Assembly (NCBI GenBank): GCA_021166835.1
Contig: JAJPEN010000062.1
Location: 62,001 to 126,000 of the forward strand
Length of the DNA stretch: 64,000 bases
Origin: Burkholderiaceae bacterium
GTDB taxonomy: Bacteria > Pseudomonadota > Gammaproteobacteria > Burkholderiales > Burkholderiaceae
Direction: 5' to 3'
Made by a program: the position numbers and the translations under genes. Of the stretch, positions 1 through 64,000 are shown piece after piece. Position 1 is the first letter of the stretch. Each line of letters starts with the position of its first letter. The notes under the pieces are model-generated. The model made no database searches. It was not told where the DNA came from and saw only the letters and a program-made list of their open reading frames with translations.

Positions 1-514
1 CGACCAGGCCGAGCCAGGCGAGCGCGTAGTAGATCCAGACCGGCTGGCGCAGATCGAAGGTGAGCACGTTCTCGGCGCGCGTGTCGAGCACCTTGCTGCC
101 CATCATGATCGCGAACGCGGTCATCGCGAACAGCGTCAGCGCGCTGGCGAAGACGTCGAGCGCGCGCTGCCAGCGGCGCCCCAGCGCTCCCCAGACCAGG
201 TCGACCGTGATGTGCTCGCCGCGGTAGCCGGTGCCCGCCATGCCCCAGAAGATCAGCGTGGCGAGCAGCAGCCGGCCGATGTCGTAGGTGTCGGGGATCT
301 GCCACGCGAAGAAATAGCGCAGGATCACCGAGACGAAGGTGAGCGCGGTCACGACGGCGAGGAACCACGCCGCCGCGACCTCGATCGCATGGATGAAGCG
401 GTCGAGCGCCGGATGCGCGACCGCGGCGCCCGCCGGCGGCTGCCCGGCGCCGTCGGTCGGCGGCGGCGACGCGCCCGAGCCGGGCGTCCGCGGCGTCCCT
501 GCGCCGCTGGTCAC
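1..514 (-). CDS. dctQ: TRAP transporter small permease subunit, C-terminus beyond window
   Basis: Small membrane subunit of a tripartite ATP-independent periplasmic (TRAP) transporter, which links the binding protein to the large permease for uptake of an organic acid. Reading down from a GTG at 514 gives about 171 residues and the frame runs off the window edge. A Pro/Gly/Ala-rich N-terminus of about 35 residues is followed by hydrophobic segments near residues 42-68, 80-98 and 122-140, with the DctQ-like text TLIFWGMAGTGYRGEHITVD between them. The GTG start overlaps the dctP stop by 4 bases (GTGA), so the two are translationally coupled. The large subunit DctM would lie below position 1. 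The start is moderately secure because coupling supports it. Confidence 0.85.
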   Translation of the reverse strand, partial: MTSGAGTPRTPGSGASPPPTDGAGQPPAGAAVAHPALDRFIHAIEVAAAWFLAVVTALTFVSVILRYFFAWQIPDTYDIGRLLLATLIFWGMAGTGYRGEHITVDLVWGALGRRWQRALDVFASALTLFAMTAFAIMMGSKVLDTRAENVLTFDLRQPVWIYYALAWLGLV

Positions 515-1554
515 TTCGCCGCTGCGCCGTATTTCTCGAGCAGCGCCTCGAATTCCTTCATCGCCGCGTCGGGATCGACGCCGACCTTGCGCACGTTGTC
601 GGCCCACGCCTTGTGCAGCGGCTGCGCGGCCTTCTTCCACGCCGCCGTCTGCTCGGGCGAGATCGTGTACACCTCGTGCCCCGGCTCGGCGGCGAGCTTC
701 GCGATGCCGTCGTGCTCGAAATCGGCCCACGGCGAAGCGGCGCGCACCGCCCACTCGTTCGTGCAGTGATCGTCGATGACTTTCTTCTGCGAAGCGGACA
801 TCCGGTTGTACTTCGACTTGTTGAACACCATCGCGAAGGTGGTCGCGTACAGCGGCGCGTTCATGTGGTATTTCGTGACCTTGTCGATGCCGAACAGGAT
901 CACCGAGCCCCACGGGAAAGTGACCGCGTCGGCGACGCCCTTCTCGATGACGTCGCGCACCTCGGGAGCCGACGCCTGCACGTTGGTGCCGCCGAGCATC
1001 GTCACGAAGGTGGCCATCGTCGCGTGCGCCGGGCGGATCTTCATTCCCGAGACGTCCTCCGGCACCATGATCTTCTTCGTGCGCGAATGGAAGCTGCCCG
1101 GGTCGTGCACGAAGGCGAAGCAGAACTTCACGTCCTTCATCTCGCGCTCGGCGTACTTGCGATACCACTCGTCGATCGCCTGCGTGCCGCCCTTGGCGTT
1201 CGAGAGCAGGAACGGCAGCTCGCCGGCGCCGATGATCGGGAAGCGCCCCGGCTGATAGCCCGGGTTCACGTAGGTGAGGTCGGCGATGCCGTCGCGCGCC
1301 ATGTCGTAATGGTCGAAGGCCTTGCCCAGCTGCTGCGACGGGTAGACCTTCGAACGGATCGTCCCGTTCGACGCCTTCTCCACCGAGGCGCCCCACTCCT
1401 CGAGCGCCTTCTGCAACGGGTGCGACGGCGGCACCCAGTGCGAGATCTTCAGGTCAAAGGTCTGCTCCTGCGCGTACAGCGCGGGTGCCGTTGCGGCGAG
1501 CACGGCGGCCGCGGCGAACGCAGCGGCAACACGGTTCAGGCGAATCGTCGTCAT
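511..1554 (-). CDS. dctP: TRAP transporter substrate-binding protein (DctP family)
   Basis: Periplasmic solute-binding subunit of a TRAP transporter, 347 aa. A signal peptide covers about residues 1-28 (Arg-containing start, Ala-rich core, cleavage near ALYAQ). The mature part carries the family pattern: KISHWVPPSHPLQKALEEWG near the N-terminus, SKVYPSQQLGKAFDHYDM, and an Arg-containing ligand segment around VSGMKIRPAHATMATFVTMLGG. A strong ribosome site (GGAGGAG) lies just before the ATG at 1554. It is followed by dctQ with a 4-base overlap and preceded by a HAAT-type ABC binding protein. The ligand cannot be read from sequence; in this setting (acyl-CoA ligases, IorAB) an aromatic or aryl-keto acid is plausible but is inference. 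Confidence 0.93.
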   Translation of the reverse strand: MTTIRLNRVAAAFAAAAVLAATAPALYAQEQTFDLKISHWVPPSHPLQKALEEWGASVEKASNGTIRSKVYPSQQLGKAFDHYDMARDGIADLTYVNPGYQPGRFPIIGAGELPFLLSNAKGGTQAIDEWYRKYAEREMKDVKFCFAFVHDPGSFHSRTKKIMVPEDVSGMKIRPAHATMATFVTMLGGTNVQASAPEVRDVIEKGVADAVTFPWGSVILFGIDKVTKYHMNAPLYATTFAMVFNKSKYNRMSASQKKVIDDHCTNEWAVRAASPWADFEHDGIAKLAAEPGHEVYTISPEQTAAWKKAAQPLHKAWADNVRKVGVDPDAAMKEFEALLEKYGAAAK

Positions 1555-1594
1555 CGGGTATCTCCTCCCTGTTACGGGGCCGCGTCGTGCGACC

Positions 1595-2827
1595 TTACTT
1601 GTTGGCGACCAGCGGGCACTTCCCTTCGCTCATCGGGCGGAAGGCCTGATCGGCCGGCACCGACGAGAGCAGCTTGAAGTAATCCCATTCCTCCTTCGAT
1701 TCTTCGGGCGACTTCACCTGGAACAGGTACATCGGGTGCAGCTTGCGGCCGTCCTCGCGGATGCGGCCCTTGCCGAACAGCGGATCCTCGGTGGGCATCG
1801 CCTTCATCGCGGCGACGATCGCCCTGCCGTCCTCCGCGTTGCCGACCTTGTCGACCGCTTTCAGATAATGCAACACGCCGGCGTAGACGCCGGCCTGCAT
1901 GTCGTTGGGCATCGCGTGGTTGTGCGCACGCTTGCGGAACTCGCGCGACCATTTGCGCGTGCCGTCGTTCATGTCCCAGTAGAACGGGTTGACCAGCAGC
2001 GCGCCCTTCGCCGCCGCCAGCCCGAGCGCCGGCACGTTGTTGATGCCGAAGATCAGGGGCGCGATCGTCTGCTTCGCCGGCAGCCCGAACTCGGCTGCCT
2101 GCTTCATCGACGTCGTCGTGTCGCCGCCCGCCACGGCGAGACCCACCACGTCGGCGCCCGACGACTGCGCGCCGATCAGGAACGACGAGTAGTCCATCGT
2201 GCCGATCGGCGCGCGCACCGCGCCGAGCACCTTGCCGCCGCCGCTCTTCACCTCGTCGGAGGCCTGCTTCTCGAGATCGTGGCCGAAAGCGTAGTCCGCC
2301 GTGATGAAGAACCAGCTCTTGCCGCCGCGCTGCATCACCGCCTTCGCCAGCGAATGACCGTACGACCAGGTGTCGTAAGTCCAATGCACCGTGTTCGGCG
2401 AGCACTTCGAACCGGTGAGCTCGGCCGAGCCCGCGCCGGAACCGATCATCACCTTGTTCTTGTCGCGCACGACGTCGCTGACGGCAAAGGCCACTGCCGA
2501 GTTCGGCAGGTCGGCGATCATGTTCACGCCATCCTCGTCGATCCAGCGACGCGCGATCGCGCTGCCGACGTCGGGCTTGTTCTGGTGGTCGGCGGAGACG
2601 ACCTCCACCGTGCGCCCGGCCGCCTTGCCGCCGTAGTCCTCGACCGCCATCTTCGCGGCGAGCACCGAACCCAGCCCCTGGAAGTCGGCGTAGACGCTCG
2701 ACTGGTCGTTCATGACGCCGATGCGGATCGGCTTGCCCTGCGCGAAAGCGCCGGCTGCGACGAGCGAGGCCGCCGCGGCGGCAACGGTGGCGGCGGCGGC
2801 TAGAACGGTTCGGCGCGTCGGGATCAT
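1595..2827 (-). CDS. Branched-chain-type ABC transporter substrate-binding protein (lone)
   Basis: Periplasmic receptor of the LivJ-like HAAT family, 410 aa, with a long Ala-rich signal peptide ending near AGAFAQ (about residue 29). Mature start IRIGVMNDQSSVYADFQGLGS, then the type I periplasmic-binding pattern (VDYGG-like AVEDYGGKAAGRTVEVV, SADHQNKPDVGSAIARRW). The start at 2827 has a GAGGAGG ribosome site; the open frame extends upstream but overlaps iorB and shows no plausible start. No permease or ATPase is directly adjacent, so it must use one of the HAAT permease sets further upstream in the same block or one elsewhere. It lies between iorB and dctP. Ligand unknown; many relatives bind aromatic acids rather than amino acids. 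Confidence 0.9.
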   Translation of the reverse strand: MIPTRRTVLAAAATVAAAAASLVAAGAFAQGKPIRIGVMNDQSSVYADFQGLGSVLAAKMAVEDYGGKAAGRTVEVVSADHQNKPDVGSAIARRWIDEDGVNMIADLPNSAVAFAVSDVVRDKNKVMIGSGAGSAELTGSKCSPNTVHWTYDTWSYGHSLAKAVMQRGGKSWFFITADYAFGHDLEKQASDEVKSGGGKVLGAVRAPIGTMDYSSFLIGAQSSGADVVGLAVAGGDTTTSMKQAAEFGLPAKQTIAPLIFGINNVPALGLAAAKGALLVNPFYWDMNDGTRKWSREFRKRAHNHAMPNDMQAGVYAGVLHYLKAVDKVGNAEDGRAIVAAMKAMPTEDPLFGKGRIREDGRKLHPMYLFQVKSPEESKEEWDYFKLLSSVPADQAFRPMSEGKCPLVANK

Positions 2828-2910
2828 TGCAGTGCCTCCTCGTTGGCGATCCGGGAGCTTAACGCGCCCGGCAGCCACCGCGAATAGGGGTAGTGCCGAA
2901 TCCGGGAGAA

Positions 2911-4482
2911 TCAATGCAGCGCATTCACGCGCTCGCGCAGGAGGTTTCCGGCGTCGTCGGCGAGCGCCGCCTCGTGCAGTTCGCGCAGTATCGACGCGGC
3001 GTTCCCGCGTCCTTCCAGCCGCTCGCAGCACGCCATCAACGTCGCGAAGTTGCGGCTGCCGCGCTCGTGCGTGTCGCCGTAGCCCTTCACCAGCCGCTGG
3101 CAGCGAACGATCTCCACGGCGAGCGCGCGATCCGAAGACGCAACGCGGTCGACGCGCTCGAGCCACTGCTCGATCTGCGCGTTCTCGCGCTGGTAGCGCA
3201 GCGTCGAGCGGCGCCAGCGCCGCATCGACGCGATCGTGCGCAGCATCAGGAAGCCGCCGAGCGAAGTCGTCGGCACCACGCGGCCCTTCGTCGTGAGGCG
3301 CTCGACCAGGTGCCTCGCGGGGCCGGGCTTCAGCAGCCACCGCCCCATCCAGGCGGGCACGGTGTCGGCGATCTCCTCGAGTCTCGGATGCATGAACTCG
3401 TCGATCGACAGAACGGTGTCGCCCGCAGTACGCACTTCGGCCCGCACGCGCTCGAAACGCTTCGATCGCGTCTTCAGGTCGGCGACGCGGATCGTGTCCT
3501 CGTAGCTCATCCACAGCGCGAGATGCCGCGCGACCGCCTCGAGCAGCGCGTCGTCGCCGTGACGCGCGATGCGCGCGAGGCGATCGAGGTACGAGGCCGC
3601 GTACTCGGGGTCCTGGTAGTCGAGCAGCCGACGCACGCCCTCGGTGGCCGTCGGGCGCACGGCCTCGCCGAGCTCCTCGCGCAGGCGAGCGAGCAGCCGG
3701 GCGACGCAGGGGTCGGCGTGCGCGGCCGGCGCTTCGGCCATGGCCGGGCGCGCCGCGGCACGCGGCCCTTCGGGCGACGCCTTCGCACGATCGAAGCCTT
3801 CAGCGAACGCGCGCAGACTGCCCTCGACGCCGACGCCGCCGCGGCGGATCGTCTCCTCGAACTGCGCTCGCCCGAAAGGCAGAACGCCTTCGCCGCTCAG
3901 CGCGCCGAAGATCACGGCGCTGAGCACGCTTCCCGTGCGTTCGGCCGTCTCGGCCATGTCGAAGCGCACGAAGCGGCGGGCCACGCTCGCGCATGCCTGC
4001 TCCATGAGCGCGGCGTCGCGCGCGCCGTCGCCCATCGCCGACTTCTCCGGAATCGACAGCACCCGGTGCGTCGAGGCGATCAGCGTCGTGCGATCGGGTG
4101 TCACGAAGCCGCGCTGCACGGCGCGCGCCGCTTCCATCAGCTCGGACGCAACGACGACGTCGACGTCGCCCGGCGCGGGCATCAGCGCGAGCAGCGGCGC
4201 AGCGCCGTCGCGCTCGGCCCGCTCGCGGGGGAACATCTCGACGTAGTAGATGGTGGCGCCGGTGCGCTGCGCGACGCCCGCGACCGACGTGGCCTGCGCG
4301 ACGTAGCCGTTGTGCTCGGCGAGATCGACGATCCAGTCGGCGAGCACGCCGCCGCCCTCGCCGCCCATCGCGAAGATCGCGATGCTCAAAGGGCGCACGA
4401 CGGCGTTTCGCTGGCCGGTGTCCGCTTCCCGCGCGCCCGCTCGCGCCTCCTGTTCCACGCGCTCGGCTTCGAAGAGCGGCAT
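2911..4482 (-). CDS. iorB: Indolepyruvate:ferredoxin oxidoreductase, beta subunit
   Basis: Gamma-type partner of IorA in an aryl-2-oxoacid:ferredoxin oxidoreductase that converts arylpyruvates to aryl-acetyl-CoA with reduced ferredoxin. 523 aa, of the long proteobacterial IorB type: an N-terminal 2-oxoacid oxidoreductase gamma domain (residues about 20-225, with IAIFAMGGEGGGVLADWIV and GVAQRTGATIYYVEMF) and a C-terminal DUF6537-like extension of about 290 residues containing SYEDTIRVADLKTRSKRFERV. The ATG at 4482 starts 2 bases after the iorA stop, so the two genes are coupled. The longer open frame upstream lies inside iorA in another frame and is not coding. Family assignment is firm; the in vivo substrate is not. 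Confidence 0.92.
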   Translation of the reverse strand: MPLFEAERVEQEARAGAREADTGQRNAVVRPLSIAIFAMGGEGGGVLADWIVDLAEHNGYVAQATSVAGVAQRTGATIYYVEMFPRERAERDGAAPLLALMPAPGDVDVVVASELMEAARAVQRGFVTPDRTTLIASTHRVLSIPEKSAMGDGARDAALMEQACASVARRFVRFDMAETAERTGSVLSAVIFGALSGEGVLPFGRAQFEETIRRGGVGVEGSLRAFAEGFDRAKASPEGPRAAARPAMAEAPAAHADPCVARLLARLREELGEAVRPTATEGVRRLLDYQDPEYAASYLDRLARIARHGDDALLEAVARHLALWMSYEDTIRVADLKTRSKRFERVRAEVRTAGDTVLSIDEFMHPRLEEIADTVPAWMGRWLLKPGPARHLVERLTTKGRVVPTTSLGGFLMLRTIASMRRWRRSTLRYQRENAQIEQWLERVDRVASSDRALAVEIVRCQRLVKGYGDTHERGSRNFATLMACCERLEGRGNAASILRELHEAALADDAGNLLRERVNALH

Positions 4483-4484
4483 CG

Positions 4485-6641
4485 TCAGATCGCGGTCGCG
4501 GCGAGCCGGCGATCGGTGCGCCGCTGCAGGGCGCGGATGACGGCGTTGCGCACCCGGTGCACGAAGCGATCGAAAGCTCGCGGATTGTGGACGACGCCGG
4601 CGCGATAGAACGACGGGCACAGCACCGCAGCGTGCGACACCTCGCCGCACATGCCGCAGCCCACGCAGCTCTGCTCGACGTGCGCGACCGGGTCGGTGCG
4701 CAGCGGATCGGGATTCGGCTTCACGGTGAGCGACGGGCAGCCGGAGATGCGGATGCACGAATGATCACCGGTGCAGGTGTCGGGATCGACGCCGAAGCGC
4801 TCGCGCACCACGCGCTCGCCGGCGGCGATCGCCTTCCTCTTCTGCGGCTTCTCGCGACGCTGCCGGTTCAGCATGCATTCGGACTGCGCGACGATGACCT
4901 TCGGGCCCTTCTCGCGCGTGGTCAATGCCTCGCGCAGCGCCTCGCGCATCGCGCCGACGTCGTAGGTGCGACGGATCGTGCGCACCCATTTCACCCCGAC
5001 GCCGCGCACCGCCGTCTCGATCGGATGCTGCGTGCTGCGGTTTCGCGTGATCGCCTTCGACGAGAGCAGGTCCTGTCCGCCGGTGGCCGCCGTGTAGTTG
5101 TTGTCGATGATCAGCGCCACCTGGTCGCTCTCGTTGAACACGGCGTTGGCCACCCCGCTGGTGAGCCCGTTGTGCCAGAAGCCGCCGTCGCCCATCACGC
5201 TGATCGCGCGTTTTCCGGCAGACGAGCCGAGCGCGGAGGCGGCCGCCGCGCCCAGGCCGTAGCCCATCGTCGTGTTGCCGATGTTGAACGGCGGCAGGAT
5301 CGAGAACAGGTGGCAGCCGATGTCGGAGCTCACGTGATGCTCGCCGAGTTCGCGCTGCACGAGCTTCATCGCGGCGAATACCGGGCGCTCGGGGCATCCG
5401 GTGCAGAAGCCGGGCGTGCGCGGCTGCACCTGGCCGGCGAGCTGCCTTTGCGCATCGGCGAGCAGCGCCGCGGTCTCGGGCGCGGGTTGCCCCGCTGCCG
5501 GCGCGACGATGCCCGGCGCATGCGTCGCGAAGAACGCGCGCAGCCCGTCGACCAGCACCGATGGCGTGTACTCGCCCGCGATCGGCAGAAGACCCTTGCC
5601 GAGCACACGGGTCGGCAGCTCGACGTTGCGCAGCGACGCGGCGATCGCCTGCTCGATGAAGTTCGGCTGCCCCTCCTCGACGACGAGCACGGCGCGCTTG
5701 CCGGCGCAGAAGCGCGCGAGCTCCTCGTCGACCAGCGGGTAGGTGACGTTGAGCACGTACAGCGGCACGCTCGTGCGGCCGTAGACGTCGGCCAGGCCGA
5801 GACGCTCGAGCGCGCGCACCAGCGTGTTGTACAGGCCGCCCTGCACGACGATGCCGACGTCGCGCTCGTTCTCGGCGAAGAACTCGTTCAGGCCGCGCTC
5901 GCGGATGAAGCGCACCGCGGCCGGCCAGCGCTGCTCGACCTTCTCGCGCTCGTGCAGGAAGCTCGCCGGCGGCAGGACGATGCGGTCGACGTCGCGCCGC
6001 GGGTTCTCCAGCGCGTCGGCGAGCGCGAACGGCGAACGGCGGTTGTCCTTGGCGACGAAGCGGCCGTGCAGGTGGCACGCGCGGATGCGCAGCTCGAGCA
6101 TCACCGGCGTGCGGCTCGCCTCCGACAGCTCGAACGCGTCCTCCACCGCCTTCACGATCGACGGCAGGTTCGGGCGCGGATCGAGCAGCCACACCTGCGA
6201 CTTCATCGCGAAGGCGTGGCTTCGCTCCTGCATGATGCTCGAGCCGTCGCCGTAGTCTTCGCCGACGATGATCAGCGCGCCGCCGGTGACGCCGCCCGAG
6301 GCCAGGTTGGCGATCGCGTCGGACGCGACGTTGATGCCGACCGGCGCCTTGAAGGTGACGGCGCCGCGCAGCGGGTAGTTCACCGACGCGGCGAGCGTCG
6401 CCGCGGCGGTGGCCTCGTTGGCGCTGTTCTCGAAACGGATGCCGAGCTCGTCGAGCACTTCGCGCGCATCGGCGAGCACGTCCATCAGATGCGAGATCGG
6501 CGCACCCTGATAGCCGGCCACGTAGGCGACGCCCGACTGCAGCAGTGCCTTCGTGACCGCCAGGATTCCCTCGCCGACGAACTCCTCGCCGGCGCCCAGG
6601 CGCAGCTTGCCGACTTCCTGGGTGAACGAACGCTCTGCCAT
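4485..6641 (-). CDS. iorA: Indolepyruvate:ferredoxin oxidoreductase, alpha subunit
   Basis: Thiamine-diphosphate-dependent subunit of IorAB, 718 aa. The N-terminal pyrimidine-binding domain includes GYQGAPISHLMDVLADAREV; the central part has the transketolase-like core; the ThDP/Mg motif is GDGGFWHNGLTSGVANAVFN with the downstream NNYTAATGGQ, near residues 470-510. The C-terminus holds ferredoxin-type Cys clusters (CTGDHSCIRISGC and CVGCGMCGEVSHAAVLC). The ATG at 6641 has GGGAG about 10 bases upstream. The frame stays open upstream through a 27-bp tandem repeat with a Pro/Ala/Glu-rich reading, but that extension has no family counterpart that I recognise. Reduced ferredoxin from this enzyme could feed a low-potential reaction such as benzoyl-CoA reduction (inference). 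Confidence 0.93.
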   Translation of the reverse strand: MAERSFTQEVGKLRLGAGEEFVGEGILAVTKALLQSGVAYVAGYQGAPISHLMDVLADAREVLDELGIRFENSANEATAAATLAASVNYPLRGAVTFKAPVGINVASDAIANLASGGVTGGALIIVGEDYGDGSSIMQERSHAFAMKSQVWLLDPRPNLPSIVKAVEDAFELSEASRTPVMLELRIRACHLHGRFVAKDNRRSPFALADALENPRRDVDRIVLPPASFLHEREKVEQRWPAAVRFIRERGLNEFFAENERDVGIVVQGGLYNTLVRALERLGLADVYGRTSVPLYVLNVTYPLVDEELARFCAGKRAVLVVEEGQPNFIEQAIAASLRNVELPTRVLGKGLLPIAGEYTPSVLVDGLRAFFATHAPGIVAPAAGQPAPETAALLADAQRQLAGQVQPRTPGFCTGCPERPVFAAMKLVQRELGEHHVSSDIGCHLFSILPPFNIGNTTMGYGLGAAAASALGSSAGKRAISVMGDGGFWHNGLTSGVANAVFNESDQVALIIDNNYTAATGGQDLLSSKAITRNRSTQHPIETAVRGVGVKWVRTIRRTYDVGAMREALREALTTREKGPKVIVAQSECMLNRQRREKPQKRKAIAAGERVVRERFGVDPDTCTGDHSCIRISGCPSLTVKPNPDPLRTDPVAHVEQSCVGCGMCGEVSHAAVLCPSFYRAGVVHNPRAFDRFVHRVRNAVIRALQRRTDRRLAATAI

Positions 6642-6667
6642 CGCTGCAATGCTCCCGCCGGCGACGC

Positions 6668-6720
6668 GCGCCGGTTCATCCTCGCCGGCGGCAGGCGCCG
6701 GTTCACTCTCGCCGGCGGCA
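6668..6720. repeat. 27-bp tandem repeat, two copies, between ligase and iorA
   Basis: Two 26-base units (6668-6693 and 6695-6720) at an offset of 27 differ by two bases; each runs GCGCCGGTTCA...TCGCCGGCGGCA. A partial third unit may precede them near 6655. The repeat fills most of the gap between the ligase stop (6742) and iorA. Because 27 is a multiple of three, the array keeps the iorA frame open upstream and would encode a repeated Pro-Ala-Ala-Gly-Glu type peptide, but I place the start after it. Confidence 0.85.
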
Positions 6721-6741
6721 CGCCGGCTCGGCGATCCCTGC

Positions 6742-8259
6742 CTACGTTCCCTTCCACGCGTCGCGCAACGCGGCCTTCTGCACCTTGCCCACCGGCGTGC
6801 GCGGAAGCGCGTCGACGAAGCGCACGTGACGCGGAACCTTGAATGCGCCGATCGACGCACGACAATGCGCGATCAGTTCCTCGGCGCTGAGCGCGGCCCC
6901 GCTGCGCAGGACCGCGATCGCGGCGACCGCCTCGCCCAGGCGGTCGTCGGGCACGCCGATGACGGCGACTTCGGCGATCGCCGGATGCCGTGCGAGCACG
7001 GCCTCGACATCGACCGAATATACATTCTCCCCGCCGGAGATGATCAAGTCCTTCTTGCGATCGAGGATGGTCAGTCGGCCGTCGGCGTCGAGCGCACCGA
7101 CGTCGCCGGTGTGGAACCAGCCTTCGCGCAGCGCCGCCGCGGTCTCCGCCGGCCGCTCGTGATAGCCGAGCATGACGCCCGGCGCACGCACGACCACTTC
7201 GCCCGGCTGCCCCCTCGGGCACTCGGCGCCGTCGTCGTCGACGATGCGCAGCTCGACGCCCACCAGCGGACGACCGGCCGACCCGAGGATCGCCGGATCG
7301 TCGGCGGCGATGCCGGCGCGATGCTCGTCGTCGCCGAGGATCGTCAGGATCGGCGCCGTCTCGGTCAGGCCGTAGGCCTGGTGGAACTGCGCGTTCGGGA
7401 AGAACCGCATCGCCGCGCGCATCCACGACACCGGCATCGGCGACGAGCCGTAGAAGAGCACGCGCAGCGACGAGCGGTCGAAGCGCTGCGCGTCCGGCTC
7501 GTCGAGAACCATCTTCAGCATGGTGGGTACCACCGTCGTGAACGCGATGCGGCGGCGCTCGATCGTCTCGAGCAGGCCCAGCGGGGTGAACTGGCGCAGA
7601 TACACGTGCGTGCCGCCGAGCAGCGTCGTGATGTTGCTGCACAACGCCGCCGCGTGGAACATCGGTGCGACGGTGAGCGTGACGTCGCCGGGACGGATGC
7701 CGAGCGCGAGACCGATCTGCATCGCGTTGAAGGCGAGATTGCGGTGCGACAGCCGCACGCCCTTGCTGCGACCGGTGGTGCCGCCGGTATACAGCACCAG
7801 CGCCTCGTCGTTCCCGTCGGCGTCGCGCATGTCGGCCGGCGCAGCGCGCATCACGCGCTCCTCGTAGGCGTGCGCGTCGACGACCACGATCCGCGCGTGC
7901 CAGGCCGCGAGCGCGGGGTCGTCGAATCGGGCGGCGAGTTCCGCATCGACGAGCACGAGCACGCAGCCGGCGTCGTCGAGCACCTCGGCGATCTCGCGCG
8001 CCGCGAGCCGCCAGTTCACCGGCACCGGAACGGCGCCGCTCCAGTGTCCGGCCCACAGCGCTTCGGCCTGCCGGAAACCGTTCTTCATCAGCAGGCCGAA
8101 GCGCGTACCGGCGACGGCGCCGAGCGCGCCGAGCATCCCGGCGGTGCGTCGTATCCGCTTGAACCACTGCGACCACGTCAGCACGCACTCGTCGTCGAGC
8201 AGCGCGGTGCGCGAGCCGTGCACGCGCGCCGTCTCGTTCAGCAGCCGGGCCAGGTTCAT
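6742..8259 (-). CDS. AMP-dependent acyl-CoA synthetase/ligase
   Basis: ATP-dependent CoA ligase of the ANL superfamily, 505 aa, which adenylates a carboxylic acid and transfers it to CoA. The P-loop-like motif YTGGTTGRSKGV lies near residues 157-168, the A5-type motif YGLTETAP near 305, the hinge/A8 region TGDVGALDADGRLTILDRKKDLIISGGENVYS near 395-425, and the C-terminal catalytic Lys in RTPVGKVQKAALRD near 490. Length and motifs fit medium-chain or aromatic/cyclohexane carboxylate CoA ligases; the substrate cannot be assigned. It sits between the core-MetE gene and iorA in one co-directional block. Confidence 0.9.
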   Translation of the reverse strand: MNLARLLNETARVHGSRTALLDDECVLTWSQWFKRIRRTAGMLGALGAVAGTRFGLLMKNGFRQAEALWAGHWSGAVPVPVNWRLAAREIAEVLDDAGCVLVLVDAELAARFDDPALAAWHARIVVVDAHAYEERVMRAAPADMRDADGNDEALVLYTGGTTGRSKGVRLSHRNLAFNAMQIGLALGIRPGDVTLTVAPMFHAAALCSNITTLLGGTHVYLRQFTPLGLLETIERRRIAFTTVVPTMLKMVLDEPDAQRFDRSSLRVLFYGSSPMPVSWMRAAMRFFPNAQFHQAYGLTETAPILTILGDDEHRAGIAADDPAILGSAGRPLVGVELRIVDDDGAECPRGQPGEVVVRAPGVMLGYHERPAETAAALREGWFHTGDVGALDADGRLTILDRKKDLIISGGENVYSVDVEAVLARHPAIAEVAVIGVPDDRLGEAVAAIAVLRSGAALSAEELIAHCRASIGAFKVPRHVRFVDALPRTPVGKVQKAALRDAWKGT

Positions 8260-8323
8260 CGGTGCAGCCTCCCCTTCGACCCCGTACGCGGGATACCGAA
8301 CGCGGTTCGTCCGATGGACGCGC

Positions 8324-9439
8324 CTAGTCGCCCCAGACGATGCGCGCGACCTCGACGCAGCGCGCGAGCTTCGCGCGCTCGTCGTCCTCGCTCACCGGAT
8401 TGCCCGCGACCGTCGAGGCGAAGCCGCACTGCGGGCTGAGGCCGAGCTGCGCCAGGTCGATGTGACGCGAAGCCTCGTCGAGGCGCGCGCGCAGGTAGTC
8501 GACCGTCTCCAGCTCGGGCACTTTCGACGACACGATGCCGAGCACGACGCCCTTGTGCTTCGGCACGTGGCGCAGCGGCGAGAAGTCTCCGGCGCGCGCC
8601 GTGTCGTACTCGAGCAGGAAGTGGTCGACCTTCGCGTGGCCGAACAGCCGTTCCGCGACGTCGCCGTAGCCGCCTTCCGACAGGTAGCGGCCCTTGAAGT
8701 TGCCGCGGCACATGTGCACGCCGATCCGCATGTCGGCCGGCCGTTCGGCCACCGCGTCGTTGATCGCATCGACGTACAACCCGACCAGCCGCTCGGGATC
8801 GTGGCCCTGCGCGCGCACCCTGTCGCGGATCTCCGGGTCGCACAGCATTGCCAGCGGCACCTCGTCGAGCTGGGCATAGCGGCCTCCCGCCTCGTACAGC
8901 TCGCGCAGCTCCTCGCGGAACACGTTCGCCAGGTCGACGAAGAAGCTCTCGTCGTCCGGATACACGCCCGGCTCGGCGAAATGCGTGCCGCGCCAGAAGT
9001 GCAGCGTCGACGGCGAGGGCATCGTCACCTTGACCGCGCGGTCGGTGAGCGACTTCGTGAAGCGGTACTCGTCGACGGTGATCGGCGCCGAGCGGCGCAG
9101 CCGGCTCTCGACGTGCGGCGCGGTGAACTCGACGAGCTCGTCGTTCTCGTTGCGGAACCGGTATACCGCGGGCCGAATGCCGAAGCCGGCGGTCTTCTGC
9201 ACGAAGTGCAGCCAGTACGAGCCGCGGCGGAACTCGCCGTCGTTGACCACACGCAGCCCGACCGACTCCTGCATCGCGACGACCTCGCGGATCGATTCGT
9301 CGGTGATACGGCGGAACTCGTCGTCGCCCAGCCGCCCGGCCGCGTGCTCGCGCCACGCGTGGCGCAGCTTCGCCGGCCGCAGCAGGCTGCCGACGTGATC
9401 GGCGCGAAAGGGCGGTCGCCCGGTTGTCGTCGCTTGCAT
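8324..9439 (-). CDS. Core-MetE-like (cobalamin-independent methionine synthase C-terminal domain) methyltransferase
   Basis: Single-barrel methyltransferase of the UROD/MetE-like superfamily, 371 aa, equivalent to only the catalytic C-terminal half of MetE. Zinc ligands expected for thiol alkylation are visible: His242 and Cys244 in GVHMCRGNFKG, Glu277 in FLLEYDT and Cys338 in LSPQCGF. The N-terminus FRADHVGSLLRP matches short MetE homologues such as the YxjG/YxjH type. Such proteins move a methyl group to homocysteine or another thiol; the donor may be methyl-folate, a methylcorrinoid protein or a small molecule. The ATG at 9439 was chosen; the much longer open frame upstream runs through another gene. 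Given the corrinoid operon at 23-32 kb, a corrinoid donor is an attractive but unproven idea. Confidence 0.85.
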   Translation of the reverse strand: MQATTTGRPPFRADHVGSLLRPAKLRHAWREHAAGRLGDDEFRRITDESIREVVAMQESVGLRVVNDGEFRRGSYWLHFVQKTAGFGIRPAVYRFRNENDELVEFTAPHVESRLRRSAPITVDEYRFTKSLTDRAVKVTMPSPSTLHFWRGTHFAEPGVYPDDESFFVDLANVFREELRELYEAGGRYAQLDEVPLAMLCDPEIRDRVRAQGHDPERLVGLYVDAINDAVAERPADMRIGVHMCRGNFKGRYLSEGGYGDVAERLFGHAKVDHFLLEYDTARAGDFSPLRHVPKHKGVVLGIVSSKVPELETVDYLRARLDEASRHIDLAQLGLSPQCGFASTVAGNPVSEDDERAKLARCVEVARIVWGD

Positions 9440-9468
9440 CTCGCTTCCTCTTTCCTCGCTGGATGGAT

Positions 9469-10632
9469 TCACTTCCGCTCGAGCAGCCGGAACTTCCCGC
9501 CGTCGACGCGGATCAGGAACGCCGAACGCTCGTCGTAGCCGTTGTGGTCGGTCGGCGACATGTTCGACAGGCCGTTGTTCAGGTAGACGTTCCGGGTGCG
9601 CTCGAGCGCATCGCGCAGGGACGAACGGAACTCGGCGGTTCCCGGCTTGCCGTGCTTGAGCGCCTCGGGGGCGGCGTTCGCCACCAGCTCCATGGTGTCC
9701 CACAGGTGCGCACCGAAGATGTTCGGCTTCTGCGAGTGCACCGCCTCGTAGGCCTTCACGTATTCCTGCGTCGGCTTGCGGAACGGGCTCGATGCGGGCA
9801 GGTCGTCGGCGATCGTGAATGCCTCGCCGGTGAACACCGCGCCCTCGACGTCCTTGACGCCGAGCTTGATGAACTCCTCGGTGGCAACGCCGTGCGTCTG
9901 GAAGATCGGCCCCTTGTATCCGCGCTCGCGCAGCGCCTTCTGGGGCAGCACGGCCGGGGTGCCGGCCGAAGCGATGAATACCGCATCGGGCTTGCTCGCG
10001 ATCACCTTGAGCACCTGGCCGGTGACGCTGGCATCGCTGCGCGCATATACCTCGTGCGTCGTCAGCGTGATGCCGAGCTTCGGCGCCTCCTCGCTCAGCA
10101 CCTTGTAGTAGCCCTCGCCGTAGCCGTCGGACACGCCGATGTAGCCCAGCTTCTTCACTCCGGTGCCCGCGATGTACTTGAGAATCTCGCGCCCCATCAG
10201 ATCGTCGTTCGGCACGACCTTGTAGACCCACTTGCGCCTGTCGTCCATCGGCTGCACGAGCGCGGCGGCCGCCGCGAGCGTCAGCAGCGGCGTCTTCGTC
10301 TCGGCGGCGATGTCGAGCAGCGGCAGCGTCGTCGGCGTCAGCGACGAGCCGATCAGCACGTCGACCTTGTCCTCGGTGATCAGCTTGCGTGCGTTCTGCG
10401 CGGACTTCGTCGGATCGGACTCGTCGTCGAGCGCCACGTAGGTGACCTGCTGGCCGGCGATCTCGCTCGGAAGCGTCTTCACGGTACGCATCTGCGGTTG
10501 GCCCAGCGCGGCCCCCGGCCCGCTGGCCGAGACCGTTATGCCGACGCGGATCTGCGCGCCGGCGGGCGCCGCCGCGGCGAGCGTGAAGGCCGCGGCGGCC
10601 GCGGCCAGGATCGTGCTGCAGGTCGTCCTCAT
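9469..10632 (-). CDS. Branched-chain-type ABC transporter substrate-binding protein (set B)
   Basis: LivJ-like periplasmic receptor, 387 aa, with an Ala-rich signal peptide cleaved near PAGAQ (about residue 27). Mature sequence starts IRVGITVSASGPGAALGQPQ and includes KLITEDKVDVLIGSSLTPTT and YIGVSDGYGEGYYKVL, typical of HAAT binding proteins that often bind aromatic acids. It follows the set B livF by about 80 bases in the same direction and therefore completes the second HAAT transporter (livH, livM-livG fusion, livF, receptor). Ligand not assignable from sequence. Confidence 0.92.
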   Translation of the reverse strand: MRTTCSTILAAAAAAFTLAAAAPAGAQIRVGITVSASGPGAALGQPQMRTVKTLPSEIAGQQVTYVALDDESDPTKSAQNARKLITEDKVDVLIGSSLTPTTLPLLDIAAETKTPLLTLAAAAALVQPMDDRRKWVYKVVPNDDLMGREILKYIAGTGVKKLGYIGVSDGYGEGYYKVLSEEAPKLGITLTTHEVYARSDASVTGQVLKVIASKPDAVFIASAGTPAVLPQKALRERGYKGPIFQTHGVATEEFIKLGVKDVEGAVFTGEAFTIADDLPASSPFRKPTQEYVKAYEAVHSQKPNIFGAHLWDTMELVANAAPEALKHGKPGTAEFRSSLRDALERTRNVYLNNGLSNMSPTDHNGYDERSAFLIRVDGGKFRLLERK

Positions 10633-10713
10633 CGCTTCGTCCTCCTGTGCTGCGACGGTTCGCGTCGCGCTCTCGTTGCCGGTCGTTTCCGGCGGGCTGT
10701 TTTCGGTGGGTGC

Positions 10714-11463
10714 TCAGTACTCGGTTCCGCCCATCCCCAGGTAACTCTCGATCAGCCGCTCGTCGTCGGCGATCTGCGCAGCCGCGCCCTGCTGCGTGAT
10801 GGTGCCCAGTTCCAGCACGTAGGCGCAATCGGCGATGCGAAGCGCCGCACGCGCGTTCTGCTCGACGAGCAGGATCGACACGCCGAGTTCGCGCAGCGCG
10901 ACGAGCTGCTCGAACACTTCGCCGACGATACGCGGCGCGAGCCCCAGGCTCGGTTCGTCCAGCATCAGCAGCTTCGGCCGGGACATCAGCGCGCGTCCCA
11001 TCGCCAGCATCTGGCGCTCGCCGCCCGACAGGGTTCCGGCGAGCTGGCTCCGCCGCTCCTTCAGCCGCGGGAACCGCGCATAGACCGATTCGAGCGACTG
11101 CTCGCGCTCGCTGCGCTGACGGCGAAACGCGCCGAGTCGCAGATTGTCCTCGACGCCGAGATCGGCGAAGAGCTCGCGCCGCTCCGGGACGAGGCTGATG
11201 CCCGCGGCGACGCGAGCCTCCAGCGGCAGGTGCCCGATGGGGCGCTCGGCGAAGAGAATCTCGCCCTGTGCGGGCACCACGCCCATCAGGGCGTTCAGCA
11301 GGCTGCTCTTGCCGGCGCCGTTCGCACCGATGATCGTCACGATCGACGCTTCGCCCACCTCGATTTCGACGCCGTCGACGGCAACCGTCCGCCCGTAGCG
11401 CACACCCAGGCCGCGCGCCCGCAACGCGGGACGAATCGCCGCTTCAGGTGCCGAGGTATGCAT
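10714..11463 (-). CDS. livF: ABC transporter ATP-binding protein, LivF type (set B)
   Basis: Cytoplasmic ATPase of a HAAT importer, 249 aa. Walker A GANGAGKSS near residues 44-52, signature LSGGERQMLAMGRAL near 143, Walker B LLMLDEPSLGLAP, H-loop region SILLVEQN. The ATG at 11463 overlaps the end of the upstream permease-ATPase fusion by 20 bases, indicating coupled translation. LivF-type ATPases are about 235-250 aa, so the length is normal. It partners the LivG-like domain fused to the permease in the preceding gene. Confidence 0.93.
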   Translation of the reverse strand: MHTSAPEAAIRPALRARGLGVRYGRTVAVDGVEIEVGEASIVTIIGANGAGKSSLLNALMGVVPAQGEILFAERPIGHLPLEARVAAGISLVPERRELFADLGVEDNLRLGAFRRQRSEREQSLESVYARFPRLKERRSQLAGTLSGGERQMLAMGRALMSRPKLLMLDEPSLGLAPRIVGEVFEQLVALRELGVSILLVEQNARAALRIADCAYVLELGTITQQGAAAQIADDERLIESYLGMGGTEY

Positions 11464-13210
11464 CGAGCACCTTCGGATCGCTGCGGATCGTCGCCGGCGT
11501 GCCTTCGGCGATCTTCGTGCCGAAATCGAGCACGACGAGCCGATCGGCCAGGCTCATCACGAAGTCCATGTCGTGTTCGACCAGCAGTACACCGACGCCC
11601 TCGCCGCGCAATTCGCGCAGCAACGCCGCGAGCGCCTTCTTCTCCCCGTGGCGCAGGCCGGCCGCCGGCTCGTCCATCAGCACGAGCACCGGATCGAGAC
11701 ACAGGGCGCGTGCTACCTCGACGAGGCGCAACTGCCCGAGCGCGAGCGTGCCCGCCGGGCGCTCGGCCACGTCGGCCAGGCCGACCCGGCGGATCTGTCG
11801 CATCGCTTCGTCGAGCAGCCGCGCTTCCTCGTCGCGATCCAGGCGCAGCAGCGCGCGCAGCATTCCGGCCTCGCCGCGCAGGTGCGCTCCCAGCGCGACG
11901 TTCTCGAGCACGCTCATCTCGGCGACGACATCGGCATGCTGGAAGGTGCGTCCGAGGCCGCGCGCCGCGATCCGCTGCGGCGTCGACCCGGCGATCGTTT
12001 CGCCCCGAAGACGGATCTCGCCGCGATCGATCGCCAACGCGCCGCAGATCAGGTTGAAGGTCGTGCTCTTGCCGGCGCCGTTCGGCCCGATCAACCCGAC
12101 GATCTCGCCCGCACGAACGCCGAAACTCACCTGGTTGACCGCGACGAGGCCCCCGTAGGTCCTGGTGACCGAATCGACTTCGAGCAGTGCGCTCCCCCGC
12201 TCGGGCATCTCGCGCCGGCCCAGCATGCCGCCCGCGCTGCGACGCGGCGGCTGCACTGCGGGCGGCGGCCCGAAGACGATCGGCCAGACGCCTTGCGGCG
12301 CGATCTGCAGGGCGAGGACCAGCACGGCACCGAAGACGACGATCTCGTAGTTGCCGGCGCTGCCCACGAGCAGCGGGAGGACGTCCTGCACCTGGTCGCG
12401 CAGGAAGGTGATTCCGGTGGCGCCGGCGATCGCGCCGTACACCCGGCCGGCGCCGCCCACGACCGCCATCAGCAGGTACTCGATGCCGGCGTTCAGTCCG
12501 AACGGGCCCGGTGCTACCGAGCGCTGGAAATGCGCATACAGCCAGCCGGCGAGACCGGCGAGCACGGCGGCGAGCACGAAGACCTTCAGCTTCGCCGCAG
12601 GCACGTCGACGCCGAACGCCTCGGCGGCGATCGCGCCCCTGCGCAGCGCGCGTACCGCCCGGCCGGTGCGCGCGCGCAGCAGGTTGTGCGCGGCGACGAC
12701 CGAGAGCACGACCGCAAGCCAGACGACGACGAAATACTGGCGCGCATCGATCAGTGCGTGACCTCCGAGTTCGAGCGGAGGGATGCCCGACATGCCGTCG
12801 TGCGCACCGAGCGCGGAGAGATTGCCGAACAGGTAGAAGATCGCCGCACCCCACGCGATCGTCCCCAGCGGCAGGAAATGCCCCGACAGGCGGACGGTGA
12901 CCGCGCCGAGCAGCACTGCGCCGAGCGCCGTGGCGGCTAGCGAAAGCGGCAGGCTCGCCCAGGGACTGAAGCCCATCTGGACGGTGAGAACGCTCGTCGT
13001 GTAGGCGCCGACGCCGACGAAGGCCGCCTGGCCGAACGAGGTCATTCCGCCCACGCCGGTGAGCAGCACCAGGCCGATCGCGACGAGACTGGCGATTCCG
13101 ATGTAGTTGAACAAGGTGACCCAGTACGCGGGCATCAGGCCGGTGAACGGGAGCACGACGACGACGACGGCCACGAGGACCGCGGTGATCCGGCCGATGC
13201 CTGCGCGCAT
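11444..13210 (-). CDS. LivM-LivG fusion: HAAT permease plus ATPase (set B)
   Basis: One 588-aa polypeptide joins a LivM-like permease (about residues 1-300, eight or more hydrophobic segments, family motif LTGVGGMTSFGQAAFVGVGAY) to a LivG-like ATPase (about residues 335-588: Walker A GPNGAGKSTT, FQHADVVAEM, Walker B LVLMDEPAAGLR, LVEHDMDFVMSLADR). A Pro/Arg-rich linker separates them. The ATG at 13210 shares one base with the livH stop and has GGAGGA 6 bases upstream; a GTG at 13213 is an alternative. The same fusion architecture recurs at 54137-56011. Confidence 0.9.
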   Translation of the reverse strand: MRAGIGRITAVLVAVVVVVLPFTGLMPAYWVTLFNYIGIASLVAIGLVLLTGVGGMTSFGQAAFVGVGAYTTSVLTVQMGFSPWASLPLSLAATALGAVLLGAVTVRLSGHFLPLGTIAWGAAIFYLFGNLSALGAHDGMSGIPPLELGGHALIDARQYFVVVWLAVVLSVVAAHNLLRARTGRAVRALRRGAIAAEAFGVDVPAAKLKVFVLAAVLAGLAGWLYAHFQRSVAPGPFGLNAGIEYLLMAVVGGAGRVYGAIAGATGITFLRDQVQDVLPLLVGSAGNYEIVVFGAVLVLALQIAPQGVWPIVFGPPPAVQPPRRSAGGMLGRREMPERGSALLEVDSVTRTYGGLVAVNQVSFGVRAGEIVGLIGPNGAGKSTTFNLICGALAIDRGEIRLRGETIAGSTPQRIAARGLGRTFQHADVVAEMSVLENVALGAHLRGEAGMLRALLRLDRDEEARLLDEAMRQIRRVGLADVAERPAGTLALGQLRLVEVARALCLDPVLVLMDEPAAGLRHGEKKALAALLRELRGEGVGVLLVEHDMDFVMSLADRLVVLDFGTKIAEGTPATIRSDPKVLDAYLGT

Positions 13211-14247
13211 CACTCGTCCTCCGCGTGCGCCGGGGCACGCAGCGAGCGCCAGAGCAGCACCGGGAGGATCAGGCCGAAGACCAGCACTTCCTTGAAATTG
13301 CTCGTCCAGAACGAGAAGAACGCCTCGGCGATGCCCACGCCGAGCGAGGCGAGCGCGGTGAGCGGAAAGCTGACGAGCCCGCCGAGAATCGCGGCGACGA
13401 AGGCCTTCAGGCCGATCAGGAAACCGCTGTCGTAGAAGGTGGTGATGATCGGGCCGGCGAGCACGCCGGCCACCGCGCCCATCGCCGCGGCGAGCGCGAA
13501 CGCGATCTCGCCGGCGAGCGCGGTGGGCACGCCGACCAGCCGCGCGCCGAGCCGGTTCGACGAACAGGCGCGCAGCGCCTTGCCGAGCAGCGTGCGCTCG
13601 AAGAACAGCGCGAAGACGACGAGCAGCACCACCGTCGTCGCGACCACCGCGACGCTCTGCCCCGTGACGGGGATGTCGCCGAGCGAGAAATCACGCGAGA
13701 TCAGCGGCTGCGTCGCGACGCCCTCGGCGCCGAAGAACACGAGGCCGAGGCCCATCAGCGAGAAGTGCACGCCGAAGGCGGCGATCAGCAGCACGAGCAC
13801 GCTCGCCTGCGCCATCGGCGCGAAGGCGACGCGATACAGCATCGGTCCCATCGGGACGATCAGCGCGATGGCGAGCACGACGTGCACGAGCGTGCCCGTC
13901 TTCGCCGGCGCCGCGATTGCCGCAAGGTACGCGAGCAGCACCGGCAGCAGCAGGTTGATCGAGACGATGCGCGCGATCGCGCGCGGCCCGAGCACGTGCC
14001 GCTCCTGGATCAGCGACGCCACCGTGGACAGCACGCCGAGCACGAGCAGCAGCCAGATCGTCGGCGGCGTGCGGCCCGCCTCGAAGGCCGCGACCGTCAT
14101 CGCGCCGAAGGCGATGAACTCGCCCTGCGGCACGAGGATCACGCGCGTGACGGCGAAGACGAGCACCAGCGCGATCGCCGCGAGCGCATAGATGGCGCCG
14201 TTGATGACGCCATCCTGCACGAGGAAGAGGAAGATCGTCGAATCCAA
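13210..14247 (-). CDS. livH: HAAT ABC transporter permease, LivH type (set B)
   Basis: Inner-membrane permease of about 345 aa with many hydrophobic segments, starting with the family-like text VQDGVINGAIYALAAIALVLVFAVTR and ILVPQGEFIAFGAMTVAAFE, where LivH proteins usually have an LAHG motif. Both possible starts are TTG: 14247, just after the upstream gene's TAG, and 14274, which would overlap that gene by 23 bases. I prefer 14247 because the product then begins at the usual family position, but no strong ribosome site decides it. It is co-directional with and precedes the LivM-LivG fusion. Confidence 0.85.
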   Translation of the reverse strand: MDSTIFLFLVQDGVINGAIYALAAIALVLVFAVTRVILVPQGEFIAFGAMTVAAFEAGRTPPTIWLLLVLGVLSTVASLIQERHVLGPRAIARIVSINLLLPVLLAYLAAIAAPAKTGTLVHVVLAIALIVPMGPMLYRVAFAPMAQASVLVLLIAAFGVHFSLMGLGLVFFGAEGVATQPLISRDFSLGDIPVTGQSVAVVATTVVLLVVFALFFERTLLGKALRACSSNRLGARLVGVPTALAGEIAFALAAAMGAVAGVLAGPIITTFYDSGFLIGLKAFVAAILGGLVSFPLTALASLGVGIAEAFFSFWTSNFKEVLVFGLILPVLLWRSLRAPAHAEDE

Positions 14248-14251
14248 GGTG

Positions 14252-15595
14252 CTAGCTCGCCGTTCGGAGCGCAACCCGCGTCACGTCGATGCGCCGGTTG
14301 TCGCGCTTGTACGGCGCCGGAGCGACGGTCGCACGGATCGTTCGCTGCGGATATCCGGCGGAACCCCAGAGAACGGTTACCTCCGTTCCGGGACTCGCGA
14401 GCGCGACGTCGATCGTGCACAGCGACAGCATCTCGCGAAACCAGTAGCTGTAGCAGCGCGAAGTGCTCGCTCCGACCGGGCGGCCGTCGGCGAGCACCTC
14501 GTCGACGTGCATGCAGCCGAGCAGGCTGCGCGGCATCTCCATCGGCTCGTAGGGCTGCCCCGGGCGGAACAGCGACGCATGCACGTCGAGCACGTCCTCG
14601 GCGTTCCATCGCAGCGTGACGATCGTGCGTCGCGGATTCGCCAGCTCCTCCTCGAGCGCCGCACGGCCTCGAAACGCGTGGTCGAGCCGGATGCTCTTCG
14701 CCCAGCCGAGCTCGATCGGGCTGCGATACAAGGCCGACAGATCGTCGAAGCGAAGGCTGCCCGCCGTCCGGGGCGGCGCGGTCATGCTGCGGAAGCGCCG
14801 CGCGCACCAGTCGAAGTACGCCTTCTCGTCTTCGCCGTAGAGCGCCGGAACGTAGTCCACCGACGGCGTGGGGAAGCACGCCTCGACGTGATTGACCATC
14901 TTCGTGCGCCCGCCCAGGCGGCGGATGCCGAACTCGCGCCCGGCATCGAGCAGCGCCCGGTAGATCGCCGGGCCGTGCCGGCTCGGCCCGTGCAGCTCGT
15001 AGCCGAGCTCGCCCGCCATCCCCTGGCGCAGGATCAGGAACTCCCGGTCGCCGATGCGCGATCGGCGAAAGCGCATGAATCCGATGTCGCGCAGGCTCTC
15101 GCCGGTGAGCTTCTCGAGCAGCTCGAGCGAACTGGGGCCCTGCACCTGCGTGATGAACTGCGACAGGCCGAGCTGCGTGGCGCGCGCGCGATACCCGCCC
15201 TTCTCGTGCAGGTACGCGAGCCACGGCACGCCGGGGCCGCTGGTGAACAGGAACTCGTCGTCGGCCAGGCGCATCAGGATGCCTTCGCCCATCAGCTTGC
15301 CCGCGTCGTTGCACAGCGACAGGTGCTTCGCCTGCCCGACGTCGAAGGACGAGAAGCCGTTGACGGCGACGTCGGAGAAGAACTGCAGCGCGTCGTCGCC
15401 CTGCAGGTGGAACTTCGCCAGCGGAGACCAGTCGCCGACGTAGCACGCGTTCTTCCACGAAAGGCTCTCGTCGACCCAGCCCGAGTATTCGTAGGCCTCG
15501 AAATAGCCGGCGAAGCGGGTATAGGTGGGGACGGAGCGGTCGACCGGGACGACGGGCGTCAGGGCGATCGTGGGGGCGCTGTCGGGATCCTTCAT
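14252..15595 (-). CDS. Aminomethyltransferase (GcvT)-family, LigM/DesA-like folate-dependent demethylase candidate
   Basis: 447-aa GcvT-fold protein. GcvT-type domains bind tetrahydrofolate and accept a methyl or methylene group; family members near this length include the tetrahydrofolate-dependent O-demethylases LigM and DesA and dimethylsulfoniopropionate demethylase. Visible text: a central GcvT-like stretch with ITQVQGPSSLELLEKLTGES and GMAGELGYELHGPSRHGPAIY, and a C-terminal beta-rich domain. The ATG at 15595 has AGGAG upstream; an ATG 14 codons earlier is possible. It is embedded between two HAAT transporter sets. Role as a methoxyarene demethylase is inferred from family size and from the C1 genes nearby; glycine cleavage is unlikely because gcvH and gcvP are absent here. 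Confidence 0.75.
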   Translation of the reverse strand: MKDPDSAPTIALTPVVPVDRSVPTYTRFAGYFEAYEYSGWVDESLSWKNACYVGDWSPLAKFHLQGDDALQFFSDVAVNGFSSFDVGQAKHLSLCNDAGKLMGEGILMRLADDEFLFTSGPGVPWLAYLHEKGGYRARATQLGLSQFITQVQGPSSLELLEKLTGESLRDIGFMRFRRSRIGDREFLILRQGMAGELGYELHGPSRHGPAIYRALLDAGREFGIRRLGGRTKMVNHVEACFPTPSVDYVPALYGEDEKAYFDWCARRFRSMTAPPRTAGSLRFDDLSALYRSPIELGWAKSIRLDHAFRGRAALEEELANPRRTIVTLRWNAEDVLDVHASLFRPGQPYEPMEMPRSLLGCMHVDEVLADGRPVGASTSRCYSYWFREMLSLCTIDVALASPGTEVTVLWGSAGYPQRTIRATVAPAPYKRDNRRIDVTRVALRTAS

Positions 15596-15649
15596 CGCGT
15601 CTCCTGTTGCTCGTCCGCTCGCGGCCGTCCGATCCACTCGCGATGCGGT

Positions 15650-16504
15650 TCAACCGATCGCCGCGGCGCAACGCGCACCGGCAGGCTCGCCGGTGGGCAT
15701 CGGGCCGCCGCCGAGGTACGCGCGCACCACGTCCGGATGCGACAGCACCTCGTGCGGAGTCCCGTCGACCAGGTACCGGCCGTGATCGAGCACGTACAGC
15801 CGGTCGGCGAGGTCGGCGACCATCTGCATGTCGTGCTCCACCCAGAGGATCGGTATCCGCGCCTCGTGCTGGATGCGCAGGATGAAGCGCGCGAGATCCT
15901 CGCGCGCGTCGCGGTTCAGGCCGGCCGAAGGCTCGTCGAGCAGCAGCACCGACGGCTCCATCGCGAGTGCGCGCGCGAAGCCGACGATCTTCTGCTGCGC
16001 GAACGACAGATCGGCCACGCGCCGGTGGCGCAGCGCCGACAGCTCGACGAAATCGAGCACCTCCTCGCAGCGACGCCGGTGAACGACCTCGGCTTCACGC
16101 ACCGATCGGGTGAAGAGCGCCTCGGACAGCGGCCGCGTTCCGATGCGCGCGTGACGCCCGACGAGCAGGTTCTGCAGGACCGTGAGATGCGGAAACAGTT
16201 CGCCGTGCTGGAAAGTGCGCGCGACGCCGACGCCGGCGATCGCGTGCGGCCGTCTGCCGACGAGATCGTGCTCGTGGAAACGGATGCGGCCCGACTGCGG
16301 ACGATAGATGCCGCAGATGCAGTTCAGCACGCTCGTCTTTCCGGCGCCGTTCGGTCCGATGAGCGCGAGCAGTTCGCCCGCGCGCAGTGCGAGCGACACG
16401 TCGTCGAGCACGGCCAGTCCGCCGAAATGCAGCGACACGCGCTCCAGCGCAACGACGACATCGGCCGGCGCAGGGCCGCCAACGCGCGCCGCCGGCTCAG
16501 CCAT
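15650..16504 (-). CDS. livG: ABC transporter ATP-binding protein, LivG type (set A)
   Basis: ATPase of a HAAT importer, 284 aa. Walker A GPNGAGKTSV, Q-loop region FQHGELFPHL, Walker B VLLLDEPSAGLN, H-loop WVEHDMQMVADLADR. The ABC signature is atypical (LSFAQQK in place of LSGGQ), within the range seen in LivG proteins. The ATG at 16504 was chosen because it overlaps the livF stop (16497) by a few bases; the longer open frame starts inside livF in another frame. Last gene of transporter set A, followed by the GcvT-like gene. Confidence 0.92.
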   Translation of the reverse strand: MAEPAARVGGPAPADVVVALERVSLHFGGLAVLDDVSLALRAGELLALIGPNGAGKTSVLNCICGIYRPQSGRIRFHEHDLVGRRPHAIAGVGVARTFQHGELFPHLTVLQNLLVGRHARIGTRPLSEALFTRSVREAEVVHRRRCEEVLDFVELSALRHRRVADLSFAQQKIVGFARALAMEPSVLLLDEPSAGLNRDAREDLARFILRIQHEARIPILWVEHDMQMVADLADRLYVLDHGRYLVDGTPHEVLSHPDVVRAYLGGGPMPTGEPAGARCAAAIG

Positions 16505-17333
16505 ACCATCTCCGGCTGCGCCGGTACTGCTTGACGTCCCGGTAGCTGCGTCGCCCGGCGCCGCCCGCACCGAGATAGAAGTCCTGCACGTCCTGGTGTC
16601 CGGACAGCCGGCCGCGGTCGCCGTCGAGCACGATGCGGCCGTTCTCGACGATGTAGGCGTAGTCGGCGATGCCGAGCGCCACCGGGGCGTTCTGCTCGAC
16701 GAGCAGGATGCTCATGCCGAGGTCGCGGCGGATCGCGCACAGCCGCTCGGCGAGTTGCTCGACGACGATCGGAGCGAGCCCGAGCGAGAGTTCGTCGACG
16801 AGCAGCAGGCGCGGTGCGCACATCAGCGCGGAGCCGATCGCCAGCATCTGGCGCTCGCCGCCCGACAGGTACCCGGCCTCGCGCTCGCGCAGCCGCGCCA
16901 GCGCAGGGAAGTATTCGTAGACCGCCTGGCGCATCGACGCACCCGCGGCGGCTCGCCGCCCGACGACCGCATCGAGGTTCTCCTCGACGCTGAGGTTCTC
17001 GAACACCTTGTCGCGCTCCGGCACGAGCACGATGCCGCGCCCGGTGACCCAGTGGGGCGCGCGGTTGGCGATCGCTTCGCCGTCGAAGCAGATCGTGCCC
17101 TCGCTCACGCGTGCGTCGTCGACACCGAGAAAGCCCGAGATCGCGCGCAGGATCGTCGTCTTGCCTGCGCCGTTGCTGCCGAGCAGCGCAACGATCTGCC
17201 GGTCGAGTACCTGCAGCGAGACTCCCTGCACGGCAATGGCGATGCGGTGGTAGGTGACCTCGACCTGGTCGAGCTCGAGCAGCGGCGACGGCTGCCGGGC
17301 CGCGCTTTCCGTTTCGCGAAAACCCGTGCTCAT
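16497..17333 (-). CDS. livF: ABC transporter ATP-binding protein, LivF type (set A)
   Basis: ATPase of a HAAT importer, 278 aa. Walker A GSNGAGKTTI, signature YLSGGERQMLAIGSAL, Walker B LLLVDELSLGLAP (Leu where most have Pro), H-loop LLVEQNAPVALGIADYAY. A basic tail of about 25 residues extends past the usual LivF end. The ATG at 17333 forms an ATGA overlap with the stop of the upstream LivM gene, so the longer open frame reading through LivM is not the gene. Confidence 0.92.
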   Translation of the reverse strand: MSTGFRETESAARQPSPLLELDQVEVTYHRIAIAVQGVSLQVLDRQIVALLGSNGAGKTTILRAISGFLGVDDARVSEGTICFDGEAIANRAPHWVTGRGIVLVPERDKVFENLSVEENLDAVVGRRAAAGASMRQAVYEYFPALARLREREAGYLSGGERQMLAIGSALMCAPRLLLVDELSLGLAPIVVEQLAERLCAIRRDLGMSILLVEQNAPVALGIADYAYIVENGRIVLDGDRGRLSGHQDVQDFYLGAGGAGRRSYRDVKQYRRSRRWYG

Positions 17334-18406
17334 CAACGGCTCGCCGCCAGCGGCCGCTGGCGGAACGGCCACAGCAGGAACCAGTCCTGGATGCGCCGCC
17401 AGACGCCGACCAGTCCCTGCGGCTCGAACACGAGAAAGCCGATCATCACCAGTCCGAAGGCCGCGTAGTTCACCGCGAACACCATTCCGGAGACGCGCTG
17501 CGCGAAGGGCATCCACTGCATCGCCGCTTCGATCGCGTAGGGAAACAGCACGACGAAGGCGGCACCGAGCAGCGCACCGAGCAGCGAGCCCATTCCGCCG
17601 ACGATCACCATCGCGATGTACTGGATCGACAGGAACAGCGAGAAAGCCTCGACGGAGACGAAGCCGCGGTAATAGGCGAACAGGCATCCGGCGATCGACG
17701 TCATCGTTGCGCTGACGACGAAGGCGAGCAGCTTGTACGCGGGCACGCCGACGCCGAGCGCCTCGGCGACCGCCTCGCCGTCGCGGATCGCCTGCCACGC
17801 ACGGCCGGTCTTCGCGCGCAGCAGGTTGATGCAGACGAGCAGCGTCGCGATGCACGCAACGAGCAGCACCGCATACCATTCGCGTCCGCTGTCGAGCGTC
17901 CAGCCGCCGATCTGCGGCGGGTCGACGACGATTCCCGTGGAGAAGCCTCGTCGCACCTCGTACTCGCCGCCCAGGTAGGCGACGATGAAGTGCAGCGCGA
18001 GCGTGCTCACCGCGAGATACAGCCCGCGCAGGCGAAGCGACGGCAGGCCGAACACCAGGCCGAGCAGCGCGCCGACCGCGGCCGATGCGGGCAGCGTCAC
18101 CCAGAACGAAGCGCCGAGCTCCTTGAACAGGATGCCTGTCGTGAATGCACCGGCTGCGAGCAGCCCGGCATGGCCGAGCGAGATCTGTCCGGCGAAGCCG
18201 GTGAGCAGCATCAGCGCGAGCGCGCCGATCGAGGCGAGAAACACCTGGTTGGCGAGATCGAGGAGGAACGCGTCGGCGAGCCACGGGAACGTCGCCAGCG
18301 CCGCGAGCGCCGCGAAGAGCCAGCCCCGCTGCGTGCGCGTCTGGATCAGCCGCAGGTCCTGCGCGTAGTCGATCCGGTAGTAGCCGCTCGCGTGGATCCT
18401 AGACAC
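17333..18406 (-). CDS. livM: HAAT ABC transporter permease, LivM type (set A)
   Basis: Inner-membrane permease of 357 aa with about nine hydrophobic segments and the LivM motif LLTGFAGQISLGHAGLLAAGAFTTGIL. A GTG at 18406 is the start and overlaps the livH TAG by 8 bases. Downstream text RAKTGRAWQAIRDGEAVAEALGVGV is the conserved cytoplasmic EAA-like loop of this family. Coupled to livF by an ATGA overlap. Confidence 0.92.
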   Translation of the reverse strand: MSRIHASGYYRIDYAQDLRLIQTRTQRGWLFAALAALATFPWLADAFLLDLANQVFLASIGALALMLLTGFAGQISLGHAGLLAAGAFTTGILFKELGASFWVTLPASAAVGALLGLVFGLPSLRLRGLYLAVSTLALHFIVAYLGGEYEVRRGFSTGIVVDPPQIGGWTLDSGREWYAVLLVACIATLLVCINLLRAKTGRAWQAIRDGEAVAEALGVGVPAYKLLAFVVSATMTSIAGCLFAYYRGFVSVEAFSLFLSIQYIAMVIVGGMGSLLGALLGAAFVVLFPYAIEAAMQWMPFAQRVSGMVFAVNYAAFGLVMIGFLVFEPQGLVGVWRRIQDWFLLWPFRQRPLAASR

Positions 18407-19271
18407 GATCGATCTCCTCGCGCGTGCCGAACAGCCCCCAGGGACGCGCGACGAGCATCGCCAGCAGGATGAAGAACGGCGCGACGTCGGACAGCAGCGG
18501 ATCGACGTACTGGATCAGCAGCACCTCTGCGGCGCCGACGATCAGCGAGCCGATCAGCGCGCCGACGAGGCTGTCGAGGCCGCCGACGAGTGCCGCCGGG
18601 AACGCCTTCAGGCCGATCGTCACCATCGTCGCCTGCAGCCCGGAGTCGAGCGCGATCAGCATGCCGGCCAACCCGCCCGTGAAGGTCGCCAGGCCCCAGG
18701 CAAGCGCGTAGACGCCGTGCAGGCGGATTCCGCGCTGCGCGGCGAGCAACGGATTCTGGCCGGCGGCCCGCATTCGAATCCCCCATCGCGTATGGCGAAG
18801 GAATGCGAACAGCCCCGCATAGACGAGCGCGGTGAGAACGACGAGCGCGAGACTCGCGGCCGAGATGCGCGCGTCTGCGCCGACGTGGATCGACGGATTC
18901 GTCCAGCCGAGCTCGGCCAGCGGATACTCCTGCTGTGCGCCCCAGACGAGCGTAACGACGCCGCGCAGCAGGATGCCGAGCGCGATCGTGCACAGCACGG
19001 CGGCGAGCACCGACTCGCCGGTCATCCGCAGCATCAGCCCCCAGTAGACGGCAATCCCGACGACGAGCGCGAAGCCGCCCGCTGCCGCGAGCGCGAGCCC
19101 GGGATGCCCGCCGAACAGCGATGCGGTGGCGAGCAGCCCGTAGGCGCCGAGCATCATCAGCTCGCCATGCGCCAGGTTGAGCACCCTGCTCACCCGGTAG
19201 ACGAGCACGTAGCCGCAGCTGATCAGCGCATAGATCGCCGTCAGTACCACGATATTCACGGCGAGCTGCAT
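18399..19271 (-). CDS. livH: HAAT ABC transporter permease, LivH type (set A)
   Basis: Inner-membrane permease of 290 aa. Family hallmarks: NIVVLTAIYALISCGYVLVYR at the start, VLNLAHGELMMLGAYG, RMRAAGQNPLLAAQRGI as the cytoplasmic loop, and LVGGLDSLVGALIGSLIVG toward the C-terminus. The ATG at 19271 lies about 50 bases after the receptor gene stop. With the adjacent LivM, LivF, LivG and receptor it forms a complete importer. Confidence 0.93.
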   Translation of the reverse strand: MQLAVNIVVLTAIYALISCGYVLVYRVSRVLNLAHGELMMLGAYGLLATASLFGGHPGLALAAAGGFALVVGIAVYWGLMLRMTGESVLAAVLCTIALGILLRGVVTLVWGAQQEYPLAELGWTNPSIHVGADARISAASLALVVLTALVYAGLFAFLRHTRWGIRMRAAGQNPLLAAQRGIRLHGVYALAWGLATFTGGLAGMLIALDSGLQATMVTIGLKAFPAALVGGLDSLVGALIGSLIVGAAEVLLIQYVDPLLSDVAPFFILLAMLVARPWGLFGTREEIDRV

Positions 19272-19323
19272 GCGCCGGTCCGAACGCTGCGCGATTGCGT
19301 ACGGTGCACGCGCGTCGATCGCG

Positions 19324-20487
19324 TCACTCGATCTCGAATGCGGTCCAGTCCTTCGCGCGCACGATCGCCGATCCGGCGGGATCCCAGCGCCAGACGCGGT
19401 AATACTGTTTCGTGCGGAAGTGGTTCGTCTTCGTCCACTCGATCGGCCCGCCGCGCAGGCCTTTCGTGTCGACTTTCAGCCGGTTCATCGCCTCGACGAT
19501 CTTCTCGGGCGTGGCCGGCCAGCCAGTGTCGCGCAACGCCTGCTCGAGCACCATGCCGCTCACCCACCCTTCGGCGAGCTGCTCCACCGGATGCGTGGCG
19601 CCTGCCTTCGTCGCCGCCTGCCGGATCTCCTCGTGCACCGGCAACCTGTCCTGGAACAGCGCATTCGCGCCGACGACATAGAAGCCGCCGTCCTTCACCC
19701 GCGCCAGTTCGGGCTCGGCCTCGATATGCGCCCACGCGATGTAGCGCCCGTTCCATCCGAGCTTGCGCAGCGACTCCAGCGTCTTGATCTCGGTGACCCA
19801 CGGCGCCCACGAGTATGTCCAGTTCGCGCCTGCCTCCTTGATCTTCGTGGCGAAGGGCGTGTAGTCGGGCGTGGGCGGCGGCACGATCTCCTTGGAGACC
19901 GGCGTCATGCCCAGTTCCTTCGCCAATCCTTCGGCGTAGTCGATCTCGCCGCGCGAGACCGGAATCGCCATCGCCGACAGGCCGAGCCTGACCGGCTCGG
20001 TGCTGTTCTCCTTCACGAAGCCGAGCGCCATCCGGCTGTCGTAGCGTGCACCGAAGGCCGTGGAGCAGAACTGCAGCGGATCGGCCGGCGGAAACACTTC
20101 CTGCGGGCATACCGCACCGGCGAAATACAACGGAACGCCGGCGCGGCGCGTCTCGGCGACCATCGGCGCATAGGTCGACGAAGTCGCCACGTTCAGCACC
20201 ATCGAGACCTTGTCCTGCGTGAGCAGTTTCTTGACGTCGGCCGCGGCCTTCGACGGCTCGCCCTGGTTGTCCTGCACCACGAGGCGGATCGGCTTGCCGC
20301 CGATGCCGCCCGCCGCGTTGAGGCGATCGACGTAGATGCGCAGCCCTTCGACCACCGGAGCGTAGGTGCCGGCCACCGGGCCGGTAAGCGCGCCGCTGAC
20401 GCCGACGACGTAGGCATCCTGTGCGATGGTGGCCGCCCACGGAGCGGCGGCGAGAACGAGCGCGAACGCCCTGGAAACGATCCGCAT
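19324..20487 (-). CDS. Branched-chain-type ABC transporter substrate-binding protein (set A)
   Basis: LivJ-like periplasmic receptor, 387 aa, with a signal peptide of about 22 residues (VSRAFALVLAAAPWAATIAQ). Mature start YVVGVSGALTGPVAGTYAPVVEG, then LRIYVDRLNAAGGIGGKPIRL, standard for HAAT receptors. The ATG at 20487 has a GGGAGGAAG ribosome site; a start six codons earlier is less likely. Second gene of the block after the acyl-CoA ligase, so import and CoA activation of the same acid is a reasonable guess. Aromatic residues are frequent in the central part (WTYSWAPW), but no ligand can be assigned. Confidence 0.92.
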   Translation of the reverse strand: MRIVSRAFALVLAAAPWAATIAQDAYVVGVSGALTGPVAGTYAPVVEGLRIYVDRLNAAGGIGGKPIRLVVQDNQGEPSKAAADVKKLLTQDKVSMVLNVATSSTYAPMVAETRRAGVPLYFAGAVCPQEVFPPADPLQFCSTAFGARYDSRMALGFVKENSTEPVRLGLSAMAIPVSRGEIDYAEGLAKELGMTPVSKEIVPPPTPDYTPFATKIKEAGANWTYSWAPWVTEIKTLESLRKLGWNGRYIAWAHIEAEPELARVKDGGFYVVGANALFQDRLPVHEEIRQAATKAGATHPVEQLAEGWVSGMVLEQALRDTGWPATPEKIVEAMNRLKVDTKGLRGGPIEWTKTNHFRTKQYYRVWRWDPAGSAIVRAKDWTAFEIE

Positions 20488-20532
20488 CGGTCTTCCTCCC
20501 TGCAATTTTCTCGTTGTCGTTCGATATCGCCG

Positions 20533-22425
20533 CTAGCCGGTCAGCCCGGCCGTGCTGCCCGCCACCAGCGCTTCCTCGCGATCGTCGTACATCGACTCGA
20601 CCAGGTCGCGGAAGCGCTCGTACATCTGCTTGCGCTTGACCTTGCGCGTCGGCGTGACCGGCTCGCCCTCCTCCTCGGGGTCGAGCGCCTTGGGCAGGAT
20701 GCAGAAGCGCTTGATCTGCTCGACGCGCGCCAGCCCGGCATTGGCGCGATCGATCTCGGCCTGCAACAGCCCGCGCACCTGCGGATGATGGGCGAGGCTG
20801 GTGAATCCGGTATAGGGAATCCCCCGCACGCGCGCCCAGTCGGACACCGCGTCGAAATCGATCTCGACCAGCGCGCAAAGGTACTTGCGTGCGTGCCCGA
20901 AGACCGCGATTTCGGCGACGTAGGGACTGCCGCGCACGAGATTCTCGACGTAGGACGGCGAGATCGTCTTGCCGCCGGCCGTCACGATGAAATCCCGCAC
21001 GCGATCGACGATGCGAAGCCTGCCGCCGACCCACGCGCCGGTGTCGCCCGTGCGCAGCCAGCCGCGCTCATCGAAGGCGGCACGCGTGCCCTCCTCGTCG
21101 CCCCAGTAGCCGACGAACAGGTCGGGCGAGCGAACGAGGATCTCGTCGTGCTCGCCGAGCTCGATCTCGACGCCGGGCGGCGGCGTGCCGACGTCGCCGG
21201 GGCGGGGAAAGGGGCCGGTCTGGCCGGCAATGATCGCGCCGGCGGTCTCGGTCTGGCCGTACATCTCGACCACGTTCACTCCCCAGACCTGCCACAGCGC
21301 CATCGTCTCGGGCGGCAGCGGCGCGCCGCCCGAGACGACGAGGCGCAATCGGTCGAAGCCGAGCTTCGACAGGGCCGGGCGAAAGACGGCCGCACGGGCC
21401 ACGCGCCCGGCAAACGTATCCGGGTCTTCGGTACGACCGTCCCATCGCGCGCGTGCCTGTCGGCGGCCGACCTGCATCGCGGCTTCGTAGCAACGGCGCT
21501 TCAACGGACTCGTGCTGCCCAGCGCGATGAGCACCTGGGAGGCGAACTTCTGCAGATAGCGCGGAACGGTGAACAGCACCGTGGGCGCGACCTCGAACAT
21601 CGTCGTCGGCATCTCGTCGAGGCTCTCGCCGATGTGAGGAACCAGCGAGGACATCAGCGGAAGCGTGATGGCGACGTCGCGCCCGAGCACGTGGCACAGC
21701 GGCAGGTAGATCACGGTGCGCTGCTCGCCCTGCGCGAGAATCGGGTAGTGCTCGACGATGCCGCAGGCTCCCGCGAGGTGTGCGCCGTGCGTGACGAGCG
21801 CGCCCTTCGGGTTGCCGGTCGTGCCCGAGGTGTAGACGATGAACGCGGGATCGGCGCCCGAGAGTTCGCCGGCCATCGCCGCGAGCGTATCGACGTCACC
21901 GCGGTGGTCGTCGACCAGTTCGCGATACGGCAGCAGCCGTGCATCGTCGTACGCGAACATCGCGTCGGTATCGACGACGACGATGCGCCGCAGCGCCGGC
22001 AGCCGCTGCGCGATCGGCAGGATCTTGTCGACGTACTCCTGGTTCTCGGCGACGAACAGGCAGGCGCCGCCGTCGCGCATCTGGTACTCGAGTTCGGCCT
22101 GCGAGGCGGTGGGGTAGATGCCGTAGACGATGGCGCCCGCCGCCTGTGCGGCCAGGTCGACGACGATCCATTCCTCGCACGGATCGCCCATGATCGCGAC
22201 GCGATCGCCCTTGCGCACGCCGAGCGATCGCAGCGCCGCGGCGCATCGCGCAACCATCGCCGCGAGCTGCGTGAAGCTTCGTTCGCGGTACAGGCCGAGA
22301 TCCTTCGAGCGCAACGCGACGGCATCGGGCGTCGCCCGCGCGCGTTCGACGAGCAGGCGCGGTGCCGTCCATTCGCGAAGGGTACGGGCGTCGATCGCGA
22401 ACACCGGCGAGGCAGCAGGACGCAT
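20533..22425 (-). CDS. Long-chain-type AMP-forming acyl-CoA synthetase
   Basis: ANL-superfamily CoA ligase, 630 aa, with the organisation of FadD15-like long-chain or aryl acyl-CoA synthetases. P-loop-like motif YTSGTTGNPKGAL near residues 194-206, A5-type motif MYGQTETAG near 395, RTGDTGAWVGGRLRIVDRVRDFIVTAGGKTISPSYVENL near 470-510, and C-terminal RKVKRKQMYERF. First gene of the long minus-strand block. Its promoter region (22459-22482) has a TTGACA -35 with a palindrome in the spacer, downstream of tetR. Likely controlled by that TetR protein (inference). Confidence 0.92.
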   Translation of the reverse strand: MRPAASPVFAIDARTLREWTAPRLLVERARATPDAVALRSKDLGLYRERSFTQLAAMVARCAAALRSLGVRKGDRVAIMGDPCEEWIVVDLAAQAAGAIVYGIYPTASQAELEYQMRDGGACLFVAENQEYVDKILPIAQRLPALRRIVVVDTDAMFAYDDARLLPYRELVDDHRGDVDTLAAMAGELSGADPAFIVYTSGTTGNPKGALVTHGAHLAGACGIVEHYPILAQGEQRTVIYLPLCHVLGRDVAITLPLMSSLVPHIGESLDEMPTTMFEVAPTVLFTVPRYLQKFASQVLIALGSTSPLKRRCYEAAMQVGRRQARARWDGRTEDPDTFAGRVARAAVFRPALSKLGFDRLRLVVSGGAPLPPETMALWQVWGVNVVEMYGQTETAGAIIAGQTGPFPRPGDVGTPPPGVEIELGEHDEILVRSPDLFVGYWGDEEGTRAAFDERGWLRTGDTGAWVGGRLRIVDRVRDFIVTAGGKTISPSYVENLVRGSPYVAEIAVFGHARKYLCALVEIDFDAVSDWARVRGIPYTGFTSLAHHPQVRGLLQAEIDRANAGLARVEQIKRFCILPKALDPEEEGEPVTPTRKVKRKQMYERFRDLVESMYDDREEALVAGSTAGLTG

Positions 22426-22458
22426 CTCGGATCCGATACGCAGGTGGACCGGGATCGT

Positions 22459-22482
22459 CTATTATTCTATAGAATGTGTCAA
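22459..22482 (-). promoter_or_regulatory. Promoter with 12-bp palindromic operator, upstream of the acyl-CoA ligase block
   Basis: On the minus strand a consensus -35 TTGACA (22482-22477) is followed by the perfect palindrome ATTCTATAGAAT (22464-22475) inside the spacer, and a weak -10 around 22454-22459. The -35 overlaps the tetR stop. The ATG of the ligase is at 22425. A repressor dimer on this palindrome would block polymerase. The local A+T-rich island contrasts with the surrounding G+C-rich sequence. Confidence 0.6.
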
Positions 22483-23168
22483 GCAAGGCGGCGCGCGCGC
22501 CTCTTCGCTCCAGGGCCCGTCGTGCGCGCCGCCTCCGACACGACGCCGCCGCACAGCAGCACGCTGAAGTTCGAAGCGATCGTCTCGAGGTCCAGACCCG
22601 GTTCCCGGCCGTACCACGCAGCCGCCGAGTTGCACAAGGCGAGCAGCGCGAGCGTCGCGAGGCGGCAATGCAGGTCGCCGCGCAGTTCGCCGGAGGCGAC
22701 GCCGGCCTCGAAGATTCCCTGGATGATCGCCTCGTAGCGGGCCGAGAACCTTCCGATCCGCCGGCGCGCAGCGTCGGACAGATGCTGCCGTTCGCTCAGG
22801 AAGACGCGCACGAAGTCGTGCCTCTCCGAGGTGGCGCGCAGGTGGCTTCCGATCACCTGCGCCAGGCGCTCGCACGCGGTGCCGGGCGCACGGGCCGCCG
22901 CCGACGCGTGCTCGATGAAGCCCTCGACGCCTCGCTGGCAGATCGATTCGAGCGCGTCTTCCTTCGAGGAGAAGTAGTAGTAGAGGCTCGCCTGGCGGAT
23001 GTGCAACCGGTCGGCGATGTCCTGCGTCGTCGCGCCGTGATATCCACGCTGGGCGAAGACGGCCGCGGCCGCCTCGATCACCTCGTCGGCCCGCCTGCGC
23101 GGACTGCGGGCGGAGCGGCGCGGCGGAACGGGAGCCGACTTCGCCTCGGGGCGCGGTTGCGTGGCCAA
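22479..23168 (-). CDS. TetR-family transcriptional regulator
   Basis: 229 aa. N-terminal helix-turn-helix near residues 28-75: VIEAAAAVFAQRGYHGATTQDIADRL..., with the conserved ASLYYYFSSKEDALESI. The C-terminal ligand domain is of the TetR_C type found in fatty-acyl and aromatic acyl-CoA regulators. It starts at TTG (23168) behind a near-perfect ribosome site GAGGTGA. It lies between the minus-strand transporter/ligase block and the plus-strand Rieske/corrinoid operon, and an inverted repeat with TCTA/TAGA half-sites occurs in the promoter on each side, so it probably represses both. An acyl-CoA thioester as inducer is inference. Confidence 0.92.
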   Translation of the reverse strand: MATQPRPEAKSAPVPPRRSARSPRRRADEVIEAAAAVFAQRGYHGATTQDIADRLHIRQASLYYYFSSKEDALESICQRGVEGFIEHASAAARAPGTACERLAQVIGSHLRATSERHDFVRVFLSERQHLSDAARRRIGRFSARYEAIIQGIFEAGVASGELRGDLHCRLATLALLALCNSAAAWYGREPGLDLETIASNFSVLLCGGVVSEAARTTGPGAKRRARRLA

Positions 23169-23219
23169 GCGTCACCTCGCTGCAGGAATGCGGGCGAGCA
23201 TGGTAACCGCAGAAGCGGA

Positions 23220-23248
23220 TTGTTTGTCTATCAATCAATAGATATAAT
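23220..23248 (+). promoter_or_regulatory. Promoter with inverted-repeat operator for the Rieske/corrinoid operon
   Basis: A perfect -10 TATAAT (23243-23248) sits 17 bases after TTGTTT (23220-23225). The spacer holds an inverted repeat TCTAT-N6-ATAGA (23227-23231 and 23238-23242). The half-sites resemble those of the palindrome at 22464-22475, with different spacing. The predicted transcript starts near 23255, leaving about 40 bases to the GTG at 23296. Confidence 0.65.
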
Positions 23249-23295
23249 TGCATCGTGGACCCGATCTCCGGGCCACCCGCCCAACGGAGTCCGAC

Positions 23296-24360
23296 GTGAA
23301 CTATCTCCGCAACGCGTGGTACGCCGCCGGATGGTCCGGCGAGATCGCCTCCCGATCGGCATTGCAGCGCACGCTGCTCGACGAAGCGATCGCCCTCTTT
23401 CGCGATGAATCCGGCGCCGTGCACGCGATCGCCGATCGCTGCCCGCACCGCTTCGCCCCGCTCTCGCTCGGCAAGGTGGTCGGCGAGGCGCTGCAGTGTC
23501 CGTATCACGGCCTGCAGTTCGACGGCAGCGGTCATTGCGTGCACAACCCGCACGGCAACGGAACGATTCCGAAGGCCGCCCGCGTCCCCGCCCATCCGGT
23601 CGTCGAGCGCCACGGTGCCGTCTGGATCTGGATGGGCGACCCGGCACGGGCCGACCCGGCGTCGATCCCCGACTTCGGCCTGTTCGACGAAGACCGCAAC
23701 TACGTCGGCCGGGGATACCTGCGCGTCGAGGCCAACTACCGCTTCGGCACCGACAACATCATGGACCTCAGCCACATCGCATACGTGCACGGGCAGAGCC
23801 TGGGGAGCGACGACATGCGGCGCTCCGAGAACAGCTGCGAGCAGGACGGGCGCACGATCTGGTCGAGGCGACGCAACTACGGCGAAAAGCTGCCGCCCGC
23901 CGTCCTCGGCCATTACCGTTCGAAGCCCGACGCGCTGTGGGACCGTTCCTTCGACGTGCGATGGGATCCGCCGGCATCGCTGCTGCTGCTCGTCGGCGGG
24001 GTGCCGAGCGGGCAATCGCTCGAAGACAAGCGGCCGCTGCCGTTCGCGCATCTGTTCACGCCGGAAACCGCGACCACCTCGCACTACTGGTTCGCGGCGA
24101 GCTATCCGAAGGAACTCGGGCCGAAGTACGAAGCGCGTGCGCAGGAGGCCCTGGCCTTCCTCGCCGGGCCCTTCGAGCGCGAGGATCTCCCGATGCTGCA
24201 GGCGCAGCAGCGCGCCGTGGGCGATCGCGACTTCTGGGACCTCAAACCGGTGATGCTCGCCGGCGACGCCGCTGCCGTTCGCGCCCGGCGCCTGCTCGAC
24301 AAGCTGATCGAGGACGAACGCGAAGCGCTTCACACGCAGCCTTCCTTCGCCGTCGGCTGA
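23296..24360 (+). CDS. Rieske non-heme iron oxygenase, DdmC/VanA-type O-demethylase candidate
   Basis: 354 aa, the size of the oxygenase components of dicamba monooxygenase (DdmC) and vanillate demethylase (VanA), which oxidise a methoxy methyl group and release formaldehyde. Rieske ligands Cys49, His51, Cys68, His71 (CPHRFAPLS and CPYHGLQFDG), followed by CVHNPHGNG, a stretch I recognise from DdmC. The mononuclear iron site is DNIMDLSHIAYVH (His160, His165 with Asn154/Asp157). The GTG at 23296 has ACGGAG 6 bases upstream; the earlier TTG in frame overlaps the -10 and is rejected. No reductase or ferredoxin partner of VanB type is encoded in the operon. First gene of the C1/corrinoid operon. 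Substrate unproven. Confidence 0.88.
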   Translation: MNYLRNAWYAAGWSGEIASRSALQRTLLDEAIALFRDESGAVHAIADRCPHRFAPLSLGKVVGEALQCPYHGLQFDGSGHCVHNPHGNGTIPKAARVPAHPVVERHGAVWIWMGDPARADPASIPDFGLFDEDRNYVGRGYLRVEANYRFGTDNIMDLSHIAYVHGQSLGSDDMRRSENSCEQDGRTIWSRRRNYGEKLPPAVLGHYRSKPDALWDRSFDVRWDPPASLLLLVGGVPSGQSLEDKRPLPFAHLFTPETATTSHYWFAASYPKELGPKYEARAQEALAFLAGPFEREDLPMLQAQQRAVGDRDFWDLKPVMLAGDAAAVRARRLLDKLIEDEREALHTQPSFAVG

Positions 24361-24364
24361 TCCG

Positions 24365-25810
24365 ATGCTCGCGCTGCGCCGATGGTCGGTGCGTCGAGCG
24401 CACACGCTGTGGCGGCTCTGGCGCATCCTCGCCGGATGCGCGCCGCGCTGCGCGCCGCTCGTGCGCCGCATCGGCCGTGCGCGAAGCGAATCGCTGCTTC
24501 GCCCGCTCGAGCGCGCCGCGAAGGGACTTTTCTTCGATTGCCGGATGTGCGGGCAGTGCGTCCTCTCGTCCACCGGAATGGCGTGCCCGATGAACTGTCC
24601 GAAGCGGATGCGCAACGGCCCTTGCGGCGGCGTGCGCGCCGACGGCGGATGCGAGGTGCAGCCGGCGATGCGCTGCGTCTGGCTCGAGGCGCTGGACGGA
24701 CAGAAGGCGATCGCCTCGCGAGGCGGCGATGCGGCGGCGACGCGGATCCTGCCGCCGCTCGATCATTCGCGCCGCGGATCCTCGACCTGGCTGCAGGCGA
24801 TCTGCGATGCGTCTTCCTTGCGAACGCCGCAGGAGCACGCCTGGTCGACGGAATACGGCATCCGCGAACCGGCGGCAACGGGCGACTTCGAAGAAGCGTG
24901 CCGCTCGAAGCGGATCGTCGTCACCGTCGAGGTGGCACCGCCCGATTCCGCCGACCCGGCGGCGCTCGTGCGCCGCGCAGCGCATTTCGACGGACTGGTG
25001 GATGCCATCAACATCACCGACGGCGCCGGCGGTAACTGCCACATGTCGAGCGCGGCGGCCGCGGCCATTCTCGCGGCGAGCGGACGCACTGCGGTCTGCC
25101 AGGTTGCCTGCCGCGACCGCAACCGGATCGCGATCCAGGGCGACCTGCTCGGCGCGGCGGCACTCGGCGTGCGCAACGTGCTGTGCCTCACCGGCGACGA
25201 CGTCAGTCGCGGCGACCATCCGCAGGCGCGCCCCGTGTTCGACCTCGATGCGGTGTCGTTGCTCGGCATCGCGCGCAACATGTCCGAACGCGGCGAGTTC
25301 GCTTCGGGGCGCCGGATCGAGGCGATGCCTCGGCTGTTCCTCGGCGCGACCGCGAATCCCTTCGTTCCGCCGTATCGCGATCGGGTGGCGAACCTCGAGA
25401 AGAAGATCGACGCCGGCGCGCGCTTCGTGCAGACGCAGTTCTGCTTCGACGTCGCCGCGCTCGCCGATTTCATGCGCGAAGTGCGTGCGCGCGAGCTGCA
25501 CCGGCGCTGCGCGATCCTCGTCGGCGTCGGCACGCTGGGCAGCGCCCGCGCGCTGCGCTGGATGGCGGCGAACGTGCCCGGCGTGCACGTCCCGGAGCCG
25601 CTGCTGCTTCGCATCGAGGGCACTGTCGACCAGAAGGCCGAGGCTCGGCGGATCTGCCTGGAGACGATCGACGCGGTGCTCGGCATCGACGGCGTGCGCG
25701 GGGTGCACCTGATGGGGCACCGCAACGAAGAGGTTCTTGCCGGCATCATCGTCGCGTCGGGACTGCGCGAACGGGCGCCGGCTCGGGCCGCATCACTGAA
25801 GCCCGCGTGA
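24365..25810 (+). CDS. MetV-MetF fusion: zinc/cysteine domain plus methylenetetrahydrofolate reductase
   Basis: 481 aa. The N-terminal region (about 55-110) is the MetV-like Cys-rich domain, with Cys59, 62, 65, 74, 78, 87, 96 and 104 in CRMCGQC, CPMNCPK and NGPCGG. The C-terminal part (about 190-465) is a MetF-type barrel with VTVEVAPPDSADP, DAINITDG, LCLTGDDVSRGDHPQ and ARFVQTQFCFD. MetF interconverts 5,10-methylene- and 5-methyl-tetrahydrofolate. In acetogens MetV and MetF are usually separate subunits; here they are one chain. The gene begins 4 bases after the Rieske stop. In this operon it would oxidise methyl-folate made by the methyltransferases, or make it. A hairpin overlaps its stop codon. 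Confidence 0.9.
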   Translation: MLALRRWSVRRAHTLWRLWRILAGCAPRCAPLVRRIGRARSESLLRPLERAAKGLFFDCRMCGQCVLSSTGMACPMNCPKRMRNGPCGGVRADGGCEVQPAMRCVWLEALDGQKAIASRGGDAAATRILPPLDHSRRGSSTWLQAICDASSLRTPQEHAWSTEYGIREPAATGDFEEACRSKRIVVTVEVAPPDSADPAALVRRAAHFDGLVDAINITDGAGGNCHMSSAAAAAILAASGRTAVCQVACRDRNRIAIQGDLLGAAALGVRNVLCLTGDDVSRGDHPQARPVFDLDAVSLLGIARNMSERGEFASGRRIEAMPRLFLGATANPFVPPYRDRVANLEKKIDAGARFVQTQFCFDVAALADFMREVRARELHRRCAILVGVGTLGSARALRWMAANVPGVHVPEPLLLRIEGTVDQKAEARRICLETIDAVLGIDGVRGVHLMGHRNEEVLAGIIVASGLRERAPARAASLKPA

Positions 25811-25817
25811 AGCGGGC
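25801..25817 (+). other. Small GC hairpin over the metVF stop, before the corrinoid-protein ribosome site
   Basis: GCCCGC (25801-25806) and GCGGGC (25812-25817) form a 6-bp stem with a 5-base loop containing the TGA. The ribosome site GGAG of the next gene starts 4 bases later. There is no T-run, so this is unlikely to be a terminator; it could tune translation or processing. Confidence 0.4.
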
Positions 25818-25830
25818 GCTGGAGAAACCC

Positions 25831-26493
25831 ATGGACGAAACGAAGATCGCGGAACGCCGGCTGGTCGAGCAGCTGGCCGACATGAACGAGGACGAGGCGC
25901 TCGCGCTGGCGCGGCGCATGCTACTCGAGGAGAAGACCGACCCGCTGCACGTGCTCGCGCTGTGCCGCGAAGCGATGGACATCGTCGGCAAGCGCTTCGA
26001 GGAAGGCGAATACTTCCTGCCCGAGCTGGTGCTGGCCGGCGAGATGCTCGAGACGATCGGAGCGATCGCCAGACCGCTGATCGTGAACGGCCCGGGGCAG
26101 GAGCCGGCGAAGCACGGCAAGGTGCTGATCGGCACCGTGCACGGCGACCTGCACGACATCGGCAAGAACATCGTCTCCTTCATGCTCGACATCAACGGCT
26201 TCGAAGTGCGCGACATCGGCATCGACGTGCCCGCCGAGCGCTTCGTCGAGGAGATCCGTGCCTGGCGCCCCGACGTCGTCGGGCTGTCGGGCTTCCTCAC
26301 GCTGGCCTTCGACTCGATGAAGGAGACGGTGGAGGCGATCGAGTCGGCCGGGCTGCGCGATTCGGTGCACATTATGGTCGGCGGCGGCCAGGTCGACGAG
26401 ACGGTGCGCGGGCACACGCGCGCCGATGCGTTCGGCACCAATGCGGTCGAAGCGGTGGGACTGTGCAAGGAATGGATGGGGGTGGCCGCATGA
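25831..26493 (+). CDS. Corrinoid (methylcobalamin-binding) protein of a methyltransferase system
   Basis: 220 aa, the size of MtaC/MtbC/MttC-type corrinoid proteins. An N-terminal helical cap (residues 1-90: NEDEALALARRMLLEEKTDPLHVLALCREAM, GEYFLPELVLAGEML) is followed by the Rossmann-like B12 domain with the lower-ligand motif Asp106-x-His108-x-x-Gly111 in GTVHGDLHDIGKNIV, then VVGLSGFLT and MVGGG. It carries the methyl group between the MT-I (next gene) and MT-II enzymes. The ATG at 25831 has GGAGAAACCC upstream; its stop overlaps the next start (ATGA). Confidence 0.95.
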   Translation: MDETKIAERRLVEQLADMNEDEALALARRMLLEEKTDPLHVLALCREAMDIVGKRFEEGEYFLPELVLAGEMLETIGAIARPLIVNGPGQEPAKHGKVLIGTVHGDLHDIGKNIVSFMLDINGFEVRDIGIDVPAERFVEEIRAWRPDVVGLSGFLTLAFDSMKETVEAIESAGLRDSVHIMVGGGQVDETVRGHTRADAFGTNAVEAVGLCKEWMGVAA

Positions 26494-27773
26494 ACGCGCC
26501 GGCGGCGACCTCCGAGGCGGAGCCGGTCGTGCCGGAAAGCGTCGCGCAATACGACGCGCGCTGGCAGCGAATCGTCGACTGCGTCGCGCTGAAGCGCCCC
26601 GATCGCATGCCGGTCGCGCTGTACGCCACGTTCTGGCTCTGTCGCTACGGCGGGGTCAGTCACCGCACGCTGATGTACGACTACGAGCGCACGCGCGAGA
26701 TCGCCGAGCGCGCGATCCTCGAATTCGAACCGGACGTCTACAGCCCGATGATCCTCGGTACGGCGCAGGGGCCGTCGCTCGAGGCGATTGGCTACCGGCA
26801 GCTGCAGTGGCCGGGGCACGGCGTCGGAGAGGATCAGCCGTTCCAGTATCTCGATCGCGAGTACATGACGGCCGACGAGTACGACGACTTCCTGTTCGAC
26901 CCTACCGGCTACTACCTGCACACCTATCTGCCGCGCGTCGCCTCGGCCTTCGAGGGCTTCGAGCAGCTGCCGATCTTCCCCGGCCTGCACTACACGCGGC
27001 TCGTGGCGGCGATGCGTTCGTTCGGCCGGCCCGCGGTGCGCGCGGCGCTCGATCGCGTGACGAAGGCCGCCGAGGAAATCGACCGCTTCGTGCGTCATCA
27101 CGTCGACTTCACCGATCGCATGCGATCGCTCGGCTATCCGTGCACCAACGGCACGACCGGCATCGCACCGTACGACTTCATCGCCGACTACTTCCGCGGC
27201 GCGCGCGGCATGATGACCGACCTGTACCGGCGAAAGGACAAGCTGCTCGAGCTGCTCGACAAGGCGGCGGTGTTCCTGCTGAAGCAGGTCGTCGCGACCG
27301 GACGCGCGTCGGGCAACCCGGTGGTGTTCATCCCGGTGCACTGGGCGCCCGACGCGTTCATGTCCGACAAGCAGTTCCGCGAGTTCTGGTGGCCGTCGTT
27401 CCGCAAGCTGATGATCGGAATGATCGACGCCGGGCTGATCCCGATGCCGCTGTGGGAAGCCGACTGCACGCGCAGGCTCGAGATCATCCGCGACGTTCCG
27501 CCGGGCAGGTGCATCTACTGGTTCGAGCGCACCGACATGGTTCGCGCATTCGAGGTGCTCGGCGACGTGGTCGCGCTGCGCGGCAACCTCTCGCCGTCGC
27601 TGATGACCACGGGCACGCCGCAGGAGGTCGACGCATCGGTTCGCCATCTCGCGGAGAACGTGTTCCACAGGGGCGGACGGCTGATTCTCGATGCGGCCTT
27701 CGGGCTTCCCGACGAGACGCCGGTGGCCAACGTGCGCGCGATGTTCGACGCGGCGCGCAGGTACGCGGGCTGA
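26490..27773 (+). CDS. Uroporphyrinogen decarboxylase-family methyltransferase (MT-I candidate)
   Basis: 427-aa protein of the UROD-like superfamily, which includes methylcobamide:CoM methyltransferases and demethylating corrinoid methyltransferases. It begins RIVDCVALKRPDRMPVALYATFW, like other UROD homologues, and has MILGTAQGPSLEAIGY, PVHWAPDAFMSDKQFREFWWPSFRKLM and LWEADCTRRLEIIRDVP; His in VHW and Cys in EADC are candidate metal ligands. Coupled by ATGA to the corrinoid protein and followed at once by the activator genes, so it most likely demethylates the substrate and loads the corrinoid protein. True haem-pathway HemE is about 350 aa and lacks this context. The methyl donor is unknown. 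Confidence 0.88.
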   Translation: MNAPAATSEAEPVVPESVAQYDARWQRIVDCVALKRPDRMPVALYATFWLCRYGGVSHRTLMYDYERTREIAERAILEFEPDVYSPMILGTAQGPSLEAIGYRQLQWPGHGVGEDQPFQYLDREYMTADEYDDFLFDPTGYYLHTYLPRVASAFEGFEQLPIFPGLHYTRLVAAMRSFGRPAVRAALDRVTKAAEEIDRFVRHHVDFTDRMRSLGYPCTNGTTGIAPYDFIADYFRGARGMMTDLYRRKDKLLELLDKAAVFLLKQVVATGRASGNPVVFIPVHWAPDAFMSDKQFREFWWPSFRKLMIGMIDAGLIPMPLWEADCTRRLEIIRDVPPGRCIYWFERTDMVRAFEVLGDVVALRGNLSPSLMTTGTPQEVDASVRHLAENVFHRGGRLILDAAFGLPDETPVANVRAMFDAARRYAG

Positions 27774-28486
27774 TGGCGAGCGGTCGCTGCCGGGTGCCCG
27801 GCGTCCTGGGCCGCGCCGCGCGGTCATCGGCCGACGCGCAGTTCGCGCTCGCGCGCCTGCGCGCACAGGCTCTGGAGATGGCTCGCGAGGAAGCGCTCGT
27901 CGATGCCGCCTGGTGCTACCGGATCGTTCCGCTCGATTCGCCGCCCGGCGCATGGCTGAACGCGGGCGGCGTATCCCTGCACGCGCCGCGCCTGCTGCCC
28001 GAATCGGGCAGGCTCACGGCGCTCGCCTGCGCGGTCTGCACGATCGGCCCCGCGCTCGAACGGCGCGTGCGCGCGTTGTTCGAGCAACGCCGCGCATCGT
28101 TGGCGGTCGCGCTCGACCAGTTGGGCAACGAGGCGCTCTTCGAGACCGCGCGACGCGTGCAGGACCGGATCGCGCTCGCCGCCGCGCGCGAGGGGCTGTC
28201 GGTCGCGGGCGAATTGCGCCCGGGCGACCCCGGGCTCGATACGAGCGCGCAGGGTCCGGTACTGCGGCTGGCCGACGCGGCGCGCATCGGATGCCGCGTG
28301 AACGACGGCGGTCTGCTCGAGCCGCTGAAATCGACGTCGATCGTGCTCGGCGTCGGCATCGATCTCCCGGCGGTCGAATGGTCGCGCTGCGACCCCTGTC
28401 CTTCGCGAGACCGCTGCCGGATCGCAGCGAATCGTTCGCCGCGGCAACCGATCGTCGCTGCCGCCGCAGCAGCCCCGACCCCGTGA
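27773..28486 (+). CDS. MetH-activation-domain-like protein with C-terminal Cys motif
   Basis: 237 aa. Central text CTIGPALERRVRALFEQRRASLAVALDQLGNEALFETARRVQDRI, then ELRPGDPGL and LADAARIGCRVNDGGLLEPLKSTSIVLGVG, follows the pattern of small 'vitamin B12-dependent methionine synthase activation domain' proteins found next to corrinoid methyltransferase genes in anaerobes. The C-terminus adds CDPCPSRDRC, a possible metal or cluster site. MetH activation domains bind S-adenosylmethionine for reductive methylation; whether this short form does so is unknown. It shares one base with the MT-I stop and overlaps the next gene (GTGA), so it sits in a tightly coupled set with the activator. Confidence 0.75.
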   Translation: MASGRCRVPGVLGRAARSSADAQFALARLRAQALEMAREEALVDAAWCYRIVPLDSPPGAWLNAGGVSLHAPRLLPESGRLTALACAVCTIGPALERRVRALFEQRRASLAVALDQLGNEALFETARRVQDRIALAAAREGLSVAGELRPGDPGLDTSAQGPVLRLADAARIGCRVNDGGLLEPLKSTSIVLGVGIDLPAVEWSRCDPCPSRDRCRIAANRSPRQPIVAAAAAAPTP

Positions 28487-30324
28487 ACACGACCTCCCCG
28501 CCCCTCGTCCGGCTCGCGTTCCCGCAGCTCGAACGGACGATCCCCTGCGAGCCCGGGGAGACGGTGCTCGAGAGCGCGCGCCGGCACGGCGTGCGCATCG
28601 TCGGCGCGTGCGGGGGCCGTGGAAGCTGCGGCAGCTGCGAGGTGCGCATCGTCGAAGGCGAGCACGCGGTTTCGAACGAAGCGGACGACGGCGACCACGC
28701 GTGCCGCGCACGTTCCGCGAAGACGTCGCCTGCCGCCTGGGTGCGCGCCTGCCGCATCCGGCCGGGCTCCGATTGCACGATCGAGATCTCGCCGCGTTCC
28801 CTTGCGGCGGTCGTGCGCACGGATGCCACGCCCGATGCGCGGGAAGTGCTGGTCCCGCACACCGTCATCGGCAGTCGCGACGTGGAACTGTCGGCGCCGA
28901 CGCTGGACGATGCCGAGTGCGACGTCTCGCGCCTGCTGCGCGCGCTCGGCCTGCCTAACGGCGCCTTCGACCTCGCCGCGGCGCGCGAGATGCCGACCCG
29001 CCTGCGCGAGCATCGATGGAAGGTACGCGCGCGGCTGCGCGGCGACCGGCTGATCGGCGTGGCTGCCCCGGGGCGTCCGAACCTGGGCCTGGCCATCGAC
29101 CTGGGCACGACCAACGTTGCCGGCTTCCTCGTCGACCTGGACAGCGGCGGGCAGCTCGCGACGCTCGCGATCGAGAACCCGCAGGGCGCCTGGGGTGCCG
29201 ACCTGATCACGCGCATCGACGCTGCCGCGCGATCGAAGGAAAGCTTCGCGGCACTGCGCGACGGCGCCCGCGAGGCGATCGACGTGCTCGCGCACGACCT
29301 GTGCCGCGCGGTGGATGCGGACACCGACGACATCGTCGATGCCGCCGTCTGCGGCAACACCGCCATGCACCATCTGCTGCTCGGCCTTCCCGTCGCGTCG
29401 CTCGGCCGCAGCCCGTTCGTTCCCGCGCTGCGCGACGCGCTCGACGTCAAAGCACGCGAGATCGGACTCGCCTTCTGCGCCGGCGCCCGGGTTCATTTCG
29501 CACCGAACGTCGGCGGCTTCGTCGGGGGCGATCACTGCGCCGCCCTGCTCGCCACGCAGGCACAGTGGAGCGGCGCGCGCACCGCGCTCGTCCTGGACAT
29601 CGGCACGAACACCGAGATCACGCTGGTCCACGACGGCGCATTGCATTCGGCCTCGTGCCCTTCGGGCCCTGCGCTCGAGGGCGGCAACATCCGCTGCGGC
29701 ATGCGCGCGGCCGAAGGCGCGATCGAGCGCGTGGCGGTCGACCGGGACGGCGCCTTCTCGCTGCGCGTGATCGGCCGATCGGCGCCGCTCGGCTTGTGCG
29801 GCTCGGGCGTGGTCGACGCGATCGCGGCCTTGCGCGGGATCGGTGCCCTCGACGACCGCGGCCGGCTGATCCGTGCGCATCGGCACGTGCATTCACTGGA
29901 AGGCAAGGCGGTCGCCCGGCTCGCGCCGGGTGTCCTCTTCACGCAGGGCGACGTCCGCTCCGTGCAACTGGCCAAGGCGGCCATCCGCACCGCCACCGAA
30001 CTGCTGCTGCAGCGCGCGCGATGCGAAGCCGCGGACATCGAACGATTCGTCGTCGCCGGCGCCTTCGGCGCATGGCTCGATGTCGAGCGATGCATCGAGA
30101 TCGGTCTCTTTCCCGAGCTGCCGCGCGAGCGTTTCGTCCAGGTCGGCAATGCCGCCGGCGCGGGAATCCGCCGGATGCTCGTATCGGAAAGCGCGCGCAA
30201 GCGCGCGCGCGAAATCGCACGGCAATGCCGCTACGTCGAGCTGAGCACGACGCCGGAGTTCCAGAAGACATTCCTGCGCTGCATCGGCTTCGATCGCGGC
30301 ACGGACGCGAGGAGAACGACATGA
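28483..30324 (+). CDS. RACo-like corrinoid activation/regeneration protein, [2Fe-2S] plus actin-like ATPase
   Basis: 613 aa. N-terminal plant-type ferredoxin domain with Cys43, Cys49, Cys52 (ACGGRGSCGSCEV) and a later Cys (74 or 90); then a middle domain and an actin-like ATPase domain (LGLAIDLGTTNVAGFLVDL near 195-215; AVCGNTAMHHLLLGLP; LDIGTNTEITL; VAGAFGAWLD). This is the layout of reductive activators of corrinoid proteins (RACo, and AE of O-demethylases), which use ATP to reduce inactive Co(II) to Co(I). The GTG at 28483 overlaps the previous stop; the longer frame upstream is not coding. The matching corrinoid protein is three genes upstream. Family assignment firm. Confidence 0.93.
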   Translation: MNTTSPPLVRLAFPQLERTIPCEPGETVLESARRHGVRIVGACGGRGSCGSCEVRIVEGEHAVSNEADDGDHACRARSAKTSPAAWVRACRIRPGSDCTIEISPRSLAAVVRTDATPDAREVLVPHTVIGSRDVELSAPTLDDAECDVSRLLRALGLPNGAFDLAAAREMPTRLREHRWKVRARLRGDRLIGVAAPGRPNLGLAIDLGTTNVAGFLVDLDSGGQLATLAIENPQGAWGADLITRIDAAARSKESFAALRDGAREAIDVLAHDLCRAVDADTDDIVDAAVCGNTAMHHLLLGLPVASLGRSPFVPALRDALDVKAREIGLAFCAGARVHFAPNVGGFVGGDHCAALLATQAQWSGARTALVLDIGTNTEITLVHDGALHSASCPSGPALEGGNIRCGMRAAEGAIERVAVDRDGAFSLRVIGRSAPLGLCGSGVVDAIAALRGIGALDDRGRLIRAHRHVHSLEGKAVARLAPGVLFTQGDVRSVQLAKAAIRTATELLLQRARCEAADIERFVVAGAFGAWLDVERCIEIGLFPELPRERFVQVGNAAGAGIRRMLVSESARKRAREIARQCRYVELSTTPEFQKTFLRCIGFDRGTDARRTT

Positions 30325-31223
30325 ACCCGGCACAAACGGCCGACGCCGGCCGCTTCGACCTGCGCATCATCGGCGAACGGATCAATCCCGGTTTCCGCAG
30401 CACGCGCGCGCTGTTCGACGACGAGGATTTCCCGGGAATCCAGGCGCTCGCCGTACGGCAGGTGCAATCGGGCGCGAGCTGCCTGAACGTGAACGTCGGA
30501 GCGCGGGCGCAGACCGACGCCCGATTCGTCGCCCGGGTGATCCGCGCGATCCAGGAAGCGGTCGACGTTCCGTTGTGCTTCGATTTCCCGCACCCGGAGG
30601 TGCAGCGCGTCTGCCTGCAGACTTATGATGCCGGGCGGGCCGGAGGACGACTGCCGGTCGTCAACTCGATCACCGAGCACCGGTGGGCGCTGATGGAGCT
30701 GTACCGGCTGCATCCGTTCCAGGTCGTCGTGATGGCTTCCGAACGCATGGTCGATGGCGTGGCGCGCGCCAACAAGACCGCCGCCGACATCGCGTCGACG
30801 GCGCGCCGCGCGGCGCGCAGGCTGCGCGACGAACACGGGATGCCGATGCACGACATCCTGATCGACGTGTCGGTGAGCGCGATCGCCGCCGACTCCGAAG
30901 GTCTGGGTCGCGCCACGCTCGACGCCATCGCGGCGATCGGCAGCGACCCCGAGCTGGCCGGCCTCCACCTGATGGGCGGGCTGTCGAACATCGGCCAGCA
31001 GTTGCCCGCGAAGGCGGCCGACGGCTCGGACCTCAAACTGTGTCTGGAGAACGCCTTCCTGACGCTCGCCGTTCCGCTCGGCTTCGACACGGTGCTCGGC
31101 ACGCCGTGGCGAGGCTACGCGCCGTTGCCGGCGGATCATCACGTGATGAAGACGTACCGCCAGTTCCTCGAATGCAGCGGCACCGACGCGTTGCGCGCGG
31201 TGCGTCGGCTGTACCGCGGCTGA
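30321..31223 (+). CDS. Pterin-binding MtrH/DHPS-like methyltransferase (MT-II candidate)
   Basis: 300-aa TIM barrel of the dihydropteroate synthase-like superfamily, with LRIIGERINPGFRST at the start (the DHPS/MtrH/AcsE pterin signature), GASCLNVNVGA, and VDVPLCFDFPHPEVQRVCL. These proteins transfer a methyl group between a corrinoid protein and tetrahydrofolate. Together with the UROD-type MT-I, the corrinoid protein and the activator it completes the four-part methyl-ether/methylamine demethylase scheme. The ATG at 30321 (GGAG upstream) overlaps the activator stop (ATGA). Not FolP: C1-transfer context and divergent C-terminus. Confidence 0.9.
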   Translation: MNPAQTADAGRFDLRIIGERINPGFRSTRALFDDEDFPGIQALAVRQVQSGASCLNVNVGARAQTDARFVARVIRAIQEAVDVPLCFDFPHPEVQRVCLQTYDAGRAGGRLPVVNSITEHRWALMELYRLHPFQVVVMASERMVDGVARANKTAADIASTARRAARRLRDEHGMPMHDILIDVSVSAIAADSEGLGRATLDAIAAIGSDPELAGLHLMGGLSNIGQQLPAKAADGSDLKLCLENAFLTLAVPLGFDTVLGTPWRGYAPLPADHHVMKTYRQFLECSGTDALRAVRRLYRG

Positions 31224-31237
31224 TCGGGCTCATCTCG

Positions 31238-32491
31238 ATGACTCGGGAAGCCACCCCGCCGGCCATCCCGGACGATGCACCGGCCGCGCCCGCGTTCGCC
31301 ATCGTCGTCGACGACTGGTTCGACGGCGAGCGAAGGCGCAGCGAAACGACCACCTTCCACATAGTCGACGGACGCATCGCCGACATCGATCCGGGCGACC
31401 GCGCCGTCGAGCTCGCCGCGCGCGGACTGGCCGTACTGCGCGGCGCGTTCCTGATGCCCGGGCTCGTCGATGCGCACGTGCATCTGTTCCTCGACGGCGC
31501 CGCGACGGATCCCGAAGCCCGCGCGCGACACCTGAAGGAGCCGATCGAGCATCTCCTCGAAACCGCACGGCGCAATGCACGACGCTCGCTCGCCTGCGGC
31601 GTGACGCTCGTGCGCGACGCGGGCGATCGGCACGGGATCAACCACCGGATCCGCACCGAGGCAGCACGCGCATCGAGCGGACTGGCCGGGGTCCGATCGG
31701 CCGGCTGCGGCATTCGTGCGCAGAAACGCTACGGCGCGTTCATGGCGACCGAGGCGGGCGACGACGACGAGATTCGCCAGGCGATCGCGCAGCGCGCCGC
31801 CGACAGCGACGAGATCAAGCTGATCCTCACCGGACTGATCGATTTCGCAGCCGGCTCCGTCACCGACGAGCCGCAGTTCACCTTCGGCCAGGCGCGGCTC
31901 CTCGTCGAGACGGCGCACGCATGCGGGCGGCGCACTTTCGCGCATTGCAGCGGTCCGAAGGGACTCGAAATCGCGGTCGCGGCAGGCGTCGATTGCATCG
32001 AGCACGGTTTCTTCGTGACGCCGCAGATCCTCGAACGGATGGCCCGGCGCGGGATCGCCTGGACGCCGACCTTCGGACCGGTTCATTTCCAGTGGGCGAA
32101 CGCGCCGGCACTCGGCTGGTCGTCGGAGACGGCCGACAAGCTGCGCCGCATGCTGGACGATCACGCCCACCACCTGAAGCTCGCGGTCGACGCCGGGGTG
32201 CCCGTGCTGCTCGGCACCGATGCGGGAAGCATGGGAGTCGCGCACGGCGACGCGGTATTCGACGAGATCGATCGCTATGGCGAAGCCGGATTGTCGCTCG
32301 AGCAGATCCTCGCCGCGGCAACGTCGAACCCGCGGCGCCATTTCGGCTTCGGGCACGCGCGGCTCGACCGCGGGGCCCCGTTGGACGCCGTGCTCCTCGC
32401 GCGCTCGCCTTTCGACGACCGGGACGCACTGCGCCGGCCGCTGCGCGTCTGGCGCCCTCAGCGCGAATCGAGCTGCGCGATCAGCGACTGA
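31238..32491 (+). CDS. Amidohydrolase-superfamily metal-dependent hydrolase
   Basis: 417 aa, imidazolonepropionase/prolidase-like amidohydrolase. Metal-site motifs: GLVDAHVHLFL (HxH), CGRRTFAHCSGPKGLEIAV, DCIEHGFF and LLGTDAGSM. The likely metal-bridging Lys is in EIKLILTG. The last gene of the operon, 14 bases after the MT-II stop. Substrate unknown: it may trim an amide, lactone or imide from the methylated compound handled upstream, which would help define the pathway. Its last 34 bases overlap the end of the convergent histidine kinase gene. Confidence 0.85.
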   Translation: MTREATPPAIPDDAPAAPAFAIVVDDWFDGERRRSETTTFHIVDGRIADIDPGDRAVELAARGLAVLRGAFLMPGLVDAHVHLFLDGAATDPEARARHLKEPIEHLLETARRNARRSLACGVTLVRDAGDRHGINHRIRTEAARASSGLAGVRSAGCGIRAQKRYGAFMATEAGDDDEIRQAIAQRAADSDEIKLILTGLIDFAAGSVTDEPQFTFGQARLLVETAHACGRRTFAHCSGPKGLEIAVAAGVDCIEHGFFVTPQILERMARRGIAWTPTFGPVHFQWANAPALGWSSETADKLRRMLDDHAHHLKLAVDAGVPVLLGTDAGSMGVAHGDAVFDEIDRYGEAGLSLEQILAAATSNPRRHFGFGHARLDRGAPLDAVLLARSPFDDRDALRRPLRVWRPQRESSCAISD

Positions 32492-34704
32492 ACCGCGTCC
32501 AGCTCGACCGGCTTGACCAGGTGGTGGTCGAAGCCCACCTGCTCGGAAGCCACGCGATCGGCCTGCTGGCCCCAGCCGGTGACCGCGACGAGCAGCACGT
32601 CGCGGCCCCAGTCGCTCTGCCGCACCCGCCGCGCGGCGACGTAGCCGTTCATGTTGGGCATGCCGAGGTCCATCAGGATGACCTCGGGGTGAATGCGCTC
32701 GGCGAGCCGCAGCGCCTGCTCGCCGCCGAATGCGACGTTCACCTCGTGCCCGAGCAGCTCGAGCATCGTCCCCATCGCCTGGGCGGCATCGGCGTTGTCG
32801 TCGACGACCAGCACGCGGCGCGAGCGCACCGCCGCCTCGGGGATGCGCGGCGCTTCCAGCTCCTCCAGGGCCGCGGCAGACAACGGCAACCGCACGACGA
32901 ACTCGCTGCCGCGGCCCGGCCCTTCGCTGTGCGCCTCGACGTGGCCGCCGTGCAGCTCGACGAGCTGGCGCACGATCGTCAGCCCGATGCCCAGGCCGCC
33001 CTGGCGGCGGTCGATCGCGCTGTCGACCTGCGCGAACAGCTCGAAGACCTTCTCGAGCATCGCCGGCGGAATCCCCACGCCGGTGTCCTTCACGCAGACG
33101 ACGGCCTCGCGTTCGCGGCGCTCGAGCGTGACGAAGATGTGGCCGTTGGGCTCCATGTACTTCGCGGCATTGGTCAGCAGGTTGCCGATCGCCTGGGTGA
33201 GCCGGTGCCGGTCGCCGTCGACCCACACCGCCTCGGCCGGCAGCGTCAGGCTCACCTCGTGGCGCTTCTGCCGGATGATCGGGTCGGAGGCTTCGAGCGC
33301 GCTGCGGATGACGGCGGCGAGCTCCACCGGATGGCGATCGAGCACGATGCGCCCGCCGCTGATGCGGCTGACGTCCATCAGGTCGTCGACGAGCGCGACC
33401 ATGTGGTCGACCTGCCGGCCCATCATCGCGCGCACGCGCTCGATGCGCTCCGGATCGATCCGGCCCATGCGCATGATCTCGATCCCGGTGCGCAACGGTG
33501 CGAGCGGGTTGCGCAGCTCATGCGCGAGGATCGCCAGGAACTCGTCCTTGCGCCGGTCGGCTTCGCGCAGCGCCTCCTCGGCGCTGCGCCGTTCGGTGAT
33601 GTCGACGTTCATGCCGACCCACTTGCGCACGGTGCCGTCGGCCGCGAACAGCGGAGCCGCGTGGTCGTTGCTCCAGTGCACGCTGCCGTCGGCGGCGACG
33701 ATGCGGTACTCCAGCTCGAAGGGAACGCCGCGCGCGATCGCTTCCGCCCATCTGCGCCGGGTTGCGTCGCGATCGTCGGGATGCACCGCTTCCAGCCAGC
33801 CGCTGCCGAGCCATTGATCGAGCCGCTGCCCGGTCAACACGCGCCACGAAGGCGAATAGCGCGCGATGCTGCCGGCCGCGTCGGCTTCCCAGACGGCCTG
33901 CGCCATCGCCTCGACCAGCACGCGAAAACGCTCTTCGCTCTCGCGCAGCGCGTCGTCTGTCCTGCGCCGCTCGGTGACATCGCGAAACAGCAGCGACACC
34001 CGGTTGGTCGCCGACGAATCGGAGCGAAATGCATAGACATCGAACCACCGGTCGAGCGCCGCCGCATATCGCTCGAAGCGGGCCGGCTCTCCGCTCCTGG
34101 CGACATCGCCGTACATCTCGAACCAGAAACGCTCGTGGCCGGGAGCCAGCTCGGTCATCCGGTGACCGACTGCGTCGGCCAGCCCCGTCTGCGCCTCGAA
34201 CGCGCGGTTCACTTCGAGGAACCGGTAATCGACCGCCTCGCCGTTCTCGTCGAACAGCATCTCGATGACGCAGTAGCCCTGGTCGATCGAATCGATCAGC
34301 GTACGATAGTGCTGCTCGCTTTCGCCGAGCGCCCGACGCGTCAGCCGCGCGCGCGTGACGTCGTGGAAATAGATCGCCCATCCCCAGGAGCGCGGATGGA
34401 CACAACCGCGATACCAGCGTCCGGCCTTCGTGCTGAAGTATTCGCGCTCGATGCGCTCGCCGCTTCGCGCCGCTTCGTGAAGCGAATCCTCATCGATGCC
34501 GCCGGGCGCCGCGAGCTCCGGGTAGACCTCGTACAGCTTGCGCCCGAGCAGGTCTGCGCGCGAACGCGCGAGCTGTCGCTCGGCGGCGCCGTTCACGTAG
34601 AGGAAGCGCAGCTCGCGATCGCAGGCGAAGAACCCGTCAGAGACGCTCTCGAGCACCTGGATCGCATCGAGCTCGAGATCCGCCGTTACCGGAGCGGGCA
34701 TCAT
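32458..34704 (-). CDS. Hybrid sensor histidine kinase with three PAS domains and a receiver
   Basis: 748 aa, no membrane segment seen, so cytoplasmic sensing is likely. Three PAS domains (about 12-115, 125-245 and 255-380; third followed by PAC text KWVGMNVDITERR), HisKA H-box ILAHELRNPLAPL near 400, HATPase with N-box NLLTNAAKY and G-boxes DTGVGIP and GGLGIGLTIV, and a C-terminal receiver with VLVVDDNADAA, the phosphorylated Asp in ILMDLGMPN and a conserved Lys in HHLVKPVE. No separate response regulator is adjacent. Signal unknown. The gene follows the Pat-like gene after about 96 bases containing an 11-bp tandem repeat. Confidence 0.92.
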   Translation of the reverse strand: MMPAPVTADLELDAIQVLESVSDGFFACDRELRFLYVNGAAERQLARSRADLLGRKLYEVYPELAAPGGIDEDSLHEAARSGERIEREYFSTKAGRWYRGCVHPRSWGWAIYFHDVTRARLTRRALGESEQHYRTLIDSIDQGYCVIEMLFDENGEAVDYRFLEVNRAFEAQTGLADAVGHRMTELAPGHERFWFEMYGDVARSGEPARFERYAAALDRWFDVYAFRSDSSATNRVSLLFRDVTERRRTDDALRESEERFRVLVEAMAQAVWEADAAGSIARYSPSWRVLTGQRLDQWLGSGWLEAVHPDDRDATRRRWAEAIARGVPFELEYRIVAADGSVHWSNDHAAPLFAADGTVRKWVGMNVDITERRSAEEALREADRRKDEFLAILAHELRNPLAPLRTGIEIMRMGRIDPERIERVRAMMGRQVDHMVALVDDLMDVSRISGGRIVLDRHPVELAAVIRSALEASDPIIRQKRHEVSLTLPAEAVWVDGDRHRLTQAIGNLLTNAAKYMEPNGHIFVTLERREREAVVCVKDTGVGIPPAMLEKVFELFAQVDSAIDRRQGGLGIGLTIVRQLVELHGGHVEAHSEGPGRGSEFVVRLPLSAAALEELEAPRIPEAAVRSRRVLVVDDNADAAQAMGTMLELLGHEVNVAFGGEQALRLAERIHPEVILMDLGMPNMNGYVAARRVRQSDWGRDVLLVAVTGWGQQADRVASEQVGFDHHLVKPVELDAVQSLIAQLDSR

Positions 34705-34773
34705 GGTGCACCGATTCTCGCCGCAGCCCGAAGCGGATGCAAGAGCGTACGCATGCAGCGCTCGGGCTCGGCT

Positions 34774-34806
34774 CAGCCTCAGTTCAGCCTCAGTTCAGCC
34801 TCAGTT
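34774..34806. repeat. Three perfect 11-bp direct repeats at the end of the Pat-like gene
   Basis: The unit CAGCCTCAGTT occurs three times without interruption (34774-34784, 34785-34795, 34796-34806), with flanking partial copies. On the minus strand the array begins inside the last codons of the Pat-like gene and contains its stop. Unit-number changes would leave the protein intact or alter only its last residues, since each unit carries a TGA in some frame. Confidence 0.9.
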
Positions 34807-37497
34807 CAGCACCAGCCGCGCGCGGATCGTTCCGGTCTCGCGGTCGGCCTCCAGAGCGAAGCCGAGCCGGCTCGCCAGCCGCAGCATGTCGTCGTTCTCG
34901 GCGAGGATCTCGCCGACGATCTCGCGCGTGCCCTGTCGGCGGCAGTAGTCGATGATCTTCGCCATCAGCAGGCGGCCGAGCCCCTGCCCCTTCAGGTCGG
35001 AGCGCACGAGCACCGCGAACTCGGCCGCGACGTTGTCCGGGTCGGTGACGGTACGCACGACGCCGAGCGTCTCCACTTCGCCCCCCTCGCCGCCCTCACC
35101 CTCGGCCGACGCGATGAACGCCATCTCGCGGTCGTAGTCGATCTGGGTGAGCCGCGCCATCTGCGAGTGCCCGAGCTGGCGTACCGAGTCGAAGAAGCGA
35201 AGGCGCAGGTCCTCGGGCGTCATGCGAGCGAGCAGCGCCTGGTGCGCCGGCTCGTCCTCCGGCCGGATCGGGCGCAGCAGGATCTCGCGCCCGCTGCGCA
35301 GCCGCGCCTTCTCCTCGAGGTTCTTCGGGTACGGGCGGATCGCCAGCCGCCCGGGTCGGCGCGCAGCCGCGTCTACCCGCATGTGGGCATCGACGCAGAC
35401 GACGCCCTCGTCACCGGCGAACAGCGGGTTGATGTCGATCTCGACGATCTCGGGAAGGTCGACGACCAGCTGTGAGACTTTCACGAGGGTCAGGCAGATC
35501 GCATCGACGTCGGCCGCGGGCCGGTCGCGATATGCGCCGAGCAGCTTGTCGATGCGCGTGCGCGCGATCAGTTCGCGCGCCAGCGGCAGGTTCAGCGGCG
35601 GCAGCCCGATCGCATGATCGCGGATCACCTCCACCGCGCGCCCGCCCTCGCCGAACAGGATCACCGGACCGAACAGCGGATCGGTGGTGACGCCGACGAT
35701 CAGCTGGCGGGCGTTTCGCCGCGGCACCATCGGCTGCAGCGTGAAGCCGGTGATGCGCGCGCTCGGCATGCGCTCGGAGACGCGCCGCGTCATGCCGAGC
35801 GCCGCGGTGCGCACCGCGTCGGCGCTCTCCAGGTTCAGGGCCACGCCGCCGACGTCCCATTTGCGCGCGATGTCGGGCGACAGCACGGTGAGGGCGAGCG
35901 GGTAGCCGACGGTCTCGGCCACCTGCGCCGCATGCTCGAGCGACTCGGCGATGCGGGTCGGGACGACCGGAATGCCGTAGGCGGCGAGCACCGCCTTGGC
36001 ATCGGATTCGGACAGCAGCGCGCTCCCGGAGGCGAGCGCGCGCTCGACGACGGCGCGCGCGGCAGCGACGTCGGGGCGGAACTCGCTCGGCAGCGACGGC
36101 GGCGTCTGCATCAGCATTTCCTGGTTGCGGTGGAAATTCACCACGTGCAGGAAAGCTTTCACCGCGCTGGACGGCGTCTCGTAGGTGGGCAGCCCCGCCT
36201 CGGCGAACAGCCGGCGCGGCGCCGTTGCCGCGCCGGCGCCCACCCAGCAGGTGAGGATGCGCGCCGCGCGCAACTCGCGTGCGACGCCGATCACCGCCTG
36301 TGCGGCTTCCTCGCCCCGCGTGGTCGCGGTCGGCGCGTGCATGACGAGCGCGGCGTTGACGCCAGGGTCGGACAGCACGGCCTTCAGGCAATCGGCATAG
36401 CGACGGCCGGGAGCGTTGACGCCCACGTCCACCGGATTGCCCGGCGACGACGCGGCCGGCAGCAGCTCGGCCAGGCGCCGCGTCGTCTCGTCGCCCAGTC
36501 GGGCGCAGGTGCCGCCGCCGAGCAGCAACTCGTCGAGCGCCATCAGGCCGGCGCCGCCGCCGTTGTGGATGATCGCCAGCTTCTCGCCGCGGAACGCCTT
36601 CGCGCGACTGAGCGTCTCGACCGCGTCGAAGAGTTCGTCGATGTCGTAGACGCGCAGGATGCCGGCGCGCCGCAGCGCCGCATCGAAGACGTCGTCGGGA
36701 CGCGCGAGCGCCCCCGAGAGCGTGGCCGGCGACTCCAGATCGGCGTCGTCGCGGGCGACGCGCCCCGCCTTCACGGCGAGCACCGGCTTGTTGCGAGCCG
36801 CCGCGCGCGCCGCCGCCATGAAGTTGCGCCGCTCGCGGATCCGCTCGATGTACAGCAGGATCGCGTCGGTGTCGGGGTCGCTGCCGAGGTAGTCGAGGAC
36901 GTCGCCGAAGTCGACGTCGTCGCAATCGCCGAGCGCGACGAAATGCGAGAAACCGATCCCCTTCGCGCGCGCCCAGTCGAGCACCGCCGTGCAGAGCGCT
37001 CCCGACTGCGAAACGAAAGCGAGCTTGCCGGGCAACGCCGACACGTGGCTCAGGCTCGCGTTCAGGCCGACCCGCGGCACGAGCACGCCCAGGCTGCCGG
37101 CGCCCAGCACGCGCATCGAATGCCGTCGCGCGGCGGCGAGCATCGCGTCGCGCACCCAGGCGCCGCCCGGATCGCGTCGTCCGAGCAGATCGTCGTGCAC
37201 GACGATCGCCACCCGCGTGCCGCGTCGGCCCAGCGCGTCGATCGACGCGGCGATGGTCGACGCCGGGCTGCAGATCACGGCCAGCTCGGGCGCCTGAGGC
37301 AGACTGTCGACGTCGGGATAGGTGAGCACGCCCGCCACCGAGCGGTAGCGCGGGTTCACCGGCATCACCGGCGCGTCGATGCCGCCTTCGAGCAGGTTGC
37401 GCATCAGCACGTTGCCGACGTGGCGCGGCTTGTTCGAAGCGCCGACCACGGCGACCGAGCGCGGCTCGAACAGATGAACGAGGCTGCGGACGCTCAT
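34801..37497 (-). CDS. ADP-forming acyl-CoA synthetase/GNAT fusion (Pat/YfiQ-type protein acetyltransferase)
   Basis: 898 aa, matching the usual ~890 aa of PatZ/YfiQ. Order: CoA-binding domain (about 8-100, [21 protein letters not shown]), succinyl-CoA-ligase-like domains (about 150-460, [20 protein letters not shown]), ATP-grasp (about 490-705, [21 protein letters not shown]), and a C-terminal GNAT domain (about 735-895, [39 protein letters not shown]). Pat enzymes acetylate lysines in acyl-CoA synthetases and shut them off; the window has several such ligases as possible targets (inference). The ATG at 37497 overlaps the stop of the DUF808 gene; the longer frame reads through that gene in another frame. 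Confidence 0.92.
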
Positions 37498-38453
37498 CGG
37501 CTGGCCGCCAGGCGCAACGCCGCGAACATGCGCTGCCCGGCGGCGACGACGCCGAGCACGAGCGCGCCTGCGACGACGCCGACGAGTCCGTCGAACAGCA
37601 TCGGCCCGAGCGCGTCGACGAGGCCGCCGACCACCGGCGCGTCGTCGATCGGATCGAGCGCTCGGTCGACCCATCCGTGCGCGCCGGGCACGCCGTGCGA
37701 GAGGATGCCCCCGCCCACCAGGAACATCGCCGCCGTGCCGGCGATCGACAGCGACTTCATCAGCCACGGTGCCGCCCGGACGATCCCTGCGCCGAGCCGG
37801 CGCTGGACGCGATCGAGCCAGCCGGCGCCGCGTTGCGCGAGCAGGCGCAGGCCGAGATCGTCGAGCTTGACGATGCCCGCCACCAGTCCGTAGACGCCGA
37901 CGGTCATCAGCGCCGCTACGGCGACGAGAACGCCGACCTTCACGCCGAAAGTTGCAGCAGCGACCGCGCCGAGCGCGATCGTGATGATCTCGGCCGACAG
38001 GATGAAATCGGTGCGCACGGCGCCTTCGATCTTCGTCTTCTCCCTCGCCTGCAGCTCCTGCGCCGAAATCGGTTCGCCGGCAACCGCGGCGGCCGATGCG
38101 CCCGGCTCGTGCACCTGGTGACGGAACAGGCGATGCGCGATCTTCTCGAAGCCCTCGTAGCACAGGTATGCACCGCCGACCATCAGCAGCGGCTTGATCG
38201 CCCACGGAGCGAAGGCGCTGATCGCCAGCGCCGCCGGCACCAGGATCAGCTTGTTGCGGATCGACCCGCGTGCCACCGCCCAGACGACGGGCAGCTCGCG
38301 GTCGGCGTGCACCCCCGAGACCTGCTGCGCGTTCAGCGCAAGATCGTCGCCGAGCACGCCCGCCGTCTTCTTCGTGGCGACCTTCGTCATCGTCGAGATG
38401 TCGTCGAGCACGCTCGCGATGTCGTCGAGCAGCGCGAGCAGCGTCGTCGCCAT
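37494..38453 (-). CDS. DUF808 (YedI-like) inner-membrane protein
   Basis: 319 aa with the DUF808 start [43 protein letters not shown] and about six hydrophobic segments (near 75-100, 155-205, 230-255, 280-310). Function of the family is unknown. Overlaps the Pat-like gene by 4 bases (ATGA), so the two are probably co-translated. Located after the cytochrome c gene. Confidence 0.9.
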
Positions 38454-38456
38454 GGC

Positions 38457-38846
38457 TCAGCGCGCCGCCACGCCGCAGACGTCCTGCGGACACGGGAAGT
38501 GGTAGTAGCGCTCGTTCAGGTATTGCGCCACCGCGTCGATCTCGGCCTGCTGCCACGCGCCGCCGAGGTAGCGGTCCCAGCGCCAGACGTAGGCACGGAT
38601 CTGGTCGAAACTCCCTGCGGCGCGCGGGCTTCGCGTGTGCACGCTGCGCTCGTGGCAGCCGGTGCAGCGGCTCTCGTAGAGCGCGGCGCCGAGCGATTCG
38701 TCGCCGGCCGCGTGCGCCACCGAGCCGCCGCCGACCGGGAGCATCGCACCGACGGCGAACGCGGCGGCGGCGAGCGCGGCGGCCGCGGGCGCCGGCGCGA
38801 CGGGTCTCGAGGGCCGCAGATCCGCCCGCTGCAGGGCTCGCTTCAT
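38457..38846 (-). CDS. Small monoheme c-type cytochrome
   Basis: 129 aa with a signal or anchor segment (about 18-52) and a single heme-binding motif CTGCH in ALYESRCTGCHERSVHTRSP. A Trp-rich stretch (YVWRWDRYLGGAW) and a C-terminal pair of Cys in FPCPQDVCG are distinctive. No clear Met ligand is obvious to me. It follows sdhB with about 85 bases between and could serve periplasmic electron transfer. The chosen ATG (38846) leaves off an improbable 21-residue upstream extension. Confidence 0.85.
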   Translation of the reverse strand: MKRALQRADLRPSRPVAPAPAAAALAAAAFAVGAMLPVGGGSVAHAAGDESLGAALYESRCTGCHERSVHTRSPRAAGSFDQIRAYVWRWDRYLGGAWQQAEIDAVAQYLNERYYHFPCPQDVCGVAAR

Positions 38847-38930
38847 CGACTTCTCCCGGTGCCCGTGAACTACGGTGTGCAGATTATGCGAGAACGCGAC
38901 GAGGCACACCGGGATCGGACGACGGCGGCC

Positions 38931-39626
38931 CTACGAAGAATCCTTGACCAGCGCCGTGCGGATCTGCTCGATCGCGTGCGAGGGGCTCAAGCCCTTCGGA
39001 CACACCTCGGTGCAGTTCATGATCGTGCGGCATCGGTACAGGCGATAGACGTCGTCGAGGAAGGCCAGGCGCTCGCTGCGCGCGGTGTCGCGGCTGTCGG
39101 TGATGAAGCGCCAGGCCTGCAGCAGTCCGGCCGGGCCGATGAACTTGTCGGGGTTCCACCAGTACGACGGGCAGAACGAACTGCAGCAGGCGCACAGGAT
39201 GCACTCGTACAGTCCGTTCAGCCGCTCGCGCTCCTCGGGCGACTGCAGCCGTTCGCGCTCGGGCATCGGGCGGTCGTCGACGACGTAGGGCCGGATCGAG
39301 TGGTAATGCGAGAAGAACTGCGTCATGTCGACGACGAGGTCGCGCACGACGGGAAAGCCGGGCAGCGGGCGCAGCACCACCGGCTCCTTCAGCTCCGACA
39401 CCGGGTGGATGCACGCCAGGCCGTTGCGGCCGTTGATGTTCATCGCGTCGGAGCCGCACACGCCCTCGCGGCACGAGCGGCGAAACGAAAGGCTGTCGTC
39501 GATCTCCTTCAGGCGCAGCAGCACGTCGAGCAGCATCCGGTCGGTGTGGCGCAGCTCGACGTCGTAGTCCTGCATGCGCGGTCGCTGGTCGACGTCGGGA
39601 TCGAAGCGATAGATGCTCACCTTCAT
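38931..39626 (-). CDS. sdhB: Succinate dehydrogenase iron-sulfur subunit
   Basis: 231 aa, normal for SdhB. All three cluster sites are visible: [2Fe-2S] CREGVCGSDAMNINGRNGLAC near 52-72, [4Fe-4S] CILCACCSSFCP near 141-152, and [3Fe-4S] with CRTIMNCTEVCPKG near 199-212. Carries electrons from SdhA to the quinone site. Its ATG overlaps the sdhD stop (ATGA). The usual sdhA between sdhD and sdhB is absent, so the flavoprotein must come from elsewhere. Confidence 0.96.
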   Translation of the reverse strand: MKVSIYRFDPDVDQRPRMQDYDVELRHTDRMLLDVLLRLKEIDDSLSFRRSCREGVCGSDAMNINGRNGLACIHPVSELKEPVVLRPLPGFPVVRDLVVDMTQFFSHYHSIRPYVVDDRPMPERERLQSPEERERLNGLYECILCACCSSFCPSYWWNPDKFIGPAGLLQAWRFITDSRDTARSERLAFLDDVYRLYRCRTIMNCTEVCPKGLSPSHAIEQIRTALVKDSS

Positions 39627-39955
39627 GGCTGCCCCAGCAGGATCATCGCTACGCGGATCTGCACGGCGACAAGGATGAACGCGATCACCGCGAGCAGCGG
39701 CAGGCGCAGCGACGGCGCGTGCACGTAGTCGAGCACGACGTCGCGCACGCCGATCCAGCCGTGCAGCCCCATCGACAGGAAGAAGGCGAGGATCAGCACG
39801 GCGCCGTGCGTGCTGGTGGCGATCGCGTGCCAGCGCTCGTAGGCCGTGCCGTCCGACATCGCGAGCCGCACGATGCCCAGCACGAGCAGGACGAGGATGG
39901 CGATCGCGCTGAACCGCTGCAGCAGCCAGGCGCGCTGTCCGGAGAAGACTCTCAT
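39623..39955 (-). CDS. sdhD: Succinate dehydrogenase membrane anchor subunit D
   Basis: 110 aa, three transmembrane segments (about 12-32, 50-72, 84-107). The heme/quinone-site text LILAFFLSMGLHGWIGVRDVVLDYV contains the expected His and the Asp-Tyr of the quinone site. The start at 39955 is used because it lies 10 bases after sdhC; the in-frame upstream extension overlaps sdhC. Directly coupled to sdhB rather than to sdhA. Confidence 0.93.
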   Translation of the reverse strand: MRVFSGQRAWLLQRFSAIAILVLLVLGIVRLAMSDGTAYERWHAIATSTHGAVLILAFFLSMGLHGWIGVRDVVLDYVHAPSLRLPLLAVIAFILVAVQIRVAMILLGQP

Positions 39956-39965
39956 TGCAGCGCTC

Positions 39966-40373
39966 TCATCGCAGCCCCCAGGCGAGAAGCCACAGGAGCG
40001 CGGCGACGATGCCGGCCGCGATGGAAACGAAGGCGCTCGTGCGCGCCTGCGGCAGCCGATAGCCGAAGCCCGCATCCATGAACAGGTGGCGAACGCCGGC
40101 GAAGATGTGGTGCACCAGCGCCCAGGCGCCGATGAACAGCAGCGGCGCGAACCACGAGCGCGTTGCCGCGTGTACGACGGCGTCGAAACCCTGCGGGCTG
40201 CGCAGCGATTCGGCCAGCGCGCTCGCCAGCAACGGCAGCGAGACGGCCAGCAGCACGCCGGAGACGCGATGCAGGATCGAGGCGATCGCGCCGACGGGGA
40301 AGCGGATCTGCGCGAGATTCAGGAACTTCGGTAACGACCGGGCCGCGCCGCCTGCTGCCGCCTGCCGTTGCAT
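39966..40373 (-). CDS. sdhC: Succinate dehydrogenase cytochrome b556 subunit
   Basis: 135 aa, three transmembrane segments. The SdhC signatures PVGAIASILHRVSGVLL (Ser/Arg of the quinone site) and HHIFAGVRHLFMD (heme His) are present. Starts with a GGAGGAATCGCG ribosome site. Follows sufT by about 30 bases in the same direction, so the sdh genes may be transcribed from the suf promoter. Confidence 0.95.
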   Translation of the reverse strand: MQRQAAAGGAARSLPKFLNLAQIRFPVGAIASILHRVSGVLLAVSLPLLASALAESLRSPQGFDAVVHAATRSWFAPLLFIGAWALVHHIFAGVRHLFMDAGFGYRLPQARTSAFVSIAAGIVAALLWLLAWGLR

Positions 40374-40404
40374 CGCGATTCCTCCATCGCCGGGATGACG
40401 CCCG

Positions 40405-40977
40405 CTAGAACATCCCCATCTCGAGCCGCGCCGCTTCGCTCATCATGTAGCGTGTCCAGGGCGGGTCGAAGACCAGGTCGACCCTCGCCTGGTCGACGCC
40501 GGGGATCTTCAGCAGCTTCTCGCGGGCTTCGTCGCACATCAGCGTGCCCATTCCGCAGCCGGGCGCCGTCACCGTCATCTGCACGTCCAGCCGGAAGCTG
40601 CCGTGGTCGATGTTACTGCAGACGCAACTGTAGACAAGCCCCAGATTGACGATGTCCATCGGGATCTCGGGGTCGAAGCAGGTGCCGAGCACTTTCCACG
40701 CGGCCGCCTCGATCAGCTCCGGCGTGGGCGCCTTGTCGGCGAAGAGCTCGGCGACATCGGGCAGGACGAGCGGCTCCAGGCCCAGCGCGTCGGCGTACTG
40801 CTCGTCGACGCGATACAGGTTGCCATCGACCATCACGGTGATCGTTCCGCCCAGCCGCTGCGTCACCTGCCCGGGCTTGCCGGCCATCAGGTTGACCGAC
40901 GTTCCCCACGGCACCTCGACCGCCGGGCACGACTGCTCGATCGTGAACTCCTGCGCCTGCCCATGTCTGCTGCCCAT
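40405..40977 (-). CDS. sufT: Putative iron-sulfur cluster assembly protein SufT
   Basis: 190 aa with a C-terminal MIP18/DUF59 domain (about 95-185): TCFDPEIPMDIVNLGLVY, DVQMTVTAPGCGMGTLMCDEA and VDQARVDLVFDPPWTRYMMSEAAR. SufT assists maturation of Fe-S proteins under high demand. The chosen ATG (40977) lies about 10 bases after the sufU stop; an ATG 17 codons earlier overlaps that gene. Last suf gene of the operon. Confidence 0.92.
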   Translation of the reverse strand: MGSRHGQAQEFTIEQSCPAVEVPWGTSVNLMAGKPGQVTQRLGGTITVMVDGNLYRVDEQYADALGLEPLVLPDVAELFADKAPTPELIEAAAWKVLGTCFDPEIPMDIVNLGLVYSCVCSNIDHGSFRLDVQMTVTAPGCGMGTLMCDEAREKLLKIPGVDQARVDLVFDPPWTRYMMSEAARLEMGMF

Positions 40978-40987
40978 CGCTCGTACC

Positions 40988-41440
40988 TCACTCGGTTTTC
41001 GCCTGCTCGCCGTGTCCGGCGAGCGCATTGTGCAAGGTGTGCCAGGCGAGCGTCGCGCACTTCACCCGCACCGGAAATTCGCGCACGCCCGACAGCGCGA
41101 CCAGCTTGCCGAAGTCGCGCTCGGGCGGCTGCTGGTCGGTGAGCAGCGCGTGCACGTCGCGGAACAGCGACTCGATCTCCTCGATCGACCGCCCCTTCAC
41201 CGCCTCGGTCATCAGCGACGCCGAAGCGGTGGAGATTGCGCATCCGTGACCGACGAAGCTGACGTCTTCGACGCGCCCGTCGCTCACGCGCAGATAGACG
41301 GTGAGCTGGTCTCCGCACAAGGGGTTGTGCCCGTCGGCGCTGCGGTTCGCCTCGGGCATCTGGTGGAAATTCCGCGGCTTGCGGTTGTGATCGAAGATCA
41401 CCTCCTGGTACAGCTCGCGAAGATCGCCGCGCGAATTCAT
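40988..41440 (-). CDS. sufU: SufU/IscU-like iron-sulfur scaffold or sulfur-transfer protein
   Basis: 150 aa. IscU-fold with Cys ligands in NPLCGDQLTVYL, GHGCAISTASASLM and the third Cys in RVKCATLAWHTL, plus Asp64-type acidic residue. The ~18-residue insertion between the second and third sites (SIEEIESLFRDVHALLTDQQPPERDFGKL) is typical of SufU rather than IscU. SufU takes sulfur from SufS. Normal for Firmicutes-type SUF, less usual in proteobacteria, which more often use SufE. ATG at 41440, 8 bases after sufS stop. Confidence 0.92.
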   Translation of the reverse strand: MNSRGDLRELYQEVIFDHNRKPRNFHQMPEANRSADGHNPLCGDQLTVYLRVSDGRVEDVSFVGHGCAISTASASLMTEAVKGRSIEEIESLFRDVHALLTDQQPPERDFGKLVALSGVREFPVRVKCATLAWHTLHNALAGHGEQAKTE

Positions 41441-41447
41441 CGTGCTC

Positions 41448-42725
41448 TCACCTGCCCTCGAACAGATCCTGCGCCCGGCGGATCGCCGCCGCCAGCGCAT
41501 CGACGTCGGATTCGTCGTTGTACAGCGCCAGCGACGCCCGCGCGGTTCCGGGAATGCCGAAGCGCTTCATCAGCGGCATCGTGCAATGGTGGCCGGCGCG
41601 GATCGCCACGCCCTCGGTATCGAGGATGGTGCCGAGGTCGTGCGGATGGATGCCGTCAATCGTGAAGGACAGGATGCCGGCCTTGCCGGCAGCGGTTCCG
41701 ATCAACCGCAGCCCCGGGATGGCTTCGAGCGCGCGCGTCCCGTAGGCCAGCAGCGCGTGCTCGTGCGCCGCGACGCGGTCGATGCCGACCGAGCGCAGAT
41801 AGTCGATCGCGGCGCCGAGCGCCACGACGCCGGCGATGTTCGGCGTTCCCGCCTCGAAACGCTGCGGCGCGTCGGCCCAGGTGCTCGCCTCGAAGGACAC
41901 GGTGCGGATCATGTCGCCGCCGCCCTGCCACGGAGGCATCGCCTGCAACAGCTCGTGGCGGCCGTACAGCGCGCCGATGCCGGTGGGCCCGTACAGCTTG
42001 TGCCCCGAAAATGCGTAGAAGTCGCAGCCGATCGCCTGCACGTCGACCGCCGTGTGCGCGACCGCCTGCGCACCGTCGACCAGCACGACCGCGCCCACCG
42101 CGTGCGCGCGCTGCACGAGCCGCGCGACCGGATTGACGGTGCCGAGCGCGTTCGAGACGTGCGCGACGGCGACGAGCCGGGTGCGCGGCCCGAGCAGCGC
42201 GTCGAAGGCGTCGAGATCGAGCGCGCCCTCGTCGCCGATCGGCGCCACGCGCAGCACGGCGCCGGTCTGCGCGCACACGAGCTGCCACGGAACGATGTTG
42301 GAGTGGTGCTCCATCGTCGTGATCAGGATCTCGTCGCCCGCCTTCAGGTTCGTGCGCGCCCAGCTGTACGCGACCAGGTTGATCGCCTCGGTGGTGCCGC
42401 GCGTGAAGACGATCTCCTCGCTGCGCGCCGCGTTGAGCAGCGCGCGCACCCGCTCGCGCGATTCCTCGTACAGGTCGGTGGAATGCTGCGACAGCCAGTG
42501 CACGCCGCGATGGATGTTGGCGTTCGACTCGCGGTAGTAGCGCGCCTCGGCCTCGATCACCGCCTCGGGCTTCTGCGTGGTCGCGGCATTGTCGAGATAG
42601 ACGAGCCGCTTGCCGCGCACGGAGCGCGCGAGGATCGGGAAATCGGCCTTGCGCGCCGCCAGTCCGGCGGCCGATGCCTCGCCGGGCGCGCCCGCGCGCG
42701 CGCTTTCTTGCAGCACGACGCTCAT
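41448..42725 (-). CDS. sufS: Cysteine desulfurase SufS
   Basis: 425-aa PLP-dependent class V enzyme giving persulfide sulfur for cluster assembly. VYLDNAATTQKP near 40, TTEAINLVAYSWAR, MEHHSNIVPW, PLP Lys in FYAFSGHKLYGPTGIGALYG, and the catalytic Cys in RAGHHCTMPLMKRFG near 385. ATG at 42725 overlaps the sufD stop (ATGA). A Gly/Ala-rich N-terminal tail of about 25 residues is slightly longer than usual. Confidence 0.96.
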   Translation of the reverse strand: MSVVLQESARAGAPGEASAAGLAARKADFPILARSVRGKRLVYLDNAATTQKPEAVIEAEARYYRESNANIHRGVHWLSQHSTDLYEESRERVRALLNAARSEEIVFTRGTTEAINLVAYSWARTNLKAGDEILITTMEHHSNIVPWQLVCAQTGAVLRVAPIGDEGALDLDAFDALLGPRTRLVAVAHVSNALGTVNPVARLVQRAHAVGAVVLVDGAQAVAHTAVDVQAIGCDFYAFSGHKLYGPTGIGALYGRHELLQAMPPWQGGGDMIRTVSFEASTWADAPQRFEAGTPNIAGVVALGAAIDYLRSVGIDRVAAHEHALLAYGTRALEAIPGLRLIGTAAGKAGILSFTIDGIHPHDLGTILDTEGVAIRAGHHCTMPLMKRFGIPGTARASLALYNDESDVDALAAAIRRAQDLFEGR

Positions 42726-44062
42726 CCCAGTTCCTCCAGCGCCCGGGCGAGCGCGGCCCCTCCGGGCAGGCGGCCCAGGAGCGCCGAGCGCGCACGACGC
42801 TGCAGCGACGCGATGCCGATACGCGACAGCGACTCCGCAGCGAAGGCCCAGGTGAGCAGGTTGCGCGAGCGCTCCTCGTCGATGCCGCGCGAGCGCAGGT
42901 AGAACAGCGCCGATTCGTCGATGCGCCCGACGGTGGCGCCGTGCGCGCACTTGACGTCGTCGGCGTAGATCTCGAGCTCGGGTCGCGCGTCGGCCTCGGC
43001 CTGGCGCGACAGCAGCAGGTTGTCGGTGCGCTGGATCGCGTCGGTGCGCAGCGCGCCGGGGGCGACCACGATGCGGCCGGCGAACACGCCGCGGCCGGCT
43101 TCGTCGAGGATGCCCCGATAGAACTCGCGGCTCGTGCCGTGCGGCTCGGCGTGGTCGATCACCGTGTGATGGTCGACGTGACGCTTGCCGTCGACGTGAT
43201 ACAGGCCGTTGAGCAGCGTCTCGCAACCGGTGCCGTCGAAGCGCGTGACGATGTCGTTGCGCGCCAGGCGCGCGCCGAACGACAGCGAATGCGACGCGAA
43301 CATCGAGCCGCGCGCCTGCCGGGCCTCGATGCGCGCCAGGTGCACGGCGCGCTCGGAGTCCTGCTGGAACTTCAGGTGCGTGATGCGCGCATCGTCGGCA
43401 CAGTCGATGCGCGTGACGACGTTCGACAGCAGCGGTTCGTCGTGCACCTTCACGTGATGCTCGACGATCGTCGCCTGCGCGCCGGCCTCGGCAACGACGA
43501 GGTTGCGCACGTGGATCGCCGCCTGCGTCGTGAGGCCGACGAACACGAGATGGATCGGCTCCTCGACGACGACGCCGCGGCGCAGATGCACGAAGGCGCC
43601 GTCGGCGGCGAAGGCCGTGTTCAGCGCGGTGGGGCTGTAGCCGTCCTCGGCGGCCCCGAAGTGCGCCTCGGCGCGCTCGGGTGCCTCGTCGAGGATGCGC
43701 GCGAGCGAGGCGACTTCCGCCCCGGCGGGGAGCCGGCCCGGCGTCGACAGCGCCGGCGCGTGGCTGCCGTCGACGAACACCGACCAATGGCCGGCATCGC
43801 CCTCGCGCAACGCGTCGACGACGGCGCGCAGGCGCTCGGCCGCCTGCGGCTGGGCAGCGGCGGCCGGGGTGACGAAATTCTCCTGCTCGAGCGACAGCAG
43901 CGACGTATGCCGCCATGCATCGGAGCGGGCGCTCGGCCAGCCTTCGGCGACGAAGCGATCGAGCGCGCGCCGCCGGGTTTCGGCGAGCCAGGGCAGCGCG
44001 GCGCCGGCGAGCGACGGCGCGCGCTCGCGGAATGCCTCGGTCCAGGGCTGCGCGGCGCTCAT
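42722..44062 (-). CDS. sufD: Fe-S cluster assembly protein SufD
   Basis: 446 aa, beta-helix SufBD family. Characteristic text: ARSDAWRHTSLLSLEQENF at the N-terminus, HHTVIDHAEPHGTSREFYRGILDEAGRGVFAGRI and the C-terminal ELEIYADDVKCAHGATVGRIDESALFYLRSRGI. Forms the SufBCD scaffold with SufB and SufC. It overlaps sufC (44059) by 4 bases and sufS by 4 bases. Confidence 0.95.
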   Translation of the reverse strand: MSAAQPWTEAFRERAPSLAGAALPWLAETRRRALDRFVAEGWPSARSDAWRHTSLLSLEQENFVTPAAAAQPQAAERLRAVVDALREGDAGHWSVFVDGSHAPALSTPGRLPAGAEVASLARILDEAPERAEAHFGAAEDGYSPTALNTAFAADGAFVHLRRGVVVEEPIHLVFVGLTTQAAIHVRNLVVAEAGAQATIVEHHVKVHDEPLLSNVVTRIDCADDARITHLKFQQDSERAVHLARIEARQARGSMFASHSLSFGARLARNDIVTRFDGTGCETLLNGLYHVDGKRHVDHHTVIDHAEPHGTSREFYRGILDEAGRGVFAGRIVVAPGALRTDAIQRTDNLLLSRQAEADARPELEIYADDVKCAHGATVGRIDESALFYLRSRGIDEERSRNLLTWAFAAESLSRIGIASLQRRARSALLGRLPGGAALARALEELG

Positions 44063-44841
44063 CGCGCGCTCTCCGCGGCCGGCGCGGCGCCTTTCGCCGG
44101 CGCGCGCTCGATCCAGCCGTAGCCGCGTTCCTCGAGCTCGAGCGCCAGCTCGCGTCCGCCCGAGCGCACGATGCGGCCCTCGGCGAGCACGTGCACGAAA
44201 TCGGGAACGATGTATTCGAGCAGGCGCTGGTAGTGCGTGATGACGATCATCGCGCGCTCGGGCGAGCGCAGTCGGTTGATGCCGTCGGCGACGATGCGCA
44301 GCGCGTCGATGTCGAGCCCCGAGTCGGTTTCGTCGAGGATCGCCAGCTTCGGCTCGAGCAGCGACATCTGCAGCACTTCGTTGCGCTTCTTCTCGCCGCC
44401 CGAGAAACCTTCGTTCACCGACCGGTAGAGGAACTCCTCCTTCATCCCGACGGCCTTCATCTCGCCCTTGACCTTCGCGAGGAAGTCCATCGCGTCGAGT
44501 TCGGGCAGACCGCGGTGCCGGCGCACGCCGTTCACCGCCGCCTTCAGGAAATACGCGTTCGATACGCCCGGGATCTCGACCGGGTACTGGAACGCCAGGA
44601 AGATGCCCGAACGGGCGCGCTCTTCGATCGGCATCTGCAGCAGGTCCTGGCCCTGCCAGGTCACCGTGCCGCCGTCGACCGTGTAGCTTTCGCGCCCGGC
44701 GAGCACCTGCGACAGCGTGCTCTTGCCCGAGCCGTTCGGCCCCATGATCGCGTGCACTTCGCCCGCCTTCACCGACAGGTCGATGCCGCGCAGGATCTGC
44801 TTGCCATCGACCGAAGCCTTCAACTGACTGATTTCGAGCAT
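44059..44841 (-). CDS. sufC: Fe-S cluster assembly ATPase SufC
   Basis: 260-aa ABC-type ATPase. Walker A GPNGSGKSTLSQVL near 35, signature FSGGEKKRNEVLQM, Walker B LAILDETDSGLDIDALR, H-loop ITHYQRLLEYI. SufC powers the SufBCD scaffold. Lies 13 bases downstream of sufB. Length and motifs are standard. Confidence 0.96.
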   Translation of the reverse strand: MLEISQLKASVDGKQILRGIDLSVKAGEVHAIMGPNGSGKSTLSQVLAGRESYTVDGGTVTWQGQDLLQMPIEERARSGIFLAFQYPVEIPGVSNAYFLKAAVNGVRRHRGLPELDAMDFLAKVKGEMKAVGMKEEFLYRSVNEGFSGGEKKRNEVLQMSLLEPKLAILDETDSGLDIDALRIVADGINRLRSPERAMIVITHYQRLLEYIVPDFVHVLAEGRIVRSGGRELALELEERGYGWIERAPAKGAAPAAESAR

Positions 44842-44854
44842 CTCTCGACTCTCC

Positions 44855-46299
<1,445 letters not shown>

Positions 46300-46303
<4 letters not shown>

Positions 46304-46833
46304 GCGATGGTTTCCTCTCGGGGTTGCGCGGGTTGCGCGCCAGAGGCGCGCGACGCCCGCTTGCGCGCGCTCGCCGTCGTCGTGGCTGCCTTCGCCTTAG
46401 GCGCCTTCTCCGGCGGCTCGTCGAGCGGAACGACGAGCATCATGTCGGCGAGCGTGACGCTCTCCAGCGTGCGCCGCACGATGCGATTGATGCGCTGCCA
46501 GTTCGAGCGGATGCGGCAACTGCGCTCGAAGCCGCACAGCCCTGCCGAAGCGCTGCACTCGGTGAGGCCGAAGGGCTGGTCCTCCAGCGCGTCGACGATG
46601 TCGGCGACGCTGATCGACTCCGGCGAGCGGCTGAGCGAATAACCGCCGCGCAGCCCGCGAATGCTGCGCACGAGGTCGTGACGGCCCAGCGCCTTGAGCA
46701 CCTTGCTCACGGTGGGAACGCCGAGCCCGAGTTCCGCGGCGACGTCCGAAGCGCTGTGCAGCCGGTCGGGATGCGACGCCAGGTATGTCAGCGCGAGCGT
46801 TCCGTAGTCGGTGAGGCGGTTGATCCGGAGCAT
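46300..46833 (-). CDS. Rrf2-family Fe-S-dependent regulator of the SUF operon
   Basis: 177 aa. N-terminal winged helix ([56 protein letters not shown]) and cluster Cys93, Cys100 and Cys106, placed as in IscR/SufR-type sensors. A Lys/Ala-rich tail of about 35 residues is extra. It is the first gene of the suf operon and overlaps sufB, so it likely senses Fe-S status and autoregulates the operon. No Shine-Dalgarno sequence is obvious upstream; a hairpin lies in the predicted leader. Confidence 0.93.
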
Positions 46834-46852
46834 CGAATGAAAGCGTTCTGCG

Positions 46853-46869
46853 ACGAGGCGGCGCCTCGT
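46853..46869 (-). other. Hairpin in the predicted leader of the suf operon
   Basis: ACGAGGC (46853-46859) and GCCTCGT (46863-46869) form a 7-bp stem with a 3-base loop, about 20 bases before the regulator start codon. On the plus strand it is followed by TTTT, but no plus-strand gene ends here. Possible translational or processing element. Confidence 0.4.
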
Positions 46870-46891
46870 TTTCGCGTGTCCAACGACGCAA

Positions 46892-46921
46892 ACAGTACCA
46901 CTTCGGTCCTCTATATGTCAA
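46892..46921 (-). promoter_or_regulatory. Predicted suf operon promoter
   Basis: On the minus strand, consensus -35 TTGACA (46921-46916) and a weak -10 TACTGT (46897-46892) with an 18-base spacer. Transcript would start near 46885, about 50 bases before the regulator ATG. A weak -10 is compatible with regulation by the Rrf2 protein. Confidence 0.5.
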
Positions 46922-46962
46922 AGCTCCGCAACCGCTTTTTCTTGGTGCCAGGGCCGGCTTTC

Positions 46963-46976
46963 TTGATCCGAATCAA
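46963..46976. promoter_or_regulatory. FNR/ANR-type box upstream of the bzd operon
   Basis: TTGAT-CCGA-ATCAA is a perfect match to the FNR/ANR/AcpR consensus. Its centre (46969.5) is about 41 bases before the start point expected from the -10-like GACAAT at 46998-47003, the position for a class II activator. In Azoarcus the FNR homologue AcpR activates the benzoyl-CoA reductase operon this way, so anaerobic activation of bzdN is predicted. Confidence 0.85.
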
Positions 46977-47009
46977 GGGCTCCAGAAGTGGCTGCGAGAC
47001 AATTTCGGC

Positions 47010-47025
47010 ATTCCGGTACCGGAAT
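47010..47025. promoter_or_regulatory. 16-bp perfect palindrome at the predicted bzd transcription start
   Basis: ATTCCGGTACCGGAAT reads the same on both strands. It covers about +1 to +16 of the transcript predicted from the FNR box, and ends 26 bases before the bzdN ATG. Position suits a repressor operator; the cognate repressor is unknown and no BzdR-type (XRE plus shikimate kinase) gene is in the window. Confidence 0.65.
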
Positions 47026-47051
47026 ACCAAATTCAGCCGATGGAGGCGCAA

Positions 47052-48239
47052 ATGACCGACCAGGCCAAGCCGGCCCCGACCGACTCCGAGCAGCGTCTCG
47101 GCGACATCTTCGAGCACTGCAACAACCTGCGGCTCGGTCCGATGCCGTCGATCGAATCGCTTCCCGAGGGCTATACGGGAACTTTCGGCCACTTCCCCGT
47201 CTATTTCCCCGAAGAGATCGTCCACGCCGCGGGGCTCATCCCGGTGAGCGTACTGGGCGGCGGAAACAAGCTCGAGCTCAAGCACGCCGACGCCCACATG
47301 GGCTCGTTCATCTGCTCGATCTGCCGCTCCACCACGGAGCTGGGGCTGAATGGCTCGCTCGACGGACTGACCGGTTTCGTCACGCATCCGATCTGCGACG
47401 CCGCCAAGCACCTGGGCGGCATCTGGTCGCGCAACTTCCCCGACAAGCTCGGCCAGATCCTGTACCTGCCGCAAAACCCGAACACGCCCGGGTCGGTACG
47501 CTACACGAGCTCCGAATACCAGCGGCTGCGCAGCGACGTCGAGAAGAAGATCGGCCGCACCATCACGGACGATGCCATCTGGCGCAGCATCCGCATCTAC
47601 AACCGCAACCGCGCGCTGCTGCGCGAGTTGTACGCCCTGCGCTGCGAGGAGCCGTGGAAGGTCAGCACCAGCGAGCTGTACCTGCTGATGCGCGCGCGCA
47701 CGCGCATGCCCGCCGAGCAGCACAACGTCCTGCTCGAGGAGTCGCTCGGGCTGCTGCGCGCGCGCAAGCGCGCCGCGCAGGACAAGCCGCGCGTCGTCTT
47801 CGTCGGCGGCTTCTGCGAGCAGCCGCCGCTCGAGATGCTCGAAGCGCTCGACGACACCTGCTACGTCGTCGACGACGACCTGCTGATCGGCCTGCGCTGG
47901 ATCACCTCCGACGTGCCCGAAACCGGCGACCCGGTGTGGGCGCTGGCCGAGAGCTTCATCGACCGTTCGGCGGCCAGCCCCGTGCAGCACGACGAGCGCA
48001 AGACGAAGGCGGGCTACCTGATGGACATGATCAAGGGCAGCCGCGCCGACGCCGCCGTCGTCACCGCCGCCAAGTTCTGCGAACCGGGCCTCGACGAACA
48101 GGTCACCTGGTCGAAGCACCTCGACAAGGTCGGCGTGCAGCACCTCGTCCTCGAGTTCGAGGAAAAGATGACGTCGTTCGAACAGATGTCGATGCAGCTG
48201 GAAACCTTCGCCGAATCGCTTCTGTTCCAGATCGCCTGA
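47052..48239 (+). CDS. bzdN: Benzoyl-CoA reductase subunit (BzdN/BcrC type)
   Basis: 395 aa. HgdB/BcrBC-family subunit of the active-site half of ATP-dependent benzoyl-CoA reductase, which reduces benzoyl-CoA to a cyclic diene with ferredoxin and ATP. Text includes [54 protein letters not shown] and a C-terminal KFCEPGL, with Cys residues for [4Fe-4S] ligation. The ATG at 47052 has GGAGG upstream; an in-frame ATG four codons earlier overlaps that ribosome site. Gene sizes and order N-O-P-Q-M match the Azoarcus-type (Bzd) rather than the Thauera-type enzyme. Confidence 0.92.
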
Positions 48240-48254
48240 CCGGAGACTGCAACC

Positions 48255-49607
48255 ATGACCACAGCAACCGTCGAAAAGACCGCAGCCCCTGCCGAAGGCG
48301 GCGAATTCAACGCGCACCTGGAAGGGCAGAAGCTCTTCAAGGACTGGTACGCCGGCCTGGAAGGCGCCAACCAGCGAGGCGAGCACGTGGCGAACGTGTT
48401 CGTGATGGGCAACGCCGTCGAGATCCTGCGTGCCTTCGATTTCCGGCTCGTGTTCCCCGAGATCACCTCGCTGCAGATGGGCGTGCGCAAGGTCTCGGAG
48501 GACTACCTGCGCGAGTCCGAAGACTACGGCTATTCGCCCGACGTCTGCTCGTACGTGAAGGCCGACGTCGGCCTGATCCTGCGCGAGCACAAGCACCCGG
48601 CCGGCACGATCCCGAAGGCCGACATCGCGATCACGTCGAACATGTGCAGCACGTTCATCAAGTGGGGCGAGATCTGGGAGCACATGCTGAACACGCCGAC
48701 CTTCACGCTCGACCTGCCCGGCCAGCGCTCGGCGAACTGGACGGTTCGTCCGGGCGACGCGCAGCACATGGCCGACGCGCAATGGGTCGAGGCGCAGTTC
48801 CGCGACCTGATCGAGCGCTGCGAGAAGATCACCGGCAAGAAGTTCGACATGGACAAGCTCGCCGAGATCGAGGACAACGTCAACAAGACGGTCGGGCACT
48901 GGAACAACGTCATGGCGCTGAACCGCGTCTGCCCGGCGCCGTACAACGCGATGCTCGACGGCCTCACCTACATCGGCATCATGAACATCTACCGCGGCAC
49001 GCCCGAGGGGACCGAGTTCATGCGCCGGCTCGAGGAGTCGCTGCGCGCCAAGGTCGCCCGCGGCGAGGGTCGCGTGGCCGAGGAGCGCTACCGCCTGCTG
49101 TTCTCGGGCACGCCCTGCTACGTGTCGATGCGCCGGCTGATCGAGCTGTTCGAAACCTGGGGCGGCGTCTTCGCGTACTCCGACTACCTCACCTTCGCCG
49201 CCGGCGGGATGGACGCGGCCGAGATTCGCTACGACACCTCGCGTCCGCTCGAGAGCCTGGCCGAGGTCACCGCGCTCGCCGCGCAGCGCGGATTGTCGAA
49301 CCAGTTCTTCTCGCACGAGCGCCTGGCGCAGCAGATCAAGGACTACGACGTCGACGGCATCGTCTTCCACGGCATCAAGAGCTGCCGCTTCGTCTCGTCG
49401 GGAATGGCCGACACGCGCAACTACCTGAACGAGCGCCTGCGGCTGCCGAGCCTGTACATCGAATCGGACCTGATCGACCCGCGCTACTGGTCGGACGCGC
49501 AGATCAAGAACCGCGTCGACGCGTTCTTCGAGTCGTTGCAGAACCGCGGCGGCGCCGCACCCGGCACGACCAAATCCAACGCCCACACTCTCGGGAGCCA
49601 GGCATGA
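48255..49607 (+). CDS. bzdO: Benzoyl-CoA reductase subunit (BzdO/BcrB type)
   Basis: 450 aa, the larger HgdB-like subunit that pairs with BzdN to bind benzoyl-CoA and the bridging cluster. Text: [66 protein letters not shown], and C-terminal [24 protein letters not shown], with conserved Cys. It starts 15 bases after bzdN and overlaps bzdP by ATGA. BzdO proteins are about 450 aa, so the length fits. Confidence 0.93.
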
Positions 49608-50410
49608 AATACGTTGGCGGAGTCGACGTCGGGTCGACGCAGACCAAGGCCGTGATCATCGACGAGACCGGCAAGGTCGTCGGCCGCGCCCTGGTCGACA
49701 TGGAAACCAGCATGATCACCGTCGCCGAAGACGCGTTCAAGGCGGCGCTGGACAACGCGGGAATCGAACAGTCGAAGGTCGTCCGCATCGCCGGCACCGG
49801 CTACGGACGGTACAACGTCACGTTCGGCCACGAGCAGGTCACCGAAATCACCTGCCACGCGAAGGGCGCCGTCTCGCTCTTTCCGAACACCCGCACGGTG
49901 ATCGACATCGGCGGGCAGGACACGAAGGCGATCGCGGTGAAGCCGGACGGACAGGTCGACGACTTCACGATGAACGACAAGTGCGCGGCCGGCACCGGCC
50001 GCTTCCTCGGGGCGGCGTCGTACGCGCTCGAACTGCCGCTGTCGGAGCTCGGCACGCTGGCGCTGCGCTCGAAGAACCCGGTGCGCATCACAACGACCTG
50101 CACGGTGTTCGCCGAGTCGGAAATCATCAGCCACCTGGCCAAGGGGATCCTCCCCGAGGACGTGCTGATGGGCGTGCACCAGGCGATCACCTCGCGCTGC
50201 GTCTCGCTGGCGCGGCGCGTCGGGATCAACCCGGAAGTGACCTTCACCGGCGGCGTGAGCCGCAACCAGGCGATGGTCAAGCTGATCGAGGACGCCATCG
50301 GGACCAAGCTCAACGTGAGCCCCGAGGCCCACTTCTGCGGCGCGCTGGGCGCAGCGCTTTTCGCGCGCGACCACGCATTCGGACTCACCGCCGAGCCGGC
50401 GGTCGCCTGA
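49604..50410 (+). CDS. bzdP: Benzoyl-CoA reductase ATPase subunit (BzdP, BadF/BcrA-type)
   Basis: 268-aa activator subunit of the BadF/HgdC ASKHA family. [21 protein letters not shown] at the start, [48 protein letters not shown] (cluster Cys) and [19 protein letters not shown] (second Cys), then [12 protein letters not shown]. With BzdQ it holds a bridging [4Fe-4S] cluster and hydrolyses ATP to drive electron transfer. The ~270-aa size is Azoarcus-like; Thauera BcrA is much longer. Confidence 0.94.
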
Positions 50411-50420
50411 GGAGAAAGAC

Positions 50421-51455
50421 ATGATCAACACCGTCGGCATCGACATCGGCTCGACCTACACGAAGGCGATCTGCCTGGACGGCGATCGAAAGGTCGTCGG
50501 CATGGCCGTGCGCAAGACCGGCTTCAAGCTGGCCGTCGCCGCGCAGGCCGTCTTCGACGACCTGCTGAAGGAGTGCAAGCTCGACCGCTCCGAGATCACC
50601 TACGTCAGCTCGACCGGATACGGACGCTACGTCGTCGACTTCCGCCACGCGCAGGTCACCGAACTCACCGCCCACGCGCAGGCGGCCACGCAACTGTTCC
50701 CCGATACGCGCACGATCCTCGACATCGGCGGCCAGGACATCAAGGCGATCAAGGTCGACGCCGAAGGGCGCGTCAAGGCGTTCCGGCTGAACGACAAGTG
50801 CGCCGCCGGCACCGGCGCGTTCCTCGAGAAAACCGCGCGCTACCTCGGCCTGACCACCGAGGATATCGGCCCCTACGCCAAGCGCTCCACGTCGCCGAAG
50901 GCGATCAGCAGCGTATGCGCGGTGTTCGCCGAATCGGAGGTCATCAACCACCTGGCCAACGGCATTCCGGCCGAGGACATCATGATGGGGGCGATGGTCT
51001 CGCTGGGCGGCCGCGCCATCCAGTTGATGCGCCGAGTCGGCCTCGAGCCGGGCTACATGCTCACCGGCGGCATGACGCGCAACATCGCGATGATCGACGC
51101 GCTGCAAAGCGCACTCGGTGCGCGCTTCCACGTCGCACCCGACGGCCTCGGCCAGCTGAACGGCGCCTACGGTGCCGCGTACCTGGGCCTGCGTCGCGTC
51201 GAGAAGCTGCGCGCCGAAGGCAAGCCGATTCCGCCCACCGCGGCCGAACTCGGCGGCGAAGAGAAGAAGCCCGCGCGCCGCTGGTCCGCGATGGCGCTCA
51301 CCGACACGCGTTACGAGCTGCCCGGCGACGCCGGAGACATCGGCGAATGCCCGGTCGTCACCACCGAGACGAACCTCGGCAAGACCCCTGCACACCGGAT
51401 CAGTGCCGCCGAGGTCAAGGCCGAAGCGCAGAAGGCCGTTCCGGCGGCCGGTTGA
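50421..51455 (+). CDS. bzdQ: Benzoyl-CoA reductase ATPase subunit (BzdQ, BcrD-type)
   Basis: 344 aa, second BadF/HgdC-type ATPase. [73 protein letters not shown] and SSVCAVFAESEVINHLANG give the ATPase and cluster sites. A C-terminal extension of about 75 residues (after GAYGAAYLGLRRVEKL) is rich in Glu, Lys and Ala and longer than in bzdP. Starts 11 bases after the bzdP stop. Confidence 0.94.
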   Translation: MINTVGIDIGSTYTKAICLDGDRKVVGMAVRKTGFKLAVAAQAVFDDLLKECKLDRSEITYVSSTGYGRYVVDFRHAQVTELTAHAQAATQLFPDTRTILDIGGQDIKAIKVDAEGRVKAFRLNDKCAAGTGAFLEKTARYLGLTTEDIGPYAKRSTSPKAISSVCAVFAESEVINHLANGIPAEDIMMGAMVSLGGRAIQLMRRVGLEPGYMLTGGMTRNIAMIDALQSALGARFHVAPDGLGQLNGAYGAAYLGLRRVEKLRAEGKPIPPTAAELGGEEKKPARRWSAMALTDTRYELPGDAGDIGECPVVTTETNLGKTPAHRISAAEVKAEAQKAVPAAG

Positions 51456-51474
51456 ACCCAGGAGGGAAAGCGCG

Positions 51475-51804
51475 ATGACACACGTCGTTACCGAAGCCTG
51501 CATCAACTGCCGGCACACCGACTGCGTCGAAACCTGTCCGGTGGACGCGTTCCACGCGGGGCCGAACTTCCTCGTCATCGACCCCGAAGTCTGCATCGAC
51601 TGCGCGGCATGCGTCCCGGCATGCCCGGTCGAGGCCATCTACATCGACGGCGACGTGCCGGGCTCGATGCACGCCTACGTGGCGCTAAACGCCGAACTGG
51701 CGCAGGTGTGGCCGGAGATCACGCGAAAGGAAGACGCAATGCCCGACGCGGAGCACTGGGCAACGGTCACCGACAAGCGCGCGGAACTGAAAGAAGCAGC
51801 CTGA
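51475..51804 (+). CDS. bzdM: Ferredoxin, 2[4Fe-4S]-type (BzdM)
   Basis: 109 aa. Cluster motifs CINCRHTDCVETCPVDAF and CIDCAACVPACPVEAI, then an extended C-terminal tail of about 45 residues (AYVALNAELAQVWPEITRKED...). In Azoarcus the ferredoxin gene bzdM directly follows bzdQ and supplies electrons to the reductase; the same order is seen here. The ATG at 51475 has GGAGGG upstream. Confidence 0.92.
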   Translation: MTHVVTEACINCRHTDCVETCPVDAFHAGPNFLVIDPEVCIDCAACVPACPVEAIYIDGDVPGSMHAYVALNAELAQVWPEITRKEDAMPDAEHWATVTDKRAELKEAA

Positions 51805-51822
51805 AAATTGCGGAGTAACCCA

Positions 51823-52266
51823 ATGGAAACGATCAACGACTACATGATGGGCGACCATCGCGTTTGCGATGCGATCTTCGAACGCGCCGATCGCGCGGCA
51901 GAGAAAGGCGACTTCGCCGAACTCGAGCGCGAGGCAACCGACTTCCTTCGCCGGATCGCCGCGCATATCGAGATGGAGGAGCGCCTGCTCTTCCCCGCTT
52001 TCGAAGAGCGCACCGGCATGGGCGCCGGGGGCCCGACCGCGACGATGAAGGACGAACATCGCTCGATGGAAGGCCTGTTCGAACAGATGCGCGACGCGAT
52101 CGGCGCGCGCAACGCCGCGGCCTACCGGGCCGCCTCTGCCCAGGTGATGGAGATCCTCGTCCCGCACAACCAGAAGGAAGAGCAGATGATGTATCCGATG
52201 CTCGACTCGGCGCTGGGCGACGAGGCAGCGGCGCTGCTCGGGGAAGTCAAGGCGATGGCTGTTTGA
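51823..52266 (+). CDS. Hemerythrin HHE-domain protein
   Basis: 147 aa, four-helix hemerythrin-like protein. Iron ligands are visible: the His in MGDHRVCDAIF, HIEMEERLLFPAF, DEHRSMEGLF and PHNQKEEQMMYPML. Such proteins bind oxygen or NO, or store iron. It follows bzdM by 18 bases with a GGAG site, so it is probably part of the bzd transcript and may protect the oxygen-sensitive reductase (inference). Confidence 0.9.
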   Translation: METINDYMMGDHRVCDAIFERADRAAEKGDFAELEREATDFLRRIAAHIEMEERLLFPAFEERTGMGAGGPTATMKDEHRSMEGLFEQMRDAIGARNAAAYRAASAQVMEILVPHNQKEEQMMYPMLDSALGDEAAALLGEVKAMAV

Positions 52267-52275
52267 TCAGGCGTT

Positions 52276-52335
52276 GAAGGGTCAAGGGTGCAGGGGCAAG
52301 GGGGAAAAGGCGCAGCATCTCGGGGCTGACCCTTC
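52276..52335. repeat. Nine-base inverted repeat with a purine-rich loop
   Basis: GAAGGGTCA (52276-52284) and TGACCCTTC (52327-52335) are complementary across a 42-base spacer that is mostly G and A. It lies just after the hemerythrin stop and before the dehydrogenase gene, so it could end the bzd transcript or be a remnant repeat. The long loop makes the terminator reading weak. Confidence 0.4.
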
Positions 52336-52374
52336 CCGTTACGCGCTTCGCACGCGGCCGCGAGGGAACCGATC

Positions 52375-53361
52375 ATGCTCGCGATGACGCTTCACGCGCC
52401 GGGCGCGCCGCTCGTGCCCGAGCAACGAAACACCCCGCGGCCCGGAAAGGGAGAAGCGCTGCTGCGCGTGACGGCGTGCGCCGTGTGCCGCACCGACCTG
52501 CACATCGTCGATGGCGAGTTGCCGCTGCCGAGACTTCCGGTGGTGCCGGGACACGAGATCGTCGGCATCGTCGAGGCGCTCGGCGACGGCACGCGCGACG
52601 TATCGATCGGCGAGCGGGTCGGTGTGCCCTGGCTCGGGCAGGCCTGCGGTCACTGCCGCTATTGTTCGGAAGATCGCGAGAACCTGTGCGACACACCACG
52701 GTTCACCGGCTTGCACCGGGACGGCGGCTTCGCCACGCACGTGCTCGCCGATGCCCGCTTCTGCCATTCGCTCGAAGGCATCGCGCTGCCCGACGCGCAG
52801 GCGGCACCGCTGCTGTGCGCCGGGCTGATCGGCTGGCGCTCGCTGAAGCGGGCCGGCGACGGGCAAGCGATCGGCCTGTACGGTTTCGGCGCTGCGGCAC
52901 ATCTGGTCGCCCAGCTGGCCGTGCAACAGGGCCGGCGCGTCCATGCGTTCGTCCGTCCCGGCGATGCAGCGGCCGTCGCACACGCGTACTCGCTCGGCGC
53001 GGCGTGGGCCGGCGGATCCGACGAGATGCCGCCCGAAGCGCTCGATGCGGCGATCCTCTTCGCGCCGGTCGGCGCGCTCGTTCCGCAGGCGCTGCGCGCG
53101 CTGCGCAAGGGAGGAAGGGTCGTCTGCGGGGGCATCCACATGAGCGACATCCCGTCGTTCCCGTACGAAATCCTGTGGAACGAGCGCGAGATCCGCTCCG
53201 TGGCGAACCTGACGCGCGCCGACGGCCGCGAGTTCCTCGACCGGGTGCGCGCCAACCCGATCCGCGTGGACGTTCGGACCTGGCCGCTCGACCAGGCCAA
53301 CGACGCGCTCGCCGCGCTGCGCGACGGCAGGGTTACCGGCGCGGCGGTACTGCTGCCATAG
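52375..53361 (+). CDS. Zinc-dependent alcohol dehydrogenase (AdhP-like)
   Basis: 328-aa medium-chain dehydrogenase. Catalytic zinc residues Cys38 (ACAVCRTDLHIVDG), His60 and Glu61 (VPGHEIVG); structural zinc Cys quartet in CGHCRYCSEDRENLC; nucleotide-binding LYGFGAAAHLVAQLA (GxGxxA form). Oxidises or reduces an alcohol/aldehyde with NAD(P). The start at 52375 could also be the ATG three codons later. Whether it belongs with the bzd operon is unclear; about 110 bases separate them. Confidence 0.9.
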   Translation: MLAMTLHAPGAPLVPEQRNTPRPGKGEALLRVTACAVCRTDLHIVDGELPLPRLPVVPGHEIVGIVEALGDGTRDVSIGERVGVPWLGQACGHCRYCSEDRENLCDTPRFTGLHRDGGFATHVLADARFCHSLEGIALPDAQAAPLLCAGLIGWRSLKRAGDGQAIGLYGFGAAAHLVAQLAVQQGRRVHAFVRPGDAAAVAHAYSLGAAWAGGSDEMPPEALDAAILFAPVGALVPQALRALRKGGRVVCGGIHMSDIPSFPYEILWNEREIRSVANLTRADGREFLDRVRANPIRVDVRTWPLDQANDALAALRDGRVTGAAVLLP

Positions 53362-53399
53362 CGAGAGTCGTCACCGATCGCGCGACAAGGCTCGCCGGC

Positions 53400-53424
53400 C
53401 GCACTGCCGAGGCTCGGCAGTGCG
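53400..53424. terminator. Bidirectional stem between convergent genes
   Basis: A perfect 12-bp inverted repeat (arms CGCACTGCCGAG and CTCGGCAGTGCG) with a single central base lies in the 80-base gap between the converging dehydrogenase and livF genes. No T-run is evident on either side, but the position and stem strength suit a transcription barrier for both. Confidence 0.65.
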
Positions 53425-53441
53425 TCATCTGCCGCCCTGCC

Positions 53442-54140
53442 CTACACCCCGAGGTAGCGCTGCAGCAGTTCCGGCTGCGCCTTCAACTCCGAAGCCGGAC
53501 CCTCGTGCGCGATGTGTCCGTTGTTGATGATGTAGACGCGGTCTGCGAGCGCCAGCGCGGCCGCGATGTTCTGCTCGACCAGGATGATCGTCTGCCCGGC
53601 CTGTGCGAGGTCGTGGCAGGCGCGGACGAGGTCCTGCACGATGATCGGCGCGAGCCCCTCGAAAGGTTCGTCGAGCAGAACGAGCTTGGGATCGCGAACC
53701 AGCGCACGCGCGATCGCCAGCATCTGCTGCTCACCGCCCGACAGGTCGGTGCCGCGGCTGGTGCGACGCTCCTTCAGCCGCGGAAACATCTCGTAGATGC
53801 GCTCCAACGGCCACTTGTTCTCGGCGGTGAGCCCGGCGAGGACGATGTTCTCCTCGACGTTCAGGCTGCCGAAGATGCGGCGTTCCTCCGGCACGAGCTG
53901 CATGCCGACCCGGGCGATGTTGTGCGCCTTCTTGCCGGCGAGTTCGATGCCGTCGAGCTTGACGCTGCCGCCCCTGGGCTTGACCACGCCCATCAGGCTT
54001 TTCAGCGTCGTCGACTTGCCGGCGCCGTTGCGTCCGAGCAGCGCGACCACTTCGTTCTTCTTCACGCTCAGCGAGACGTCGAACAGGATGTGGCTGTCGC
54101 CGTAGTAGCTGTTCAATGCGTCGACTTCGAGCAGGCTCAT
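53442..54140 (-). CDS. livF: ABC transporter ATP-binding protein, LivF type (set C)
   Basis: 232 aa. Walker A GRNGAGKSTTLKSL near 37, signature DLSGGEQQMLAIARAL, Walker B LVLLDEPFEGLAP, H-loop IILVEQNIAAALALADR. The ATG at 54140 overlaps the stop of the permease-ATPase fusion by 4 bases. Last gene of the third HAAT transporter. Confidence 0.93.
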   Translation of the reverse strand: MSLLEVDALNSYYGDSHILFDVSLSVKKNEVVALLGRNGAGKSTTLKSLMGVVKPRGGSVKLDGIELAGKKAHNIARVGMQLVPEERRIFGSLNVEENIVLAGLTAENKWPLERIYEMFPRLKERRTSRGTDLSGGEQQMLAIARALVRDPKLVLLDEPFEGLAPIIVQDLVRACHDLAQAGQTIILVEQNIAAALALADRVYIINNGHIAHEGPASELKAQPELLQRYLGV

Positions 54141-56011
54141 GCAAGTTCTCCGAACGCCAGCTCTCCGTTGACGCCGCCGAGATAGGCTTCCTGGACCTTG
54201 GGGTCGGTCTTGATCTGCTCGGGCGTGCCCTCGACCAGAACCTTGCCCTCCTGAAGCACAGTGACCTTCTCGACCAGCTCGAACAGCGAGTCCATGTCGT
54301 GGTCGATGACGATCATCGTTCGGCCCTGGGCGATCGACTTCAGCAGCGCCACCGTCTCGACGCGTTCCGACGGGCTCATGCCGGCCAGCGGTTCGTCGAG
54401 AAGCAGCAGGCTGGGCGAGGTGGCCAGCGCCAATCCGATCTCGAGGCGCCGCTTCTCGCCGTAAGCGAGCTCGGAAACCGGCGCCTCGAGCCGCTCGCTC
54501 AGGTGCACCAACGCTGCGGTGCTCTCGACGCGCGCGGAAAGGCCCGGCACCTTGCGCAGGTTGCGAAAGAGGTCGAGCTTGAACTTGCCGCGCGTCTCGC
54601 CGAGTGCGGCGATGGCCAGGTTCTGTCGCACGCTCAACCGATCGAAGAGCTGGTTGATCTGGTAGCTCTTGGTGAGGCCGAGCTGGCAGACATCGGTGAC
54701 GCCCAGGTGCGTGATGTCGCGGCCTTCGAAGATGATCGTGCCCGACGTCGGCTGGACCTCGCAGGTCAGCATCTTGAAGAAGGTGCTCTTGCCGGCGCCG
54801 TTGGGCCCGATGATGCCGCGGATCTCGCCGCGGTTCACGCTGAAGTCGATGTCGCGGTTGGCGATCAGGCCGCCGTAGCGCTTGCTCAGGCCGCTTGCCT
54901 GCAGGATGGGTCCGGTGCCCGGACCGGTCTGCTTGCGACGCGCCGGCATCGGCACCACGATGTGCTCGCCGGTGGCGGCAGCCGCTCGCCGCACGGGCTC
55001 CGTCGCCGCCGGCGCCTGTGCCGGCTTCGACCCGCCTTTCACCATGTGGTAGAGGTCGATGATGGCGCCGGCCAGCCCGCGGCGCAGGAAGACCACCAAC
55101 AGCACGAACACGATGCCGAGCACCAGCTTCCAGGTGGCGCCCAGGTTCAGCGTGGTCTGGAAGAAGTCGCTCAGGTACAGCCAGGTGGCGGCGCCGAGCA
55201 GCGGGCCGAACAGCGTGCCCGCGCCGCCGATCGCCGTCTGCATGATGATCTCGCCCGACGTGTGGAACATGAAGGCGTCGGGCGGCATGAAGCCCTGCAT
55301 CAGGCCGAGCAGGCCGCCGGCGAATCCGGCGTACATCGCCGCGACGACGAACACCGTCAGCTTGTAGCCGTGGATGTTGTGGCCGAGCGCCTGCGCGCGC
55401 AGCGGATTGTCGCGGATCGCGCGCAGCAGCAGCCCGACCGGAGAACGCACGATGCGCAGCGCCACGACCAGGCCCACGAAGTACCAGAAGGCCAGGAAGA
55501 TGTACATCGAGAAGTTGTCGTCGAACTCGATGGTCGTGAAGCCGAGCTCCAGGTTCGGCGTGGGCACGCCGGGCAGCCCGTTCTCGCCGCCGGTGTAGGC
55601 CGACAGCGGATTGAACTCGAGGAAGAAGAAGACCTCTGCGATGGCCACCGTGATCATCGCGAAGTAGATGCCGGTTCGCCGCAACGCGATCAGCCCCACC
55701 AGGTAGCCGACGATGCCGGCGACCACCGTGCCGACGACGACGGCGGCGATCGTGTTGGTGAACTCGGTCTGCGTGAGCAGGTAGGCGGCGAACATGCCGC
55801 CGGTGCCGAAGAACGCCGACTGGCCGAAGGAAAGCAGGCCGGCGTAGCCGAACAGCAGGTCGAAGCCGATCCCGACCAGTCCCCAGATGAGGATGCGGTT
55901 GATCGTCGTCGGCGTGAAGCCGAGGTACGGCAGGACGTAGGGCGCGGCGATCAATCCGAGGAGCGTCAGCGCCTCGACGAGGTACGGGCGGCTGGGTCGG
56001 GCCATCGGCAT
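54137..56011 (-). CDS. LivM-LivG fusion: HAAT permease plus ATPase (set C)
   Basis: 624 aa. LivM-like membrane part (about 1-325, LFGYAGLLSFGQSAFFGTGGMFAAYLL and loop RAIRDNPLRAQALG) joined through a Pro/Ala/Lys/Arg-rich linker to a LivG-like ATPase (about 365-610, Walker A GPNGAGKSTFFKML, signature ELAYGEKRRLEIGLAL, Walker B LLLLDEPLAGMSP, VIDHDMDSLFELVEK). Start ATG at 56011 with GGGAG upstream; a second ATG two codons later is possible. Same architecture as set B, but the two are clearly diverged. Confidence 0.92.
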   Translation of the reverse strand: MPMARPSRPYLVEALTLLGLIAAPYVLPYLGFTPTTINRILIWGLVGIGFDLLFGYAGLLSFGQSAFFGTGGMFAAYLLTQTEFTNTIAAVVVGTVVAGIVGYLVGLIALRRTGIYFAMITVAIAEVFFFLEFNPLSAYTGGENGLPGVPTPNLELGFTTIEFDDNFSMYIFLAFWYFVGLVVALRIVRSPVGLLLRAIRDNPLRAQALGHNIHGYKLTVFVVAAMYAGFAGGLLGLMQGFMPPDAFMFHTSGEIIMQTAIGGAGTLFGPLLGAATWLYLSDFFQTTLNLGATWKLVLGIVFVLLVVFLRRGLAGAIIDLYHMVKGGSKPAQAPAATEPVRRAAAATGEHIVVPMPARRKQTGPGTGPILQASGLSKRYGGLIANRDIDFSVNRGEIRGIIGPNGAGKSTFFKMLTCEVQPTSGTIIFEGRDITHLGVTDVCQLGLTKSYQINQLFDRLSVRQNLAIAALGETRGKFKLDLFRNLRKVPGLSARVESTAALVHLSERLEAPVSELAYGEKRRLEIGLALATSPSLLLLDEPLAGMSPSERVETVALLKSIAQGRTMIVIDHDMDSLFELVEKVTVLQEGKVLVEGTPEQIKTDPKVQEAYLGGVNGELAFGELA

Positions 56012-56016
56012 GGCAA

Positions 56017-56892
56017 TTACTCCCGTCCCGCCACGCCGAGCAGTCCGTGAGGACGGAACATCAGCACGAGCGTCATGGCTACGAACAGCATCACGTAGGA
56101 ATAGGCCGGATTGAACATCGAGGTAATGCTGAGGATTTCGCCGGCGATCAGCCCGCCCAGGATCGCACCGGGGAAGGAGCCGACGCCGCCGATGACGACG
56201 ACGACGAAGGTCTGCACCAGGATGGCGTCACCGACGTCGGGCGCGATGGAAACCACGGGAGCGTTGACGATCCCCGAGAAGCCCGCCGCCATCGCGCCGA
56301 TGCCGAACACCAGCATGAAGATCTTGTAGACGTCGATGCCCAGCGCATCGACCATCGTCGAGTCCTCGATGCCGGCGCGCACGATCATGCCGATGCGCGT
56401 TCGGTAGAGGACGAAATACAGCACCAGCAACGCTACCGCGACGATGCCGAGCAGCCCGAGCCGATAGGTGGGGTAGACCATGAAACCGAGCTGCGTGATG
56501 CCCATCAGCGGCTCGGGCGGCGGAACCGCCTTCGACAGGCTGCCGAAGAAGAAACGCACGGCCTCGACGAAGACGATGCCCAGGCCGAAAGTGACCAGCA
56601 GCTGGTCTTCGGGCGGGCGCGAATAGAAGTGGCGGATGATCACCCGCTCGGTGACCACGCCAACCAGCATCACGAACAGCGACCCCGCGATCACCGCCGC
56701 GACGAACGAACCGGTGTAATCGAAGGCGACCCAGCCGGCATAGCCGCCGAGCATGAACATCGCGCCGTGCGCGAGGTTCAGCACGCCGAGCGTGCCGTAG
56801 ATGATCGTCAGGCCCGAGGAGATCAACGCCAATAGCGCCCCCAGCACGAGCCCGTTGAAGCACTGCGAGATGAAATTCGCCCAGTTGATCAC
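56017..56892 (-). CDS. livH: HAAT ABC transporter permease, LivH type (set C)
   Basis: 291 aa, multi-pass. ISQCFNGLVLGALLALISSGLTIIYG at the start, LGVLNLAHGAMFMLGGYAGW, loop MIVRAGIEDSTMVDALGIDV, and VVVIGGVGSFPGAILGGLIAGE near the end. Start is the GTG at 56892, giving the usual LivH N-terminus; the open frame extends 21 codons further without a better start. Five bases separate it from the fusion gene. Confidence 0.92.
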   Translation of the reverse strand: MINWANFISQCFNGLVLGALLALISSGLTIIYGTLGVLNLAHGAMFMLGGYAGWVAFDYTGSFVAAVIAGSLFVMLVGVVTERVIIRHFYSRPPEDQLLVTFGLGIVFVEAVRFFFGSLSKAVPPPEPLMGITQLGFMVYPTYRLGLLGIVAVALLVLYFVLYRTRIGMIVRAGIEDSTMVDALGIDVYKIFMLVFGIGAMAAGFSGIVNAPVVSIAPDVGDAILVQTFVVVVIGGVGSFPGAILGGLIAGEILSITSMFNPAYSYVMLFVAMTLVLMFRPHGLLGVAGRE

Positions 56893-57029
56893 GCTGTTCC
56901 GTCCGGATAGTGGATCGAGGAGCCCGATACACGGCGCGAGCGGCGGCGCCCGCAAGGACGCCTGCCGCCGAAAGGGCGGCAGGCGGGTTCAGGCTTCCGG
57001 CGCGCCGTGGCCGGAAGGTGCCCGAAGCC

Positions 57030-58403
57030 TCAGATGTAGTCGCCGAGCTTGCAGCCGAAGGCGTCGGGCTTCTGGATCACTTCCTCGCCCTTGACCTCGT
57101 CGACGACCTCCCAGAAGTCCTCGTCGTTGCGCATGTCCTTCTTCGCCTTGCCGCGAACGACGAACACCGGCCGTATGCATTGGTGGTCCTCGGGCCGGTA
57201 GTGCACGTCACCGACCAGCGACGGGATCGTCTCGCCCTTCTCCCAGTGCTTGATGACGTCGGGCGGATAGAAGTTGCCCGTCTCGGTGACCATCCGCGCC
57301 CAATGCGCGAAGCTGACGTACGCGTTCTCGGCGCCCCATTCCGGCCGGTAGCCGTACTTCTTGTGGAAGGCTTCGACGAACATCTTCGAGAGCGGGTATT
57401 TGTCCTCCAGAGTCCACCAGAAGTCGGTGGCGGCGAACACCCCGGCGCTGATGTCGACGCCGGTCTCCTTGGCGAAGAACGGAATCTGGTAGGGCAACAC
57501 CAGCGTCATCTTCGGCAGCAGGCCGAACTGCTTCGCCTGCTGGCTCGACAGCACCGCGTCGCGCCCCCAGTTGACGTTCATCAGGAACTCGGCGCCCGAG
57601 TTCGCGATGTTGGTCAGGTACTGGCTGAAGTCCTGCGTGCCCAGCGGCGACACCTGGTTGGTGACCGTCGTCCATCCACCCTTGTCGCGCAGGAAGCGCT
57701 CGGTGGACTCGGTGGTCGTGTGGCCGTAGGTGTAGTCCGGCGTCATGAACGCCATCTTTCGATTCTTGCCGAACTGCTTGAGCAGGATCGGACCGATCGC
57801 ATTGGCCGCCATTTCGCCGAAGAAACCCTGGCGGAAGCCGTAGCGCACGCAGTCCTTGCCGGTGGTGTCGTTCGAACCCGAGATGCCCGGCATGTAGAGG
57901 ATCTTCTCGCGCTGCGCGAACTTGTTCAGCGCCACCGCAACGGCCGACGACGTCGACCCGGTCATCAGGATGACCTTCTTCTGGTTGATGAAGGTCTGCT
58001 GCGCCTGCACCGCCTGGTTCGGCTTGGCCGCCGAGTCGGCGTAGAGCAACTCCACCTTCTTGCCGAGCACGCCCTTGTCGACTTTCGGCGCGAGCTTCTT
58101 CATGAGCTCGTGATTCGTGTTCATGTGCTCGACGGCCAGCTCCCAACCCTTGAGCTCGTCGGCGCCCTGCACGGCGTACGTGCCGGTGAGCGGAACCGCC
58201 GCGGCCACGTAGACCGTATCGCCCTGCGTGCCGGCCGGCCAGGTGCCGATCGCTGGTTTGTCCTGCGCGAAAGCCCAATTGATGTGGCCGAGCCCGGGAA
58301 TGAGAACCGCCCCGGTGCCCAGGCGCAGCGCATCGCGGCGCGAGATTCCTTCCCTGCCCGCCACCTGGCCGTCGCTACGGCTCCTGTCATCGCTTCTGCC
58401 CAT
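57030..58403 (-). CDS. Branched-chain-type ABC transporter substrate-binding protein with Tat-like signal (set C)
   Basis: 457 aa. N-terminal twin-Arg signal ISRRDALRLGTGAVLIPGL (residues about 21-40) suggests Tat export. Mature part: VYVAAAVPLTGTYAVQGADELKGWELAVEHMN, AQQTFINQKKVILMTGSTSSAVAVALNKF and SNDTTGKDCVRYGFRQGFFGEMAANAI, a HAAT receptor type that I associate with aromatic acid uptake genes next to benzoyl-CoA pathways. ATG at 58403 with a GGAGG site; upstream frame extension ignored. First gene of transporter set C, divergent from the XRE regulator. Confidence 0.9.
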   Translation of the reverse strand: MGRSDDRSRSDGQVAGREGISRRDALRLGTGAVLIPGLGHINWAFAQDKPAIGTWPAGTQGDTVYVAAAVPLTGTYAVQGADELKGWELAVEHMNTNHELMKKLAPKVDKGVLGKKVELLYADSAAKPNQAVQAQQTFINQKKVILMTGSTSSAVAVALNKFAQREKILYMPGISGSNDTTGKDCVRYGFRQGFFGEMAANAIGPILLKQFGKNRKMAFMTPDYTYGHTTTESTERFLRDKGGWTTVTNQVSPLGTQDFSQYLTNIANSGAEFLMNVNWGRDAVLSSQQAKQFGLLPKMTLVLPYQIPFFAKETGVDISAGVFAATDFWWTLEDKYPLSKMFVEAFHKKYGYRPEWGAENAYVSFAHWARMVTETGNFYPPDVIKHWEKGETIPSLVGDVHYRPEDHQCIRPVFVVRGKAKKDMRNDEDFWEVVDEVKGEEVIQKPDAFGCKLGDYI

Positions 58404-58498
58404 CTCGCCTCCTGTCCGTGGGGAATCGTCGAGCCGACGCGAGTTGCGTCGAATCTTCGCGGAAGAATGGTTGCCCCGAGTCAATGCGGCAATAGCTG

Positions 58499-58541
58499 AT
58501 TGACTTCACTAGTTATTTTTGTCAACAATGAGACGTGACAA
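58499..58541. promoter_or_regulatory. A+T-rich divergent promoter region with nested inverted repeats
   Basis: Three TGAC/GTCA half-sites occur: TTGAC (58500-58504), TTGTCAA (58519-58525) and TGACAA (58536-58541), giving inverted pairs TTGAC-N16-GTCAA and TTGTCA-N11-TGACAA. On the minus strand TTGACA (58525-58520) is a consensus -35 for the receptor gene. On the plus strand GATAAT (58555-58560) is a good -10 for the regulator. Probable shared operator zone. Confidence 0.5.
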
Positions 58542-58599
58542 GAGAAAATCTGTCGATAATTGACCTTGCGATGCAACAACGGGAGGCGATGGGCGCGCC

Positions 58600-60159
58600 G
58601 TGCCGCGTTCGTTGATCGGCGCACGCATACGCGAGCGACGCCGCGCGCTGGGAATCACCCAGGCGGGGCTGGCCGCGACGCTGGGTATCTCCGCTTCGTA
58701 CCTGAACCTGATCGAGAGCAACAAGCGCAACATCGCCGGTTCGCTGCTCAAGCGCGTAGGCGCGACGCTCGGCGTTGCGCTGGACGAACTCGACGGCGCC
58801 GCCCAGCGCCGGCTGGTCGATGACCTGGCCTCGGTGTCCGCCGATCCCGAACTTGCCGGCCTTCGACTCGACGCCGACAGCGCGGAGGAACTGGCCGGCC
58901 GACAGGAAGCATGGGCGCAGGCGGTCGTGCGGCTGCATCGAGCGCTGATCGATCGTACGCAAGCGGTGAGCGCACTGGCCGATCGGCTGCATCACGACCC
59001 CTTTCTCGCCGAAACCGTGCACTCGATGCTCAGCCGCGTATCGGCGATCCGCTCGTCGTCGGAGATCCTCGACACGGTCGAGGATCTCGAGCCCGGGCAG
59101 CGTGCGCGCTTCGTGTCGATCATCGGTTCGGAAAGCGCGCGACTGTCCGACGTCGCGCAGGCGCTCGCGTCGTTCTTCGACAAGGCCGGCGCCGGAACGC
59201 GTTCGGTGACGCCGGCGGAGGAAGTCGACGATTTTCTTCTCGAACGCGGCAATCACTTCCCGTCGCTCGAGCGGGCGAGCGTGGACTTCCGCGCCTCGGC
59301 ATCGATCTCCGGCGCCTGCCGGGAGAACGACCTCGCCGCCTATCTCGCTCGCGTGCACGACGTGCGGGTACGCGTCGGCGCGGCGAGCGATTCCTCTCCG
59401 ACGGCGCAATGGGACGAAGCCGCCCGCGTTCTCACGCTGCCGGGAGCAGTAGCATCGTCGACGCGCCGTTTCGAGCTGGCGAAATTCGCCGCGCAGACCT
59501 TCCTGCACGGCGCGCCGATCGCCGCCGAAATCTCGCGCGCGCCGCTGCTGACCGACGACGCGTCGCGGCGACGCGCGGCGCGCGTGCTCGTCTCGTACCT
59601 GGCGTCGGCGATCCTGCTGCCCTACGAACCGATGCTCGACGCGGCGATCGCCGAACGCTACGACATCGAACGTCTGATGCGCCGCTTCGACGCGAGCTTC
59701 GAGCAGGTCTGCCATCGGCTGGTCACGCTGCAGCGCCCCGGTGCAGAGGCGATTCCCTTCGCTTTCCTGCGCGTGGACGTCGCCGGCTTCGTCAGCAAGC
59801 GCTATCCGCTGCCGAACCTGCTGCTGCCGCGGCACGGTACCGCCTGCCCGCTATGGCCGATCTACGCCGCGTTCCAGTCCCCGGGTGCACTCGTGCGCGA
59901 CCACGTCGAATTCCCCAACGGCGGGCGCTTCGTGATGCTGGCACGCAGCGACGAGAAAGCGCGACCCGCGTACCCGATGCCGAGACGGCTCGCATCGGTG
60001 ATGCTCGCCTTCGATGCGCTGCACGCCGACCGCACGGTCTACGGCGACGGCCTGAATCTCTCCTCCGGCGCACCGGCCGTGCCGGTCGGGCCGACGTGCC
60101 GGCTGTGTGTGCGGCACGACTGCTGGTATCGGCAGGAAGACCCGATCGTCGACGTCTGA
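58600..60159 (+). CDS. XRE-family regulator with IrrE-like domain (ScfR/RamB-type)
   Basis: 519 aa. Helix-turn-helix near residues 7-62 (RIRERRRALGITQAGLAATLGISASYLNLIESNKR), a helical region, an ImmA/IrrE-like domain (about 235-390), and a C-terminal domain ending with CRLCVRHDCWYRQEDP (C-x2-C-x4-C), as in regulators of short-chain acyl metabolism. The zinc protease motif HExxH is replaced by FELAK in RRFELAKFAAQTFL, so it should be non-catalytic. The GTG at 58600 was used; GGGAGG lies 14 bases upstream, somewhat far. Divergent from transporter set C, which it may control. Confidence 0.88.
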   Translation: MPRSLIGARIRERRRALGITQAGLAATLGISASYLNLIESNKRNIAGSLLKRVGATLGVALDELDGAAQRRLVDDLASVSADPELAGLRLDADSAEELAGRQEAWAQAVVRLHRALIDRTQAVSALADRLHHDPFLAETVHSMLSRVSAIRSSSEILDTVEDLEPGQRARFVSIIGSESARLSDVAQALASFFDKAGAGTRSVTPAEEVDDFLLERGNHFPSLERASVDFRASASISGACRENDLAAYLARVHDVRVRVGAASDSSPTAQWDEAARVLTLPGAVASSTRRFELAKFAAQTFLHGAPIAAEISRAPLLTDDASRRRAARVLVSYLASAILLPYEPMLDAAIAERYDIERLMRRFDASFEQVCHRLVTLQRPGAEAIPFAFLRVDVAGFVSKRYPLPNLLLPRHGTACPLWPIYAAFQSPGALVRDHVEFPNGGRFVMLARSDEKARPAYPMPRRLASVMLAFDALHADRTVYGDGLNLSSGAPAVPVGPTCRLCVRHDCWYRQEDPIVDV

Positions 60160-60244
60160 TGCGGCTCCCGTTCTTCTTCGACGCACCCGAAGCCGCTACA
60201 CTGCGAGCTACCAGAAAACGTCGTTCCACCTCGGAAAACGGCTG

Positions 60245-60610
60245 ATGAACACGAGGGTGCTGATCGCCGAAGACGAACCCCACATCGTCGAGTCGCTGAG
60301 CTTCATTCTCAGCCGCAGCGGCTACGAAGTCTCTTCGGCACTCGACGGCGAGGCTGCGATGCAACGACTGCGCACCGACCCGCCCGACCTGATGATCCTC
60401 GACGTGATGTTGCCGCGGCTCAACGGCTTCGAGGTGCTCAAGCGGGTCAAGTCCGACCCGTCGTTGCGCTCGGTGCGGGTGATCGTCCTCACCGCCAAGG
60501 GCCAGGCGCACGATCGCCGCATGGCGGAGGAGATCGGCGTCGACGGCTTCATGACCAAGCCGTTCTCCAATCGAGAGATCATCGACGAAGTCCGCCGCCT
60601 GGCGCCGTGA
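60245..60610 (+). CDS. Single-domain response regulator (CheY-like)
   Basis: 121 aa, receiver only. VLIAEDEPHIVESLSFIL (acidic pocket), phosphorylated Asp in LMILDVMLPRLNGFEV, Thr in VIVLTAKG and Lys in DGFMTKPFSNREI. No output domain, so it acts by protein contact or in a phosphorelay. It lies two genes ahead of a symporter-type histidine kinase and is probably its partner. ATG at 60245; the open frame extends upstream into the preceding gene end. Confidence 0.92.
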   Translation: MNTRVLIAEDEPHIVESLSFILSRSGYEVSSALDGEAAMQRLRTDPPDLMILDVMLPRLNGFEVLKRVKSDPSLRSVRVIVLTAKGQAHDRRMAEEIGVDGFMTKPFSNREIIDEVRRLAP

Positions 60611-60614
60611 CGCA

Positions 60615-60890
60615 GTGAGCGGGCGAACGACCATGCCGCGCGCCCGTCCGCCCCGCCCGCCGCGAAACCCTCCCTCGCGCCGCCTGCGCGACGTCGCCGT
60701 GCTGCTGCCGCTGCTCGGCCTGTTCGCCTGGATGCCGCCGATCATCGGACTGTTCGCCGGGGGCGGACACGTCTTCGGCGTGCCGGCGATCGTCGCCTGG
60801 CTGTTCGGCATCTGGATCGTGCTGATCGCGTCGACGCTGGTGCTGTCCAGGCGCCTGGGCACCGACGACGAGGACGAGGACGAAGGCTGA
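60615..60890 (+). CDS. Small two-span membrane protein of a symporter-kinase locus
   Basis: 91 aa: a basic Pro/Arg-rich N-terminus (about 1-25), two hydrophobic segments (near 26-47 and 55-77) and an acidic end DDEDEDEG. The start is GTG at 60615 or ATG at 60633. The stop abuts the ATG of the sensor kinase (60891). Small membrane proteins of this layout often pair with sodium/solute symporter-type proteins; no firm family name. Confidence 0.7.
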   Translation: MSGRTTMPRARPPRPPRNPPSRRLRDVAVLLPLLGLFAWMPPIIGLFAGGGHVFGVPAIVAWLFGIWIVLIASTLVLSRRLGTDDEDEDEG

Positions 60891-63596
60891 ATGCTGTCGC
60901 CCAATTTCGTCCTCCTGATCGCGCTGGCCTACGTGGCGCTGCTGTTCGCGGTGGCCTTCCACGGCGATCGCCGCGCGCGCGCCGGGCGCCTGGGCTGGCT
61001 GCAATCGCCGGTCGTCTACACGCTGTCGATCTCGGTGTATTGCACGTCGTGGACCTTCTACGGCGCGGTGGGATCGGCGGCGCGCAACGGGCTCGAGTTC
61101 GTCACGATCTACATCGGCCCGGTGCTGGTGTTCGTCGGCTGGTGGACCTTGCTGCGCAAGCTGGTGCGCATCGGCCGCACGCAGCGCATCACGTCGATCG
61201 CCGACATGATCTCGTCGCGCTACGGCAAGAGCCAGGCGCTGGCCGCACTGGTCACGGTGATCGCCGTCATCGGCGGTGCGCCGTACATCGCGCTGCAGTT
61301 GAAGGCGGTGACGACGAGCTTTCACGTGATCAGCACGATCGGGCCCGAATCGCTGGCGGGCATGCCGGCGGTGGCGCCCGACTACAACACCGGGTTCTGG
61401 ATCGCCGCCGGCATGGCCGTCTTCACGATCCTGTTCGGCACGCGCAACATCGACGCCAACGAGCGACACCACGGCGTCGTCGCCGCGATCGCGCTCGAGG
61501 CGGTGGTCAAGCTCGCGGCGCTGCTCGCGGTGGGCATCCTGCTCGTCTTCTTCATCGCCGGCAGCCCCGGCGAGCTCTTCCAGCTCGCCTCGCCCGAGTT
61601 GTTGCATTCGGCGGACGTCTTCGGGCCGCGCTGGGTGACGCTCACTTTCCTGTCGGCCGCGGCAATCGTCTGCCTGCCGCGCCAGTTCCAGGTGGCCGTC
61701 GTCGAGATCTCCGACGAGCGACACCTGCGCACCGCGTCGTGGCTCTTCCCGCTGTATCTTTTCCTGATCACGCTGTTCGTGCTGCCGATCGCCATCGGCG
61801 GCCTGAGCATGCTGCCCGAGGGCTCGGATCCAGACATGTTCGTGTTGACGCTGCCGATCTGGGCCGGGCACGACACGATCGCACTGCTCGCCTTCCTCGG
61901 CGGTTTCTCGTCGGCGACGTCGATGGTCATCGTCGCCAGCATCGCGCTTTCGACGATGATGTCGAACCACCTGATCATGCCGATCGCACTGCGACTTCAT
62001 TGGGTTCCGGTGGGCCCCGGAGGACCGATCCGCGGCTTCCTGCTCGGCAGCCGACGCCTGAGCATCTGCCTGATGCTGCTGCTCGGCTTCCTGTACTTCC
62101 GCTGGAGCGGAAACTCCGATGCGCTCGCCTCGATCGGCCTCATCTCGTTCGCCGGCGTCGCGCAGTTCCTGCCGGCACTGCTCGGCGGGCTCTTCTGGCG
62201 ACAGGCGAACGCGGCCGGCGCCTTCTCCGGACTGCTCGCCGGCGCGCTGCTGTGGGGATACACGCTGTTCCTGCCGAGCTTCGGCGGCGAACTGCTGCTG
62301 TCGCCCGAAAACATCGAACGCGGCCCCTTCGGCATTGCGATGCTTCGCCCGCAGGCGCTGTTCGGCTTCGACGGCGTCGACCCGCTCGTACATTCGTTGT
62401 TCTGGAGCCTGTCGATCAACGCGTTGCTGTTCGTGCTCGTCTCGCTGGCGCGCGAGCAGCGTCCGCTCGAACGGCTGCAAAGCACGCTGTTCGTCGACGT
62501 CTTTCGCACGACCGCCGAAGCGGCCTCCGGACTGATTCGCCGCTCGGCGAAGAACTTCGACCTGAACCTGCTCGCGCAGCGCATCCTCGGACCGGACGAG
62601 GCGATGCGCCTGTTCCGCGACGCTTCCATCGACCCGCTGCGCCCGGGCGCCGGCAGGGCCGATGCGGCCTTCATCTCGCAGCTCGAGCGCAAGCTCGCCG
62701 GCAGCGTAGGCGGCGCATCGGCACGCGCGATGATCTCGCAGGTGGTCACCGGCGAAACGATCAGCCTCGACGAGTTGATGAAGATCGCCGACGAGACGCA
62801 ACGCATCCGCGAATACAGCGAACGCCTCGAGCACAAGTCGCGCGAGCTCGAGATCGCCGCGCGCCAGTTGAGCGAAGCCAACGAAAGGCTCACGCAACTC
62901 GACGCGCAGAAGGACGACTTCCTCAGCCAGGTCAGTCACGAGGTGCGCACGCCGATGACGTCGATCCGGTCGTTCTCCGAGATCCTGCTCGAGACCCCCG
63001 ACCTGGACGCGACGAAGGCCCGGCACTTCCTGGCGGTCATCCACGAGGAAAGCGTCCGCCTCACGCGCCTGCTCGACAGTACGCTGGACCTGAGCCTGCT
63101 CGAGCGCGGCGAGGCGCACTGGGCACTCGAGCGGGTAGACCCCGAGGAGGCACTGGACCGTTCGATCCGCATGTGCCACGGGCTGGCGGCCAACACGCAG
63201 GTTCGCCTGCTCGAGGGCGAGCGTACGCACGGGGTGCTCGTGCTGGCGAACACCGACCGGCTCAGCCAGGTCTTCATCAACCTGATCTCGAACGCAATCA
63301 AGTACAACACGAGCGAAGCACCGTATGTACGCGTGAGCAGCCGAGTCGTCGATGGCAGCTACGAGGTGTACGTGCGCGACAACGGCCCGGGCATCCGCCC
63401 CGAGGAGCGAGAGCTGATTTTCTCGAAGTTCGCGCGCGGCTGGGCGCACACGCAGACCGCGGTCGTCGGCGCCGGGCTCGGGCTGGCGATCAGCTGGCAG
63501 ATCATGCGCCGGCTCGGCGGCAGCCTGACGCTGGTGCAGGACAGCGCGCAAGGGGCCTGCTTTCGCGTCTCGATCGCCTCGCTGGCCACGGCCTGA
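60891..63596 (+). CDS. Sodium:solute symporter-histidine kinase fusion (CbrA/CrbS-type)
   Basis: 901 aa. Residues about 1-560 form an SSS symporter domain of roughly 13 spans (VYTLSISVYCTSWTFYGAVGSAARNGLEFVTIYIGP, TSIADMISSRYGKSQALAAL, GGFSSATSMVIVASIALSTMMSNHLIMP). A coiled coil (about 625-670) leads to HisKA (H-box FLSQVSHEVRTPMTSIRSF near 675) and HATPase (NLISNAIKYN, DNGPGIRP, GAGLGLAIS). No PAS domain is clear. Such kinases sense carbon or nitrogen status, or acetate for CrbS. Partner is likely the receiver protein at 60245. Confidence 0.93.
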   Translation: MLSPNFVLLIALAYVALLFAVAFHGDRRARAGRLGWLQSPVVYTLSISVYCTSWTFYGAVGSAARNGLEFVTIYIGPVLVFVGWWTLLRKLVRIGRTQRITSIADMISSRYGKSQALAALVTVIAVIGGAPYIALQLKAVTTSFHVISTIGPESLAGMPAVAPDYNTGFWIAAGMAVFTILFGTRNIDANERHHGVVAAIALEAVVKLAALLAVGILLVFFIAGSPGELFQLASPELLHSADVFGPRWVTLTFLSAAAIVCLPRQFQVAVVEISDERHLRTASWLFPLYLFLITLFVLPIAIGGLSMLPEGSDPDMFVLTLPIWAGHDTIALLAFLGGFSSATSMVIVASIALSTMMSNHLIMPIALRLHWVPVGPGGPIRGFLLGSRRLSICLMLLLGFLYFRWSGNSDALASIGLISFAGVAQFLPALLGGLFWRQANAAGAFSGLLAGALLWGYTLFLPSFGGELLLSPENIERGPFGIAMLRPQALFGFDGVDPLVHSLFWSLSINALLFVLVSLAREQRPLERLQSTLFVDVFRTTAEAASGLIRRSAKNFDLNLLAQRILGPDEAMRLFRDASIDPLRPGAGRADAAFISQLERKLAGSVGGASARAMISQVVTGETISLDELMKIADETQRIREYSERLEHKSRELEIAARQLSEANERLTQLDAQKDDFLSQVSHEVRTPMTSIRSFSEILLETPDLDATKARHFLAVIHEESVRLTRLLDSTLDLSLLERGEAHWALERVDPEEALDRSIRMCHGLAANTQVRLLEGERTHGVLVLANTDRLSQVFINLISNAIKYNTSEAPYVRVSSRVVDGSYEVYVRDNGPGIRPEERELIFSKFARGWAHTQTAVVGAGLGLAISWQIMRRLGGSLTLVQDSAQGACFRVSIASLATA

Positions 63597-63614
63597 ACCG
63601 ACCCCCGCCGCGGC

Positions 63615-63636
63615 GCTGCGCCCGGAACCGCGCAGC
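63615..63636 (+). terminator. GC-rich hairpin after the sensor kinase gene
   Basis: GCTGCGC (63615-63621) and GCGCAGC (63630-63636) form a 7-bp stem with an 8-base loop 18 bases after the kinase stop. No T-run follows, so its activity as a terminator is uncertain. Confidence 0.3.
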
Positions 63637-63697
63637 ACGCGCCCCCCGGTAGCGACGAGGATGGTCCGGCAATTGCTGGGCCCCGGCACCGTCGCCA

Positions 63698-64000
63698 ATG
63701 CCGGACGTCATGCCCCTGCTCCGAAATTTCCGCCCCCGCCGCATCGTCGTGCTGCGCGCGCTGCAGCTCGGCGACACGCTGTGCGCCGTGCCGGCGCTGC
63801 GCGCGCTACGCCTCGAATGCCCGCACGCGTCGATCACGCTGGTCGGCCTGCCCTGGGCGCGATCGCTGCCCGAACGGCTGCCCGGGTATCTCGACGACTT
63901 CATGGCCTTTCCCGGATTTCCGGGACTGCCGGAACAACCGGCCCATCCGCCGGCATTTGCCCGTTTCGTGCTCGATGCGCGCTCGCGCGGCTTCGATCTC
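63698..64000 (+). CDS. Glycosyltransferase family 9 (heptosyltransferase-like), N-terminal part
   Basis: About 101 residues are present and the frame runs off the window. The start FRPRRIVVLRALQLGDTLCAVPALRALRLECPHASITLVGLPWA is the GT9 signature (RxxxLGDxL...P.L..L...P.A.I). GT9 enzymes add heptose or other sugars to lipopolysaccharide or related glycans. The ATG at 63698 or the one at 63710 is the start. It is unrelated to the kinase gene in function. Confidence 0.85.
   Translation, partial: MPDVMPLLRNFRPRRIVVLRALQLGDTLCAVPALRALRLECPHASITLVGLPWARSLPERLPGYLDDFMAFPGFPGLPEQPAHPPAFARFVLDARSRGFDL

Follow-up and report, generated by a model that had tools for sequence, protein, structure and literature searches.

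The 64,000-nt window analyzed here, from a Burkholderiaceae bacterium that appears to respire, probably encodes a corrinoid-dependent, oxygen-independent O-demethylase that acts on a methoxylated aromatic, clustered with a predicted O2-dependent O-demethylase. The parts of this system are known, and their arrangement and hosts are new. Among the matches listed in topic searches of the open-licence literature, no description of the cassette or of its link to a Rieske oxygenase was found. If the reading is true, corrinoid demethylation of the acetogen type extends to respirers, with consequences for what becomes of lignin methoxyl groups in places where oxygen fluctuates.

Gene content and conservation of the cassette

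All five genes that the initial annotation grouped at 25831-31223 are present on the forward strand, nearly or fully overlapping, with families or folds assigned through Pfam, solved relatives and an AlphaFold2 model compared using Foldseek. The run, which is presumably co-transcribed, encodes a corrinoid protein (25831..26493; PF02607 and PF02310), a UROD-superfamily methyltransferase I (MT-I; 26490..27773; PF01208), a MetH-activation-domain-like protein (27773..28486), a RACo-type ATP-dependent corrinoid activator with an N-terminal [2Fe-2S] domain (28483..30324; PF00111, PF17650, PF17651 and PF14574) and a methyl-tetrahydrofolate (methyl-THF) methyltransferase (MT-II; 30321..31223; PF00809). 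The earlier grouping is correct in this core and incomplete in its extent, as the conserved unit also includes, on the same strand, an upstream MetV-MetF (MetVF) fusion of the methylene-THF reductase type (24365..25810; PF12225 and PF02219) and a downstream amidohydrolase (31238..32491; PF01979), which is usually the last cassette gene.

Gene neighborhoods were compared across 59 loci with close MT-I relatives, which come from Pseudomonadota and desulfuromonads. Cassette genes were counted by tblastn at a minimum of 38% identity over a quarter of the query, with adjacency not demanded. The corrinoid protein is found in 49 of these loci, the MetH-activation-like protein in 43, the RACo-type activator in 41, MT-II in 38, and the MetVF fusion and the amidohydrolase in 33 each. 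The five-gene core is complete in 37 of the 59 loci and all seven genes are present in 26, with many of the incomplete loci truncated by contig ends. The recurrence of the core indicates that the grouping of these genes is more than chance.

A TetR/YsiA-like regulator (22479..23168, reverse strand; PF00440, PF17932 and PF08359) is divergent from the cassette. Reading of the intervening sequence suggests a candidate promoter/operator (23220..23248, forward strand), composed of TTGTTT, a 17-nt spacer and TATAAT, with the inverted repeat TCTAT-N6-ATAGA located within the spacer. When one base is left free, this pattern recurs in the two nearest relatives (L001 and L002), while the remaining 84 of the 86 loci lack it. 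A consensus promoter scan missed the candidate (0 found, 0.5 expected).

Methyltransferase I and its partner proteins

Grouping of MT-I with HemE would have refuted the initial annotation, and sequence models show no such grouping: the protein scores 32.7 bits with the hemE model (cut-off 302.95) and 30.5 bits with the MtaA/CmuA model (cut-off 235.4), which places it in the UROD superfamily (PF01208) outside both families. Structural fold comparison alone does not discriminate it from HemE or uroporphyrinogen decarboxylases. PF01208 is the only Pfam match in MT-I at E 0.001, and no MtmB-type (EmtA-like) catalytic subunit is detected. The closest solved sequence is CdmB (E 1.3e-34), which aligns with MT-I residues 177-422.

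Metal-site motifs were then compared with those of related methyltransferases. The zinc motif of VdmB and OdmB, which we take to be E-x14-E-x20-H, occurs in 0 of 34 MT-I sequences. Excerpts of PMC13222342 report the Moorella O-demethylase and CdmB as likewise without zinc, so this motif does not define the wider group. A His-x-Cys motif is absent throughout the window MT-I, in which the His-Cys-Cys zinc ligands of SCMT and Mlp S-methyltransferases were not found. The alignments disagree on the counterpart of the SCMT His-x-Cys, which by HMM is W322 and A324 (L082, L083) or W322 and E323 (L081) and by hhalign is a gap; in all alignments made, F404 faces the second Cys of the SCMT-like proteins. 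Under the rule on O- versus S-methyl substrates of such enzymes given in excerpts of PMC10418091, the lack of His-x-Cys together with F404 at the second Cys fits O-methyl over S-methyl substrates.

In a tree restricted to matches of at least 330 residues that are free of X runs, MT-I sits in a supported 54-row clade. CdmB, represented by its printed stretches alone, falls outside this clade; its branch has a length of 3.6 and joins another long one. Two betaproteobacterial rows (L076 and L080) lie far outside the main MT-I clade. The nearest relatives of MT-I are encoded by Burkholderiales MAGs and are 96% and 95% identical, in support of the betaproteobacterial assignment in the initial annotation. 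When fragments are counted, at least two MT-I matches occur in 16 of 49 genomes, as expected of substrate-specific MT-I proteins that have common partners.

The corrinoid protein carries the DxHxxG motif as DLHDIG, and its nearest solved relatives are corrinoid- or cobalamin-binding proteins. The MetH-activation-like protein goes unmatched in Pfam and NCBIfam at E 0.001 and is assigned from its AlphaFold2 model (mean pLDDT 89.9). Foldseek gives 19 matches to this model at E<=0.001, each of them a MetH activation or reactivation domain (best match 1j6r, E 9.3e-12). Its C-terminal cysteines C206, C209 and C215 are invariant in an alignment of 25 sequences. The RACo-type protein matches the AcsV model at E 7.4e-110, yet under the curated cut-off. 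The nearest solved sequences to MT-II are methyl-THF:corrinoid methyltransferases (2yck, E 2.7e-15).

The Rieske oxygenase and other window genes

The first gene of the run encodes a Rieske oxygenase (23296..24360, forward strand, GTG start; start 23293 was used in searches) with Rieske and VanA_C domains (PF00355 and PF19112). Among the GdmA/DdmC/VanA group of enzymes, its best matches are the guaiacol O-demethylase GdmA (7qwt, E 3.4e-70) and the dicamba O-demethylase DdmC (3gb4, E 3.9e-69), both nearly end to end. The protein thus most closely resembles these aryl O-demethylases, and O-demethylation is its predicted activity. No Rieske reductase is found among the annotated genes near the window oxygenase.

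The combination with a Rieske oxygenase, which the initial annotation had singled out, is no one-genome curiosity. Of 53 VanA_C matches, 15, from 14 of the 49 genomes, have an MT-I no more than 10 kb away, where at most 0.54 would be expected; the statistic assumes independent matches and the genomes include close kin (G001/G002; G024/G042/G047), so the count holds and its probability (2e-18) does not. The other 38 matches are not within this distance, and 19 of the genomes have no VanA_C match. The order Rieske, GntR, reductase, MetVF, corrinoid protein and MT-I is found in four loci (L028, L050, L056 and L061). In L031 the GntR gene is upstream and reversed, and in L011 the GntR, oxygenase and reductase genes are downstream of the cassette. 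Three loci (L016, L017 and L054) have an MT-I gene with no other cassette gene in the fetched DNA, located 0.1-1.4 kb from Rieske genes. A LigB-type dioxygenase gene flanks 3 of 80 loci, and the one examined of these three proteins (L036) has protocatechuate 4,5-dioxygenase as its nearest relative in the PDB. A FolD gene is present in 6 of the 80 loci.

The divergent transporter cluster of the window contains an acyl-CoA ligase (20533..22425, reverse strand) recognized by AMP-forming ligase models, every one of which is below its curated cut-off among the matches listed (25 of 100). A protein of the LigM/DesA family of folate-dependent O-demethylases (14252..15637, reverse strand) matches LigM (5x1i, E 9.9e-54) and is below cut-off for the NCBIfam DesA and LigM models. 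The residues that we take to be catalytic in LigM, His60 and Tyr247, are unmatched in its alignment with 5x1i, for which a tag offset of 3 is assumed. The ‘benzoyl-CoA reductase operon’ described earlier as adjacent was overstated, as the genes concerned (47040-51455) are about 16 kb from the cassette and the class I NCBIfam models score under cut-off (BcrC 299.1 of 421.15 bits; BcrB 223.3 of 486.55 bits).

Proposed function, alternatives and hosts

The UROD-type MT-I, corrinoid protein, pterin MT-II and RACo-type activator are the same four parts that form the O-demethylases of acetogens (MtvABC of Moorella, Odm and Vdm of Acetobacterium). The initial annotation had placed the complete set in a presumably respiratory lineage, and this is supported: the hosts are respirers, with COX1 in 49 of 49 genomes, NarG above cut-off in 31 and, unlike the acetogens, acetyl-CoA synthase (CdhC) in 0 of 49. 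The genomes are mostly MAGs and may be incomplete, so absences among them are soft. The system also differs from those of acetogens in its frequent fixed cassette with the MetVF fusion, the MetH-activation-like protein and the amidohydrolase, in its recurring link to Rieske O-demethylase-type genes, and in the absence of the presumed VdmB/OdmB zinc motif.

The demethylase role proposed earlier stands as the best reading of this component set, with demethylation itself predicted from sequence. MT-I would bind an aryl methyl ether, from which Co(I) of the corrinoid protein would take the methyl group, and MT-II would hand this to tetrahydrofolate. MetVF would then oxidize methyl-THF to methylene-THF, which would feed the host's C1 oxidation and biosynthesis. 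Inactive Co(II) would be re-reduced by the RACo-type activator and the MetH-activation-like protein at the cost of ATP, and the amidohydrolase may also have a part in the pathway. Because an O-demethylase-type Rieske oxygenase heads the same gene run, the host could also use O2 to cleave this methyl ether or a related one, and might demethylate lignin-type compounds whether or not oxygen is present. More tentatively, and inclining slightly to doubt, we propose that one operon applies two unrelated mechanisms, O2-dependent Rieske and Co(I) corrinoid, to the same aryl methyl ether, allowing O-demethylation across the oxic-anoxic boundary in facultative proteobacteria, and that the seven-gene cassette underlies anaerobic O-demethylation in nitrate- and iron-reducers.

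Since the usual product of MetF enzymes is methyl-THF, the cassette could operate in reverse: MetVF would make methyl-THF, MT-II would load the corrinoid protein and MT-I would methylate an aromatic compound, much as Emt does with oestrogens. Excerpts of PMC7448270 describe cobalamin-dependent oestrogen methylation in denitrifying Denitratisoma, and the EmtABCD system resembles the proposed one in its cobalamin methyl transfer, aromatic substrate, denitrifying hosts and nearby RACE-like protein. However, the same excerpts describe EmtA as MtmB-related, with SAM as the donor and the methyl group going onto the ring, whereas MT-I here is of the UROD type, and the recurring O-demethylase-type Rieske neighbor fits methyl removal; the methylating direction is therefore quite unlikely. 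Even less probable is a split methionine synthase, in which three modules of MetH would correspond to MT-II, the corrinoid protein and the activation-like protein, with a thiol as the methyl acceptor of MT-I. Although the fold of the activation-like protein and the matches of the other two to MetH modules agree with such an arrangement, MT-I lacks the His-x-Cys site of thiol methyltransferases, a RACo-type activator is present and lone MT-I genes lie beside Rieske genes.

The methyl donor for the same chemistry might instead be a haloalkane or a methyl compound that is not aromatic, with the Rieske gene serving a neighboring pathway. CdmB, the chloromethane methyltransferase that is the closest solved sequence to MT-I, is placed by excerpts of PMC13222342 close to MtvB, OdmB, VdmB and MtoB, yet its substrates are haloalkanes, which it dehalogenates, and methoxyarenes are not converted; the substrate of MT-I can therefore not be read from kinship alone. 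CdmBCA of Acetobacterium dehalogenans (9rui), a system suggested in these excerpts as likely exclusive to anaerobes, is also like the window in MT-I length (427 and 429 residues) and in having MT-I and corrinoid protein separate. This donor class is nevertheless considered improbable, given that CdmB, albeit long-branched, does not join the 54-row clade, and that the linkage seen repeatedly involves VanA_C Rieske genes and, in a few loci, LigB-type dioxygenases. In the CmuAB system of aerobic methylotrophs, which are likewise respirers, methyl groups also reach THF by way of a corrinoid, but CmuA combines MT-I and corrinoid protein in one (PMC13222342, in excerpt), whereas the window encodes them as separate genes (25831-26493 and 26490-27773).

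Corrinoid-dependent O-demethylation, the preferred reading, would supply an enzyme for a trait already ascribed to such hosts. Nitrate-reducing bacteria have for decades reportedly been described as using methoxylated aromatics (by Taylor in 1983), and a 2005 paper is said, by its title, to concern nitrate-reducing Thauera and Clostridium methoxybenzovorans; we know of no enzyme assigned to this use. In excerpts of PMC10805028, mtxB genes are encoded by MAGs of 19 bacterial phyla, with Proteobacteria among the main three, and the expression reported for its Proteobacteria concerns mttB homologs, not an ether system. The cassette points to cultivable organisms for testing. MT-I alone is seen in A. 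bremense and Azoarcus sp. PA01, Thauera phenylacetica (L025) has MT-I together with the corrinoid protein on a short contig, and both Aromatoleum anaerobium (L007) and Azospirillum sp. TSO22-1 (L011) carry all seven genes.

An eight-gene cluster and its conservation

Eight successive plus-strand genes span positions 23296-32491 of the window; neighbouring genes are either separated by no more than 20 bases or overlap by 1 or 4 bases. Their order is Rieske oxygenase, MetV-MetF fusion (MetVF), corrinoid protein, UROD-superfamily methyltransferase I (MT-I, 26490-27773), MetH-activation-like protein, corrinoid activator (RACo), methyl-THF methyltransferase (MT-II) and amidohydrolase. Families were assigned with Pfam and NCBIfam, and the five genes that the initial annotation had claimed as a demethylase set prove to be exactly the middle genes of this run (25831-31223). 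The MetH-activation-like protein (27773-28486, +) matches no Pfam or NCBIfam model; its AlphaFold2 model gave 19 Foldseek matches with E ≤0.001, all of them MetH activation domains. Its C-terminal three-Cys motif (C206, C209 and C215), invariant in 25/25 aligned sequences, is a possible metal or Fe-S site.

The scan for MT-I relatives covered one genome per species (84,980 species), and the best 80 of 101 confirmed loci were analysed; locus counts below refer to these 80 unless another total is given. Close relatives occupy 59 loci (L001-L058 and L061), which record titles or the tree assign to Pseudomonadota and desulfuromonads; the other 21 (L059, L060 and L062-L080) hold distant relatives. 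Partner genes were counted by tblastn at ≥38% identity over a quarter of the query, with adjacency not demanded. Close loci hold MetVF in 33/59, the corrinoid protein in 49/59, the activation-like protein in 43/59, RACo in 41/59, MT-II in 38/59 and the amidohydrolase in 33/59. The seven-gene cassette from MetVF to amidohydrolase is complete in 26 of the 59 and the five-gene core in 37, and many loci end at a contig edge. In nine, MT-I occurs without corrinoid protein, activation-like protein, RACo or MT-II in the fetched DNA, and in L007 (Aromatoleum anaerobium) it lies apart, on the strand opposite to the remaining cassette genes. At the same threshold, distant loci yield the corrinoid protein (15/21), RACo (5/21) and the activation-like protein (1/21), and none of the 21 yields MetVF, MT-II or the amidohydrolase. 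The amidohydrolase (31238-32491, + in the window), usually the last cassette gene, has no obvious methyl-transfer role. Two cassettes lie in tandem in L024 (3830-15911), one corrinoid protein gene precedes two MT-I genes in L047 (2750-5296), and an MT-I-like fragment with two stop codons (G021:C105:73115-73537) is apparently a decayed copy.

Candidate active site and substrate of MT-I

MT-I has the UROD fold, and among solved structures its sequence is closest to that of CdmB, a chloromethane methyltransferase. S-methyltransferases of the superfamily bind zinc through His-Cys-Cys, and in O-methyltransferases carboxylates or non-binding residues replace one or both Cys, according to PMC10418091. 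The window MT-I contains no His-x-Cys. Opposite that motif of the SCMT-like proteins (L081-L083), HMM alignment places W322 and A324 (L082 and L083) or W322 and E323 (L081), and hhalign places a gap; all alignments put F404 opposite the second Cys of these proteins. These features make a thiol substrate unlikely. H284, E323, C326 and E346, invariant in 34/34 MT-I sequences, are candidate active-site residues. The motif E-x14-E-x20-H, which we take to be the zinc motif of VdmB and OdmB, is absent from all 34. This absence is not decisive, since CdmB and the Moorella enzyme are likewise reported to be without zinc (PMC13222342).

Kinship of the Rieske protein, recurring linkage and LigB-type dioxygenases together point to aryl methyl ethers as the substrate. 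The window Rieske protein is closest in sequence to DdmC and GdmA, the latter being the name given to 7QWT in PMC12445004. Across the 49 genomes reached through the loci, the VanA_C domain of Rieske O-demethylase oxygenases has 53 matches (in 30 genomes) and MT-I has 81; 15 of the VanA_C matches, from 14 genomes, have an MT-I no more than 10 kb away, against at most 0.54 expected. The order oxygenase, GntR regulator, reductase, MetVF, corrinoid protein, MT-I recurs in L028, L050, L056 and L061, with variants in L031 and L011, and in L016, L017 and L054, where the fetched DNA shows no further cassette genes, an MT-I gene lies 0.1-1.4 kb from Rieske genes. A LigB-type ring-cleavage dioxygenase gene is present in three loci (L011, L036 and L044); the L036 protein, the one compared with the PDB, is closest to protocatechuate 4,5-dioxygenase and next to gallate dioxygenase. 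An enzyme of this kind would act on demethylated vanillate. Counter to the aryl ether reading, 38/53 VanA_C matches are unlinked to MT-I, and 19/49 genomes, including Aromatoleum anaerobium, Thauera phenylacetica and four desulfuromonads, have no VanA_C match. In those 19 the corrinoid system thus has no VanA_C-family partner, within the reach of the assemblies.

Hosts, ancestry and fate of the methyl group

In the maximum-likelihood MT-I tree, 54 of 85 rows, the window's among them, make up a Pseudomonadota clade (support 100/100) whose nearest relatives are desulfuromonads. Transfer of the genes is suggested by this tree, because alpha-, beta- and gammaproteobacterial rows are intermixed in the clade. 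Named hosts are Aromatoleum anaerobium, Thauera phenylacetica and Azospirillum sp. TSO22-1; in A. bremense and Azoarcus sp. PA01, MT-I alone was seen. The hosts are respirers, not acetogens, with a COX1-type oxidase in 49/49 genomes and NarG above cut-off in 31/49.

In acetogens, methyl-THF feeds the Wood-Ljungdahl pathway. Acetyl-CoA synthase (CdhC) was detected in none of the 49 genomes. Without this enzyme, methyl-THF would go to oxidation or biosynthesis. MetF enzymes usually produce methyl-THF, as they would if the cassette ran in the methylating direction; we consider such a methylating run quite improbable. We infer the opposite direction: the MetV-MetF fusion in the cluster, together with FolD (six loci), fits an oxidation of methyl-THF to its methylene and formyl forms.

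As far as its parts tell, the window system works like an acetogen O-demethylase; it may also be one by descent, as a member of the MtvB/OdmB/VdmB/MtoB clade. These parts are known from acetogen O-demethylases, CdmBCA, CmuAB in aerobic methylotrophs and Emt in denitrifiers, and one survey reports that MAGs from 19 phyla carry mtxB genes (PMC10805028). The seven-gene arrangement and its link to a Rieske O-demethylase are without description among the matches listed by topic searches of the open-licence literature.

Regulation and surrounding genes

A TetR/YsiA-like gene lies upstream of the Rieske gene and is divergent from it. The stretch between the two holds TTGTTT-17-TATAAT, whose spacer contains an inverted repeat; this candidate also occurs in L001 and L002 and is absent from the other 84 of 86 loci, and a promoter scan did not call it. 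If it is a promoter, both demethylases would be co-produced at any oxygen level. Behind TetR, the minus strand encodes, among other proteins, an acyl-CoA ligase, two sets of Liv-type transporters and a LigM-like protein, consistent with aromatic acid uptake and activation. The last of these, a LigM/DesA-like folate-dependent demethylase family protein (14252-15637, -) within the transporter cluster, may have a substrate different from that of LigM, since what we take to be the LigM catalytic residues are not conserved.

At 2911-6860 (-), POR/DUF6537 and TPP-enzyme domains mark a 2-oxoacid:ferredoxin oxidoreductase, a possible low-potential electron source. Two HGD-D subunits and an acyl-CoA dehydratase activase (47040-51455, +), nearest to the BcrC and BcrB models at scores below their cut-offs, may form a divergent aryl-CoA reductase or else a dehydratase. 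Along with several sets of Liv-type ABC transporters, the stretches 511-19271 and 53442-58484 encode periplasmic binding proteins and a DctP binding protein.
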